DNA from: Isoetes taiwanensis
Lineage: Eukaryota; Streptophyta; Lycopodiopsida; Isoetales; Isoetaceae
DNA length: 64,000 nucleotides
Direction of reading: 5' to 3'
NCBI GenBank assembly: GCA_021234155.1
Contig: JAJEKV010000035.1
Coordinates: 558,001-622,000 of the forward strand
Below the pieces are notes generated by a model. That model was not told the DNA's origin. It saw only the letters and a program-made list of their open reading frames with translations, and did not search any database. This document shows, piece by piece, positions 1 to 64,000 of this stretch. The position numbers and the translations under genes were made by a program. How positions within the stretch are numbered: the stretch's first letter is position 1; each line of letters starts with the position of its first letter.

Positions 1-155
1 TGGAGTGAGCTTGCTAGGGTTCTCCAATGAGCTGTTAGGGTTTAGTTGGGGCCGCAAGCAATGGCCAAATGAGCCATTTTGGGCATGTCCTCGGCTTATT
101 CTATGACACCTGGGCCAAAGGTGGGCACCCTCCCCTATTACGTCTTGCATGATTA
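1..155. other. Flank upstream of Helitron H1
   Basis: No gene or repeat was recognised here. The stretch ends with an A at 155, the expected 5' flank of a Helitron inserted between A and T. Confidence 0.5.
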
Positions 156-295
156 TCTTATATTATAAAGTTTTAGCGTATGTCTTGCATCAAACCCTAA
201 TTTAGATAGTTGAGATCGTCTGATTGCATTCAAAGACCGAGATTTATCGCACAACTTCCCACCATCGTGATTGGCCATGCTCTGATCTCTTAAGA

Positions 296-1870
296 GGAAA
301 GGGAAAATGGCAGAGAAAAGGCAAAGTGAGAGGCAAAAAGGCACGGGTAAAAGGGAAAGACGGAGAAGGGAAAAGGAAAGGGAAAAGAGCACGAAAAAGG
401 GAAAGAAAAAGAAAGGGAGAAAAAGGAAGGAAAAAAGGACACTATGAAAAGGAGAAGGGGGAAAGGGTGAGGACATAATAAGGGAAAAGAAAAGGGGAAG
501 GGAGGAAAAGGAAGAAAAATAGGGCAACGGGAAAAAAGGTGAAGACGGAAAGTGTGATGGAAGGGAAAAAGGGGAAGATAAGAATGATGGAGAGAAGGAA
601 AAAAGGGCATGGAAAAATAGAAAGGGAAGGAAAAAGGAAAAAGGAGGCGAAAAAGGGAAAAGGGCATGAGGAAAAGGGAGAGGGAAATGAGAGAGAAAGG
701 AGAAAGTGGCACGAGAAGAGGAAAAGGGTGAGGAAAGGAAAAAAAAGAAAGGGAAAAAGAGATGGAAAAAGGGAAAAGCGAAAAGCAAAAAGAGAACATA
801 AAACATGGAATAGGAAAAGAGGAAAAGGGAAAAGGGGAAGAGGGTGGGAAAAGGAGGAAAAAGGGCATGTGAAAAAGGTGGGAAAAATGGAATGGAAAAA
901 GGGTGGGAAAATGGAAAGGAAAAGAGAGAAGGAAAAAAAAGAGTTGAAAGGAAAGAGGAAAAGGGCATGGAAAAAGAGAAAAGGATGAAAAAAAAGAAGG
1001 AAAAGGAAAAAGGAAATGGGAGGCGAAAAGGGAAAGGGGAAAGAAAAAAGAACACGAGGAATAAGGAGGGAAAATGAAAGGGAAGGGGGGAAAAGGGCAC
1101 GGAAAAAAACTGGAAGAGGGAAAGGGTGAGGAAAGGGTAAAGGGAAAAAGAGCATGGGGAAAGGGAAAAAAAAAAGAAAAAAGGGGAATAAGGATGAGGG
1201 AAGAGGGGGAAGAGGGTAGGAAAAAGAAGAAAAGAAAAAGGCAAAAAAAGTGGAAAAAGGGAGTGGAAAAATACATGGGAAAAAGGGAAAAGGAAAAAAG
1301 GAAAGGAAAAAGGAAAGGGAAAGGGAAAGGGAAAGGGGAAAGGAAAGGGAAAGAGAAAAGGAAGGGGGAAGGAAAGAGGAAAAGGGCACGGAAAAAGGGA
1401 AAGGGTGGAGAAATGATGAAAAAAAGAAGGAAAGGGAAAAAGAAAAAGGGAGGCTGGAAGGGGGGGGAAGGAAAGGAAAAAAGGCATGAGAAAAAAAAAG
1501 AAGAAGAAAATGGAAAAAAAAGAGACATGAGATAAAAAGAAGAAGAGGGTGAGGAGAGGAAGAAAAACATAAAAAAAAAGGTGGGGAAAAGGGGAATGCA
1601 AAAGGGCATGAGAAAAGGGAAGGGAAAAGAGAAAAGCAAAAAAAGGAATGGAAAAAGGAAAGGAAAAAAAAGAGCATGAGAAAATGGGAAGGGTGGGAGA
1701 AAGGTGAAAAGGGAAGGAAAAAAAGCCAAAAAAAAAAGGGAAAGGGAAAGAGAAAAATGAGAAGGAGAAAAGGAAAGAAAAGAGGAGGGAGAAGAGGGTA
1801 AAAAAGAAAAGAAAAAAAAAAAGAGAGAAGGAGAAAAGTAAATGTGCAGGGAAAATAAGAAAAGGGAAAA
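296..1870 (+). repeat. 1.5-kb purine-only (G/A) tract
   Basis: The plus strand is almost entirely G and A (GGGAAAAG-like units), punctuated at irregular 40-100 bp intervals by short GCATG or GCACG boxes. Because the complementary strand is nearly pure C and T, it cannot form stop codons, which makes long Phe/Ser/Leu/Pro reading frames in all three minus frames; these are artefacts. The tract lies wholly inside Helitron H1. Long mirror-like purine tracts can form triplex DNA; that is an inference here. Confidence 0.9.
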
Positions 1871-2027
1871 AAGAAAGTGTGTAAGAAAATGGGAAAAAAA
1901 AGATATGCAGGATAGAGCAAAGGGAAGGTTATCAAATACACAAAAACCTCTTAAAGCCTAGATATGATGGACTTGGTTAACGAGTTTGAGCTGAATAGGT
2001 TTCCATCCACAAATGTTCCCAACATTT

Positions 2028-2055
2028 GCCCAGCAACGCTGGGCACCATTACTAG
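2028..2055 (+). other. Helitron H1 3' hairpin and CTAG end
   Basis: Perfect 7-bp stem with AAC loop (GCCCAGC-AAC-GCTGGGC), then ACCATTA and terminal CTAG, with T as the next host base. In the Helitron mechanism this hairpin marks the 3' end of transposition. Confidence 0.85.
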
Positions 2056-2841
2056 TAAGTAGAAATAAGAAGATAAGAATGAACTATTTGAATGAACTCA
2101 TCCCTTTGTCGTTGCTCAAGGGATAGGCAGTTGACCAACGTGCATACCAAATGTTTGCTATATAAACATATATCCGTGTCCAAAATGGTATACGTGAGAA
2201 CCCAGGTGAGGGATTGATCATCCCTGAAACGATAATTTCTAATGATAAGTTGATTGTTACTATGTTTTCCAGATTTCCTCATCGAAGGTGAAGGTTTCCC
2301 ACTTAGCCCTTCCCTTCCCCTGGACTAACCCCATCTCTCTTTTCTTATTTCCTACAGATAGAGTTGAAAGCTATGCGGTTCTCAAGCGAGGGAAGCGTGA
2401 GAGATAGTGGAAATGATGTCAAGCATAGATCTTACGTAGTTTGAAATGTAACCTGAGTATTGGGTTAAAGATCCCTGTTACTGAAGTTCTTGTGTCTTGC
2501 CAGACACGCACTCTGTGCTTCCGCGCCTATTTGATGTCGTCTTGACACCGGATACTGGTGCCTCTTGGGTAATTGGAATGTGCCCGCCATGTTGGTGCAA
2601 AAATAGCCTCATCCGAGTTACCTAGAAAATGTTATGGCCCTTGGAAACAAGAGACCTCCTTCCTCCAAGAACTTAGCATACTTATCTATAATAACTTACG
2701 CCTTCATCCTCTCATAACTAAGCCAACACACATACTAACTATGGAATTGGGGTAGTTTAACCTAAGTCAAAGTCCCCTACAACCAACCAACCTAACGAGT
2801 TAGCCTATGGCCAGTGCAATGATTTGGTCTATCAAAATCAT
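2056..2841. other. No gene; possible LTR-element interior
   Basis: No convincing coding region. The right part would be the beginning of the internal region of the minus-strand LTR element whose primer-binding site lies at 2842-2853, but no gag or pol similarity is visible, so the element is truncated or replaced here by other DNA. Confidence 0.35.
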
Positions 2842-3060
2842 GCTCGGATACCACTGTGATGCTCCTAGAATCTATATGATGCTCCCATCGTACAGATACA
2901 GGGAGTTCCCCTCCCATGGCATCTATATCACCATGGAAAGGCCCTCTGTCTAACTCGGACCACTTGGGATGGCCAAGTGTCTGGGTGAGAAACACGGAGC
3001 TGTCATTCGTCCCACGTCCTCTATGGAAATCCTATACAGCAGAAGCATATATAGATGTTA
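2842..3060 (-). mobile_element. LTR retrotransposon end with primer-binding site
   Basis: On the minus strand an LTR ends ...GGAGCATCACA (2857-2855) and is followed after one base by TGGTATCCGAGC (2853-2842). This is one mismatch from TGGTATCAGAGC, the standard primer-binding site complementary to plant initiator tRNA-Met. About 200 bp of the LTR (to about 3060) match, with substitutions, the plus-strand LTR end at 28620-28823. The outer LTR boundary was not found, and no second LTR of the same element is in the window, so this is a fragment or a partial LTR. Confidence 0.65.
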
Positions 3061-5020
3061 GCACACATCAATTATGCTCAAAATAATATACCACCACGAA
3101 GGGTGGTCCATCCATCATCGTCATCTGCATGGTAATACAAGTACAAGATAACATAAGCAATAATATACCATAACCAAGGGCTCTACCCTGGGCTCAGACT
3201 CCATACTGACGGTCAAGGCCTCAAGATAACAGCAAACAGAGGTATAACATGGCGTTGGCTAGCATAGAACAATGGCTAGGGTAGTCCACCCCTCCTGTGC
3301 ACAATTTGCAGATAGGTTGAAACATGCTATGGCGTGATTGTAGCCTTCTGGAGACGCAATCTCATGGAATCACCTTATGAGACTACTCCAGGTTACATCT
3401 CCCCCGTCCGATGAGGCAGGTCAGGGAGGCGACCCCCTCCCTGGGTATGATGGATCCCTGGGTGTGCTAGAGAACACGTGCCACATTAGTAACCCCCGCA
3501 TCCGTACCCGACTTACTCCCCTAAATCTAAAGGCCGGCTCAACCTGCCCGTTCGAGCCCCAAGATGTCCATATAGACACACATCCTGGGACCCAGGGAGT
3601 GTCAAACCCATACTCGACTGACACTCAGTGACCGACTATAAGCCTAGCACACTGTAGGAGTCTTGTAGCCACGTTAGGCAAGACCCTATCCCCGTTTCAC
3701 CATCATACCCATTATCTGGTGCTGAATCACAACATATCATCTACAACATGTGGGCTCTTGTGCACATGCCGCAATTATTGGGTCTTAAGGGTTCTAGCTA
3801 GAGACATCTCTACTTCTCGGAAGCTTTTGGTCTCTACCCTCCCTTAACCCCTGGATAATACGAGGAAAGCGAGTAAAGAGAGAACACAATAATAATCAAA
3901 GTATCTATCATCATCTTAGTAACACATAAAAGAGAAATTTACCATTCCATCTAATCAGAGAAGGGTTAGCTGAAGCACGGACTATCTAGGGACTAACCGG
4001 TCTCTTTGCTAGAGCCATTGTCACGAAAGGCTTCCATTCTTCAAGTCTGGTTGCAGTAGCTGGTAGCTCCTCCTTCCTCCAACTCTTCCCAAATCGATCT
4101 AGGGCAAAATTGGGGGTAGGGCTCCAATTTGCCCTCCAAACTTAGTAAGTGCCCCCTGGCCAATTGATTTGGTCCAGGTGGCACTGCCTATTTGGCTGAC
4201 TTTTACTAATTAATAACCTAATTAGCCTAATTACATTATTTACTCACTAATATTTTAGCATAGCTAATAAAAACCCTTGTAGGTGATCCCTTATTGATCC
4301 ATAAGGGTCTATTTATACCCTGGTGACGTGTCATAGTATGTATATATGGGTAAAAGCACGTTGTGGTGTTCCAATTCGGATGTCCCCCCTGTCCCCCCAA
4401 GAAATGTAAGAGAAGAACATGCTGCCCACTATCTGGAGGAATCACAGGTTAGTTTATTTCTGTTATTCATGTTTTCTTAGTTATGGTGCTTAATATGGTG
4501 GTTATTGTGTTGTACAGTGATTGTGGTGTACTGTATGCAGCATGTGAATTGTGTGTAGTTGACTCTAGTCTGAAATACAATATTTAATGTTTGGAATATT
4601 ATTAGAACATGACAGAATTAAGTACTCCTTTACTGATTGTGTGTACAGTCTAAAAATATTTGAGAATGATAACTAACTGATCCTGAGATACAAATTTTTG
4701 TTGAATAAAGACAATTTTTTGTCAGATTCAAGCACAGCTCTGTTGAAAGTATGATATATTAAAAAAAGGATCTTACAAAATTTGGCTTTCCATTGAAAGC
4801 TCTGTACCCGAGAACTAAATTTACATGCATGATTTCTTAAGCAACAGGAAATGCTAGTATGACTGGCTCGAGAACTGGTGCATCCAAAATTATTGTTTTT
4901 ACGCACTAAAGCATCTAAGCTTTAGTATCATCGTAATTTAACAGGATGAGGTTTGCCGGTGCTTCTGCATCCCCTTGTGGTAAGAAATGCTTAATTTCGC
5001 CATAAAACCCGGTGCTTGAG
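3061..5020. other. Intergenic; no supported gene
   Basis: The left part may be more of the LTR. The rest is AT-rich DNA without recognisable protein similarity; short frames here lack any family motif. Confidence 0.4.
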
Positions 5021-5345
5021 TCAGAGTCGAGGACAAGTGACAGAGAACAAATATACCCGCCCTTGCAAAGAAAGATGTAACATAAGCTCATGGACCTTGT
5101 CTAAGAGCTCTCTTCCTATCAATCTGACTCCAAGCATAGCCATTGAAGGCCCAACATCCAGTCTATTGTATGCCTTTAGGTTGGATTCGAAATCAGCAAA
5201 GAAGGTGGATTTAGGCATATCCACCTTCAGAGATTGATCACGAGCCCTGTTTAACATGTGCCGAATGCCCTCCTCGCTCACCCTACAATAGCCAGTAGTG
5301 ATCTCTCGAACATCCCTCCTACCATGTTGCCGGAATGAACTTGTT
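5021..5345 (-). CDS. Unrecognised ORF fragment
   Basis: An open minus-strand frame runs from about 5345 to 5021 (about 108 codons, ATG at 5281) with ordinary protein-like composition (charged, amphipathic; includes VSEEGIRHMLNRARDQ). There is no recognised domain. Upstream the frame is open beyond the ATG, so it may be an exon fragment rather than a complete gene. It could equally be a decayed transposon fragment. Confidence 0.3.
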
Positions 5346-5520
5346 CGAATTGGCGAATGGGGAATGAAACGCCAAAAATCAGGCGAGGAGGGGATTTAGG
5401 ATCCAGATCCTTTTCTAATGATTAGAAGAGGAATGTAATTATTATCGTGGTGTATGCAATTTGAAGTGTTTATGAGAGCGGGCTAGGCAGATTTTTATGT
5501 CGGGCGAAATAGGATAAAAG

Positions 5521-6072
5521 TGATGTGATGTGATGTGTGGTGTCGTGATGGTGTGGTGTGGTGTGATGTGGTGTGGTGTGGGTTGCATTATGTCCATGGT
5601 GTCATGTGGGTGTGTGCATGTTAATGTATGATATGTGTGGATTCAATTTTATTTATTCTCCCCCTCACCCCACCACACCCCATCTATCCCACCACCATAG
5701 ACTACCACCACATCTTTGCGACCACCACATTACCACCACATGCACACATCCCACCACATCCCATGCCACACCCCTCCACCACCACCACCACCACATCACA
5801 CCACAATCCACAATACCACACCCACCACCACCACCACTACCCCCCACCACACACCACCCCGACCACCACACCCCACCACCACACTCCACCACACCACATC
5901 ATACCACCACACACCACTACACACACCACCACCACCACCCCCACCACCACCCCCACCACCACACCACACACCACTCCACCACACTCCACCACCACCACCC
6001 CCACCACCACACCACACACCACTCCACCACACTCCACCACCACACCCCCACCACCACCACACACCACTCCAC
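5521..6072. repeat. CA/CCA compound microsatellite, left part
   Basis: Begins with TG/GTG units (5521-5600) and becomes dense CCACCA/CACCACACC repeats to 6072. It continues at 9379-9570 on the other side of the hAT insertion, so the two blocks were one array. His/Pro/Thr and Gly/Val/Trp open frames here are repeat artefacts. Confidence 0.9.
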
Positions 6073-6122
6073 CAGGGTATTTTTTAAGCGCCCTATATTT
6101 TTATAGGGCCAGAAACAACTGG

Positions 6123-6434
6123 CTACTGGCCATGTAGAATAAATAACTTGGCGTAGTTTGGCCTGGCGATATTTTGCACCTTCTTGCTAAGATGGCGTAA
6201 TTGAATTGGCGCAACTATGATATTTTTATTTGGTACATTAACAAATTGGCTACGAGCAAATTTGTGTTGGTTAAGATAGGAACATGCTTTAGTAGTGAAA
6301 ACTTGACGTTGGCCACAACCACCTAGGCATCTTCCCCAAATAATACGTTCAAATTGCTTTGGATCATAGTCCTTATCATCTGCAAATTCATAGCCTTTAT
6401 CAAGACCCTCAATTTGGCCTATGAAAGTGGACAT
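6123..6434 (-). CDS. Unrecognised ORF within hAT
   Basis: A 103-codon open frame starting at ATG 6434, with an acidic N-terminal part and a Cys/Gly segment (RCLGGCGQRQ). No family was recognised. It lies in the hAT interior and may be a captured fragment or chance. Confidence 0.2.
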   Translation of the reverse strand: MSTFIGQIEGLDKGYEFADDKDYDPKQFERIIWGRCLGGCGQRQVFTTKACSYLNQHKFARSQFVNVPNKNIIVAPIQLRHLSKKVQNIARPNYAKLFILHGQ

Positions 6435-6881
6435 AGACGATGATAAGTGATGCGCCGCTTTGTCCTTAATGCCGCAGGTCCCAAGAACTCATTTATTCTC
6501 TTTTGTGAAGCCCCTTCCATGCTGCATAAATTTGATGATTGGCATCAACAACTACTTTTGCACATCTGAATAATTTTGCATAACTGAATAGGGTAAAAAC
6601 TAACCTGAATTGATGAAGCTAAAGCTTAGATTGTAGATGGGAATGGATCTCCATCTCAACCAAATCGTGAATACAAATCGGGAGTGCTCTGCAAATGACA
6701 ATAAAATATAACTAGTAACGGTGCCCAGCGTTGCTGGGCATATGTTCGGCCTGTAAATGTTTTGGTCGCAATAAGAAGAACTTCCAGTAATAAGCCAACT
6801 TTTGTAACTTCGTATTATAACAATTTTTTTTTCAAAGCTTTAACAATGTTTTCCATGGATTATGTAAACAATATCAAAACA

Positions 6882-6908
6882 ATAGGGAAGTGCCCAGCGT
6901 TGCTGGGC
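6882..6908 (-). other. Second Helitron-type hairpin, CTAT end
   Basis: The same 17-nt palindrome GCCCAGCGTTGCTGGGC occurs 170 bp inside H2 in the same orientation. On the minus strand it is followed by ACTTCC and CTAT then T, not CTAG. It may be the 3' end of another nested Helitron or an internal alternative terminator. Confidence 0.5.
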
Positions 6909-7599
6909 CTAATTTGGAGTACATATTAATCCAGGATAGTGTAAGTTGAGAACTTGAAAATGTTAATTTGTTTTATAGCCTAGCATCTTCAATTATAGCG
7001 GCTCCTCATAATCTTAAAATTATCTTGCGCCTATCAGCATTTCTTCTTAAAAAAGCTTTGTAAGACTTTTACATTGATCCTGTAAAGAATAGGAATGTAG
7101 ACAGCGTTTATGTCCATGCTCAACATCGTTCTTATATGGCTAAGGACCTAGATTATCATTGGTACCCATGTGGGACCAAAAGGAACTTCTACTCATGCAA
7201 AAGAAAGAGAAAAGGAAAGAGAAACGATCTACCAAACATGTGTTTAGGCATTAAGATGTGTGCCTAGGTATAATATAAATTGGGTATTTTAGGGTGCCAA
7301 GGCAAATTATACTATGTGAAACATAATATTATTATTGGAACCACAGAGTTCAGGCTTCGTATGCCTTACATTCTCCTCAGCAAAGCATTAAAAATACTTT
7401 GTTTGTCCTGTTAGGTGTTTTACTTTCTTTTCATGAGCTTAATAATAGCATACCTTGTGCCTATATAAAGGTTTGTACCTTCGGGATATCACAAAATGGC
7501 ATCCTACATCTAGAATAATAGGAAGAATCTTTTGCAAATACATCATTGCACTTTTGTACATGATGTTTCTCAATGGCAGAGATATGTTAAAAAGTTCAA

Positions 7600-7625
7600 T
7601 CTTATATTATAATGTTTTATAGCTA
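7600..7625 (+). other. Orphan Helitron 5' terminus
   Basis: TCTTATATTATAATG preceded by A matches the 5' ends of H1 and H3 over the first 13 bases. It is in plus orientation, opposite to the H2 that surrounds it. No matching plus-strand 3' hairpin was found downstream, so only one end of this copy is visible. Confidence 0.5.
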
Positions 7626-7873
7626 TACGTGGAGTTTATCAAGGCACCACTTGGCTCTTTTCTGGGTTTTAGTCACATGAAATTGTTGGAAGTAGACAAC
7701 TAAGTGGGATTCACTATACTGGATCATCTATGAGTGCTGCGGCAAAGCTTCCATACTTGGTATTCATGTCCATCACATTTAGGTATCTTTGCTAGCTTCC
7801 CAAAGATCATTGCACATTGGCCATTATTGCCATCGGGCATTTCAAATTTTAGTGGCGACATAAAAGCGATTAC

Positions 7874-7941
7874 CTCAATTGTAAGAGAATACTCGCAACA
7901 TCCACAACTCGTGCTCTGAAGACTTCTACCAGGCCTAGCAC
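7874..7941 (-). pseudogene. Captured exon 2 in Helitron H2
   Basis: A 68-nt open segment bounded by an AG acceptor (TTTCAAAG) and a GTAATC donor encodes VLGLVEVFRARVVDVASILL. It follows the exon at 8011-8094 across a short GT-AG intron (7942-8010, about 69 bp) and the frame joins without a stop. The parent gene was not recognised. Confidence 0.45.
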
Positions 7942-8010
7942 CTTTGAAATCAAAATAAGGATGTCAAAATAGTGCTCATCTATAAGTAATAAGAGCTGCA
8001 TATAAAATAC

Positions 8011-8094
8011 CTCAGTCCGCTGATTTGGATTCACATCAAGCTCTAAGAGCATTAGCTCTCTCTCCACCCTCAACTCCTTTGACAAATCATCCAC
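8011..8094 (-). pseudogene. Captured exon 1 in Helitron H2
   Basis: An 84-nt segment, exactly 28 codons, preceded by TTTTTCAG and followed by GTATTTT, encodes a charged helix (begins VDDLSKELRVERELMLLELD). Exact codon length, splice sites on both sides and an open junction with the next exon indicate gene capture rather than chance. The source gene is unknown. Confidence 0.5.
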
Positions 8095-9378
8095 CTGAAA
8101 AAATATCCACATTAAACGTTTCAAATCATTACATTGCATCTCGATCTTGGAAATGCATGTGACGAGGTAGAACCATAAAAGAAATGAAAGATTAGGCATT
8201 ATGAGACCTCTCAACCCACAACCGTTTTGCATTCTAAAAGCAGCAGGGAGTTCTATAGCTGCGGGAGTTGCATGCAAAAGATGATACCTTATTAACAACG
8301 ACAGTGTACCTTCACTTACTTGAGGGGATCGATCTTGGCAGTTAAAGACTTGAGAAGCCCGAATCTTGGCAGTTAAAGACTTGAGAGAGAAGAGAAGCCC
8401 GAATATGAGCTTCTGATCCTGATGCGGGCTCAATGTGGAGATAGGAGAAGGGTCTATCCCATACATGGTAATGCGAGGCACACACCATTACGATTGTAAA
8501 TGTATAGGCATCTCATTCTATTGGGCGCCGGGGAGGACCTTCTTGTATTGTTGAACTCGTTTCTTCCACATCCTAGTATCTGCTTTAAAACCACCACTGC
8601 TTCCACCCGAGAAAAACCGAACCCGATCGGATGGAGTAACCAAGCGTTCTGGCCGAACCCATAATCTGCCATTTGCTAAAAACAAATTTATTTCTTAGCT
8701 CTTCGAAATGCATCCAGCCAAGGCGCCTTTGAACATCTGCTTGAACCTTCGAAAATATCCGCTTGCACCATTTCGTTTTACGAGGAGGCACGTGGCGCGG
8801 GCGGATATCTCGTAACATGTAAATCCAAAACCCTACACATGCCCTAAATGTCGATTAGGGTAAATGTCGATTAGGGTTAGGGTTTGGTTGACGACATACT
8901 TACCCAATAACCTTATAATATAGGATATTAAAATTATCATCGCATTCATATTGAGAGACTAACATCCCATTTATATTTATATTCACATGAATAACTTAAA
9001 CAAATGCATACGAGAAGAACGGGGAAAAATATGCCTCGACGGGGTAGAATAAACTAAACCACGTATGATGGACATGTGGTCGAGATGTAATATAGCCACC
9101 CCTTACCCATTAAAATTTACCTTATGTTCTAATTGGCTACCCGATAAGTTTTTTTTGACGCATTACAAAAATCGAATTGGCCACACCCTGCGCCTGGCTG
9201 AATTTAATAAATATCGAATTGGCTACTAAACGAGTAAAATGTACAAATTCGTGTTTTGAACTGGCCACTACCCTTCAGTCAGGACATGAACGTATCCTAC
9301 TCTGGCGTAGCCAACGATTTCTGAAAAAATATGAATGTGTGGCCAACTGGCCCGCCGGGGCCACTAAAAAATACCCTG

Positions 9379-9590
9379 CACTCCACCACCCCGCACCACC
9401 ACACTCCACCATTTGGTGTATAGTGTGTGGTGAATGGTGTGGTGTGTGGTGGGGTGTGGTGTGGTGTGGTGTGGTGTGTGGTAATGTACACAGCACTAAG
9501 GTGCTCGTTCTGGTGAATATGATGAGTGTAGGGCATGGTATGGTGCATGGTTTGGTGTGGTATACACATCCTAACAGTTTAGTGTTCATT
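9379..9590. repeat. CCA/TG microsatellite, right part
   Basis: Continuation of the 5521-6072 array after the hAT insertion. CACTCCACCACC units change into GTGTGGTG units. The right half degrades into unique sequence by about 9570. Confidence 0.75.
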
Positions 9591-9598
9591 TCATGCAG

Positions 9599-10014
9599 AT
9601 GCTATTGTTCAAGAGGTTTCTGGACCAACATCCTTCGTCTTCGAGCTTTTGAGAAGTTAAAACCCTGGTTTGTTGTGAAATTGAAGGACTTCAATAGTTG
9701 CTGTTGCATTCAGCACATGAGGATGCAAATGCTAGTGGATGGACTCAATGGGATGAGAACCAAACATCCGAAGAATTGCACTTGCACCTGCGATGTTTGT
9801 AGATCACACGAACTTGGTCAATGCAGGGCACACCAGCATAAAATTGCAAGTACAGGAAGTTTGTGGAGATCTATATTGTGTCCAAAGAGTGAATTAGATG
9901 AGTTTCACAAGAAGGCGTGCATCCTTGGAAATTGTGAGCTGTGTGGAATCAAGAAGTTTCAGACCTGTCCCATGGAAGGAAGTGGCAGTAGGAAAGTGAA
10001 ATGGGAGTACATTG
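9599..10014 (+). pseudogene. Transposase-like gene, Cys-rich N-terminal part
   Basis: An open frame after an AG acceptor-like site (TTCATTTCATGCAG) carries CCCIQHMRMQ, CTCTCDVC, CRAHQH and HKKACILGNCELCG, a set of Cys/His pairs likely to bind zinc. Downstream motifs (VDFAENY, FGSNHGKGEHDG) resemble a group of transposon-derived DDE-like proteins that I know only from repeat-rich plant and animal genomes; the superfamily name is uncertain. The frame runs to 10014, where a MITE interrupts it, and resumes at 10261. Confidence 0.55.
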
Positions 10015-10252
10015 CCCGGGGGATTCAGTAATGTTTGTAGTACGGGACATCTGCATGCAAGAAAGGGGGTTTTTTTTAAACATTTCAGTTTGTATACTTA
10101 CCATTAAGGGGGTTTTTTTTGCCACTATTTGGGGTAAAATATCTACTTTAGGGGTTAAATCAGCTTTCAAAGATCAGTATACTAGGGATGTTTTTGACTA
10201 CCCTTCGAACGCAGATGTCCATACCCCTTTATTACTAAGTGCATCCCCCGGG
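10015..10252. mobile_element. 238-bp MITE with 8-bp target duplication
   Basis: Ends are CCCGGGGGAT and ATCCCCCGGG, with further imperfect inverted homology inside (GGACATCTGC shared near both ends). An exact GTACATTG flanks both sides (10007-10014 and 10253-10260). With the element and one duplication removed, the transposase-like frame continues without a stop (...KWEY-IDYEKD...). An 8-bp duplication is compatible with hAT or another 8-bp superfamily. Confidence 0.85.
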
Positions 10253-10260
10253 GTACATTG

Positions 10261-11705
10261 ACTATGAAAAAGACAACGTCTCGAGTTCTGGTAGGAGACT
10301 GACTCATCAGTACAATGAGACAGAACCCAAGAAGCTTCTGGATAAACTGAAAGAGCGTCTAAAAATCTTTCCACTGTATAATTTCAGGTACCAAATGGCA
10401 GGCAAAACAGTTTAAGGAGCTTCTGGAGAATCTCCCAGCAGATGCATGTCTCTCGATAGTGGATTTTGCAGAGAACTATACATTCAAGGAACAAGAGGAG
10501 GTGCAGTCGATCTTATTTGGGTCAATAACCGATTACCATTTTGGTTCAAATAACATATCAAGATGACTTCGATGGAGATGAGATTATCAAGGAAACACAT
10601 TACTATGTATCGGATGATAGGGAACACGATACTTTGTTCGGTGCAACACCGCTTCATGAAGTACCACAAATATCCGGAGCGAAAGGAAGGGTTCCAAAGA
10701 GACATTATGTGTTTTAGGATGGTGCAAAGATCTCAATTCAAGGCTTCTAGACCATTTTAATTTGTGGCTAGGTACACAAAGCATTAATCGATGTCTATAT
10801 GATGTGGAATTTTTGGTTCTAACCACGGAAAGGTGAACACGATGGCAAAGCCTTGAGTTGAAGAGATGGTTAAGACAACCGCAATTAAAATACAACAAAG
10901 ATAAAATTGAGTAATGCTCATGAAGTGGTAGAAGTTGCCGAAGAGATGTTTACTTGTGGAACATCCAAGTGGATGAACACATCCGAAACCAAAGAAGAGA
11001 GGAAGAATATAAAAAGGTTCTTTTGGGAAGTCAAGGTGGAGGATATAGATAGAAAGAAAGCATGGGGTGCGTAAAGGATTTTGGACACTAGGCGCATCCA
11101 TTGTGTACATGCATTCAATCCTCGAATCTCCATTGCGGTTGCACACGAGGGAACTTTCATGCTCGGCTGCCTCTTCGCTTGGATGGCATGTGGGGCGTTG
11201 TGTGAACAAGCACTACGTTGATGATTGGAAACTTCAAGTTATTGTACCATCCTCCAATGTGCATCGACATTGAGGGCCGTAAATCCAGCAGGTTCTTGTT
11301 CTCCTCCAATCCCACGATGTTAGCAGAGGCACTTAGAGTTGGTGATAATTTTGTCGTTGCTCGAAAGGGAATGATGAGGGTTTCAATTTTGGATTACGAT
11401 GTGCACAAAACCAAAATGGATAGTGGAGAAAGACTTCCAACTCAATGGAACATGGTACCTCGCCCGGTGATAGTGTCATAGAAGGTATGTATTACAAGAA
11501 GGGCTTAAGATCAACCGGGTCGCCTATGATCTTTTGCAATAAAGACGCCTTAGGCATAGTATTCACAACACAGATCTGTGCAATCAGACTTCACATGCCA
11601 CCAACTAAACGTCAAAACAGGACTGTATATAGGCTGGATCCTTTAGATGAGGAGAAAATTTTACAGAATTTACCCGAAGTTCTTTCTGATGATGATGAAA
11701 TGTAA
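10261..11705 (+). pseudogene. Transposase-like gene, catalytic and C-terminal part
   Basis: After the MITE the frame continues to about 10390, where one extra base shifts it. The next frame reads FKELLENLP...VDFAENYTFKEQEEVQ and then stops. Further pieces in shifted frames include HYYVSDDREHD, QFKASRPF and FGSNHGKGEHDG, then a C-terminal piece (KHYVDDWKLQ; 11218-11481) and an acidic end LPEVLSDDDEM stopping at 11705. Acidic residues in VDFAENY and the later motifs are DDE candidates by position. At least four frame breaks make it inactive. Confidence 0.55.
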
Positions 11706-11820
11706 AACCATTCTGTAGTTTTCAGAACTCATGTGAAGTTTTGTGCTTCAGCTGTGAAAATGAGTTTGTCTTGATTTCTTTTGAAGATTTGAATTCTTCT
11801 AAAACACTTGATTCCTTTGT

Positions 11821-13995
11821 TTGTTTTTTTTTTTTTTTTTTTTTTTTTTGAAGGCAAGGTATTTTTATTTTTATTAATATATGTAATAAATACATTTATT
11901 CATGGCTCTATAGTAGCCAGGTAGCCTAAACATATCAGCACATAAGAAACCCAGGTATGAAAGTAAAAGACAAACACCATTCTAGGAGATCAGCGCAAGC
12001 AAAAATCCCATGACGCATGAAGATGATGCCACCTACTAGACGCCTCCGAAAATACTGATAGACAAAAGTAGAAGCAAAGGAGTGTCTTCCCGCGCGTTAA
12101 CTCGGCCCCAAGGTGCACATCTGCAAAAAGGTACTACAGGGAGACTACTTGCTCACTTCCAATTGTACTAAGAGACAAGTTGTCTCACCATCTTCTCAAG
12201 ATGCTAGTGCCTTCTAGAGGCCTCCCCTAGGGGTGGTCTACTCCTTCCGCGTCTACTTTTAGTCACCAGCTTGAGCTTCATCATCATTGTGCTCCATTAG
12301 CTTAGTGTGAACATTTGGTCCTCCCGATCCAAAAGCCACCTGAATCTTTACCTTACTTTGGCCTCCTTTCACAATACTGTCCCCAACAATCACACCATTC
12401 TTCCAGCTGGGAAGGAAGAGGGCCAACATGGAAAAAACCAAACCCCTTCCAAGATACACATCTGAGGCATACAGAATCTGTCTGATACAACAACGAGCAA
12501 AAACAGTGCAGTCATACCCTCAAACGCCTATCAAGACTCACTAGAACACCATTAGGGATTTTTTGAGATCATAAAAGGGCCTTCTAAGAACTGTGGACTA
12601 AGCTATATGAACTACCAATCAGAAAACAGAACTGGTAATCCAGTCAGCAAAACAGTTATAACTAACTCACTGGATCACATTTTCTAGCATAAGTGTTGAT
12701 AGAAAAGTCCAAATGAGCTCTTGTTTGGTGCAATAGATAGATCTCATTGAGATCTTTCCAACCTTGGGTAGTTTGCATATCTTTTAGCCCCGTAGGATAG
12801 TAAAAAATGGTAAAAACCATATTTTTTAGAGTTTTGACAATCATAAGTGGTTAAAATATATACAAAGCACCTAAGATTGGAAAGATCTCAACGAGATCTA
12901 TCTATTGCACTAAACAAGAGTTCATTTGGACTTTTCTATCAATAGTTATACTAGAAAATGTGATCCAGTGAGTTAGTTATAACAGTTTTGCTGACTGGAC
13001 CCGTCAGGCTCTGATTTCTGATTGGTAGTTCATTTATCTTCATTTGGCTTAGTTGGCATGTTTTGAAGGCCCTTTTTTAATCTCAAAAAAACCCTAATGT
13101 CAAGCTAAAGCAACCCATTTCTTATGAGTCCTCTCAGTACACCTTGAGCGTTCACCAGAAAATTTCATACAAAGGGACTGTACAAGAATCAAGATGCTAA
13201 ATATAGCACAAATCTACTCAACATCAGAAGTCACTGCAAAAGGGTAGTGCTAAAGATGCCGGCTGAATAAGTCTCGAGCACCATTCTCACAATAACCAAC
13301 CTGCTGTTAATAAGAAGTGTGGCATACCCCAAGCTACGACCAGTGCATCAGCAAACATTTGATAGAGGAACCACACATTTGCCTGCTCCCACTAATCCCT
13401 AATGCCTTAAATATCAGCTTAGAAGGAAGGATACTTCTACCATGTTAAAAAACTGAAGAAGACTCATCCCAGTTATTATCAGCATACACCTCCCCACTAT
13501 AGGAACCAAAAACCGAAGTACCGGGGAGCTCCAACCGCAGTGAGTGCAGTAGATTTCCTTTACTGCAGTGAGTGCAGCAGTCACCATTAGCCACAATGCG
13601 TGCAGCCCAACACCTGGTCAAGTAGCCGACAAAAGGAAGAGCATGCCATAAAAACCTTAAGCCTCTTCAACAGCACCAACAAAGCAACAAACAGAACTTC
13701 GTTGATGCGAAATGGCTTCACCTATTGCTGATTTAATCACAGAAAGAAAGGGCGAGAAAGCTTTCTACCTCGACATCCTATGCCAAGGCTCTCTTTGAAA
13801 GCTTAGGCGAACACCAAAGAAAACCTTGCTACAGGACCGAACTGTTCAAGCTTCATCTACCTTCTCTAGATCTGCAAAGAAAACACAGAGGCGTAAACCA
13901 AGAGCGTGCTACTCTTCCGAAGAACACAGTATGAAAACGCTGCTGCTCGGGCGCTTGCCACGCCCTAGCCGCTGATAAACCCTAACATCGACGCT
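11821..13995 (-). mobile_element. Poly(A)-tailed non-coding retroelement, copy 1
   Basis: On the minus strand it begins near 13995 (AGGGTTT...GCGGCTAGGG) and ends with a TTAATAAAAATAAAAATA-type tail, CCTTGCCTTC and a run of about 29 A (T-run 11821-11849). Copy 2 at 18050-19742 shares the 5' start, internal blocks (TTCCAGCTGGGA, CAGTGAGTGCAG, GGGGTGGTC) and the tail. No long coding frame is present. Poly(A) and shared 5' starts suggest LINE-driven copying of a non-coding transcript. A 550-bp MITE (12550-13099) is inserted in this copy only. Confidence 0.65.
12550..13099. mobile_element. 550-bp foldback MITE
   Basis: Two arms of about 215 bp are inverted copies: CATTAGGGATTTTTTGAGAT at the left and its near-complement at the right, continuing through AACTCACTGGATCACATTTT and AGATAGATCTC, with a loop of about 100 bp (12775-12878). 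Copy 2 of the host retroelement lacks this segment, giving an empty site. No target duplication was identified with confidence. The transcript would form a long hairpin and could feed small-RNA production (inference). Confidence 0.75.
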
Positions 13996-14240
13996 GTATA
14001 CTCATTCCTTTGTTTGTGAGATGAATTGAATATGAATTTTCATTGAAATGAATCGAGGTTACAATAACAATTATGTACATAAGAAAGATATATAGTGATT
14101 TAAGTACGAGGTGACTCATGCACCTACATACTTCCCAATACATATGTTCCTCTCGGTTCCGCTTTTGTTGCTTCTAATCTTAAAACTTCAAGCATGAACA
14201 CTCTAACATCAACTAGATCCGGTGCGAAATGTCCACAACC
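13996..14240. other. No gene recognised
   Basis: AT-rich spacer between the retroelement and the Ulp1-like remnant. No signals supported. Confidence 0.4.
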
Positions 14241-14289
14241 CTGCGATTAACCACACTTTGTCAATAACAGAGTTTGGTTTGTACGCTAC

Positions 14290-14720
14290 ATTTAAGTTGA
14301 CTTACTAGATCGGGGCAACAATATATTCACTCCTTTCAAGTACCCCCTCACAAATTTGTCCATAAACGAACATACTGGGGGACCACATGAATGACCATCG
14401 GTTTGAAGAAGTATTCTCGAAATTTTCACAACATCCGAGGTTGTAAAGCTGAAATTATTGTGTCCAAGCAATTCCGGGAACACACTCAAAGTTTGTTGTC
14501 ATTGTACCACAACAGCCAAAATGCAATGAGCAAGCATTAACCTCTCAATATGTGCATACGCCATGCAAGCCCGAGCTATCAAAGTGATATATCCCCGGTT
14601 TATATCTCATGTATAGACACGCATGGGTTTACAATCGAAAACAGTCCCGTGATGTCCATCACAAGCGAGGCAAAAACATGTACGGCACTTATCCGATTCA
14701 CATGTTTCTTTATTGTTTTG
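14290..14720 (-). pseudogene. Ulp1-type (C48) cysteine protease remnant
   Basis: On the minus strand, ISRILLQTDGHSCGPPVCSF carries the Q-x-DGHSCG active-site signature of SUMO-protease-like C48 peptidases (catalytic Cys in HSCG). Upstream on the same strand, in another frame, DGHHGTVFDCKPMRVY could be the His/Asp part. Frame changes and a stop separate the pieces, so it is a pseudogene. In plants such domains are often carried by Mutator-like and CACTA elements, which fits the surroundings. Confidence 0.55.
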
Positions 14721-15172
14721 TAACTATTTGTGTCCTTGGACAATGTCGAGTGAAAAAGAGGGTCAAAGAAATGAAAGGGATGGCTCATTCCTTGGAGAAT
14801 CAAGTAGTATTCCATGTATCTGCAAACATATGCATATCATCTGGCACAATCCTGATGATCACAAATCGATGAAAGTATCACCTTGAGAAGAGAAGGATCA
14901 ATTGATCATTGAACCACTAGCGTATCGGCTTCCAAAATTTTGATGTCGGGTGGAGCTAATCACGACGGTTCGGGTTCCACTCAAAGCACCACTTCGGATG
15001 TGTATTTGGCTTTTAGATAGTCGGGGATTTGCCGAAGCTCTATCATCTCTAGTTCTAAACACACACGAGAACATTTGCTCACAATCCATTCAAATATTTT
15101 AAATTGAAAAAGTACAACACATATCATAGAATTTTTTTTACTTATATTGACTTTCAAAGAGTTTTACAAGAT

Positions 15173-15500
15173 TCATTTATGAAAATACTTGTCGAGCATT
15201 TTCATGCGATTCTTGTGCGACTCTTGAGAATCCCACATGTTCCACATTTGATGTTCCTTCATATAAGCCGGGCACACTTTCGCGGCCGGAAGTCCCTCCG
15301 ACCATGGTTTGAGTTGCTCCAAAAGGAAATTGGAATCCAACCTGTTGGGAGCAAAACTATTTGGACATATCATTGTGTTCGGCTGGTTGGCAGAACCCTT
15401 ATATCTGCTGTCATCTATCAACAATGTGTTTGTCACTGGTATCTCCAAAATTTCTGGTACACTTTGGACAGATCCTTAAGGAAAATTGGCTTATTAACCA
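15173..15500 (-). pseudogene. FCP1/HAD phosphatase-like domain fragment
   Basis: The minus frame contains NTLLIDDSRYKGSANQPNTM followed by a Leu-rich LKPWSEGL and a YMKEHQM segment. This order matches the C-terminal half of the FCP1-like (NLI-interacting factor) phosphatase domain, where IDDSPYK is conserved. The N-terminal DxDxT motif was not found. Upstream DLSKVYQKF is in another frame, so it is frameshifted. It lies on the same strand as the Ulp1-like remnant 0.5 kb downstream. Confidence 0.5.
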
Positions 15501-16725
15501 CTTTTTAATTTTGTGTTGGTGCAGTCATCATCCCGATTCCAAATAAAAGAAATCGCCCTTATATTCCGCAAAGAACTTTCTCATCAACAAGTCAACATTA
15601 CTCTTAGCCATCTTTGGACCACAATGCAATCTCAAATTTTGAAAAACACCATTCTAAGAACTCCGTGATCCGGGCACGAAACCGCTAATTTTTGATGGTT
15701 CAATTTCGGATGGTCACTTTCGCTCTACCGATCAGGATCCTCTCTTTCAAGTCATAAAACTTGCCTAAAACCCCATTAAAATCCGAACAAGGTGAATTTC
15801 AGTTAACCTCTTGGTTTTCTTGGTTGAGGTTGTATTGGACTCGTTTGAGCGATCGCATCTTGTCGAGGATCGGGGTTTCTTTGTCAACTTCATCACCGCA
15901 TCCGCATTTGGCTCATGTTCAAGACCAAAACTTTTTTCCGTGAAGGACCCCATACGAGAATGAATCTCAAAGGGAATTAATTTCCCCCTAAATCAGATGC
16001 ACTAGGAATCTCTTAAGTGATGGCTTCCGGTTGTAGTAGCATTTATCTACGCAAACATAATTGAAATGAGGAAGACCACGAGAAAAATACAAAAAAATAA
16101 ATCATGTATGTGGCATCGGTACTTACTTGTCATGACCGCATTTAGTTGACTATCCAAATTTCGTTTTGGAGTCTCCACGCCCTCAACGGTGGGATTGACT
16201 TAGGATTATCAAATGGGGTGAATTCTAGGTACAAAAGGGAGGTATCTTGCAGTCTCATAACCGATCGAGGCGTGGATAAGCTGTTGGATATCCTTGGTCT
16301 CAAATTTACGCAATTCTGCAAACACTAAGTCGATGGACACAGTGACAACATTAGTAAGCATTAGTTAAGGCACTTACTTGTGTCTATTGGTTCTTGTGGT
16401 ACCACTCGAACACCAAAAGCCAAAAGCCATGTCGGTCATAATGTGGGCATAATGGGGTTGCAAAAGAGATTCTAGAGTAATACGCAAAACAAATTCAAAA
16501 TCAATAGAGTCTTTAGGCGAGGGTTAGAGATGATAATATTTACCTCAAATGGTGTGATAGACATGGAATGTGATGCGGTGGTGCGATTACGCTATCAATC
16601 GGCAACATTTTACCCTCCCATTTTGGACAAGCGTCCACAAAATGGACAACCTTCATCACCCTCTTCTTACGCCTCGGGGAAGCATTGGAAGTGCAGGATC
16701 TAAAGGAGTGTCATGACCACTATTT
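15501..16725. other. Fragmentary sequence, no supported gene
   Basis: Contains a short Lys/Arg-rich minus frame (15765-15953) and diverse short frames, none with a family signature. It probably belongs to the same decayed unit as the Ulp1- and FCP1-like pieces. Confidence 0.35.
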
Positions 16726-17109
16726 CTAAAAAATCTCAAATCTTTGCATTCGAGGTAGCAGCTCCAGCAGTAAGTCTTCACATGCCTTTAGCTCAATTTC
16801 AGTTTCTGCTAATTCCTTATTTAATTGTTTCAGCCCAGGCAACACTGTACCATTTAGCTCTTCATCCTTTAGTTCGCTTACAACCCGAACACCCTCTGCT
16901 GCTTTCGGATTTGCTGTCATGATTGATTGCCATCTGTGCAAATCAGCTCTAATTTCTGATGCTTTATGCTCCATCAACTCAATCTTTCTTTTGATATCAT
17001 TTTTCCTATCCTCGTTTGCTTGCAATCGTTGCTTGCATCTATCAAACCTAGCTGATGTTGCAGCCAACCATTCCTTCACAAGTCTGCCATAGTCTGCAAA
17101 ACAAAACAC
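16726..17109 (-). CDS. Coiled-coil ORF of unknown function
   Basis: A 127-codon minus frame with ATG at 17109. Residues 20-120 are charged and heptad-like (e.g. NEDRKNDIKRKIELMEHKAS; LNKELAETEIELKACEDLLL), consistent with a long coiled coil. The codon distribution is protein-like and there are no stops. It could be an exon fragment, since sequence upstream is the microsatellite. No family recognised. Confidence 0.4.
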   Translation of the reverse strand: MFCFADYGRLVKEWLAATSARFDRCKQRLQANEDRKNDIKRKIELMEHKASEIRADLHRWQSIMTANPKAAEGVRVVSELKDEELNGTVLPGLKQLNKELAETEIELKACEDLLLELLPRMQRFEIF

Positions 17110-17152
17110 TACGTATATGTCAGCCTCCTAACATAGTGATGGAAAACCACAA

Positions 17153-17730
17153 TCACACACCACACAACACAAGGTAGTCTCTACACACCACCACATACCA
17201 CACACACACAATATTTGCCGCGGTACACACCACACAACCTGGTGGTGGTGGTGGTGGGGTGTGTGGTGGTGGTGGGGTGGTGGTGGTGGTGGTGGGGTGG
17301 TGGTGGTGGTGGTGGTGGTGGTGTGTGTGGTGGTGGTGGTGGTGTGTGTGTGGTGGTGGGGTTTGGTGGTGGTGGTGGTGGGGTGTGTGGTGGTGGTGGG
17401 GTGTGGTGGTGGTGGAGTGTGGTGTGGGACATGGTGGAGTGTGGTTGCGGGGTGTGGTGGAGTGTGGGGTGTGGTGTGGTTGTGGTGGAGTGTGGTGGTG
17501 GTGGAGTGTGGGGTGTGGTGTGGTTGTGGTGGAGTGTGGTGGTGGTGGATTGTGGTGTGGGACATGGTGGAGTTTGGTGGTGTGGTGTGGTGGTGGTGGA
17601 GTGTGGTGGTGGTGGAGGAGTGTGGTGGTCGTGTGTGGTGTGGGAGTGTGGCGGTGGGAGATGGTAGAGTGTAGTGGTGGGAGATGGTGGGGTGTGGTGT
17701 GGGACATGGTGGATGCCAACAACTCACCAC
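17153..17730. repeat. TGG/TGTGG microsatellite
   Basis: Dense GGTGGT/GTGTGG units (17240-17730) with a CACCACA lead-in (17153-17235). Contains imperfect higher-order units such as GGAGTGTGGTG. All long frames across it (Gly/Val/Trp or His/Pro/Thr) are composition artefacts. Confidence 0.9.
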
Positions 17731-18049
17731 CACCACACATACCTCATCTATCATTCGGCATCCATTGCACGAAATGCCCCGATGATGGCATCATAGAGAC
17801 ACAACATGACAATACAGCCAACATGATGCAAAATGGTAGTAGACATACCTGATTCTTGAAGTGGATTTGATGTTACCTTTTCTGTGTTGATAGAAACAAT
17901 CTATAGATCAAGCTTGAGATTTTTTTCTGTTGTAACACAACTAATAATTGAACATACCTGCAATGGCATGTTTTGGTCTCAGAACATTGCTCGCTTTTGT
18001 TTTTGATTGTGAGTTCGGATTGAATGTGTGGTCTCTGAGGAACCCGATT
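17731..18049. other. No gene recognised
   Basis: Unique-looking sequence between the microsatellite and the next retroelement tail; no supported feature. Confidence 0.4.
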
Positions 18050-19742
18050 TGTTTTTTTTTTTTTTTTTTTTTTTTTGAAGGCAAGTTATTTTTAGTTTTA
18101 TTAATAGTATGTAAAAAGTACATTTATTCAGGCTCCATAATAGCCAAATAGCCTAACCGTTGGAGCACAAAGATTAACCCAAGCATGAAGATAAGGGAAG
18201 GTAACCCTTACGACAATCTGCCCCAAGAAGTGATTTGATGCTGCCCTAAAGATGATACCCCTTTAAGCTTCTCCACAAAAATGCAAGCAAACCAGGGTAG
18301 AGTGATGGAAGCTTCATCCCTAGCGTTAACTCGACACAAAAGCTGCCTCCATCTCAGTACTACTAGGAGAATAGGAGCCCATTTCCAATTCCTTGTACTA
18401 AGAGCACTATTCTCACTATCTTCTTTCGATGTAAACACTCATGCCTGCCCCTTAAGGGGTGGTCCACAAGCCAGTCTACTCTCCTGATCACTTGCCTGGG
18501 TTCCATCTCCAATTGCTCACTATCTAGAGATGGCCTCAAGCTCCTGCAGAGCTAAAGTCCTTCAACTAGAAATCAGCTATAAGGACATGTGGTCCTCCCG
18601 TACCAATGCCTTCTAAATCACTTCCTGAACTAGACTGCTATCAGGATAATCTCCTCTTAAAATCACACCTCCTTCCAGCTGGGATGGAAGAGGGCAACAT
18701 ACAAGACTTAGTCTCGTTTTCAAACAACAGCTGCTACACAATTCAACCAGTCATTGCCAAACCTGAGCAAAGGAAGCGCAGTCACACATACCCACAACCC
18801 ACTACAGCAGCACAGGAACGTTTCAGGCTAAGGCATACCAATCTTGAAAAGTCTTCTCTATACACCTTTAAGTTGCCTCCGAAAGATTTCATACATAAAA
18901 ACTGCTCAAGAACCAGTATGCTACATATTCCAAGCTTTCACAACTATCGGGCAAGCACAACAAAAATAGTACCTAAGCTGCCGGCTAAATAAAACTTAGG
19001 CATTCTTTTCACTATGCCAACCTGTTAGCAGGATAGAATGCAATACCCCAAAAGGCGTAACTAGTCGCGATGCTTGGACTTGAGATGAAAGTCCCGTCCC
19101 ATTTTCTCTGTTCTTGCCCCAAACGATCCAACTGCAAAACCCCTGAGCTTTGAAGAGAGATTAAGCCTTCCATGTTAAAAGAATGGAGAACTGCTCTCAA
19201 TCGGAACTGTATTCCCCATTTCTTAGACTGTGGCAAGAGCACAAACTAGAACTCATATGCCTCAAGGAAAGAAACCAAATCAGCCTTAGTTAATAATGAC
19301 CTTACACACCTGCAGTGAGTGCAGTGTAGAAACCGCAGTGAGTGCGGGCCAAAGTCCAGCAGAAGATCAACCTTTAAGGCTTAAAGCTAAGAAATCTGGC
19401 CATACCTGGGCAAAAAGGCGAGTTCATGAACTAACAGTCTGACATTGCAACTAGGCCTCACGAACTTCAAGAGCTGGATAATGCCTCGGTGGTGCAAAAA
19501 ATCCCCGAAATCTACGAGCTGCGGTGGTACGGTTCCTGAGTAAGCTTTGCCGGCGTTCTCAAAGATCAAAGGCGGACCCGAGCTTGGAAGGCATGCCCGC
19601 GACTCGGAAAAAACAAATCATGCGAGGTTTCTAGCTACAAGTCGGCCAAAAAGGCCCTTCCGGCGCTTCTGCTTACGAGTCTTCCGCGAATCGGGGCCGC
19701 CAGATCAGCGGCGACTACCCTAGCCGCTTCGAAACCCTAAAC
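18050..19742 (-). mobile_element. Poly(A)-tailed non-coding retroelement, copy 2
   Basis: Same orientation and family as 11821-13995: poly(A) (T-run near 18050-18076), tail AATAAAACTAAAAATAACTT, and 5' start AGGGTTTCGAAGCGGCTAGG at about 19742. It lacks the 550-bp MITE present in copy 1. Its 5' boundary abuts the stop of the small two-exon gene. No long protein frame. Confidence 0.65.
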
Positions 19743-20234
19743 ATCTTCTCCCCTGGTTTTTTCCCTATCATCTTCATCATCCCTGTCACTTTTACTATTT
19801 TCCTCCTCGTCAGGTTGGATTTGCCTATGCTTTCTCTTGGGTCTAGAAGAACTGGCCTCTGCTTTCTCATCGGGAGTTTTATAATAATCCGAGAAGCTCT
19901 TCCAATTAATGACCTCCCCTTTATATATCGCGGATAATAAGCCACTGCCCAGGTTCCAGGAGCCATTCCACCCCATGTATGTGGCTTCCCTGTAATTCTT
20001 TTGTAAATTTGCATGAACTCTTTGTATTGTTCATTGCTCAGATTCTTCAACCTGTACAAGAAAACATATGCCTTAATTTTTCAGTTTGAACAAAACATTT
20101 GGGGGAAAATACCTGTAGTCAGATTTATTTGGAACTCTGTCACCCCAAAGCTTCTTTAGATCTTCGTGGGGCACAATCTCTTGTTTGAGGAGAGATTTCA
20201 TCGTGTAACCAGTGGCGTTCAATTCTGACTCCAT
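19737..20234 (-). pseudogene. Small two-exon gene, frameshifted, unknown function
   Basis: Exon 1 is 20234-20113 (ATG at 20234; begins MESELNATGYTMKSLLKQEI), the intron 20112-20052 (61 bp, GT...AG), exon 2 from 20051. The join is clean (KSDY-R-LKNLSNEQYKEF). Near 19975 the natural frame appears to shift by one base. The second frame reads GSGLLSAIYKGEVINWKSF and ends in a Lys/Arg then Asp/Glu-rich tail, stopping at 19737. The unshifted frame ends at 19715 with less protein-like residues. Product would be about 150 aa; family not recognised. Confidence 0.45.
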
Positions 20235-20560
20235 TAGGGTTCAATCGGCAAGAAGCGGCAAAAAAACAGAAGAAGAGGTGATTATTTCTTAATTCAAAAA
20301 GGTGGACAATGACGTGGCATAAAATTCAAAATAACCGACGCTCATTAATTCACACTCCCGCAATCTCCGCTTCGGTATGCACCACCCGATTCTACCACAA
20401 AGGTGGTGCCAAAATGTGGCGTCAAAATGCACGTTTTTGATACACCACAGCGTGCTTTTACCCATATATACCGTGTAAATACATAGAACGTCACACTGCC
20501 CGTGATCTTCTATCCCAGCTAGAAGAAGATTTTGTACAGATGGCACTGTGAACAATGGTA
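20235..20560. other. Upstream region of small gene
   Basis: Holds the sequence upstream of the minus-strand small gene; no promoter element could be assigned with confidence. Confidence 0.35.
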
Positions 20561-20579
20561 TATGTAGGGCTATATATCT

Positions 20580-21158
20580 TTAGGAGACGGCAGGGTTCTA
20601 CTGTACGTATGCTTGGCACCAGGGGACAAGCCTGCTGGAGTTAGATGCAGATGGACTACACTTGGCTCTTAATTCCAACACAGGTGTTTATGGTGGTAAC
20701 TAGGTAGTATTCTTCTATCAGTCATCACTTGAACAGTTGCAACTTTCGGAGGGAGGAACTTCATGGGAATTTTAGCTCTGGGTGTAGTAGCAGAGTGGAG
20801 TCCTTTGCATAATATTGTTGTCCGTGGCAATCTACAGAAGCAATCTTTAAATTGATTATCTTAGGACCAGTTTTTTTTTGAGGTTAGTGGAGCATTATGG
20901 GGTTTCATAAGTAGCTGATTGCAGAAAATTGAGGAATTATCTTCCATAGTACTTGGACATTGGGAAGAGGTTGCAGCCATTGCTATGGTACTTTTTGGAA
21001 TAGCAGTGGCCCCCATAGTACTAATGAGCAAGGAAGAGGTTGAGAGAGCTCCAATAAAGTACTGCATTAGCTGGTTGTGTATCCTACTATGTCCTTCACT
21101 AATTGGGTGAACAAGAGCCTTGTACCATTTACATATTAATAAAAAAATAAAAATCTTA

Positions 21159-21189
<31 letters not shown>
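20580..21189 (+). mobile_element. Poly(A) retroelement 3' end (plus)
   Basis: Ends TTAATAAAAAAATAAAAATC, then TTACCCTC and about 27 A (to 21189). These last 30 bases match the tail of the two minus-strand retroelements (11.8 and 18.05 kb), while the body is not similar. This suggests a shared LINE 3' recognition end rather than the same element. The left boundary is approximate and the element is probably 5'-truncated. Confidence 0.5.
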
Positions 21190-21301
21190 GTGTGATCAAA
21201 ACTACTACTTGAGGGCAAACATTCATGCAAAACAGACTTGAGCGCTAAGCTAACGACAAGAAATTGTAGCTATTGTTCTAACTTTACTTTGATGGCTACT
21301 G

Positions 21302-21346
21302 TGCACTTGACATAATTAAGGACAGTCCTTAATTATGTCAAGTGCA
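21302..21346. repeat. 45-bp near-perfect palindrome
   Basis: Two 22-base arms (TGCACTTGACATAATTAAGG... and its exact complement) around a single central A at 21324. Arms match without mismatch. It could extrude as a cruciform or fold as a hairpin if transcribed. No TIR or target duplication was seen around it. Confidence 0.9.
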
Positions 21347-21968
21347 GAACATGACATTTTGGCTTCTGTGGCAGGGCACCTAAGGACTTGTTCCTTGACC
21401 AAAAGATAGAATAGAATAATTGTTATCGTCCACGGAGACCAATCGGCTTATGGAACCCAACGAAGAAGCCCATCAACTTATTACTGTCCGGGTTAAAAAA
21501 CAACTCCTGCCATGAAGGGTTTTCGAGGAAAAAACCGTGGGCAGTAATAAGAATGTTGTCAAACTCTACAAAGAATGTGTGAGGTTTAAAACAATGTGCA
21601 ATGCATCTAGATGGGGTAGAGTCCAATTGCAAGACTAGGTTGATAGCTTAACAAGCATTCCTTATTGCCATATGTCTACACATGCATTGGCAGCTAGCTA
21701 TAAACAATACTATCAAAAATGCGTTTCATGCCAACTTGCTTAGAAGAAGAATTTTATCGGAAGCAAGAATTTTATACGGACTTGTTGTCTACCCTGTGTT
21801 AGCAATGTTGTCACTTGGTTCTTTGAAACATTAATGCTGTAGTTAGTAGTCTGCAACTATACACTAAAATCAGCAAGATTATACATTGACAACTTTGGTG
21901 AAATGGAGATTGCAAAACATCCATAATTAGTCAATTTCTAGTATTATTGTAACACTATAAGTACGACC
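21347..21968. other. No gene recognised
   Basis: AT-rich sequence between the palindrome and the SINE tail; nothing supported. Confidence 0.4.
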
Positions 21969-22113
21969 TTTTTTTTTTTTTTTTTTTTTTAAGGCATGGT
22001 TAGTGGGACTTGCACCCAGCCACGTCTCCCACCCAATGGTAGTCAGTGGGTTTTGAACCTAAGGATCACCCCAATCCAAGGCCTTACCATTAGACCACGA
22101 CGGCGATGGGCAA
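21969..22113 (-). mobile_element. tRNA-derived SINE
   Basis: On the minus strand: a tRNA-like head with A box GTGGTCTAATGGTAAGG and B box GGTTCAAAACC about 45 bases apart (RNA polymerase III promoter boxes), about 50 bp of unrelated body, and a 22-base A tail (T-run 21969-21990). The head does not fold into a full tRNA and lacks a tRNA 3' end, so SINE is preferred to tRNA gene. Confidence 0.75.
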
Positions 22114-22237
22114 GTAGCTGGCTTTCATCTTCATTCAATCTACCAAATCTGTTATATAAAGTTTCTCTATTGCTCTCACTATATGTAACCATTTGCCACT
22201 AAGGTCATCTTTTGGTGACTTCTAAAAACTAGCCGAG

Positions 22238-22856
22238 TTGTTTAATATGGCATTAATCCATGGCTTTCCGGAACAGTGGTGCATGAATCGGATTGTGCCC
22301 ATACATAAAAGTGGAGATAGAAATATGGTAAAAAACTACAGAACTATTATGGTCAGTAGTGTCATGGCAAAGCTTTTTGGTGCTGTGCTTGAGAAGAAGA
22401 TTACCATATGGGCTGAAGCTAGTAGGGTCCGTGCACATGGACAAGCAGGTTTCCGAAAAAAACACTCTACTGTTGATCATCTTTTCACATTGCGTGTAGT
22501 GGCAGAAGGGGCAAAAGGAGCTGGAAATGCTTTATATTGTTGCTTTGTTGATTTTTCTAAAGCTTTTGATAGGGTGTGGAGAAGTAAACTAGGGCATCGA
22601 TTAGCACGTCTAAAGGTGCCTAGGGAATTGCATCAGGGGGTTAACAGACTTTATGAAAAGGTTTTGGTTGAGCTGTCATTTCCCATGGATGGTCCAGAAA
22701 AGGTGGAAAGCAATATAGGAGTGAAGCAAGGGTGCCCGCTCTCACCCACCCTGTTTGGAATATTTATTGATGAATTAGAAGAGTGGATGGAAAGGGAAGG
22801 AGGAGCGAGAGTGCACCTTAATAAATATGTTGTTCAACTTTTGCTTTATGCGAGGC
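22238..22856 (+). pseudogene. LINE-1 reverse transcriptase, first part
   Basis: Contains consecutive RT motifs: NYRTIMVSSVMAKLF, GQAGFRKKHSTVDH, CCFVDFSKAFDRVW (catalytic Asp), VKQGCPLSPTLFG. The frame breaks at 22850-22856 by about one base exactly where the catalytic YADD should be read (TAT GCG then AGGCGATGTG). No polymerase can be made from this copy. Confidence 0.85.
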
Positions 22857-23193
22857 GATGTGGTTCTTCTCTCTAGAACAGAAACAGGGCTTCAGAAAGA
22901 ATTAACTGCATTGGAGATGTTTTGTCGGGAGAAAGGCATGACAGTGAATAAAGAAAAGACAAAAGTCATGATAATAGGAAAGCGGCAGAATATCAGCTTT
23001 TATTTGGAAGGGGAAGCTCTAGAACAGGTGCATCAGTATAAATATTTGGGTGTTGAGTTCACGGATAATTACAAATGGAATGCTGGGGTAAGTAAGAGAA
23101 TATCTGGGGGGATGAGAGCTTTATACAGCATCATGAGCATATGGAAGAACATACATGTCCAGGAATGGTCTTTGAAGAAACTTATGTTTAAAA
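22853..23193 (+). pseudogene. LINE-1 RT, thumb part before Helitron
   Basis: The frame after the YADD frameshift begins DVVLLSRTETGLQKEL and continues VNKEKTKVMI and YKYLGVEFTDN, standard post-YADD LINE motifs. It is open up to the Helitron boundary after the A at 23193 and resumes at 25805. Confidence 0.8.
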
Positions 23194-23429
23194 CTAGTTA
23201 GGGTGCCCAGCGTTGCTGGGCTGATGTTGACCTGTTGATGTCCCTTCCCTAACTCCTATTCCATTGGTTTAAAAACTTGTGTAAAGTTGGAACAATGTCT
23301 TGGTCTACGTCCTCAAGGTTTTCTCAAATGCATCTTGGTGTGAATATCCTCCATGTCAAACATTTTACATTCACCTTGTAAATGGAATTCTATGCAAATT
23401 TGGCATCCCATGATTCAAATCACAAAGCT

Positions 23430-23670
23430 CATCACTTGAAATTAAGAACTCTCGAAGCTTAAAATATATGTCTCAATCATGTTCTACAATGCATAGTGTC
23501 AACAAATCACTTAGTAGAACATTGCATAGTGTCAACAAATCACTTAGCTCATCACTTGAAATTAAGAACACTCAAAGCATAAAATTTATTTCTCAATCAT
23601 GTCCAACAAATCACTTGAAATTAAGAACTCTCAAAGTTTAACTTTTATTTCTCAATTTATGTCCTATAGT
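23430..23670. repeat. Imperfect tandem repeats in H3
   Basis: The phrase TCACTTGAAATTAAGAAC recurs at about 23432, 23552 and 23610 together with TCTCAATCATGT and GTCAACAAATCACTTAG blocks. It is a scrambled tandem array within the Helitron, typical of slippage or filler DNA. Confidence 0.7.
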
Positions 23671-24063
23671 GCACATAGTCAATAGGGAACGAAGTTCCCA
23701 TTCATGTTTATTGTCTTCATGCTTTGTCTTCATATGTTTAAAAGTAAGATAATGCGAACAGACAAAAAATACTATTAACTTATGAGGGTAAAATATTGTG
23801 TAGAGAATGCCATTTTCTTGCAGATCTCATTTCAAATGGACAGTCTTGTTTCACTACTCTATTTGATCACTATTCTTTACTTTTGTTAGTCATCATTGCA
23901 AGTGAACCTTAAATGTGCTCAAACTAAATAATAAATTAAAAACTGAGTGCCTGAGGCAGAAAATCAAAATGGCAAATCTGCATGTTCTTGCATTGATATT
24001 TTGTAAACATCTATCTTTGATTTTTCAAAGCATGATAAAAAATGGATATGTTCACCCAAATCT

Positions 24064-24180
24064 CTTTATCAGTGCCCTCCTCTTTGCACCAAACCTGGGC
24101 TTGCTATATCTCTGGCTAGCGCTCCGCTCAGAAAGAAATTGCCCCCCACTGCTGTTACAGAAGCTGAATTAAGGAAGGAG
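24064..24180 (+). pseudogene. Possible captured exon in H3
   Basis: One plus frame reads KPGLAISLASAPLRKKLPPT followed by AVTEAELRKEGDI and a stop, more protein-like than its surroundings. No family was recognised and the splice borders are unclear, so this is weak. Confidence 0.25.
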
Positions 24181-25534
24181 GGAGACATATAGAATAAGGA
24201 GATGATCCTTCTTACTACACAGAGATAGAACCAAGCCGGAGGAATGTAGACTATCTGCAACATATTCAGATGCATATATTAGTTGCCAAACTTGTCATAT
24301 TAGTTGCCAAGCTTGGCCTTCCACACTCCTGACATCTGCTTTAACCAGATATGCATCTAGCAATGTATTTGCTACAAAAACTTTCAAGTTCATGCTTACT
24401 CTTTGCAACAATTCTAGAAGCGTTCTTTCATAACATAACTTGCAAGAGAACATGCCTTATCACATAAAGTAAGAACAACATGACATCTAGCAAATTAAAA
24501 TTAAACAGATAGTAATCTGTAAATACTTGCATGTGCTTTTTATGAGAGAAATATATATGAACAGGATAGAGCGTATGCAAGATTTACTTTGTCGTTTGTG
24601 GCTATTTGCACCTTATGTTTCAGGTCTCCTTCCTTGAAAAGATGACGTTTATAGTTATGGATATAGTTATGGCAGATTCAAGTTATCCTCACTCATGATG
24701 GAAACAATCACAACCTTTTGTACAACCATTGTGAGTCTGTCTGGGTGGTTTATGTGACCCTCGGTTCATGTATTTTGGCTTGCATGAATAAAAAAACCTT
24801 CAATGGCACACCAAATGCAAACCCAAGCTGTCCAAGGGGATCCTTTCCACCTGACTAAACTAAAAATCGGTTTGGATCATTAGAATCCCAAGATACTTTA
24901 TAATCAAGATGCTCCTACCCAAAAGCTAGTACAAAAATGCTTACCTTAGGAAGCCTATACAGAATAGAGATGGTGAACTTGAGCTCCAAGAAGAGTCTTC
25001 AAACTGCAATCTAGAACCGGGAAGCCCCGTAGCAAATCCTTTAGCATGCTCAACCAAACTCAGAAGTGGCATGGCCTCATGTATTATTGCTCCAGATAGG
25101 ATTATATTAGTAAGAGATAATAACACATATCCTACAGCCAGAGATGAAAGAGCTTGGAGCTTCAGGCTATAAAAGAGAAGCTTCTCCTCCTGCCATAGTC
25201 GTGGAGTTCAGACGAAGGTTAACCCTTTCAGAAATGAGTAATCAACAGATCCACTCCACAAAACAGGCACGGGATCCACATCCTGGGGTAATTCTATTAT
25301 CAGGTGCCACGAAACCAGAAAGTAGGAAGTGAAAGTTCTGGGCACATCAGCCGAACCGCAAGCAGGGGATGCCATCACTGTTGAAGCAACCATTGCCGCC
25401 CAGCAAAAACAAAAAACATAGCCTATGGTCGATGCGCAAAGCTTCCCTTTTTTTCCAGCAACTAATTGTCGGATGGGTCAAATGAACATGGGTCGTTCGA
25501 TCTAGGGCAGATAGTGCTTGGAAGCGGATCGTGA

Positions 25535-25690
25535 TACCGAGCTTTGCAGACCTTTGGCATGCTCTGCCATAGCTGAAGAACCCCCTAAATCGTGTTGCAG
25601 ATCTTGCCCTACGATACCGAGCTTTGCAGACCTTGGCATGCTCCGCCATAGCTGAAGAACTAAATCGTGTTGCAGCTGAAGAACCCCTAA
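25535..25690. repeat. 80-bp tandem duplication in H3
   Basis: GAGCTTTGCAGACC...GGCATGCTC...CATAGCTGAAGAA...TAAATCGTGTTGCAG occurs twice, about 80 bp apart, near the Helitron 5' end. Confidence 0.75.
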
Positions 25691-25804
25691 ATCGTTAGAG
25701 CAAGAAGAAAAGGGCTATCTGGACCGTCCAAATTTTCAATCGAATATTGGCCATCAGATCTAGGGCGTGGTCCATTACTTGCACTAAAACATTATAATAT
25801 AAGA

Positions 25805-26627
25805 TGTTAGTGCAGCCAGTTATTCTATATGGTTGTCCAGTATGGGGACCAGGCTTGTCAAAGAAGAATTGGGCAAATATTGAACAAATACAAAAGAGAT
25901 TTTTAATAGCAGAGCTTGGTGCCAAAGTACAAACACCATATGCGATGCTTCTTGCTGAGGCAGGATCTCTTCCACTAGAGGCAGAAGCACTATGTTTGAC
26001 ACTTGGATATTTAAGACGGATACAAAGTCTAGAAGATGATAGGCTACCTCGACATGCTCTAAGTGAATCAATGAAACACCAAAATGGCTGGTACACACAA
26101 TTGAAGGAATGGTTGGAAAGATGGGCACTAAATATAGATGAGATACCAGCAACTGAATTGGGGATTCGTAGTCTACTTTCAGAAAAGGTGTTGAGCACAA
26201 TATGGATGCCACCTTTGGCACCCAAATTGGGCTTCTATTATAACAAAGTCAACCTCATGATGATGTATGTTGAAGCAGGGACTATCTTAATAGTCGCATG
26301 TAAAGAAAAAACACGTAAGCTCATCTCCCTGCGCCCTCACGCCCCATTCTTTGGAAATCGAAAGTAGACATGACTTGCCAAGGAGTTGAGGTTTTGTCCT
26401 TGTTGCGAGAAGCGGTGGTTGAGGATGAAGAACACGCATTCCTTGAATGCTCCAGGTTTGAAGAAATACGGGAGATCTATGGGATTTATGGGAATTTTTC
26501 TATGCTACTTACATTACCAGCAGCCCACTTAGGAGCTTACCTTCAAGCTTGGTGGAAACATCGTAAGATAATTTTAGAACTAAATGATGTTGCAGATAAT
26601 CTTGAGGCAAATGGCCTCGTTTAGTGT
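25805..26627 (+). pseudogene. LINE-1 C-terminal region
   Basis: Continues the LINE frame after the Helitron: LVQPVILYGCPVWGPGLS (the C-terminal YG-E/PVWGP block of LINE ORF2), then an alpha-helical region to 26367. After a frame break, 26370-26624 reads EDEEHAFLECSRFEEIR, the remains of the Cys/His motif near the end of LINE ORF2. Stop at 26624. Confidence 0.8.
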
Positions 26628-26650
26628 TTCTTTTTACATGTATTTCTCTT

Positions 26651-26719
26651 GTCGCCTAATGGACCTGAGGGTCTGAAATGGCGTGACAATAAATCAAATC
26701 AAATCAAATCAAATCAATA
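26651..26719 (+). other. LINE-1 3' stem-loop and AATCA tail
   Basis: GTCGCC...GGCGTGAC outer stem with an inner GACC-TGAG-GGTC hairpin, then AATAAATCAAATCAAATC repeated. LINE-2 ends in the same architecture (45906-45983). In LINEs with strict 3' recognition such a stem-loop is bound by the RT, and tails of short repeats arise by slippage (known for other LINEs, inferred here). Confidence 0.7.
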
Positions 26720-27514
26720 ATAGAGAAAGATAGCTCAGATGGTGGGATTAACGCTTCAGCTTAATGCAGCCACGGACTGCATAGATTAACCATGAATTGG
26801 ACAGATGTTGTATGTTTCTAAAAGTCGAATGCATGCCTGCCCTCAAGGCATTATACAACATGGCCATTTTCCAGCCACTCAAATTATATAGTTTAGATAG
26901 TTTCTACGTGTTCGTTTGAACTCAACTATATCGATTTAAACCTTGAAATCATTCCTATCATTAAGTTGTGTACAATGTTGGATATTAGATAAAGAAACTG
27001 TATTAGCCTTACCGCTTCTCCTTAGCCTTACCACTTCTCCGGCATGGAATCTTTAAGAACTTAGGCTTGGAAGACATTAATTTCGCTTTATATTGCGTTT
27101 CCAGAGAGCAGACTACTCTAGATACATAAGCCATCCTTGAAATTTTGGAGGTTGAACTTGCAAAATGCAAAACATTGAAATCCTTTTACAATTTGTATTC
27201 CTCCAGCTTTACAAGGCACCAAATCCGCATAATCTGCCTAGCAAAATGCTTTGCAATGACAGCACAATTTGTTGCAAAAGATACAAACAAAAGAGTAAAG
27301 TTGTCTCAGAAGTGACCAGATCAGCCCAAACATTGAAAGAGCTGATTTTGTAGGCTGATTCTTATGAGATGAAGGCATGAAAGAGATGGGAACTGGCTGA
27401 TTGTCAATTTCCGTGAGCTACATGGGGAGATGGATCTTTGTACATGATTATTCAAACACATGAAATTAGACTCGAGGCTCAACATAGGCTTGAAGAGCTT
27501 GGACAGAGCTGCTT
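26720..27514. other. No gene recognised
   Basis: No coding or repeat signal supported. A GATAGCTCAGATGGTGGGA stretch at about 26729 resembles an A box, but there is no B box. Confidence 0.4.
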
Positions 27515-28060
27515 GGCATTTTACAAAATAAACATTGGAGAGAAGATGCTTGACATGATCCCAAAAGTTGAGAGGCTCATCAACATGATGAAATGACAAA
27601 GCTTTATTGATTTGAAAAGGAACTTAAACAGGTTTGTTTGTTGATTTATAGTAAACCTGTGAGGCAGAGGGAACTTGGCATGACGTAGTAAAATCAGGTT
27701 CTTGAAATGGCAAGTCTGTATAGATTTCGCCATGAACTTCACCACATGCTCTTGGCATTTTGTCAAAAACTTGAGAGGAAGAAGGCATCTTGTCTAATGC
27801 AGTAAAGTTGGGGAGGCTGGTAAGCATTATCATAAAATGGCAAATCTTTAATGCCATGAAGAGGAACTTCAGGGTTGTTTGATGTTTGTATAATAAACCT
27901 CGTGAGGTAGAAGGCATTTGGCATGATCCACTAAAATTCAAAAAAAGTGAGAACCGGATCCTTGGAATGGAAAGTCTTCTGAGGTTTCAATGAATGTACT
28001 TGGCATGTTATACAAAACCTGAGAGGAAGAAGGAACTTGATGTAATGCAGTAAAGTTGGA
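27515..28060. repeat. Tandem repeat, period about 240 bp
   Basis: Blocks starting GGCATTTTACAAAA (27515), GGCATTTTGTCAAAA (27755) and GGCATGTTATACAAAA (27994) recur, each followed by GAGAGGAAGAAGG- or related text and AGTAAAGTTGG. A second shared block (AGGAACTT...AAACCT...GAGG...GGCA; 27617 and 27860) has the same spacing. About 2.3 diverged copies; open frames across it are not conserved. Confidence 0.65.
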
Positions 28061-28376
28061 ATTGTAAGCATCAATTTGAGATGGATTAAGGGTGCTACAT
28101 ACCTTCAATGCCCTAGCTCTTCTTTCCCGAACTTTTCTCCCTCCTCCGGGTCCATGGCGTTTCTTCTTAACAAATCCCTTCATCATTTTCGTTTCGGCGT
28201 AAAAAGCAAGATGTTCAAGCCGAGGGCGGATAATGGGCTCTTCCAAGATCACCCGAGGAAAAATGTAGGCCCGGACATGTGTGTAAGCTCAGCAAGGGGA
28301 GACGACCCTAATCCGACTTTGAAATCTATGGCGGTCCATGGGCGGGACATTAACCCTAATTAAACCAACATGAGAT

Positions 28377-28619
28377 TTACTGAAATACCCACAAACGCTT
28401 GTTGTCCGAGTCCACATTATCCCCGTTTCGATCCTTCACAATGTGTATGCTTGGAAAGTCTGTTTGAATGAGCTCCTGTATTTGGATCATATGCGCGATC
28501 GCGTCTATCCTTTGCTTGGCATGTTTGGATTTGGGACTGAAATATATTCCAATTATGTGCACAGAGAAGCGCAGGTCCTGAACTTGCACCTCTTCCATCG
28601 GCTTGATGGGTAACATGTA
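28377..28619 (-). CDS. Unrecognised ORF near LTR fragment
   Basis: A minus frame (79 codons) reads DLRFSVHIIGIYFSPKSKHA and continues hydrophilic. It has normal composition but no known motif. It could be a retroelement fragment; weak. Confidence 0.2.
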   Translation of the reverse strand, partial: YMLPIKPMEEVQVQDLRFSVHIIGIYFSPKSKHAKQRIDAIAHMIQIQELIQTDFPSIHIVKDRNGDNVDSDNKRLWVFQ

Positions 28620-28823
28620 TGTACACTTCTGCTATATAGGATTCCCATAGAAGACGTAATGACACCTCTGTATCCTTCATTTGGACATTTGGCCATCACA
28701 AATGGTCCGAGTCAGACGGAGGGCCTTTCTGTAGTGATGAAGTCGCCATGGGAAGGGAATTTCCCATATTTATATGATGGGAGCATCGTATAAGTTCGGG
28801 GAGCATCACAATAGTATCAAAGC
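28620..28823 (+). mobile_element. LTR end with primer-binding site, second copy
   Basis: Matches the minus-strand copy at 2842-3060 (shared: TTCTGCT.TATAGGAT, GGCCATC.CAA.TGGTCCGAGT, ATGGGA...GATGGGAGCATC). The LTR ends GGAGCATCACA at 28810, followed by TAGTATCAAAGC (28812-28823), two changes from the tRNA-Met primer-binding site. Similarity continues a little past the site (AGACCA.ATCAT.GCACTGG). It is a truncated element. Confidence 0.6.
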
Positions 28824-28859
28824 CATGATCTTGGTAGACCAGATCATAGCACTGGCTTA

Positions 28860-30098
28860 GCATATGAGGGCGATAGTGGGATAGCCGGCGATGGAGGTCC
28901 TTTCATCTTCTTGCAGGCCGGCGTGGTGCTGTGCTGTGGGGAGGGGATAGCGTTGTACAGGTCAGTGATCTGTGATTTGTGTTCCAATCCATGTTTTCTC
29001 AACAATATGAGTAGAATTAGGCCACCGGAATTAGTCAATTATAACCGGGAATCCAGATAGTTACTTTAGTTTATTAAAAATGTTAAAGAATTGTTGCCGG
29101 ATCCGTAAAACCTTCGGCAACCGGGAGTATCAGGATGTTAGTCTTAGTCTTAGTAGGGGACGAGGTTAATAGAACGGAATTAGGAAAGATACCAATCGGC
29201 ACACCATAGCTAACAGAGCTATAGGTCGGGCCAGGTTGGAGAACGAGATCGGAAGCATATTCGCTAACGGATACCCAACGGTCATGAGAATTCAAAAATC
29301 CAAATCTGTGTATTAGTAGTAGGATAGGTATTGTACGCCGAGTAAGATTAGAAGAACATAGGGAGGTATACGAATACCAACTGGACCTACCCGACATTAC
29401 GTGGTCACTCACATTGGATGACTGGATTAGAAAAGTGGCATTGAAGGAAGGCACGTAAGACAAAAGGAGTGGACGACACGTATGCAAATATACGTGTCAA
29501 TAACCAACGTAGCATGGATCAGAAATTCAGAAATTCCAATAGGGATTAATCTACGAAAGTATGACGTGATAGGTCAGTGATTCAGGAATAAAAAGGAGAA
29601 GAGCACGTACACGGCATTAAGAACTCACGGCATAGATACAGAATAGACTTATATTTAAAAGCTAACAATAATAATAATAATAAATAATACTAAAAAGAAA
29701 TTAAGGAGAGATATAAGACAGATTTTAAAGATGGGATAGTACGTAAAACAGAATATACCGGTGGCGCTTAATTACGAAATTAATTAGACACTGCGGACGG
29801 GACCGGTCGTGAGACTCCAGCGTATCCGAGAAGATGGCAGGAATTTCATTAAAAAAAAAAAAAAAAAAAGCTAATTAAACATACGTCTATAAAAAGCAAC
29901 AGAAGCTCGGGACTCCGAGCGGAGAAGGAAGCGCCTGGAGGATTCCGGCAGTTGCAGTTTTAGTTTCTTAGCTCTAGAAGATAGGTAAGGGTGCAGCGCC
30001 GAACATCCGCATGAACAAAGGCAAGAAAGTTGTGGAACAGACAGGGGGGGCCACTCCAAAAGCCGTAGAAGATTGGAGCTCCCGCACATAAAGCATAA
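28860..30098. other. No gene; A-run at 29851-29869
   Basis: No supported coding region; a minus frame at 29083-29487 lacks protein features. The 19-A run after GGAATTTCATT may be the tail of an old retroelement, but no body could be recognised. Confidence 0.4.
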
Positions 30099-30548
30099 AG
30101 ACCATGGAACCCTGAGCTTGAGGAGCTCGGACCATGGTGCATATGCGAGGATAACTGTAAGTGCCTGGAAAAAGGGTTGGGGTCGTGTATAAGCTGCGGG
30201 CGGGTGCACTGCCTATTCTGTGATCGGGTACATCACATGCAGACCATGAAAGATATGGGATACAGCCTGAAATTGCTAGAAGTTATGGGGGTCCTGGCGG
30301 ACAGGGATGATGAAACCAGGAAACAAGATAGGCTGAGGGTTCTCCGATGCTTCAACCGGCTGCAGATGGAAGGGGAAATGCAGAAATCAACCAGTTACCA
30401 GCATGACCTGATAGTCACTGATTTTGGTAAGGTATGCATCAATTGTGATGAAAAAAACCCAACAGAATATCTTTGCAGGGCTCTTATGGCCAGGAATGTA
30501 GAAAAAAGGGTTATGGGGAAGACATCGGCAACAATGAAGAAGAACTGA
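30099..30548 (+). CDS. Cysteine-rich ORF, unknown function
   Basis: Open from 30099 (after TAA) to a stop at 30548, 149 codons; the first ATG comes late (about 30237), so the N-terminus may come from an upstream exon. Residues 13-45 read WCICEDNCKC, then SCISCGRVHCLFC: a CxC-x4-CxC and CxxC-x4-CxxC arrangement suggesting zinc binding, followed by VCINCDEKNPTEYLC. The rest is Arg/Lys-rich helix. It lies 1.4 kb upstream of LINE-2 ORF1 on the same strand and could be part of that element or an independent gene. No family recognised. Confidence 0.4.
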   Translation, partial: RPWNPELEELGPWCICEDNCKCLEKGLGSCISCGRVHCLFCDRVHHMQTMKDMGYSLKLLEVMGVLADRDDETRKQDRLRVLRCFNRLQMEGEMQKSTSYQHDLIVTDFGKVCINCDEKNPTEYLCRALMARNVEKRVMGKTSATMKKN

Positions 30549-31500
30549 TCTGTGCAACACAAAAATGGACATGAAATGGGTACAGCAGCAGTAATATTTG
30601 ATTACAGTCCCAGCCGCTGGTTTTCTAATTTTTTACTGCTTTTACTGCTTTCTTTATGTTTAAACTACGATCGCAATTAATCTTAGGTACAGCTTTAGCT
30701 CAAAGAAAACGGTGGTACTGGGTGAACAGCTACAGATTGCATGACGGGTTATATATGGGGAAAACGAGAGGAAATTTAGAAAAAAGGGAGATACACCGAA
30801 CGGAAGTGATTATGTGACAAAAGCAGAACTGACTGCTTTAAATTTTGCAAAAATTTTGTAAGAATGTAAGGCAGTGTTTTGGAAATGAATGGAAGCAATC
30901 TTGTTACATATACGGAACGGAAGAGGAAATACATAACATGGACAGAAGGAAAAAAAGTAGCTATATGAAACAAAGGGGATACACATACCAATTTAGAGGA
31001 AATATGGACGAACGACAAATAGGATGGATAAAGGATGGCGCAACGCTTTAAACGGGTGACGAACAAAAAGGAACATACGCATAATAATAAATGAATAAAG
31101 TAATTAATGAATAAAAAATATAGATAAATAAAAATATTAATATAGTGTACGGCATGGAAAGTCCATGTTAACTGTTAAAACCGGCTAACTAGAAAGTATT
31201 TTTCTAAAAATATCCGGTAAGCCGCAATAAAATACGACATTTTTGCGGACCCAGGAAAAAATCTAATCTGTAGGCTTGGTAAGGAGACAAACATGTGCAG
31301 GATAAAGCAAACGTTTAAAAAAAAAAAAACAGGACTTCAACTACAGCGGAACACCAAAAGATACAGGTAAAGGTAGGATAAATAGAAACTATGTAGTAGA
31401 AAAGTATATATGCTATGCATGAGTGCAGGTACAACAACCGCAAAGGAGGAACGAAGACGAATAAACAAGGGAATTAGGAGTGGATGGTGCAAATAGGGGG
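30549..31500. other. Unassigned, possible LINE-2 5' region
   Basis: A-rich sequence without supported coding. Its position before ORF1 suggests it may be 5' untranslated LINE-2 sequence, but the element start was not found. Confidence 0.3.
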
Positions 31501-31509
31501 AGGCAAAGC

Positions 31510-31715
31510 TATGGGACAGTGAGACGGACGTCTCCGCCATACACCAGGACAGTGTGGGAAATAGCCCACCAGCTGGTGCCAACCACTAACTCTCCGGCCC
31601 CATAAAATGAAAGTGGAAAAATGGAGGTTGCCAAGTACGGGATAGTGGGAGACGTCTCCCCAACTGTACACCAAGACAGAGAGGATCTAATCCTCCGATT
31701 GGTGCACCAAAGTTA
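31510..31715 (+). repeat. Two diverged 65-70 bp units before LINE-2 ORF1
   Basis: GGGACAGTGAGACGGACGTC...TACACCA.GACAG...GGTGCC at about 31512 recurs as GGGATAGTGGGAGACGTCTC...TACACCAAGACAG...GGTGCAC at about 31639. Repeated units in a LINE 5' untranslated region can act as promoter monomers; that role is inference. Confidence 0.5.
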
Positions 31716-31977
31716 TACACCCGCTACTAAAAGGATACAACAAAAATGAGATATTACAAATATGCGAAAATCACGAAAATCAACGAAGTACATACAAATC
31801 GGTCGCAATAACACAGACGCCGATAGAAAGGGGCAGAAACGAGCAGCCGTTAACCATAACTGGGATGAGAAATTCTGAAATTTGAAATTCAAATCATGAA
31901 AGGCGGTGAAGGGAAACGCCAGAACGGATAAATGGCGAAACATAATATAACAAGCCCACGTAAGAGAGGCAAGATAT

Positions 31978-32716
31978 GTGAAAAACTCGAGGAGGAGAGC
32001 AAAGCGGCGGAAAAAAGGGTTCGGTGGCGGTATAGCCACAGCAAGGGAGGGAAGAATGGCTAGCCAAGCAGGAACGGTAGGAGCCAGCAGGCAGGAACTC
32101 CAACAAGATCTGCAAGACTTCCTAGCACAGATGGAAGTAAGATTGGAGAATCAGGTGCCGAGGATGGATGCGCTAAACACACTGGCGGGTTCGGTACAAC
32201 AAAACAAAGATGCGATAGGAAAAGTGGAAGATCGGGTGCAGAAGGCGGAGGAGACGGGAGAGGAAATTCGGAAGAGGATGGACGAGGTGGAGAAAGAAAA
32301 AGCGGAAATCATACAAAGGTTGGTGACATTAGAAAAGAAGCAAATATATCTAGATGCGTGGCAGAGTTTTGATAGGATAAAACCTACAGGAAAGGATAAA
32401 GCATGACGTAAGATTGATAGGGGTTGCCGAAAGGCCTAACGAGGGACATCGCCCGTGTCCGCAGTAAATCTTGGAGAATGTTTTCCAGGAGCACAGGAAT
32501 GTGATGGTAAAAGCAGTACGGGCGGGTGCATGGAGAGGGAGGGCGAGGCACATAAATATAACTCTGAGGGACATGGCAGCCAAGGAAAGAATCATCCGCG
32601 CAGGGTTCAAACTCAGGAACGGGCTCAAAGTACAAGAGGCTCTAACAGCCATGCAAAGACAAGGTTTACACAGGGAACTGGCAAAAGTAATCGGGCGGGA
32701 ATACAAGCAGGGGTAA
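31978..32716 (+). pseudogene. LINE-2 ORF1p (coiled coil + RNA-binding region)
   Basis: The first frame (31978-32406) has a basic N-terminus and then about 90 residues of heptad coiled coil (VEDRVQKAEETGEEIRKRMD). After a one-base frameshift near 32404 and a stop at 32464, VRLIGVAERPNEG, ILENVFQEHRN and ARHINITLRDMAAKERIIRA follow. This order (coiled coil, R-x-IG, ENxF, RHI-x-V/I-x-(L/F)RD-x-xAKERI) matches the vertebrate L1 ORF1p type rather than the zinc-knuckle ORF1 usual in flowering-plant L1s. Confidence 0.65.
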
Positions 32717-33120
32717 AAAATGGGAAACTCTATCTCAAAAGAAGACGAGAGAACACATCACAGGAACAAGCAACGCAAGGAGACACGATGGACCCACAGG
32801 ACCTGAAGAAAGATGGGAATCTCGAAGTGGAAGCAACGAGGGGACAGGGACAGCATATACAAATAAGGGAAAGAGTATCATCGGGACCAGTGGATCGGGA
32901 AGCAGCCCCAAAGATCCTAACGCAGATACAGCTAGGGTGGGGAAGCGGAAAAGAGGCCGGAAAAGACCTAGACCAAAGCATAACTCTGACAAGGGAGACA
33001 GGAGGGGACCAAGGAGCAAGGACGAGGAGACAGGTAAAGAAGGGACACGATCTAGACCACTGTAGAGGCGGGGGGCAGCCTGAAGGAAGGAAGAAATAGC
33101 GATCCGGTAATCGAACCGCG

Positions 33121-33923
33121 CGGGATATCCTTGGGATGACGAGAACGCTTTACATGCAAAGAAGGGACCAGGATATCATATGTCTAGTGGAGACATTAGC
33201 GTGGAGAACCTGAGAGCTAAGAGGCTGCGGGACGAACGGGATACACACTGCTCACATGTTGGAGGAAAAGAACTACAAGGCAGAAGAGGAAGTGCGAGGG
33301 CTAGCTACATTAGGAATAGAAGTGTTTAAAAGCATGTATTCTAGAAACAAACATTAATAAAAGATATATGCTTATGAATATTGTAATGCTTGACTATAGG
33401 AAATTATATTTACTAATAGTGTATTATCCACCTCAATGTGACAAGCTGGAATTACTAGGCATGGGAGAAGTGGTCATGAAACACAGGGATAAGGGACCAT
33501 TGATCATAGTAGGAGATATCAATGCAAGGACGGGGCAAGAACAAGCAGGAGAGCAGGGATAGACAATGAGGATGGACAGTGGAAACAGAGCGAAAGGGAG
33601 GACGAATGGCAAAGGAACACAAGAGATCTAAAATGGAGGTGACAGCGAGAGGAGAAACCCTGATAGAGGTATGTACAGCTACAAATATGGTTATATGCAA
33701 TGGTCTAAGAAGGTGGCAAGCCTCGGGCCAGTTCACAAGCACAAATGCCCACGGGAGCAGTATAGTGGACTATGTGATAGCAAATGAGGAAGCAACAAGG
33801 GAAATTGGAAACATGGAACTAGGAGAATGGCCGTTAGGAGGAAGGGATAGCCACAGACCCATCACGCTCAAATTAAGGGCGGCAAGTGGAAGAGCGAAGA
33901 AAGCAGAGGCAAAGAAGAGGTAA
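33121..33923 (+). pseudogene. LINE-2 apurinic-type endonuclease
   Basis: Pieces in several frames: QDIICLVETLAWRT (the metal-binding Glu region), IVGDINARTGQEQAG (GDxNAR motif), GSSIVDYVIANEEA and GRDSHRPITLKL. The last should read SDH and shows DSH, a possible loss of the catalytic His context. Stops and frame changes separate the pieces (e.g. after 33562). Confidence 0.7.
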
Positions 33924-35200
33924 AAGAACAAAGCTGGTAGTCAAATTGAGAGAAAACAGAGTGGGGGCATTCATAAACACAGTGAAAAAGAAAATAAGAG
34001 ACAAAGAGTGGGGAGAGGAACCAAAGGACAGAGGGAACGACATGAATGATCTCTTGGAAGAAGCAGCAAAATCAGCATTCGGGAGGAAAGAAAGAGGGAA
34101 AAGGGCTATAGCATTTCGAAGATCAGTATGGTTCGACGAGGCATGCGTGGAACAGAGAAAGAAAGCCAAACAGGCAAAAGGAACTGAGGCATACCAAGAA
34201 GAACGGAACAAATATGTGAAGATACTGAAAAGAAAGAAAACTCAGGACCTGAAAACCCACCAATGGGGACTAGCCGAGGATTTGAAAAAATGGCCTAAGA
34301 AATTCTGGAACAATATGAAAAAAGGCTCAAAGACAAAAGCAGGTGCATCAGCAAGAGAGGAAGGGGAAGAAACGGAAACAGAAATAGACTGGACAAGATA
34401 CCTGGAACGGCTATACAAGACAAGGGCTACACCAATCATGGCTCCAGAAGGTAGACACAAACCTTCCTTCTCCAAGGAGGAGGTTACATGGGCACTAAAC
34501 AGGATGGCAAATAACAAAGCACCGGATTTATATGGGCTAACAGCGGAGATGTTGAAGAGTGTACAAACACAGATAGTAGAGATCATAACAGAAATATCCA
34601 ATGAGGTAATTCACTCAGGCCTCCCAGAAAGATGGCAGTTCAATAAGGTAATTCCGCTCCACAAAGGGGGAAACAGAGAAGAACCGAGTAATTATAGGAC
34701 CATCATGGTCAGCTCAGTATTCGCGAAATGGTTCGGGAAAACTCTAGATCAGAAACTGAAGAGTTGGGCAGAAACAGGGAAACTCAGAGCACAAGGCCAG
34801 GCTGGTTTCCGACCGGAGTACTCGACTACGGACCACCTAGTGACTCTAATGATAATGATAGAGCAGGCAAAGGAAAGCAACAAGAAGATCATATGCTGCT
34901 TCGTGGACTTTAAAAAAGCCTTCGACACAGTACCCAGAGATAAGCTCCTACTTAGACTAACAGGACTAAGAGCACCAGAGGGGTTAGTAGGATCAATTGC
35001 AAGGCTATATCAAAAGGTATATGCCAAAATAGAGGGGGAAGGGGAAGCAATAGATTGTGACACAGGAGTAAAGCAAGGATGCCCACTATCACCCACACTC
35101 GTTGGGATATACATAGATGCTCTACAGGAATTTTTCGAGGAGAGAGAGGGAGACAGGGAGGCACCAATGATAGGAAGAACAAAAGCCCCAATAATGCTAT
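33886..35200 (+). pseudogene. LINE-2 reverse transcriptase up to YADD
   Basis: One uninterrupted frame of 438 codons containing NKAPDLYGLTAEMLK, NYRTIMVSSVFAKWFG, GQAGFRPEYSTTDHLV, CCFVDFKKAFDTVP (catalytic Asp) and VKQGCPLSPTLVG. The last LINE codons are ATA ATG CTA T, the first base of the Tyr codon in YADD, where the CACTA element begins. The domain was intact at insertion, so this LINE copy may have been young then. Confidence 0.85.
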
Positions 35201-35219
35201 CACTACCACCCCAAAACTG

Positions 35220-36020
35220 GGTCCACATGTTGTTTTTCAGTGTCTTTTTTGCAAAAAAACAACACCAAAAAACTACGTGTTGTTTTTTGTCCGGATTTGC
35301 TAGAAATGACATGTAGTTTTTACCCAAACTTTTAGACATGTAGTTTTTTTTTTAAAAGTCTACGCGTAGACTTTTGCCAAAATTATCTACACGTAGGAAT
35401 TACATGTGTTTCTACATGTTGTTTTTAAACGTGGATGTAGTTTTCAAGTGTTGCTTTCCTAAAAATAGACATGTGGTTCTTAATAAAACTTGAAGGTCCA
35501 CATGTTTTTTTCTTGTTGTTTTGCAAAAAACAATGCTAAAAACCACATGTGGTTCTTAATAAAACCCGAAGATCCACATGTTGTTTTTAAATTGTTTTGC
35601 AAAGAAAACAACGCTTAAAAAACCGATATAGATTTTTGTCCGATTTTGCTAGAAACTATATGTAATTTTTAGTAAAAGTGTAGTTTTTGTATGCTGCTTT
35701 TAAAAACTAACTTTAGTTTTCAAGTGTTGTTTTCCTCAAAAGTAGACATGTGGTTTTTTCATAAAACTTAAACGGCCTACATGTGGTCTTTGACAAATTA
35801 GTTGTGGTTTTTTGGTGTTGTTTTTCCTCAATATACTATATAGTCAATAGAACATCGACACGTCATGTTTTTAAAGTAGCAATTGTTTTTAGTGTTGTTT
35901 TTGCAAAGAAATGAGAAAACCACATATGGCCTTCCTCTTTATTATTTAAAAAAAGCATTGTATTGTTTAGCACATTGTTTTTATGTTATTAAGGTTGTTT
36001 TGGCCCTTATATGATTCTTG
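35220..36020. repeat. CACTA left subterminal repeats
   Basis: Repeated ACATGTGGTTTTT/ACATGTTGTTTTT/TGTAGTTTTTA words on the plus strand. Reversed counterparts (AAAAACTACACC, AAAACCATACTT) fill 43480-44490. Such arrays are transposase-binding sites in EnSpm/CACTA elements (family knowledge). Confidence 0.8.
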
Positions 36021-37685
36021 TTTTTTAGGCAAGTGTGTTGTTTAAATTTGGTTAAAGCATTTGATTGAAATGCAACTTATAGTGTCCATATTTAATAGAA
36101 TCTTACATTCTTGTTTTATAGCCTTTAATTGAGAATATATTTTATGATTTTAAGAACGAACTTGCTACAAAAATATAAAAACTGCTATTATTTTAAGCAC
36201 CATATAAATAAAGGTGTTATTATGCTATCAGGGAAGAGCATTGATCGAAGCCTAATACATGAATTTTCAGGAAGGTTGCAGTGTCTTTTGTGTGCCACAA
36301 AAATACTCAGATGCACATTTGATTGATGTCATCTGAAGTTTTTAAAAACCTGATGCAAGGAACTTCTTCTTTGCATTTGATCTGATTTGCAACCTCGGAC
36401 TCTTTGGGTTTGATAAGAAACCCCTTGCAGGGGCCATGAGAACTTGGCATCATGGCTTGAAGCAAAAATAACAAGAAGTTTGCTTTGCCTTTGCTAACAC
36501 TATGCTCCTTCTGTAAAAACCGAAGCCCTCTTTGGGTCCGAACTTGAAATCGGAATTAAAAAAAAACAAGGGCAACCTCCATCCCAAGTATCTCACGCCC
36601 TTCATTATAAAATCCACAATGGATTCTCCCGTCCTTCACAAAAAAAATACAAAGGATAAAACACCAAACGTTCTCACATAGATTCAATCATACCCGTAGA
36701 ACCAAAGCAGATAGCACAATCAATCGTGGGTACTGCAGTAAAAGTATAGTGGACAAAATCGCGTGTCTTGCGGTTTGCCCAAGCCCTGAAGTGAACAAAT
36801 CGTATCTTGCAGTTCAGACCAAGTTTGAAACAAATCCCATTTTAAACCTTGCGGGGATATTCAGGCAAAAGCATGTTCAGATTATGAAAATCGAGATTCT
36901 TCTATTTTAAACCTCAAAGGACAAGGAAGAATAAGGAGAGAGGTTCGGATATTTCTATAGTGGTCGGATTCCAGAAAAATAGTAGCACAAACTCCATTTG
37001 TAAGCGAGCCTTTGTGGGATCATGGGCTTCACAACCGGATCAAAAGCAAAGAACAAGGGAAATTTGTGGAAATTTAAGAGAAAGCTGAAGATCAAAAGCT
37101 TAAGGAATGAGATTTTTTCAAGAGAAAGTGGAGATCAAAAGCGGGAAAGAAAAAGCGGGAAAGAAGGGAGATAGAAGCGGCAAAAAAAGCACAATCGAGG
37201 ATCAAATTTTAGCTTTTAATCTAAGCCGATTAAAATTAGGGCCAATAGAATCCAAGGACTTGGATCACAATCTCGGCCAGCTCATCTTGGCCATTGAATG
37301 CAATTCAATTATATCAATGCCTATTTTTAATAATTTCACCATTGACGGCTCTACTCTCCCATGCCCCCATCCCATGATGCTGTTTTTTCCATGGAGTATC
37401 AACAATGACTCCATTCAGACTCGGTTATATTTCAAGATCATATTTTATCCTTAAAACAAATAAATCATGCATTTTTATGACTCTAGTGGTCACACTTCGA
37501 AATCCTCAGTACCTCCATCTATATAATTTGCCATTGTATGTCATACTCGACCAAATTTTGGATAAAAGCTAATGAGTATTTGCGAGATTTCGTCTGGAAA
37601 CTCCAAAATTCATAAAGTTTTTTGGCCAACAAGCAAAAACTCAAACAAGAAATAGAGATTCCAACCAGAAATCAAGAAATCTAAC
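36021..37685. other. CACTA interior, no gene recognised
   Basis: AT-rich. Short frames at 36129-36326 and 37107-37454 show no family motifs. Confidence 0.4.
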
Positions 37686-37689
37686 CCCT

Positions 37690-38095
37690 GTTTCTTATGC
37701 CACGTGTCTACGTGGCATGTTTCAGCCACATGTCATGTTTGAGTCTAGGGCATGCTTGGCCACATGTCACATTTGAGCCTATATGTGGCATGTTTGAGCA
37801 TGTCCTGCTTGAGCCAAAGTGGCTAGCCTAGGGGCATGTTTGAGCCTAGGGGCACAACATTTCAAACCATCAAAAAATGTACGAAATCATATTTCATCAT
37901 TAAAAAAATACATCATCTGAAAAGAGCATTTTATGACCCTAGTGGTTTGAGCCTAGGGGCATTGGGCCTAGGTGGCATGTTTGTGCCTATGTGGCATGTT
38001 TGAGTCATGTGGCACGCGTTTGAGCCAAGGTGGTTCGAGCCTAGGGGCATGCTTAAGCCTAGGGGCATGCTAGATCATAGGGGCACAACATTTCA
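37690..38095. repeat. Minisatellite GCATGTTTGAGCCTAGGG
   Basis: Irregular repetition of CATGTTTGAGCC, CCTAGGGGCATG and GTGGCATG words over about 400 bp. Confidence 0.75.
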
Positions 38096-41000
38096 ACCTT
38101 AAAAAAACCAGCAGTAGAGCAAGCGTGGAGAAGGATCTGAAGTGTCTCGATCGTATTATTTTTTTTAGGGAAAGGGAATGGAAAAGAATAGAAAGTTGAA
38201 GAGGAGAGAAGACACAAAAGGATGCAATGGGGAAGAAGAACCCGTGAAAATGTTCACGTGCTTTCGGGAACAAGTTGGCGTCCAGGAGCAAACGTGTGTA
38301 GAGTTGCATACGTAGAGGTGTAAAGGTTGGTTAGAAGTTTGATCTATACAAGTCGTTAGGATATTTCATAACAAGAATATAAGATTCTCGCATGCCTACA
38401 TTTTGTGAAGGTAAAGATCATTGGTAGAATCCAAATATTTGCTTATAAGCTTCTCCTTTTCAAAGAAGGACTCAATGGTTGTGTTGTGTCATGGGTTTGA
38501 CTTTTAACAACTCCTTATGCACAATGCTTTGCTAAATATTTGTATGTCAAGGATTGTTCATGTTGGGTTTATTTTTTGCTTTGCCAAAACATCTTCGGTA
38601 GTTTTTAGTTTGCAACACGTCTATGCATGTCATGAAAATGATTTGTTGGTAACTATATAAATAAAAACTGGGCATCTAGCAAGTTTAATTCCTTGAACCT
38701 TTATTTGAAGCATGATAGCAAAAGAAAAAGTATATTATAAGAAAAAGCAAAATCCCACCCAATAAATCTCATACAACTTTAGGATGGTTTTTTTTTTTTT
38801 TTTTTTTATGGATAAGGAATTCTATTATCATACCATATATAAAGCAGTGTGTTTTCTGTTCTTAAAAAAATAGGAGGTAATTTTTCTGGGCTGAGCGCAG
38901 CCCTGGCGCTGACACGTATGCACCCATTGCATTTTCAAATTGAAGAAAAGAGGAAAAAAACTAGGGATGCCACGTTTTTGTTCTTATCTGCTTTGAATCA
39001 ATCTCCTCCGTCGAATCTCCTTCTACGCTCTCCCTTCCTCGCCCCATTCCGCGAGATCGGCCGACCGTCGACCAGGTCTCACGGCCCCGCTAGCGTTAGC
39101 CCACGATTATTAGCCGCTGCCGATGACTGTTGATCTGCTGCAACATTGCTTAAATCCCTACTTCAACCTGTTCAAATGACCGGTAATAAAATATTTCGCT
39201 CTTCCCGAACCGTCATGGTTTAGAAAATTTGCGGAAGAACAACAACATAAAGCGTAGATCATGCCAAAACCCTAATCGCGGATTGAAGAATGCAAGGTAG
39301 GCGGGAGAAAGGGGCTTCGTGTTTTCGAGGCGGTTTGGTGATCCATCTCCCAAGAACGCAGAGGATTTTGCCCTATTCCCTGTAGGCAAACGATTCTCTG
39401 ACTTTGATTGAACAAGAACATTAAAATCAAGAAGCGGGTTCATTTTCCTTGCCTATCTCCCGTGACGGAGGGTTTTAAATCGCCGCACCCCTTTCACCAT
39501 TTAAATGGTTCTTTCAGCTGCTCCATCCATCTTCTTAAGTGTTTTGCGTTTGGGGCTTCTTGGGTTTCATTCCTAGGGCTGGCAAATGGGTTTTGTTGAT
39601 CTTTGTTCGGCCGGGATAGCCGCAATGAGAGGAACACGTTTCGAGGTTATGGGGCATGCCCTCTTTCCTTCTTGCGGGATTATTTTCTTTATCTTTGGGG
39701 TGGAGTATAAGCTCTGGTTCAAAGATCCGCCATAGTCGAGTTCTCTAACAGGAAAACGAAGGAAAAAAAAAAAAGCGGATTTTGGAGCTTCTCATTGAAT
39801 GACATCCGTGTTTTAGAAATGTGAGAGCCTATTGCATTTTCGACTTCTATTTTCGACATTTTCACTTTCTATTGATTTTCGCTGGAAGTTCAATGGCTGA
39901 GATGGGATGGAGATATTGTTCGCTTCGAATAACAAACAATGGTGTGTATTATCAGAGCATTTGGCAAACATTTTCCAACTTGCTTCATTTTTACGCTAAC
40001 TATTTTGCGGGGGGTTTTGATCGTCCAATTAACTTTGGTTCCCATGGCCACCGTGTTTTACGCCTATGGCGACTTTTTTTGGCTGGATTCAAACATGACT
40101 AATCTTCTTTCAAGAATGCGGCGTTTAAACTATTCTTTCTATGCCATACGCTTCCAATTTAGGTTTCCAAAAGGCGAACTATAACCATGATGATGTCTTT
40201 TTATGTTTTACATATGGCGACCATGGCGATCATTACATTTGTGGCAATGGCAAATGATGCATGTCTGGTGGAGCAACAGTTTGGATAGGGCGGCAATGGG
40301 TCAACAGGCCATAACAAACTATGGAGCAAAGAAAACTCGGCGGAAATTGCTTTTGCCTTTCTCATTTGGAACCTTTCCTTGAACCGCCTTTCGCCTATTT
40401 TTGTTGATCATAGAACTGGAGTAAACAATGTGAGTGGTGATATAATCTTTGTTACTAAGCTTTTTACATGCAAACGCCTGATACCGCTCTCTTTTTGCAA
40501 TGACATGGTGTATTCTATATGATAGATTCTTTGCCCGCTTCCCTCATCCCATTTAAGTTTTCGATCACATATAGTCTTTTTTAACTTGAGCAATGGATAA
40601 ATGAATAGTTTTATCTTTGCATCGAATTTTGTGCTGGTAGTTCCTTTTTTCGTCTGGCAAATGGTGGTTGGTGTATATATGTTGTTGCTATGTATATGCT
40701 CTTGCCTTTCTCCATTCAGACAATAGATTCTAGCTTTTATTCATGGATAATATCAAGGATTCTCATTGTGCATGGCGTATCACTGATATCCAATATGTTG
40801 GAATTGTATAGCCTGTTAGCCAGACCATTGATATCTGAGCTCCTCAGATAGTTGAACATTACAGAAAATGATGAGTATATCCTAATAGTAGCGTCTGCAA
40901 ATGGGTTTGAAGGCATGGCATCTGCTTAGTTCTTGCCTGTTCATACCATTACTTGCCCACATTACACTCTCTTATTGTTTCGTTTTTAGATTCACAACAA

Positions 41001-41210
41001 AGCTCACAAGATTAACAGCAACCTCGACATCCATCCTACGCACTGGAACATGAGGTGAGAAAGTGCAGGTCCAACCCCTGCAGGTTCTAGCACGTAGATA
41101 CGGGATGATGATGAGACACTCCTTTTTTCTAATATCTCAGTGAAGATAAATGCTCTTTTGATTTAATACAAAACATCTTTTGTAACAAGTGCACCTAGAT
41201 GCCTACAAAA
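38096..41210. other. CACTA interior, unassigned
   Basis: Contains a 20-T run (about 38787-38807), possibly a reversed retroelement tail. An exon-like segment near 40990-41051 (IHNKAHKINSNLDIHPTHWN between AG and GTGAG) is too weak to name. No other supported gene. Confidence 0.35.
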
Positions 41211-41218
41211 GTGGATAC

Positions 41219-41395
41219 TTTACTTTGGTAGTCGTATATGTTGGAGCAATTTGACATGTAGCGTGGTTCATAGGTCTTATTAGCAAAACTCATATATCCT
41301 AAATTCTTACTTTAGTGGTCCTATATGTTGGACAAATTTGACATGTAGCATGGTTCATAGGTCTTATTTAGCGAAACTCATACATCCTAATTTCT
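41219..41395. repeat. Tandem duplication, period about 88 bp
   Basis: TTACTTTGGTAGTCGTATATG...CATGGTTCATAGGTCTTATT...ATCCTAA occurs twice with about 10 percent difference. Confidence 0.8.
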
Positions 41396-41426
41396 CAAGG
41401 CTCATAGTCCACCTTCTCAGCTCGTG

Positions 41427-41538
41427 CATCTTTTCATAAGCAAATTAAGATTCAATGTGCATGCAAGCATCCTTCATATTCACATCTTTTCAAAAGCAAA
41501 TTAAGATTCAATGTGCATGCAAGCATCCTTCATATTCA
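41427..41538. repeat. Tandem duplication, period 56 bp
   Basis: CATCTTTTCA-AAGCAAATTAAGATTCAATGTGCATGCAAG... occurs twice, nearly identical, so a recent event. Confidence 0.85.
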
Positions 41539-41756
41539 AATTGAAAAATTATGTACTTACGACTTACGGTTTTAGCATGCATACACGAGTTGGGGAAAGC
41601 GTTAGCGGCGATAGGATAGGCCGCGATAAGTTTCTTGTATTGAGTAAAAATTATATGACTATATAGCAAGTTGACACCTTCCTGTACAGGTTTGAAGAGG
41701 GGGTAGCTACAGAGTCAACCTTCTAACTTATACGTTGTATTGACGATCCATTGCCA

Positions 41757-42600
41757 CTAGAGTTTGATGAACGTCCCCCAAACTATTTCCTTCTGGGTAG
41801 TCTCACATTCATGTATACATTTGTATTTTCTTACAAGAACAACCTCCACAGCCACAGCATTGTTATTGTCTTCAACATTGTCAATTTCCTCATCATTGCA
41901 TGCATCTTTAAGATTTGTTTCCAAGCTTTGTGCATTCTTATCCACCTTGTCATCCAAATCGCCATATCATTTACATTTGTATTTTGGGCTCTACTATTTT
42001 GTACTTAATCTCCACTTTGCTTATAGACCTTCACCAGATAATTCTTCTTCTACAAAGTCACATCTACGCTCACTATGATGTTTCTTCTTTACGGATTGTA
42101 CATTACGTAACCTTTCGAATGCTCATCATATCCTACCAAATAGGTTATGATGCATCCGTCATCTAATTTTAATCTATTTTCCTTGGGAATATGAGTATAT
42201 CGGTAGTCGTATGCTTTATAATTTTCAAAGTTAGGCATACTTCGACCATAAGAATTCACAGGCACATACCTTCCGGACATTTGGTTGGCAAAGCATTTTG
42301 CACTAACTGTGATCTTTTTTGCTTCTTCCCAAAGGAAGTTTGGCAAACCTGCATGCTTTGCTTTTTGTGTTCAGATGGATTGGAAGAAAGAAGATGCTAA
42401 CTTTGCAAGGAAAATCTGAGAATCTATATGAGAGCTTGCCTTCATCAAAGCAGTTTGAGTTTGATCCCGGTTTAAGCTTCCTTCCATTAGCATATTAGAG
42501 TATGTATAACAATTGGAGTATTTCCATAACCCATTTAAACACCAGTAGAACCCCATCGCACCGCCACACGAAAGAGAAATTGTGGCAGGCGATCCGGATC
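41757..42600 (-). pseudogene. Ty1/copia integrase-end fragment
   Basis: The minus frame 42346-42089 reads NFLWEEAKKI, then YTHIPKENRLKLDDG and YLVGYDEHSKGYVMYNP: the conserved LPxxFWxEA, HIPxExRxKLDD and GYxxxSKGYxxYNP blocks at the end of copia integrase. Both sides of it on the minus strand are eroded (42556-42371; 41957-41757 acidic). It is a fragment of a copia element nested in the CACTA. Confidence 0.7.
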
Positions 42601-43050
42601 AAATAAGCCAACTCTTATTTTGTGTCAAGTCAACTTTGTTCTATTTGAGGCCCGTTGAAGAAATCAATCGGGGCCTCTTTTTAGTGGACGTTGTGTTTGA
42701 GTTATGCCGCTTTACGCTCATTGTATGTACATGCTCCCGTGTTGTATACTTGATGAAGCCATGGTATTGTGGGCGTTCCTATTTAATGGGGTCAATTTGA
42801 CCCCATGTCGACTCAATACGATTGCTTCAAATCTTGCCGACCAACATATTCTCTGAAGGTGCCCCCATCGACGGGCCAATAAAGGACAATACTAGCTAGG
42901 GATGGAAATTAATTCCCCCCCCTCCCTCAGGAACTAAATCAAGCTTAATTAAATAATACATCATTAGGCGGTCGAGGAGCTTTGTGAAACATCAAATTTC
43001 ATCTAAAATATACTATTCAATCAAATGTTATAACTAAAATTGTAATAGCG
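42601..43050. other. No gene recognised
   Basis: Spacer between the copia fragment and the second CACTA end; nothing supported. Confidence 0.4.
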
Positions 43051-43054
43051 CCTT

Positions 43055-43449
43055 AGAAAAGCACCATCGACGATTAGTCCGATGCAATATCCGACGAATA
43101 GTCCGACGAAAAATCGATGATATATCGGCGTTATATCCGGACGCATTTTCGGACGATTATTACGACGCAAATTCGGCAATAAATTCGGACGGTTGAACTG
43201 GACGAAATTTCGACGTATAACTTCGACAACCGGCCCGACGGCGCAAATTCGACGCGATATTCGGACGCAAATTTCACGCTTAACACGATAAAGGCCGGCG
43301 ATTTATGTGGACGATATGTCCGATGTAGTATCGTCGGGAAAAACATCAAAATAGTAATCGTCAAGACGTTCGTCACCGTATGTCGGGCAAAAATATCTCT
43401 AGGACGGTCGACGATTTTTCCGACAAAAAATGCTCATTCTCTTGTAGTG
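43055..43449. mobile_element. Second CACTA end (EnSpm type), nested
   Basis: The right boundary is ...TTCTCTTGTAGTG (43437-43449), that is CACTACAAGAGAA reversed, the classic plant EnSpm terminus. To its left about 380 bp of CGACG/TCGG/GTCCGACGA words form its subterminal array. The opposite end was not found within the outer element, so it is truncated or its partner end has diverged. Confidence 0.65.
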
Positions 43450-43479
43450 GTTGGATCTAACCATTGAAGTTATTTTTCA

Positions 43480-44490
43480 TTTAATGTAAAACAATACAAT
43501 ACATTCCCAAAGTTGAGCAACAAACAATATTCCGAGGTGGTGGTGCTTTGCTTAAGAAATAGCCTCAAAAACCATACTTCCTTAAAAAATAGGCTGTAAA
43601 AACTACGCCCACTTGAGAAAACCACACTACGTAAAAAATAGCCACTTAAAAACTACACCTACTTAAAACCACACCTCAAAAACCATACTTACTTTAAAAA
43701 TAGCTATGTAAAAACTATACCTAGTTGTATAAACCACACCAAAAAATCATATTTCCTTAAAAATAGCTTCTTAAACACTACATCTAGTTATAAACTACAC
43801 CACTTGTAAAACCATACTTCATTAAAAAACAAACCACTTAAAAACTACACCCGCTTATAAACCACACTTCAAAAAAAAAAAACCATACTTCTTTAAAAAA
43901 ATAGCTATTTAAAAACTACACCCACTTATAAAGCGACACCTCAAAAACAACACCTCGATTAAAAAAAATCATACCACCAGGAAAACCATACTTCCTTAAA
44001 AAGCGACCACTTAAAAACTACAACCCGCTTATAAACCACACTTCAAAAACCATACTTCTAAAAAAAACAGCTATTTAAAAACTACACCCACTTATAAACG
44101 ACACCTCAAAAACAACAACTCGATTAAAAAAAATCATACCACTTCCAAAACTATACTTCCTTAAAAAACAACCACTTAAAACTATACCTCCTTATAAACC
44201 ACACTTCAAAAAACTATACTTCCATAAAAAACGACCACTTAAAAACTACACCTAGTTATAAACTACACCTCAAAAAACAACACCTTCTTAAAAACAACAC
44301 CCCCTCAAAAAAACAAGCAACACTTCTTTTAAAAAAACGACACCTCAAAAAAAGACTACACCTTCAAAAAAAAAAAACTATAGCTCCATAAAAAAAACTA
44401 CACCGTCTCCTTAATAAACCACACCTCCACATAACCACATGTAGATTTTTTGGAACAACGACATGTGGTCTTTTTGTTACTGTTGTTTTT
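43480..44490. repeat. CACTA right subterminal repeats
   Basis: About 1 kb of AAAAACTACACC, AAACCATACTTCCTTAAAAA and AACCACACCTC words, many at 30-60 bp spacing, mirroring the left end. Likely transposase-binding array. Confidence 0.85.
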
Positions 44491-44520
44491 AGGTGTGGTC
44501 CCAGAATTGGGGTGGTAGTG

Positions 44521-45215
44521 TATATGCGGACGACTTAGGTATGATGGCGACCAAAGCCAAAGGAATGCACAGAATGCTAGGGATACTAGAAGAGTTTTGT
44601 TTGGAGACAGGATTGACAGTCAACCTGGACAAAACAAAAATAGTGACCTTCGGCACAAAGACAAAGCACAAGCCCTTTAAATACAAGGGACAAGAACTGG
44701 AGGAAACCACATGATACAGGTATCTGGGATATGACACACATGGCGGGGGGAAGTGGTCAAAAGGGGCAGACAACAGATTCTAGGCAGCGATAGGCAATTA
44801 TTACATCATGATGAATTACTGTAATAACAGCAGGATCACCAATTGGGAAATCAAAACATACCTATTTAGCACATTAGTAGCATCGACACAGCTATACGGA
44901 TGTGAAACATGGGGACCAGGCCTATCAGAGAAGAAATGGGAAAAACAGGAAGGAATACTGAGGCAATGGCATGGACAGGAATTCCAGGTGAAAGCAAGTA
45001 CATCATTAGCAACAATCATATATGAAACAGAGGAAAAGCCAATGGAGGTAAGAGCATGGGAAAGAACAATCAGGTATCTAATGAAGGACAACAGCTATGG
45101 GAAAGAGGACAAACTGTCATCATTGGCAATAGAGGAGTCAGCAAAACAACACATAGTAAAAAGCAAGGGATGGTTTAACGACGTGGCGAGGTGGACGGCA
45201 AGCATGGGGATGTAA
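44521..45215 (+). pseudogene. LINE-2 RT continuation after CACTA
   Basis: Starts with the rest of the catalytic motif (Y)ADDLGMMATKAKGMHRMLG, then VNLDKTKIVTFGTK. A stop follows at 44714 and the frame resumes: YRYLGYDTHGGGKWSKGADN, STQLYGCETWGPGLSEKKWE. The same order of blocks as in LINE-1 shows related LINEs. Confidence 0.8.
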
Positions 45216-45760
45216 CTAAGCCATATTATACAAGCAGATGGATGGGACGAAGAATGGACAGATAGGGCAATGAGAAGCTGGCTAGCACAGCACACAGGAC
45301 CCAAAGCGGAATGGCTATTGGGAACCTTCAATCCAAGGGGACAGATAGGACATATCACATACAAAAGCAACCTGTTGAGTAGGAGCAACAGAGGAACGTT
45401 GCTAGGTTCAGAATGGGGAGCCACGATCTCCGAATTGAGAAAGATAGGTGGAGAAAAATAGACAGAGCAGAGCGAATATGTCGGCTATATGACACAGGAA
45501 AAATAGAAGACGAGGTACATATGGTCAAGGTTTGCCCGGTCTACACAGACATAAGGTCCAAATTTAACAAGGTCAGGTGGGATCTCCCACTCCCAGCTCT
45601 GATGGACAAAGAAGAGACACTCACAGATAGCGAAAGCTATAAAAGAAATGATAATAAGACACCGGGGGGTGCACAAAGAGAAAGGGCTAATAATCTGAGA
45701 AGCACGATTGAGGCGAATCAGAGAGGCCCACAGAGTACAGTTCAAAACTGTTGATAACGA
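45216..45760 (+). pseudogene. LINE-2 ORF2 C-terminus with Cys/His motif
   Basis: After another frame change, RICRLYDTGKIEDEVHMVKV followed by CPVYTDIRSKF resembles the CxxC-x-ED-E-xH-xxxxCP motif near the end of LINE ORF2 proteins, with one Cys replaced (CRLY instead of CRLC). Frame broken before and after. Confidence 0.65.
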
Positions 45761-45905
45761 TGCATTGTGTATGGCCAAGAAGCCAGCTATGAGCACGATG
45801 CTGGGTATTAAAAAGAACAAGAGAAGCCCGCTAGAAGGCTACATAGTCCTATGCGTCTGTTTGTTGGCAGCACCCATTTTTGGGAGCTCGCAGGATGCTA
45901 CACAA

Positions 45906-45983
45906 GTCCGAGGGCCTCACGGCCTGAGGGACGTTAATGTATATTCTATTCTATTCTATTCTATTCTATTCTATTCTATTCTA
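45906..45983 (+). other. LINE-2 3' stem-loop and ATTCT tail
   Basis: GTCC-G-AGGGCCTCACGGCCTGAGGGAC forms a hairpin (45906-45932), followed by GTTAATGTAT and about eight ATTCT units. Same arrangement as LINE-1 (26651-26719) but with a different tail unit. Confidence 0.75.
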
Positions 45984-46419
45984 ACTCGTTAGATCGTTTA
46001 ATTAGTTGGGCACCTTAACATAGAAAAATTACCCTAGGAACCCGTAGATAGTATGATTGATGGCCATATACGTGAGAAATGGGCTAAGTAGGAAGATAAA
46101 ATCCAAGCCAACAAGGTGAGACCATGTTGGATTTTTGACAGAGTGAGGTCCCTTATTTCTGGAGGCTATAACTTTCTCTAAGAAACTCGGATTGAGACGA
46201 TTTTTTTCCTTGCATACGGAACACCCTCATTAGTCTAGGACACCCTCTGGACAGACCGATGGCACCAACAGTTGGCCGCAAAAAACAAAATCGGCATTGA
46301 AGGGAAAATAGGGGTCTTAAATTTGATTTGGGGACGCTAAAAACCCCTCAACACTGAAAAATACGCACCATATAAAAATTTTCTGCCATATTTTTTTCCG
46401 CCATCTTAAAAAAATCTCA
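45984..46419. other. No gene recognised
   Basis: Flank of LINE-2; no supported feature. Confidence 0.4.
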
Positions 46420-48110
<1,691 letters not shown>

Positions 48111-48145
48111 GTATTTTTTACATCGTTGACGTGGCAATCCGGGCG

Positions 48146-48480
48146 ACTTCTTACGAAATGCGATGGGGGAAAGCTCCGTTGCACAGGGTTCTTTTCGAGC
48201 CCTGCACTTTGAGGTGTGAGCTATGGCGCTCAGAGCATTGCTGCCAAGCTTGCTTTGTTTTCGATCTGTATTTTTCCCATAGAGCGATTTCTTTGGGGTG
48301 AATCGTTGGGCTCCCTCGCATAGCTTTAGAAATTACTGTCTGTGGCCGGATCTTGCCAATATCTTCTTTTGTAATATTGATTTCTTCAACAAAAAGAGCC
48401 ATGGCTTCTAAAGAGAGGGGAGACAAGGCCAACAATGGAGCATGTGTTCCAAAAGCTCCGTTTAGGCACGCTTCTTGGCT
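48146..48480 (-). CDS. Unrecognised ORF, minus strand
   Basis: A 94-codon frame (48435-48151) with ordinary composition (MALFVEEINITKEDIGKIRP). No known motif; no partner exons found. Possibly a fragment. Confidence 0.2.
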
Positions 48481-49124
48481 AATAACTAAAAAAAAAAATA
48501 GAGGACTTCCTAGGTGATTACAGAAGGGCAGGGTGTGGATCCAGCGCTACTGCAGAAGATCGCGACCTGAGGACACGAAAACCTTTGTTTTGGTCTATCC
48601 ATTTTTGCAACGTTTGTTGAAATCGGAAGGATATAGAATGGGGGCCAGATTATGGGATCAGCTTCACTTGAAAACTGAAGAATCTATGGCATGCGATTTC
48701 TTCTGTTGGTAAGACTGTGATATGTCAATTTTTTTTTCCTCTGTATTCATTTCTTCCTTTTTCTCCTCTGGAAAGAAAACATCAGAACACATTTTTTCTG
48801 TTGGATCGGTTTCCTCGCGCGACACATGAGAAAAAAATACATGCAAACTAGGGAGGATCAGAGGTTTCTAGAAATTTCGTTGCCTAATTTGTGATTTGTC
48901 TGTCATTTCAGATCCGGCATCGACCAAAATGGAAGGGCGGTGAAGTGTTCCAACTCCTTTGCTGGAAGATTTTTTGAAGATAGCGCTTCTTATAATATAG
49001 GTAGACTCTTTATGTCTGTATGGCTATAAACCGAATTGAAAGTGCAGTGGTTAGCAAGGCATTAGATTGGCATATACCTGGAGAAGAAGTTTTTAGCGTG
49101 CCCATGTTCTGTGGCAATTTTTAT
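48481..49124. other. No gene; degenerate Helitron-like 5' end at 48989
   Basis: At 49002-48989 the minus strand reads ACCTATATTATAAG, one base from the H2 5' terminus, but the first T is changed and no 3' hairpin partner was found to the left. Confidence 0.3.
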
Positions 49125-49275
49125 CTGTGCCAAATACGGCAAACCATGTAAATCGGGCTCTGAGACTGTGTAGGGATATGTTCTGGGCCGGATTCTCTTG
49201 CTTCGGCAGTCTATTCTCTCTTGCAATTTTTATCTGGGCCAGATATGGCAACCCATGTAAATTGGGCTCTAGGAC
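49115..49275 (+). repeat. Partial direct duplication upstream of invertase remnant
   Basis: GCAATTTTTATCTG-GCCA-ATA-GGCAA-CCATGTAAAT-GGGCTCT occurs at about 49118 and again at about 49220 (about 45 bp, 90 percent alike). Confidence 0.75.
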
Positions 49276-49868
49276 CCCGGTCGGTACCATCGCAGCTATG
49301 GACCTTAACGAAGAGATTCTTAGCTACAACCAGGTAAAACTAATGCTTTGTTAGTGTTCAGGTTTTTGTTATGGATTTTGTTCGCAGTGCATTGGATTCT
49401 TGATGAATGAAGAGCATGAAATTGTGAAGAATTTCTTGCTCGAAGCTGTCAGACTTCAAGCTTGGGAAAAACGGATTGATAATTTTACTCTGGGGGAAGG
49501 TGCCATGCTCGCAAGTTTGAAGGTGTTGCATGATCCGGTAAGGAAGACTGATACTCTGATGGCTAACTTTGGAGAAAGTGCTATTGGAAGAGTTGCCCCT
49601 GTTGTTTCAGGATTTTGGTGGATCAGTTTTTGCAGGGAATTCATGGTTACCTCAATGAAATTCAAGCTCTATTCTACATGTGTTTACGAGCTGCCGAGCT
49701 TGAAGCAGGGGGCAAAGCATTCATGGACAAAAAATGATAGAAGACTCTATGCATTAAGCTATCATATGCGAACTTATTTCTGGTTAGACCATCAGCAGCT
49801 CAACAACATTTATCGTTACAAGACGGAAGAGTAGTCTCACACTGCAATAAACAAGTTCAACGTCTTAT
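49273..49868 (+). pseudogene. Alkaline/neutral invertase (GH100) remnant
   Basis: Pieces match plant neutral invertase in order: PVGTIAAMDLNEEILSYNQV, then VFVMDFV (after a 28-base GT...AG-like leftover that looks like a shrunken intron), LMNEEHEIVKNFLLEA, WEKRIDNFTLGEGAMLASLK, LHDPVRKTDTLMANFGESAI, GRVAPVVSGFWWI, IQALFYMCLRAAEL (other frame), LYALSYHMRTYFWLDHQQLN, NIYRYKTEE, stop, SHTAINKFNV. At least three frame changes, internal deletions (after GFWWI) and a stop; the N- and C-terminal thirds are missing. The family cleaves sucrose in cytosol or organelles; this copy cannot. Confidence 0.85.
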
Positions 49869-51900
49869 GTTCCTTCTAGTAATGTTCCAACCAAAATTCC
49901 TCGTTGTCTTCAAAGTCCAAATGCTTGGTCACCAGAAGCTTTGTGTAACTGAACAGTTATCAAGGTAGCTAGTTTAATTCTTTGCTGAGCATTATGCGTG
50001 ATAAATTCCACATAATCTGTTTCAAACACTATATGTACTTGCTCCCTATGGTGTGTACTGTGGTCTGCCAAGGTTCTTTCCCTCATGTAGGGTGTTGATT
50101 GCATCGTTTGACAGGATCTCCTCAATGTCCCCATAATTTACATATTTGTTGCGCTTACACCAGCAACAATGATTGCAGTCCTATATCATTTTGATCATAG
50201 CGTGGCATTTCGGATGGCCCAACAAAAGGAGTTCAATCTTCAAAAGCCTTCTGCTTATAATTATGACCTTTTTCTCTTGGGAGCCATGGTAATCTGCTCG
50301 TGTTCCACCCAATGCACCTCATTTTAGTAAAAGAGGCTGAATTCTGACGTAACAATGGGCAGGTCCTGATTTGTGGACTTACTGGACTTCCTCCTTCTAA
50401 TGGTGTGCTGCCACAATCTCCTATGCACACCAAAAGTCTTGCAACTTTAAAGCATCAGGTACATATTCCCTTGACATAAAATCAGCAAGATTGTTAATGT
50501 TTGATTCTTGGTATCTGCATCTTCACTTTTGTAGGTAGTAATTAAGAAGCTGATGAAGGTACAAGAACCGTTTTAAATTTGCAGTTGGGGCCCAGAATAG
50601 AAGTAAAGCTATTGCACAGGGATTCGTACTATGTGCAGACCAATGCCAGTAGGTATATTACCCCTAAACTGTTGCTTCTCTCATATTGTCTTTGAACTGA
50701 CCACTTTCAGCACATATGGGGTTGGTAAAATTGAATATCACCATGCTCCCATAATAGCATGTATACAAAGATCACCTCTGGTCCAAGCTCATTGGCTGTA
50801 ATCATCAAATAGAGAAAAGCAAATTTATTCCAATTTCCTTCATTATTATATTTGGGTTTGATCTTGGGGATGTCGCTCATTTCATCTTATCTATGCTTTG
50901 CTTTTAGCAAACCTTTTTCGTTTCTAGATAATTAGTAAATATGAGCTAGAACTTGTGAATTATTACCAAAAACTTTCTGTTTAACATAACAAGTGCTTTT
51001 GGCTCTAGTTGGATTGGAAAATAACTAACTGTGCCTTTCCCTGTTGAGCTATATAAACCTAACGTGCAGAGCATGAAGGTTGTTGAGAGGGATTCCTTCT
51101 CAGACATGATAGCATGTGAGGAGCTTTCAAGGCTGTTTAAGGTGGGTGTTGGAAATGGAAGTTTGGCTATGGCGGATGTGCACAAACTAGATATGGAGTA
51201 TCCTTGAAAATTTATTGAAGATTCAAACCCTAGTCTTCAGGACTTACCCTCTGGACCAAAGAACAAACTTTTGTGCTATTATAAACAGATATTCTGCAGC
51301 AGGGGAAATGATGTAGAAGTGTTGTTTCTAAAGAAAATGGAACCTATATACAAGGTTCAACATTCAATAAGCAAATTATGGTCAATTTTCTTGCCGCCTT
51401 AATAAATCATATTTGCGCCTGAGGGCTTCACTTCATTTGTGCCATAACTATAGGCCTATGAATTTGGTTTAATCTTACAGAACTTTTATCATGTTGGATC
51501 ACTTACTGGTCTGAATTGTGCCTATTTGGAATATCATGGAAGCCATCTTGAATGTGCGGGGCGGTGCAATTCTAGACCTATGAAAGTTGAACCAATTAGA
51601 GTATTATTGGACTTCTAAAGTTGAACTAGTTGTAGTAGTGAACCTCCATATTTGATAGGATCTTAAACCAACTAAATGAGATGAATATATGCATGTTATA
51701 ATAAATGTTCATATGTTTTTTCCAAGTATTATGGGTTAGGTTTGTGAGGTTAAATCCCAGCCGTCGATCTGGAGCATATCCTGGGTACGATGCTAGATCA
51801 GCGGCCAGCATCTTTTTGTAGAAAAAATGGCTTGCCATTTCCTAAAGTCTCCATAAAAAATCGCTTGCCATTTAGACCATGCATATCCCAGATACGCAGA
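49869..51900. other. No gene recognised
   Basis: AT-rich, no motif-bearing frames; no repeats of note. Confidence 0.4.
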
Positions 51901-52520
51901 CCATGCAGACCGACAGAGCAATCAGATGGCATCCATCAACAGGAGGCCCAGATCTTCTTGGGCCCTATTAAACAACCTACGCTTCGCAAGAAGCTTTGCC
52001 TCACCGCAAGAAGCTTTGCCTACTCTCCCGCCTTACGGTCGCCCCTGCTCCTGCTCTGCGCTGCTAAAAAATATCATGGATATTTTTATCATCGACTCCT
52101 CCTACTCTCCCGCCTTAAGCTTGCTCCGCCCCTGCCTCTGCTCTGCTCTCCGCTCACCATGGTCTCTCTGCTAAACCAGATTGCCTGTGCTAAGCCAAAC
52201 TGCCCCAATCGACCCTGCACTGCTCCCCCAATCAATCCTGCAGTGAATCCAAAATTTCAAAATGCTTGAATCAATTCTGCTGCCAAAATCAATCTTGCAC
52301 AACCTCGGAATCAACCTCGGAATCAATCATCTGTACAACGTACAGACATGGCTGTTTACACCTCTGCTCCGCTACCCCAGCCAAAAAAAGAAGGGAGCAT
52401 AATAAGATACAAAGCAACAAAGCAGCAGGTCGTCTCTTGGCTTCAATGATGCTGCGCTGCCTTTCGCTCCGCCCTTTTGCAAAAAGCAATGACCCTGACC
52501 TCGAAAAGGAAGTAGCGTGA
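51900..52520. other. CT-rich region with short duplications
   Basis: The CGCAAGAAGCTTTGCCT phrase is doubled at 51985-52020, and CTACTCTCCCGCCTTA occurs at 52020 and 52103. The plus frames (51790-52269) are Leu/Ser/Pro-rich and lack a domain, so coding is not supported. Confidence 0.5.
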
Positions 52521-52869
52521 AACGCTATCCACGCCCTACAATTTAGCATGAAAAATAGCCAACAATAAACTTGCAAACACATTAAAATTGGAAACTACAC
52601 TTACTAAATGTAAACAAGCTGCTCAAACATGCCAAAATATACTCTTTTTCATACAATACGACATCAAAGTCATAGTCCTAACCACTGACTCCCAAATACC
52701 AAACCAAAAACGCAGAAGTTTATGGAATAGATTATAACAAATGGGTGTATTTGGATGTTTTATAAAAGAAAGAAAGAAGTGATGGTTTATAAGGGAAAAA
52801 AAAAAAAGTTAAAAAAAGGCTACTGTAGGAGTCATCATAGATTTCCCCATCTATAGGACAGACCACACA

Positions 52870-53400
52870 GGCAAGGCCGTGGAAATTTATGGGAATCTTA
52901 AGAGAATTCAAGGGAATCTGAAGAGAATCTATGGAAATATAGGAGAATCTAAGGGAATCGTCATAAAATTCTTCTGGAAAATCAAAAGGGTCTTTTAGAA
53001 TCTAGGGGAATCTAAAGGAATCTTTATAAAATCCTTAAGAATATATGGGAATCTAGATGGAATTTTGGAGAATATAAGGGGAATCTTAATAAAATCTAGG
53101 AAAATCTGCGTAGAATCTTAAGAATCTAAGCGAATCTCAAGAGAATCTTTATGAATCTAAGGAAAATTTTCTAATATTTTTGAAAGTCGATGGGAATCTT
53201 GATGGAATCTTAGAGAATCTAGGAGAATCTTCATAGAATCTATGGGAATCTATGAGAATCTACATAGAATCTTGGGGAACCTAGAGGAATCATGTGATAA
53301 TCTCAAGATCTTAAGGAATAATAGAAAAATCTGAAGAGAATCTTAAGGAATTTATGGAAATCTCAAGAGAATCTTTGAGAATCCAGTATAATCTAAGAGA
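52870..53400. repeat. Degenerate GGAATCTAAG repeats
   Basis: About 40 imperfect decamers of the type GGGAATCTAAGA/AGAGAATCT at 10-25 bp spacing. Similar zones occur at 47090-47240, 58330-58470 and (reversed, AGATTCCC) 58800-59400. Confidence 0.85.
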
Positions 53401-53439
53401 TATATCTCTATATTTGGCTTCTATTTGGATTTGTACAGT

Positions 53440-54660
53440 CCCTAACTCGTACAGGCCCTACATAGTACAAAGACTTGTATATATATATCATAATATATAT
53501 AAAATTACTTTGGATGCCCCCATGAAATAGATCGTCTATATATTCAAATCAATCCAGGCCGTTCATTTGAAATACGGCGAGGTGGCAAAGCTAGAATAGT
53601 TAGATTTCCATGGGAAATATGCATGAGCATGCATGGGCCATGACCCCATCTCGTTACCATTGGATCAAGGAGGAAGACAAAATCCTATCCATTGTTTATA
53701 CGGAAAATACAAGGAATTGCACAACATTTATTATGAGATGATGTGGTGGCAAGAATCAAAATAGAAAAGACAAGTTAGATTTATTTGCAATATGTGATTA
53801 AAAAATCGTGAAATGTCTCGGATTAGACAAGAGCATTTACTACACCCGCAACAACCGACGTGGCACTGAACATTTGCCGACTAAATTCTTATTCTACACA
53901 CACAAGCTTTAGTAATGTGCCATTATTTCATAGCATGGTTGTGGCGGCGATTATCTTTTCATCTTCGTTCCTTAGCGCCCACTCTGCGCGGTTATGATGG
54001 AGCTAGTTATGGCGACAAATTCATGGCGGTTGGTTGATCAGCTCAAGGATCCAATCCGTGAGGGCGGTGGTTGTCACGTGGAAGGATTTAGAGAAAGGAG
54101 ACTATGAAGGCGGTAGAGGCAAAAATCTGCTCTTCTGTTTGGATCGAAGCCAAGGAACGGATTTGGATATGGAGCTCAAGTGTCTTTGCGGCATGACATC
54201 GATTTTGAGCTCGGTATGGAGCTTAAATGTGCTTCAGGTTTTGGATTTGGGTTTGTGTTTGTGTTTGATGTGGAAGAAAGCCTTAAAGCTGGGTCCTTTG
54301 GAATTGCAAATCCCTTGCGAATCTTGCTTTCGTAGGGTGTGATTCCTCTTGAATCGGCTTGTGTGGCTTTGAATCACGAAGATTTGGCGCAGATTTTGGC
54401 GAGCAAATCCGCTCTTAGAGGTTTGCAATTTGTCGGAGTTGTCCAAGGATGGAGTAGAAGATGAAGAATCGCCCTTCTTTTTTTTGCCTTGCGATATCGG
54501 CGGATGGAAATATAGCTAGATTTTATGATTTTGTGGCCAGTTTTACAATCCAATCTGGCAAAATTTGGAGTTCAGCCATGCATTCTAGCTATGTAGCGCT
54601 AGTATTCAGCAATGCATTCTGGCTCTGCATTCCGGCTATGGCGATCCGTTGGGCTTTGAC
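53440..54660 (+). repeat. Repeat family Y, copy 2 (without X)
   Basis: TACAGGCCCTACATAGTACA, AAGACTTG, (TA)5, ATCATAATATATATAAAATT..., GATGCCCCCATGAAATAG and later TGCCATTATTTCATAGC, TTTTACAATCCAAT, GCGATCCGTTGGGC. The same order occurs at 58676-58715 plus 60060-60790, where unit X lies between the TA units. Non-coding; a frame at 54034-54342 is not conserved in the other copy. Confidence 0.7.
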
Positions 54661-55590
54661 ATAAATTTTGTAATATTATCTGCAGGGAAAAATGGATGTT
54701 GCTGCAGTCTGATGGAAGAGCCTATATTGGTGAATTCGTCATATGCAAAAGCATAATAATTTTGGTTTCTTGAGAAAGAGGTATTTGGAACATGAGGATC
54801 AGGGCCCGATTAATTTGTTGCAAATGAAAGTAGTGAACTAATACCAGTTTGCATGCTTAATTCTGAAGGCTTGGTTTGGATGCATACGTAATAGGTTTTA
54901 TGGTAAACTACAGTTTGCAGTTTCCAATAAAACCTAATAGTTCTAAAGGAAAAGATAAACATATTGTATCTAGTTATTTCAGTGGATGATTCCGCATAAC
55001 CAAGCCTTCCCGTTCGAATCTCTTCTTCGTGTTATTGTTGATCCTTTTCTCTTCAATCCGGCATTTTTCTCTACAATTTTTCTTTCATCTTCTTCCTTTG
55101 ATTCCTTCATTATTTTGATCATATTCTTATGACGAAGTTTTGGTCAGGAATGGTATACTCAGAATGATAGATCTTGGTAAAGGATTGAGGCAGAAACAAG
55201 GATCTGTTGTTGTGGTCAATGCAGGTGGGTTTGATTTATTGCCTTGAGTTGGGTTCATCTCTATTAGTCTACTTAGAGGGACCAGACAAAATGGCCTTCT
55301 AGCTTTAATTAATGACGGTTTTAAGATGTTCTTAGTTGATCTATAATAAATGTGATCAAATTCTTGGAGCTCTACCCAGAGAAGGATAAAGGTTTGAACT
55401 GCATCTATTCTTTGCATGAAGCGTGTCCGGCTTGATCGAGAGCTCGAACCTTGCCATGGCCGTGCATAGTGATCGGCCTGTGTTTTTTCAAGGCCGTGCT
55501 TGCTCTTCTGGCTTTTGTTAGTTATTTTCATATGTTCCCTATATCTATTCAACTGTGTACTCTGTTTTTAATATGCTTATTTGTTTGCAG
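54661..55590. other. No gene recognised
   Basis: Unique-looking intergenic or intronic sequence before the exon at 55591; a minus frame 55127-55552 has no motif. Confidence 0.35.
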
Positions 55591-57179
55591 TTTCACGATT
55601 ACCTCTTGATCATGAGGGCGGCAAAGCACTACAATTGTTTGCACTATCAGATGCATTTGTATATATCTGGCCTTCTATTCTTGAAGTCTTTATTTCACAA
55701 CTAAGATCACGAATCCATCTTTTGAGGTATTTTAGAAACGTAGGGCATCTTATAAAAAACTTACTTGATAATGTTGTCTTTCATTTGAAATATGTTACCC
55801 TATGTTAGTGCTTATGAAGTTCTGTTTTAAACGTTTGCAGGTGCTTTGGGCCGTTTTGAAGTCAAACGAAAATCAAGGTGTGCTATTTTTCATTCCAATG
55901 TGACTATTTGTCTATCTCTGTTGTTGTTGCACATGTATTGTGTGCCCTGTTTGAATATTAGAGCAATTAGTAACTTTGTTGAACTCTTCTAAAGTTATCC
56001 AATGATTATAAATGGACTGATTTGAGAGTCATTGCATGTCCTTGCATGCTATACATATTGGCCCCACGGATCTTTGAAATTTGTTTGTCATCCCTAGAAC
56101 AAAGTATCCCCCTGTGAATTTCTTCCGATGCCATAACTGGCAACATGGCTGGAAGCTGGCAACATGGCTGGCAGCTTCTTGATCATGCTTTGTAGGTATG
56201 AATGCAATACTCTGTTTATGAAAGCATTACAAATGCTAACAAGCTAATCTATTGGGACTGGATTTAAGTGTGAGTGATTTAATAGGAGACAGATCTTTTT
56301 ATCTATGCTCCTTTGCAATGGTTATTCAAAACACATATGATGCTGTCATGCTTATCAATTCATTACATGAGGCCAGAATAACTGTGAGAGCCTTGACAGA
56401 AAGGCAACATGTCAAGACTTTATGGATAACGTATGCTTCTATGATTTTGCACGTAACTAGTGGCTGAACATGGAGGCAGTTCTTGACTCTCGAAGGAGTG
56501 GACTTTGCTTCTTTTTATGTACATAGGAATAAACAAACATCAATAGAGATTAGAAACAGTGAACAAATGAATGTAGAAGTTGACATGTTTGCCCACATGT
56601 TTTTTGTCACAAGCTCTAGGTATTTAGAGATTGCCGAATGCTGCATGATGAATTCTAGGAGGATATAGGAGAGCCATATCCTAATTCTGTATTGGGTCAT
56701 TTCCTGCACATAATCCAAGAGCAATCAAGTTTTGAAGAATTTGAGAATGTATGCAACTTGAAATTTTGTTGGAGATGCTGGTATCATATGTACTTGTGAA
56801 GCGCAGGCGTCGATAAAAAGGCGATTGGGAAGGTGTATGTATGCGTCTGCGGACAATTATGTTTCTTGGTAGACATTATTGTTAGATGTGATAAGAGGTT
56901 TCGAAACAAAGCTTTGAATTCGAAGAAATTAGGTGTTACGAGATGATTAAGTTAGATGTTAGAAACCAACTAATTGTTAGGATGTACAATCTAGAGTAGA
57001 TACATGTATTGCATATTGAACTTGACCTTTCTGGTTTTATTTATTGCAGGTTGTTGCGATTACACTATGGCTGTGGGATGTTGAAAGGCAATGGCTATTT
57101 CAAATATTTTTGCCCGGATTAAGTGTTGGAAATGTAGCATTTTGGACTTCTGTCTTCTTTGCATTTCTCAATCAATTCA
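55591..57179 (+). pseudogene. Candidate exons of an unrecognised membrane protein
   Basis: Three exon-like segments on plus: 55591-55726 (after TTTGCAG, before GTATTT) with LFALSDAFVYIWPSILEVFI; about 56252-56467 with SFYLCSFAMVIQNTYDAVML and LTERQHVKTLWITYASMIL; 57050-57179 (after TTATTGCAG) with VVAITLWLWDVERQWLFQIF and VGNVAFWTSVFFAFLNQF. All are hydrophobic, membrane-segment-like. Splice signals are good for the first and third. They may be a decayed or partial multi-pass membrane protein gene. Family unknown. Confidence 0.35.
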
Positions 57180-58196
57180 GTAAGCACTAGCATATTAAAG
57201 TGGTCTTACCTTGGTATGCTACATTCTCTGACATGCAACTCTGACATACATGCTGCACCTTTGTTAACAATCCATTTAGTGGCCCACTAAGATGGTGCAT
57301 GTATCGTTGTATTTCCACATCTTTTTCTAGTGCTTTTCAGGCTTTATTTGAATTATTTGTATTGCTTTTAAGGTTTTCCTTCACAACACCTATCTTTTGC
57401 AGTTATAAAGGAAATGACTCCTGATTTCTAGTAGAATAGAGGTTTTGGCCTACTTATAATTGATGTGAAGTGTTTAAATTTTGGCCTCAACATAGATGTG
57501 CTACTAGTTTTATTGAGCTCTTGAGTAGCTTGCATTTTGATTTTCTCATGATGCGAACTTATCTTCCAATTGGCCAATATTCCTTCTTCAAAAGAGCAGA
57601 GGGAGACTATTTCCATTCAAGGCAGCTAGATGCGAAGGCATATTTTCTTGCTTATTTGTTTTCCAAAATGCCCGAGACCTAAAATTGGCTATGTTTGGTT
57701 TTGGTCTCTACAATAAGAAATTTGACAATATCTTCTTGAGTTTGTGCACAAAGTACATGTGCATGGAGTGTAATTACTGTGACTTTTGTTTGACATCTTT
57801 GGCCTCACCTCATAGGTGGGATTCTTTTCTATTTTATGTAAAGTGAAATCTCGTTTCTATACAAAAGGCTATAACCTCCATAGCACCACTTTACACAAAT
57901 TTCAGTCATTTAAAAAAGGCCATATCCTCCATAGCACCATCCCTTCGTAGCAATCTATTCAGGAGACAAAGAAGAGTTAAAGGACAAAAAGGACCTCCTA
58001 TGTGCGAGGAAATGAGGAGCTGGCTCATTGCATTGTCTGGTTTGTGTAAATGTAGCATTATTAGCATTTAAGTAAAGCCATTTGTTGCATGAATTTCAAG
58101 TTTATATGATGTGGTTGACAAGGTTAAAGGATTAAACATGGCCAATTAAATAGGACCTTCCATAAAGGAAAAATATTGCTGGACATGAGCTAAAGA
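57180..58196. other. No gene recognised
   Basis: Short frames at 57428-57682 lack motifs; nothing supported. Confidence 0.4.
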
Positions 58197-58330
58197 AAGA
58201 TGTCAAATACGAATGGTATATTTCTGCTGAGGTGTGAATTTTTTGACAGTTGCAATAATATTCTTTGTTTGGATTGAGAACTGGCAATATTCCACCTAAT
58301 ATCTACCTATAATTAGTTCGTCTATTTGAA
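58197..58330 (+). repeat. Direct repeat with 63330-63470, copy 1
   Basis: GATGTCAAATACGAATGGTA...GGTGTGA.TTTTT...TTGCAATAATATTCTTTGTT...TCCACCTA.TATCTAC.TATAATT matches the later copy at about 85 percent. Confidence 0.75.
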
Positions 58331-58714
58331 TCTAATGAAACTTGATAAAATCTCAAGAAACTATGGGAATCTTAAAGAATCTAAGAGAATCCGAAGGGGA
58401 CCTTTGCGAATCTTAAATGAATCTAGAGGAATCATTACTATTAATCATAAGGGAATCTACGTGAATCCTTCACACTTTGCAAGGATGATTGTGAGTAGCA
58501 AGCGTATCAAAACCACGTTCACCTTTATGAATTTGCAAATCTCTATAATATCTTGTGAAGGAAATAACAAAGTTTTCAAAATCTGATGGAATCTCACATG
58601 TGTTGTCATGAATATTAGTGACATTGACTCATACAATTGACTGGCTACAATCTTCAAAACAGATACATTCAAATTCATACAGGCCTTACATAGTACAAAG
58701 ACTTGTATATATAT
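58330..58714. repeat. Y left part: GAATCT repeats and TA junction
   Basis: A short GAATCT zone, then TACAGGCCTTACATAGTACA and AAGACTTGTATATATATA, the left flank of unit X. Corresponds to 53330-53480 in Y copy 2. Confidence 0.6.
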
Positions 58715-60060
58715 ACAAGAAATTTAACACGTCCTACGGTGCATGTTCCAACAGTGCAAATTTCAATTTTAGCATTCCCTTATATTCTTCAACTTTAGCA
58801 TTCATGAAGATTCCCTTAGATTCTCTTAGAATTTTCTATTTTGATTGAAGTGCTTACCCATGAGCATTTAAAACCTTCCAAAATAATCTATCTTGGATCT
58901 GTGCAACATGTCTAAAACACTTTCTATTTTTAGACTGGGGCGCTTACCCTGAGTATCTAGAACATTTTTTTTTCCAAGATTTATATTGTATACCTTTATT
59001 ATGAAACATTTTAGAACATTCTATTGTGGCTCTTTGCAAAATCTTAAAAAAACTCTAAGATTTCATCAAGATCTTTTTAGATTCCCTTAGATATTATGAA
59101 GATTCCCCTAGATTCAACTAGATTTTAAGAGATTCCTTTAGACTTGTAAATATCTTCCTAGATTCTCTTATAATTTATGAGATTTCCTTAGATTCCCTCT
59201 AATTCTCCTAGATTCCCTTACATTTTACAAATTTCTATAACATTCTAGAACTTTCTGGAACATTCTGAAACTTTCAAAACATCCCAGAACTTTCTGGAAG
59301 TATTTCCCTATTTCCTTACATTCCCAAAGATTCCCTTACATTTGGAAGGATTCTCTTAGATTTCCCCTAGATTCTCTTATATTCCAAAACAGAACTTTCT
59401 AGAACTTTCTTGAATTATAGAATGTTATATTCTATTTTATCTTAATTAGAACATTACCTTTAAGTATATTTGAAACATAAATTATTCATAGAATTCTAGT
59501 GGTTAGAATGGGGGAAATTTTGGGGGTTAATGACCGGGGTTGAATCCCCAATAACATAAAAATTTTAAAAGCCTTTCCTTAAGATTTGTTGAAAATACCA
59601 AGGCAGAGCATGCAATGTGGCCGTAGGATCTTGGACCAAGGATTATGATCAATGCGGGACCGTAGGATCATGTAGGATATATCTAAAGCAACATGGCCGT
59701 AGGATCTCGGACCAACGGTCGGGGATCGATCAACCCGGGACCGTAGGATCGCTTACATATAATCGGTCCACAAACTCCCAAGCCACGGGCCATAGGATAC
59801 GTCCCAAAGCCCACGTGGAGTAGGATCTCGGATCAGTGGCCGGATTCGGGGAGGACAAACATAAGAACATATATATGTTATGATAGACCAAGCGGGCGGG
59901 GATCGATCAACTTGTGGACCGTAGGATCGCTTACATATAATCGGTCACAAACTCCCAAGCCACCTGGGCCATAGGATACGTCCCAAAGCCACGTGAGCCG
60001 TAGGATCTCGGATCAACGGCCGGATTCAGGAGGACAAACATAAGAACATATATATGTTAT
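58715..60060 (+). mobile_element. Repeat unit X, copy 2
   Basis: From ACAAGAAATTTAACACGTCC to CATAAGAACATATATATG. Contains reversed GAATCT zone (58800-59400), a tRNA-like segment (59494-59573) and CCGTAGGATC repeats. Its right 340 bp is a tandem duplication (59720-59875 and 59898-60062, about 90 percent alike). Y copy 2 supplies the empty site. Superfamily not assigned. Confidence 0.65.
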
Positions 60061-60790
60061 GATATATCATTATATATATAAAATTATATTGAATGCCCCC
60101 ATGAAATAGATATCTATATATTCAAATCAATCTAGGCCGTTTGTTTGAAATATGGTGAGGTGGCAAAGCTAGGACTGTTGAATCTCCATGGGAGGCATGC
60201 ATGGCCATGCATGGGCCATGAGCCCCATCTCGTTACCGTTGGATCGATGGGGAGACAAAATCCTATCCGTTGATTATTTCTGCAAAATACAAGAAAGGTG
60301 CAACTTTTATGGCATTTATTTCACAGTATTAACATTTATTATTAAATAATGCGGTGGCAAGATTAGAAATAGAAAAAAAAAATCTTAGGTTTATTTGCAA
60401 TACGTGGCAAACTGTCTGATAAATAAAAGTGGCAAAAAAATGCGTAAAACCGCTCAGATTTCGCCAGGTATGCTAATTGCATTAATGCCTCAAGCATGAG
60501 ACATGAGGAGGCAATAAATATTTGCCGCCTGTGCCATTATTTCATAGCTTTGGTGTGGTGGCGACTTTCTCTATTTCCTTCCGGCATCTACTCTGCCGGA
60601 CTGTGACGGAGTTAGCTATGGCCACTGCCATAGCTTGATTGTCTTTAGAAATTCTACTCTTGATGCCTTGATGTTGCCGGTTTTACAATCCAATATGGCA
60701 ACGCTACCTATGCATTCTACCTATGTAGTTTTGGTATTCAGAGATGCACTCTAGCTATGGCGACCTCTTGGGCTTGGCAATGCGGATTCT
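60061..60790 (+). repeat. Repeat family Y, copy 3 (right part)
   Basis: Continuation of Y after X; aligns with 53484-54660 with an internal deletion. It is followed directly by the R3H gene fragment, whereas copy 2 is followed by different DNA. Confidence 0.7.
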
Positions 60791-60929
60791 CAGGACTTTA
60801 AATCCGGAATGCGACTTTTGAGTTTTAGTATGAGATCTTCAAGCTTGAGCTTTGGCAGTATTATGCTTCGAGGTCATGGGTCTTTGCTACGATTGGTATC
60901 ATTTAAAACATAGATTTAGGTATGGTGAA

Positions 60930-61705
60930 GAAATCATTCCCAGGAGTTGTTTCTGCCAGTCCTGGCTTTAAAAAGAAGCCAGTTTATGTCCCAAATGGTA
61001 AATCCGGTAAATCCGGCATTTTGCAGGTCAAAGATCAACGGTAACAGAGTTGCTATTTTCGGTGATAGAGAGAAAGACAAAAGGGATCCTGATTACGATA
61101 GAAGCTATGAACGGTAAGTTATAGAACTATCAAAATGCTTTTCTGTGGATCTATGAAAATGCTTATTGTCATGTTTCTGCCTACGTTCATGTTTCGATTG
61201 ATTTTTGTATAGCTATTGTAGGTATTCACAACGTTTTGAACCAGGTTTTGGGATGATTGTGGCCCTTGGAATACAGCCAATGTGCATCCCTGCAGCTAAT
61301 TATGATACACAGTTTCCTCACCTTGGTGCCCATAACTCACGGCAGGTTCACGCAGAGCCATCTGTATTGCGTCCATTGGTACCTCAGCATATGCATTCCT
61401 CATGGGTAACACCACTTAACAACTTTAGGCCTCCAGAAGCTCTACGGCCTTATGGTAATGGTCAAATTAGTCCACAAGCAGCTATGTCGTTTTTCATGCA
61501 TGCTCCACAATTCATGTATCCTGGACCTGCTATGTCCTACATTCATCAGCATGAGCAGTTTCAACATTCTCTATATCAGGTAAGGCATATTTAAAAATTC
61601 ATTTCTAGTACATTTCTAATATTTTTAATAATACTCTTCAATCTTTATGAGCAGCCACATATGCAGCCAGCGGAAGCCAGTCTTTGTCATGCATGGCGCA
61701 GTTGA
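60930..61705 (+). pseudogene. R3H-SUZ domain protein gene, 3' exons
   Basis: Exons: A 61027-61113 (KINGNRVAIFGDREKDKRDP, the SUZ-type segment), intron with GTAAGT donor, B 61222-61579 (YSQRFEPGFG, then a Pro/Met/His-rich tail), intron, C 61655-61705 (PHMQPAEASLCHAWRS, stop). Upstream GFKKKPVYVPNGKSGKSGIL joins only with a one-base shift before KINGN. The order matches the C-terminal half of plant R3H-domain (SUZ) proteins, thought to bind RNA. The R3H domain is missing, so this is a 5'-truncated copy, or its upstream exons were replaced by repeat Y. Confidence 0.75.
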
Positions 61706-62815
61706 AACCACTGAACCATGTAATTATAGTCTCATTATTATGTTCTCGTCTTCCTTAATTTGTCTATTTGACGGAACCAGTGACGGTTCTTATTTTCTTC
61801 CAGTGACATTTGTCTCTTTGGCGGTTCTTATTTTCTTCCAAAGTAGAATGCCATGATGTGGTAAATTTTGAATCTGACATAATGTAATGGGAAAAAGAAT
61901 ATTTTAATGCTAGTTTTTGACAGGTTTCAAGTAAAATGTGGTCAAGCTTTAGTTCGTTTAATATGCAACGTTCATGAAAGAAAAGAACCTGGGCAGCTAG
62001 TCCATTGAGTTTCTTAGTTTGAATCGTCTCTCCTAGGTTTTTGTTAACTTGCTCTGAATAGTTTGCAAGCTCCAGGAGAACTTTCTATAATGATCTCTCC
62101 TGGCTTTTGGCCCATTGTTACGTGGAGGATGTGTAGTTGTGATTAGTTGTCAGGTTGGGTCATAGATCATAGCAGTTTTGATCAGCATGAGCAGTTTCAA
62201 CATTCTCTATGTCAGGTAAGGCATTTAAAAATTCATTTCTAGTGCATTTCTAATATTTTTAATAATACTCTTCAATCTTTATGAGCAGCCACATATGCAG
62301 CCAGCAGAAGCCAGTCTTTGTCATGCACGGCGCAGGTGAAACCACTGAACCATGTAATTATAGTCTCATTATTATGTTCTCATCTTCCTTAATTTGTCTC
62401 TTTGACGGAACCAGTGACGGTTCTTATTTTCTTCCAGTGACATTTGTCTCTTTGGCGGTTCTTATTTTCTTCCAAAGTAGAATGCCATGATGTGGTAAAT
62501 TTTGAATCTGATATAATGTAATGGGCAAAACTAATATTTTAATGCTAGTTTTCGACAGGTTTCAAGTATAATGTGGTCAAGCTTTAGTTCGTTTAATATG
62601 CAAGGTTCTGCAAAGAAAAGAACCTGGGCAGCTAGTCCATTGAGTTTCTTAGTTTGAATCGTCTCTCCTAGGTTTTTGTTAACTTGCTCTGAATAGTTTG
62701 CAAGCTCCAGGAGAACTTTCTGTAATGATCTCTCCTGGCTTTTCGCCCATTGTTACGTGGAGGATGTGTAGTTGTGATTAGTTGTCAGGTTGGGTCATAG
62801 ATCATAGCAGTTTTG
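61545..62815 (+). repeat. 636-bp tandem duplication including last R3H exon
   Basis: 61545-62180 is repeated at 62181-62815 at about 97 percent identity, in direct tandem. It contains the end of exon B, intron 2, exon C and 3' sequence. Exon C copy 2 (62289-62339) ends ...LCHARRR-stop rather than LCHAWRS-stop. High identity indicates a recent event. Confidence 0.92.
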
Positions 62816-62905
62816 ATAGTTGTCAGGTTATTGTTCTTAGGATAACTGTAAGAACATGTCAGGTTATTGTTCTTAGGATAACTCTAAGAACATGTCAGCA
62901 TGTCC
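62815..62905 (+). repeat. Short tandem repeat, period 37 bp
   Basis: TGTCAGGTTATTGTTCTTAGGATAACT.TAAGAACA occurs twice; each unit contains the small inverted repeat TGTTCTTAG/CTAAGAACA. Confidence 0.8.
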
Positions 62906-63329
62906 AGGTTCTTTGTATGTCTAGGTTCTTTGGAAACATGGCATATTATTACATGGCTTGCATGTTCCGTGCAGATTGGAGAACCTACATGTCCGTACTG
63001 ATCACAGTAAATGTATGGTAATTTTAATATTGATAACGAGGTTGACACCTCACAGTTCAGTGCACTGCATTGCCAAAGATGGCAAGTCATCTTGCTTTAT
63101 TGAAGGCAGATGTTTTATTAACCAATGTTGAGGTGAATTGAGGGTGCCTAAAGTAAATTGAGGCGTGTTTCCCTTCACGTTGTTTTACCGTCTTTGGAAA
63201 TCTGTCTATTCTAGGTGATGGATATAGGTGTTTTTGTTGTTAAAGTACAAATAGTTTCTTCTATGTGCACATTTGTAAGGGTTGGAAAATTAATATTAAA
63301 AAGAAATATTTTGCTGGAGCTTACCTATA
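62906..63329. other. No gene recognised
   Basis: 3' flank of the R3H remnant; no supported feature. Confidence 0.4.
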
Positions 63330-63470
63330 AGATGTCAAATATGAATGGTATGTCTCCTTTTAGAGGTGTGACTTTTTGCCACAATTGCAGTAATATTCTT
63401 TGTTTCGATTGAGAAGGGCCAGGCTTTTCCACCTACTATCTACTTATAATTGGTTCGTCTACTTGTGAAG
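63330..63470 (+). repeat. Direct repeat with 58197-58330, copy 2
   Basis: Second copy of the segment described at 58197. The 5.1-kb spacing brackets X, Y copy 3 and the R3H remnant. Confidence 0.75.
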
Positions 63471-64000
63471 TATTGCTTTGTAGCATAAGAAGATATTGCA
63501 ATCATCAAGATCATAGTGTTGAAGTAGGCACTGCTAGATGTGTGAAGAAATGAACTTAGGCATGCCTACATGCATTACATTAGAAACGTACAAGGCTAAG
63601 GTTGTAATTTGAACAATTACCAATATGATTCTTGATGCCTGTTTTATGGGATATGGTGAGAATTCAATGCTTTCTTATGGGATATGGTGGGAATTCAATG
63701 CTTACTCCTAGGAAAGTTTATAGTCCCCCCTTTTTTTTTGATGGTTATCACTTTATACATCTCAAAGGTGCATCCAGCATTAACACGTTATGAGTTGCTA
63801 AAATTTCAAGTGTAATATGTGGAAATGAACGTGACATATGCTCTATTACCTATGTATCCATTGGGGGCATCTCATAGAAGGAATGTGATGGAGAACATAA
63901 TACGTAAATTCAACTTTGTACACTCCCACCCTTTATAAAATCTCCATGAGATTTTGAATACTAATGAAGTCTCAGGACTCTCAATGTATTTAATAATATC
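63471..64000. other. No gene recognised
   Basis: AT-rich sequence to the window end. A short duplication TATGGGATATGGTG.GAATTCAATGCTT is present at about 63645-63700. Confidence 0.45.

Follow-up and report, generated by a model that had tools for sequence, protein, structure and literature searches.

Positions 35,201 to 44,520 of the 64,000-nucleotide stretch of Isoetes taiwanensis DNA analysed here (the window) are, with a probability of roughly 0.94, a non-autonomous CACTA (EnSpm) transposon that was moved into the YADD codons of a LINE by a CACTA transposase supplied from elsewhere. This reading is based on the terminal repeats, a 3-bp duplication, subterminal repeats that mostly point inward, ends that recur with largely exchanged middles and a clean insertion into the LINE.

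Results and discussion

Borders of the element and insertion site

The element measures 9,320 bp and both of its borders are exact, with CACTACCACCCC opening at 35,201, its reverse complement closing at 44,520 and the 5' (AA-type) end on the left. The terminal inverted repeats of 27 bp match at 24 positions, and TAT flanks both borders as a target site duplication (Table 1). When the element and one TAT were excised in silico, the LINE frame (...APIMLYADDLGMMA... / ...TKAPIMLYADDLGMMATKAKG...) was restored and read I-M-L-Y-A-D-D-L-G. A CACTA-like element with inverted ends and a TAT duplication, splitting the YADD codons of a LINE whose frame returns upon its removal, was what the initial annotation had proposed, and each of these points was reproduced exactly. 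An alternative border, lying 3 bp to the outside and flanked by the 4-bp repeat ATGC, is also present but would break the LINE frame.

The window contains 2,688 CACT[AG]/[CT]AGTG pairs with a spacing of 0.3-20 kb. Equal 3-bp flanks are found in 55 of them, and of these 55 only the pair at 35,201-44,520 shows an end match above 16/27. A near-palindrome at 12,668-12,970 scores higher (25/27) but has no equal flanks. When the window was shuffled 100 times, base by base within 500-bp blocks, the top end match was 19/27 with equal flanks and 21/27 without that condition.

Table 1. Features of the element and of the interrupted LINE (window positions)
Feature	Positions	Strand	Evidence or remarks
5' part of interrupted LINE reverse transcriptase	33877..35200	+	Pfam RVT_1 6.2e-17 for the frame 33877-35316
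Target site duplication TAT, left copy	35198..35200	+	Flanks; empty-site LINE copies
Non-autonomous CACTA (EnSpm) element, 9,320 bp (by far the most probable reading)	35201..44520	.	Terminal inverted repeats, target site duplication, frame restoration, recurrence of both ends
Left terminal inverted repeat, AA type (CACTACCACCCCAAAACTGGGTCCACA)	35201..35227	+	End match, genome recurrence
Left subterminal region	35201..35960	+	RTGTNGTTT 12 times inward, 3 times outward; 12/14 relatives share the initial 190-350 bp or more
2.8-kb segment absent from C528 (L029)	38829..41634	.	Either inserted here or deleted in C528; joint marked by TAT
Copia retrotransposon fragment (SH3-like domain, integrase region)	42089..42370	-	Pfam SH3_retrovirus 6.3e-9
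Fossil right end of CACTACAAG-type CACTA element (CACTACAAGAGAATGAGCATTTTTTGTCGG...)	43030..43449	-	Repeated CGTC[CG]; inner border approximate
Right subterminal region	43540..44520	-	20 inward RTGTNGTTT in diverged tandem units; in 14/14 relatives
Right terminal inverted repeat, TT type (CACTACCACCCCAATTCTGGGACCACA)	44494..44520	-	End match, genome recurrence
Target site duplication TAT, right copy	44521..44523	+	Flank match
Downstream part of same LINE, starting ...ADDLGMMATKAKG	44524..45215	+	In-frame stops at 44712 and 44781

The two LINE flanks were joined into an empty-site query of 197 bases, which was searched in the same assembly (1.66 Gb, 1110 contigs). All 40 scored LINE copies (of 807 candidates) crossed the joined site with 93-99% identity over 191-199 bases, three of them at 99%. 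These uninterrupted copies support the TAT reading of the borders and indicate that the interrupted LINE is one of many similar copies. Consequently, the element has inserted cleanly into a single member of a numerous LINE family. The in-frame stops in the downstream part are a further reason why this LINE copy either was defective already or has since become so.

Recurrence of the ends in the genome

The 12-mer CACTACCACCCC occurs 331 + 325 times in the genome, its reversed control 96 + 48 times, and the 21-mer CACTACCACCCCAANNCTGGG with at most one mismatch was found at 307 + 324 = 631 places against 0 + 0 for the reversed control. From the places listed, 23 end pairs besides the window element were picked by hand, of which 14 were fetched whole, a further one of 22 kb (C918) was also fetched and 8 more were read at the flanks alone. 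An exact 3-bp duplication was present in 13 of the 14 whole pairs (C561 being the exception) and in five of the eight flank-read pairs (not in C405, C941 and C917), which, with C918 lacking it as well, amounts to 18 of the 23 hand-picked pairs, all 18 falling among the 20 pairs that lie at most 20 kb apart. Three of the five pairs without exact duplication span 22-46 kb and may be ends of different copies. Among the places listed, 24 pairs lie within 25 kb, and their lengths range from 5.3 to 22 kb with a median of 9.9 kb. A genome search with the ends had been suggested by the initial annotation as a check, and its outcome is that they do recur as element borders. Searches for the end in viral contigs (0 matches) and, as a pattern of 19 fixed bases, in prokaryote contigs (257 Gb; 2 matches, about 1.9 expected) were uninformative.

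The duplicated triplets are varied (TAT, ACC, TTA, AGA, AAT, TAG, ATT, CAT, TTT, ATA, TAA, GAA, GAG and GTA), TTA or TAA accounting for 4 of the 19 elements that have a duplication.

Subterminal repeats and family anatomy

The motif RTGTNGTTT, selected after inspection of the sequence, points inward 12 times within the 760 bp at the left border (shuffles: mean 0.26, maximum 3) and 20 times within the 980 bp at the right border (shuffles: mean 0.71, maximum 4). Three outward copies were counted at the left border and none at the right. The 7.6-kb middle holds one copy and the other 54.7 kb of the window, read on both strands, hold six. Inward copies were also counted in the relatives, with 6-15 on the left in 12 of 14 (0 in C404 and C561) and 12-27 on the right in all 14, next to 0-5 outward copies on the left and 0-1 on the right; in C112, the part counted as middle contains 15 additional copies. 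The core measures 9 bp, and longer repeat units are present as well. Subterminal repeats of the form ACATGTGGTTTTT had been pointed out beforehand: the repeat is real, its motif is wider (RTGTNGTTT) and ACATGTGGTTTTT is the left-hand variant of it.

In the portions of the literature available, the terminal inverted repeats of CACTA elements are said to measure about 10-28 bp and to end in CACTA...TAGTG, and the subterminal repeats to measure about 10-20 bp, in direct and inverted orientation (PMC7139988). A 3-bp target site duplication is a further mark of the superfamily. The 27-bp ends matching at 24 positions, the 3-bp duplications of the window element and of most other pairs, and the inward repeats at both borders of the window element and in its relatives agree with these features. 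Repeats that are asymmetric between borders and specific to families are described, in the excerpt available, as supposed binding sites of a TNPA-like protein (PMC2613891).

The ends of the family are asymmetric, with CCCCAAAAC at one end and CCCCAATTC at the other. This AA/TT asymmetry is found in 14 of 15 whole elements (that of the window included) and in 7 of 8 flank-read pairs; the right ends of C528 and C405 are of a third form. Since two of the three mismatches between the ends of the window element are this family-wide AA versus TT difference, the mismatches are mainly inherited, and decay was rejected as their explanation.

Twelve of the 14 relatives share 190-350 bp with the window element at the left border, and all 14 share 0.5-1.3 kb at the right; in C528 the shared part is longer on the left and reaches 2.9 kb on the right. 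C404 and C561 form a subfamily whose left subterminal region is unrelated and lacks the motif. Many of the middles are unrelated among the window element and its 14 relatives, and others are common within groups (C907a/C376/C618; C907b/C920; C928/C404/C561; window element/C528). The nearest relative, C528 (L029), is 92% identical over element positions 1-3628 and 89% over 6435-9320 and is without the 2.8 kb between positions 3628 and 6435.

Fossil end of another CACTA family

At 43,449, 1.07 kb inside the right border, an CACTACAAGAGAATGAGCATTTTTTGTCGG end with 15 CGTC[CG] motifs in 470 bases stops abruptly against GTTGGATCTAAC. The same junction was found in 8 of the 15 members (in C913 with small changes) and at 70 + 77 = 147 places genome-wide (control 0), and it is therefore not a private nested insertion of the window copy. 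It is missing in the other seven members (C907a, C907b, C920, C376, C125, C618 and C112), in four of which (C618, C907a, C125 and C376) a different sequence extends to the same junction point. A matching left end of the fossil was found in none of the 15 members with at most two mismatches. The arrangement would be explained most simply if an CACTACAAG-type piece had joined the 3' region of the family once, before a large subfamily multiplied. As the earlier proposal had it, the family is distinct from CACTA elements of the CACTACAAG type, ends of which are also present in this genome.

Search for an autonomous partner

Of the 97 open frames of at least 45 aa that touch the window element, the 86 that cross no border were scanned with Pfam, and no transposase was found in them, nor among 150 of 164 frames of at least 85 aa in the 14 relatives (14 minus-strand frames of L024 were left out, and frames with one residue above 25% were dropped before the scan). 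The longest frame among the relatives, of 414 aa in C112 (L032), was considered as a transposase and rejected: it adjoins frames with LINE motifs and, with RVT_1 and zf-RVT among the frames scanned, is read as part of a nested LINE. C918, the pair spanning 22 kb, was likewise dismissed as an autonomous copy, as it contains a Copia element and has no 3-bp duplication.

Transposase_21, the tnp2-type transposase expected in an autonomous CACTA copy, is abundant in the genome: scoring 150 of the 2311 candidates yielded 167 matches. CACTACCACCCC with at most one mismatch was absent from thirty 3.6-kb loci around the best Transposase_21 hits, and the longest six-frame stretch of each of these 30 loci gave no tblastn match to the 16 elements at E 1e-3, while the loci do find each other. 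None of 225 listed end places (of about 631) lies within 30 kb of any of 150 listed Transposase_21 hits (of 2311), the closest distance among the matches listed being 32 kb; since about 0.8 pairs within 20 kb are expected by chance, this absence is not striking in itself. The initial annotation had called for an autonomous relative with a CACTA transposase as a check; none was found among the 225 ends and 150 hits listed or in the 16 elements, and neither was an autonomous relative with a transposase of another superfamily, which it had named as a finding that would refute it. In L053, an CACTACAAGAGG end near a Transposase_21 frame points away from that frame and was rejected for its direction as the border of a transposase-bearing element.

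Proposed mechanism and competing explanations

In the CACTA reading, a transposase made elsewhere in the genome would bind the CACTACCACCCC ends, a TNPA-like protein would bind the RTGTNGTTT repeats at both ends, and a cut-and-paste move would place the element in the YADD codons of the LINE with TAT being copied. The middle would be passive cargo, made of a Copia piece, the fossil end of another CACTA element and DNA of no assigned kind. PIF/Harbinger targets TAA/TTA, and subterminal repeats are also found in other superfamilies; with TTA or TAA in 4 of the 19 duplications and no transposase linked to the ends among the matches listed, the CACTA-like ends could be imagined to be coincidental and the element to belong to another superfamily with 3-bp (PIF/Harbinger) or variable duplications. 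However, the duplications taken as a whole are diverse, unlike the PIF/Harbinger targets, CACTA opens the ends and Transposase_21 is plentiful in the genome, which makes such an assignment very improbable. That the two borders come from two elements or from an assembly error, so that they do not enclose one unit, has a probability close to nil: the pairs C917, C918 and C941, which have no duplication and are perhaps mismatched copies, would suit it, but the duplication and the restored frame are exact, LINE copies with the empty site exist and C528 matches inward from both borders.

A further explanation concerns the source of the transposase. An CACTACAAG-type transposase might mobilise the element, the fossil end still aiding recognition, and the single exact junction of the fossil in many members, together with the lack of a transposase with CACTACCACCCC ends among the matches listed, would agree with it. 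Against it, the seven members without the fossil all have exact 3-bp duplications, so that the fossil is dispensable, a common ancestor accounts for the fixed junction, the fossil has no left counterpart in the members and no transposase is tied to CACTACAAG ends. The direction of the L053 end, away from its neighbour, lowers somewhat further odds that were already small, and this explanation is considered unlikely. In a broader form, barely more probable, the family would have several hundred copies without an autonomous member in this genome, would be moved in trans by an CACTACAAG-type transposase and would have carried the fossil since before its multiplication, as a compound lineage of two families; the fossil is present in roughly half of the copies (147 junctions versus about 315 end pairs' worth of ends). 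The CACTA reading with passive cargo is preferred.

Comparison with known CACTA families

In the text available for lettuce LsC1 (PMC8195511), a non-autonomous CACTA element with a 3-bp duplication, imperfect terminal repeats (28 nt in LsC1) and no transposase gene is described, belonging, as here, to a large family found through its ends. The query used there was CACTACTNGAAA, compared with CACTACCACCCC and its family-wide AA/TT asymmetry here, and excision of LsC1 was observed, whereas the present element is known from its sequence. Soybean Tgmt*/Tgm, according to the excerpt available (PMC2613891), likewise have CACTA ends, a 3-bp duplication (ATA) and repeated subterminal motifs, which differ by subfamily and are asymmetric between borders; the Tgmt* motif contains TTGGCAG where RTGTNGTTT is found here, and Tgmt*, at 20.5 kb, differs in encoding a tnp2 transposase and a presumed binding protein. 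The Tpn1 family of Ipomoea nil, like the present one, has common subterminal regions, and there they enclose differing captured host gene fragments (cited in the available part of PMC8195511). Chenopodium CACTA elements (PMC8978399, in the part available) contain captured gene fragments and internal tandem arrays, in which the present family seems to resemble them, and differ in transposase-associated domains, none of which were found in the 16 copies here. Families of non-autonomous elements with common ends and exchanged middles are thus already described in the available portions of these sources (PMC8195511, PMC8978399).

A full-text literature search for CACTACCACC returned no transposon paper by title, ends often being given in figures only; CACTACC with CACTA terms returned nothing, and CACTACCGG with CACTA returned unrelated papers only. 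The element is of a well-known kind and its family was not found in the searchable literature, which is weak evidence of novelty. The general understanding of CACTA elements is unchanged. The value of the case lies in a clean insertion whose flanks are at most 99% identical to uninterrupted LINE copies, and in a large family whose ends are fixed and asymmetric, whose two sides carry the same inward motif and whose middles are exchanged, a good test set for the cis sequences that a CACTA element needs and for how cargo is picked up; what most deserves following up is the fossil end and the partner not yet found.

Cargo and possible host gene fragments

The sole convincing Pfam match among the 86 frames of the window element is the Copia SH3-like fragment; seven other matches were weak (0.04-0.09). 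The window had no hits in Rfam and tRNA scans. The 150 frames of the relatives matched Copia, RVT_1, PsbQ (6e-8), AMP-binding (9.5e-8) and zf-RVT (4.5e-4), with four weak matches. Further Pfam scans of the relatives did not place the PsbQ and AMP-binding frames. A frame of C907b (L022:1386-1763, minus strand) reads QGYGMTEAGPV...SGSCGTVIRN, by its motif presumably a piece of 4-coumarate:CoA ligase, and on account of this 4CL-like motif it is taken to be the AMP-binding match. Accordingly, some members of the family seem to contain host gene fragments, though none could be demonstrated in the copy of the window. The plant gene pieces recognised are an invertase fragment and, in a relative, PsbQ.

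Related elements and other features of the window

Two relatives of the CACTA element from elsewhere in the genome, L030 and L031 (C404, C561), form a 2.8-kb subfamily, having the ends and the right subterminal region of the family together with a left region that is unrelated to its other members and lacks the inward motif (RTGTNGTTT). Within the window, the sole end pair scoring above the CACTA element (25/27 matched positions, compared with 24/27) was yielded by a near-palindrome of MITE-like or foldback type, and the 3-bp flanks of this pair are unequal.

Additional features of the window
Feature	Position	Strand	Remarks
Long CCACCA/GTGGTG-type simple repeats	5700-6100, 17150-17700		several reading frames open
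Near-palindrome, long arms	12639-12999		361 bp
Second LINE	22226-26367	+	interrupted
TATTC-type microsatellite tail	45940-46000	+	position approximate
Alkaline/neutral invertase gene fragment	49355-49834	+	Glyco_hydro_100, 6e-35

The LINE split by the CACTA element is not the only one interrupted: the frames of the second LINE break off near 23185 and pick up again near 25798, the two parts being separated by about 2.6 kb of other sequence around which no clear target duplication was seen. The TATTC-type tail, taken from the translation, appears to close the LINE split by the CACTA element.
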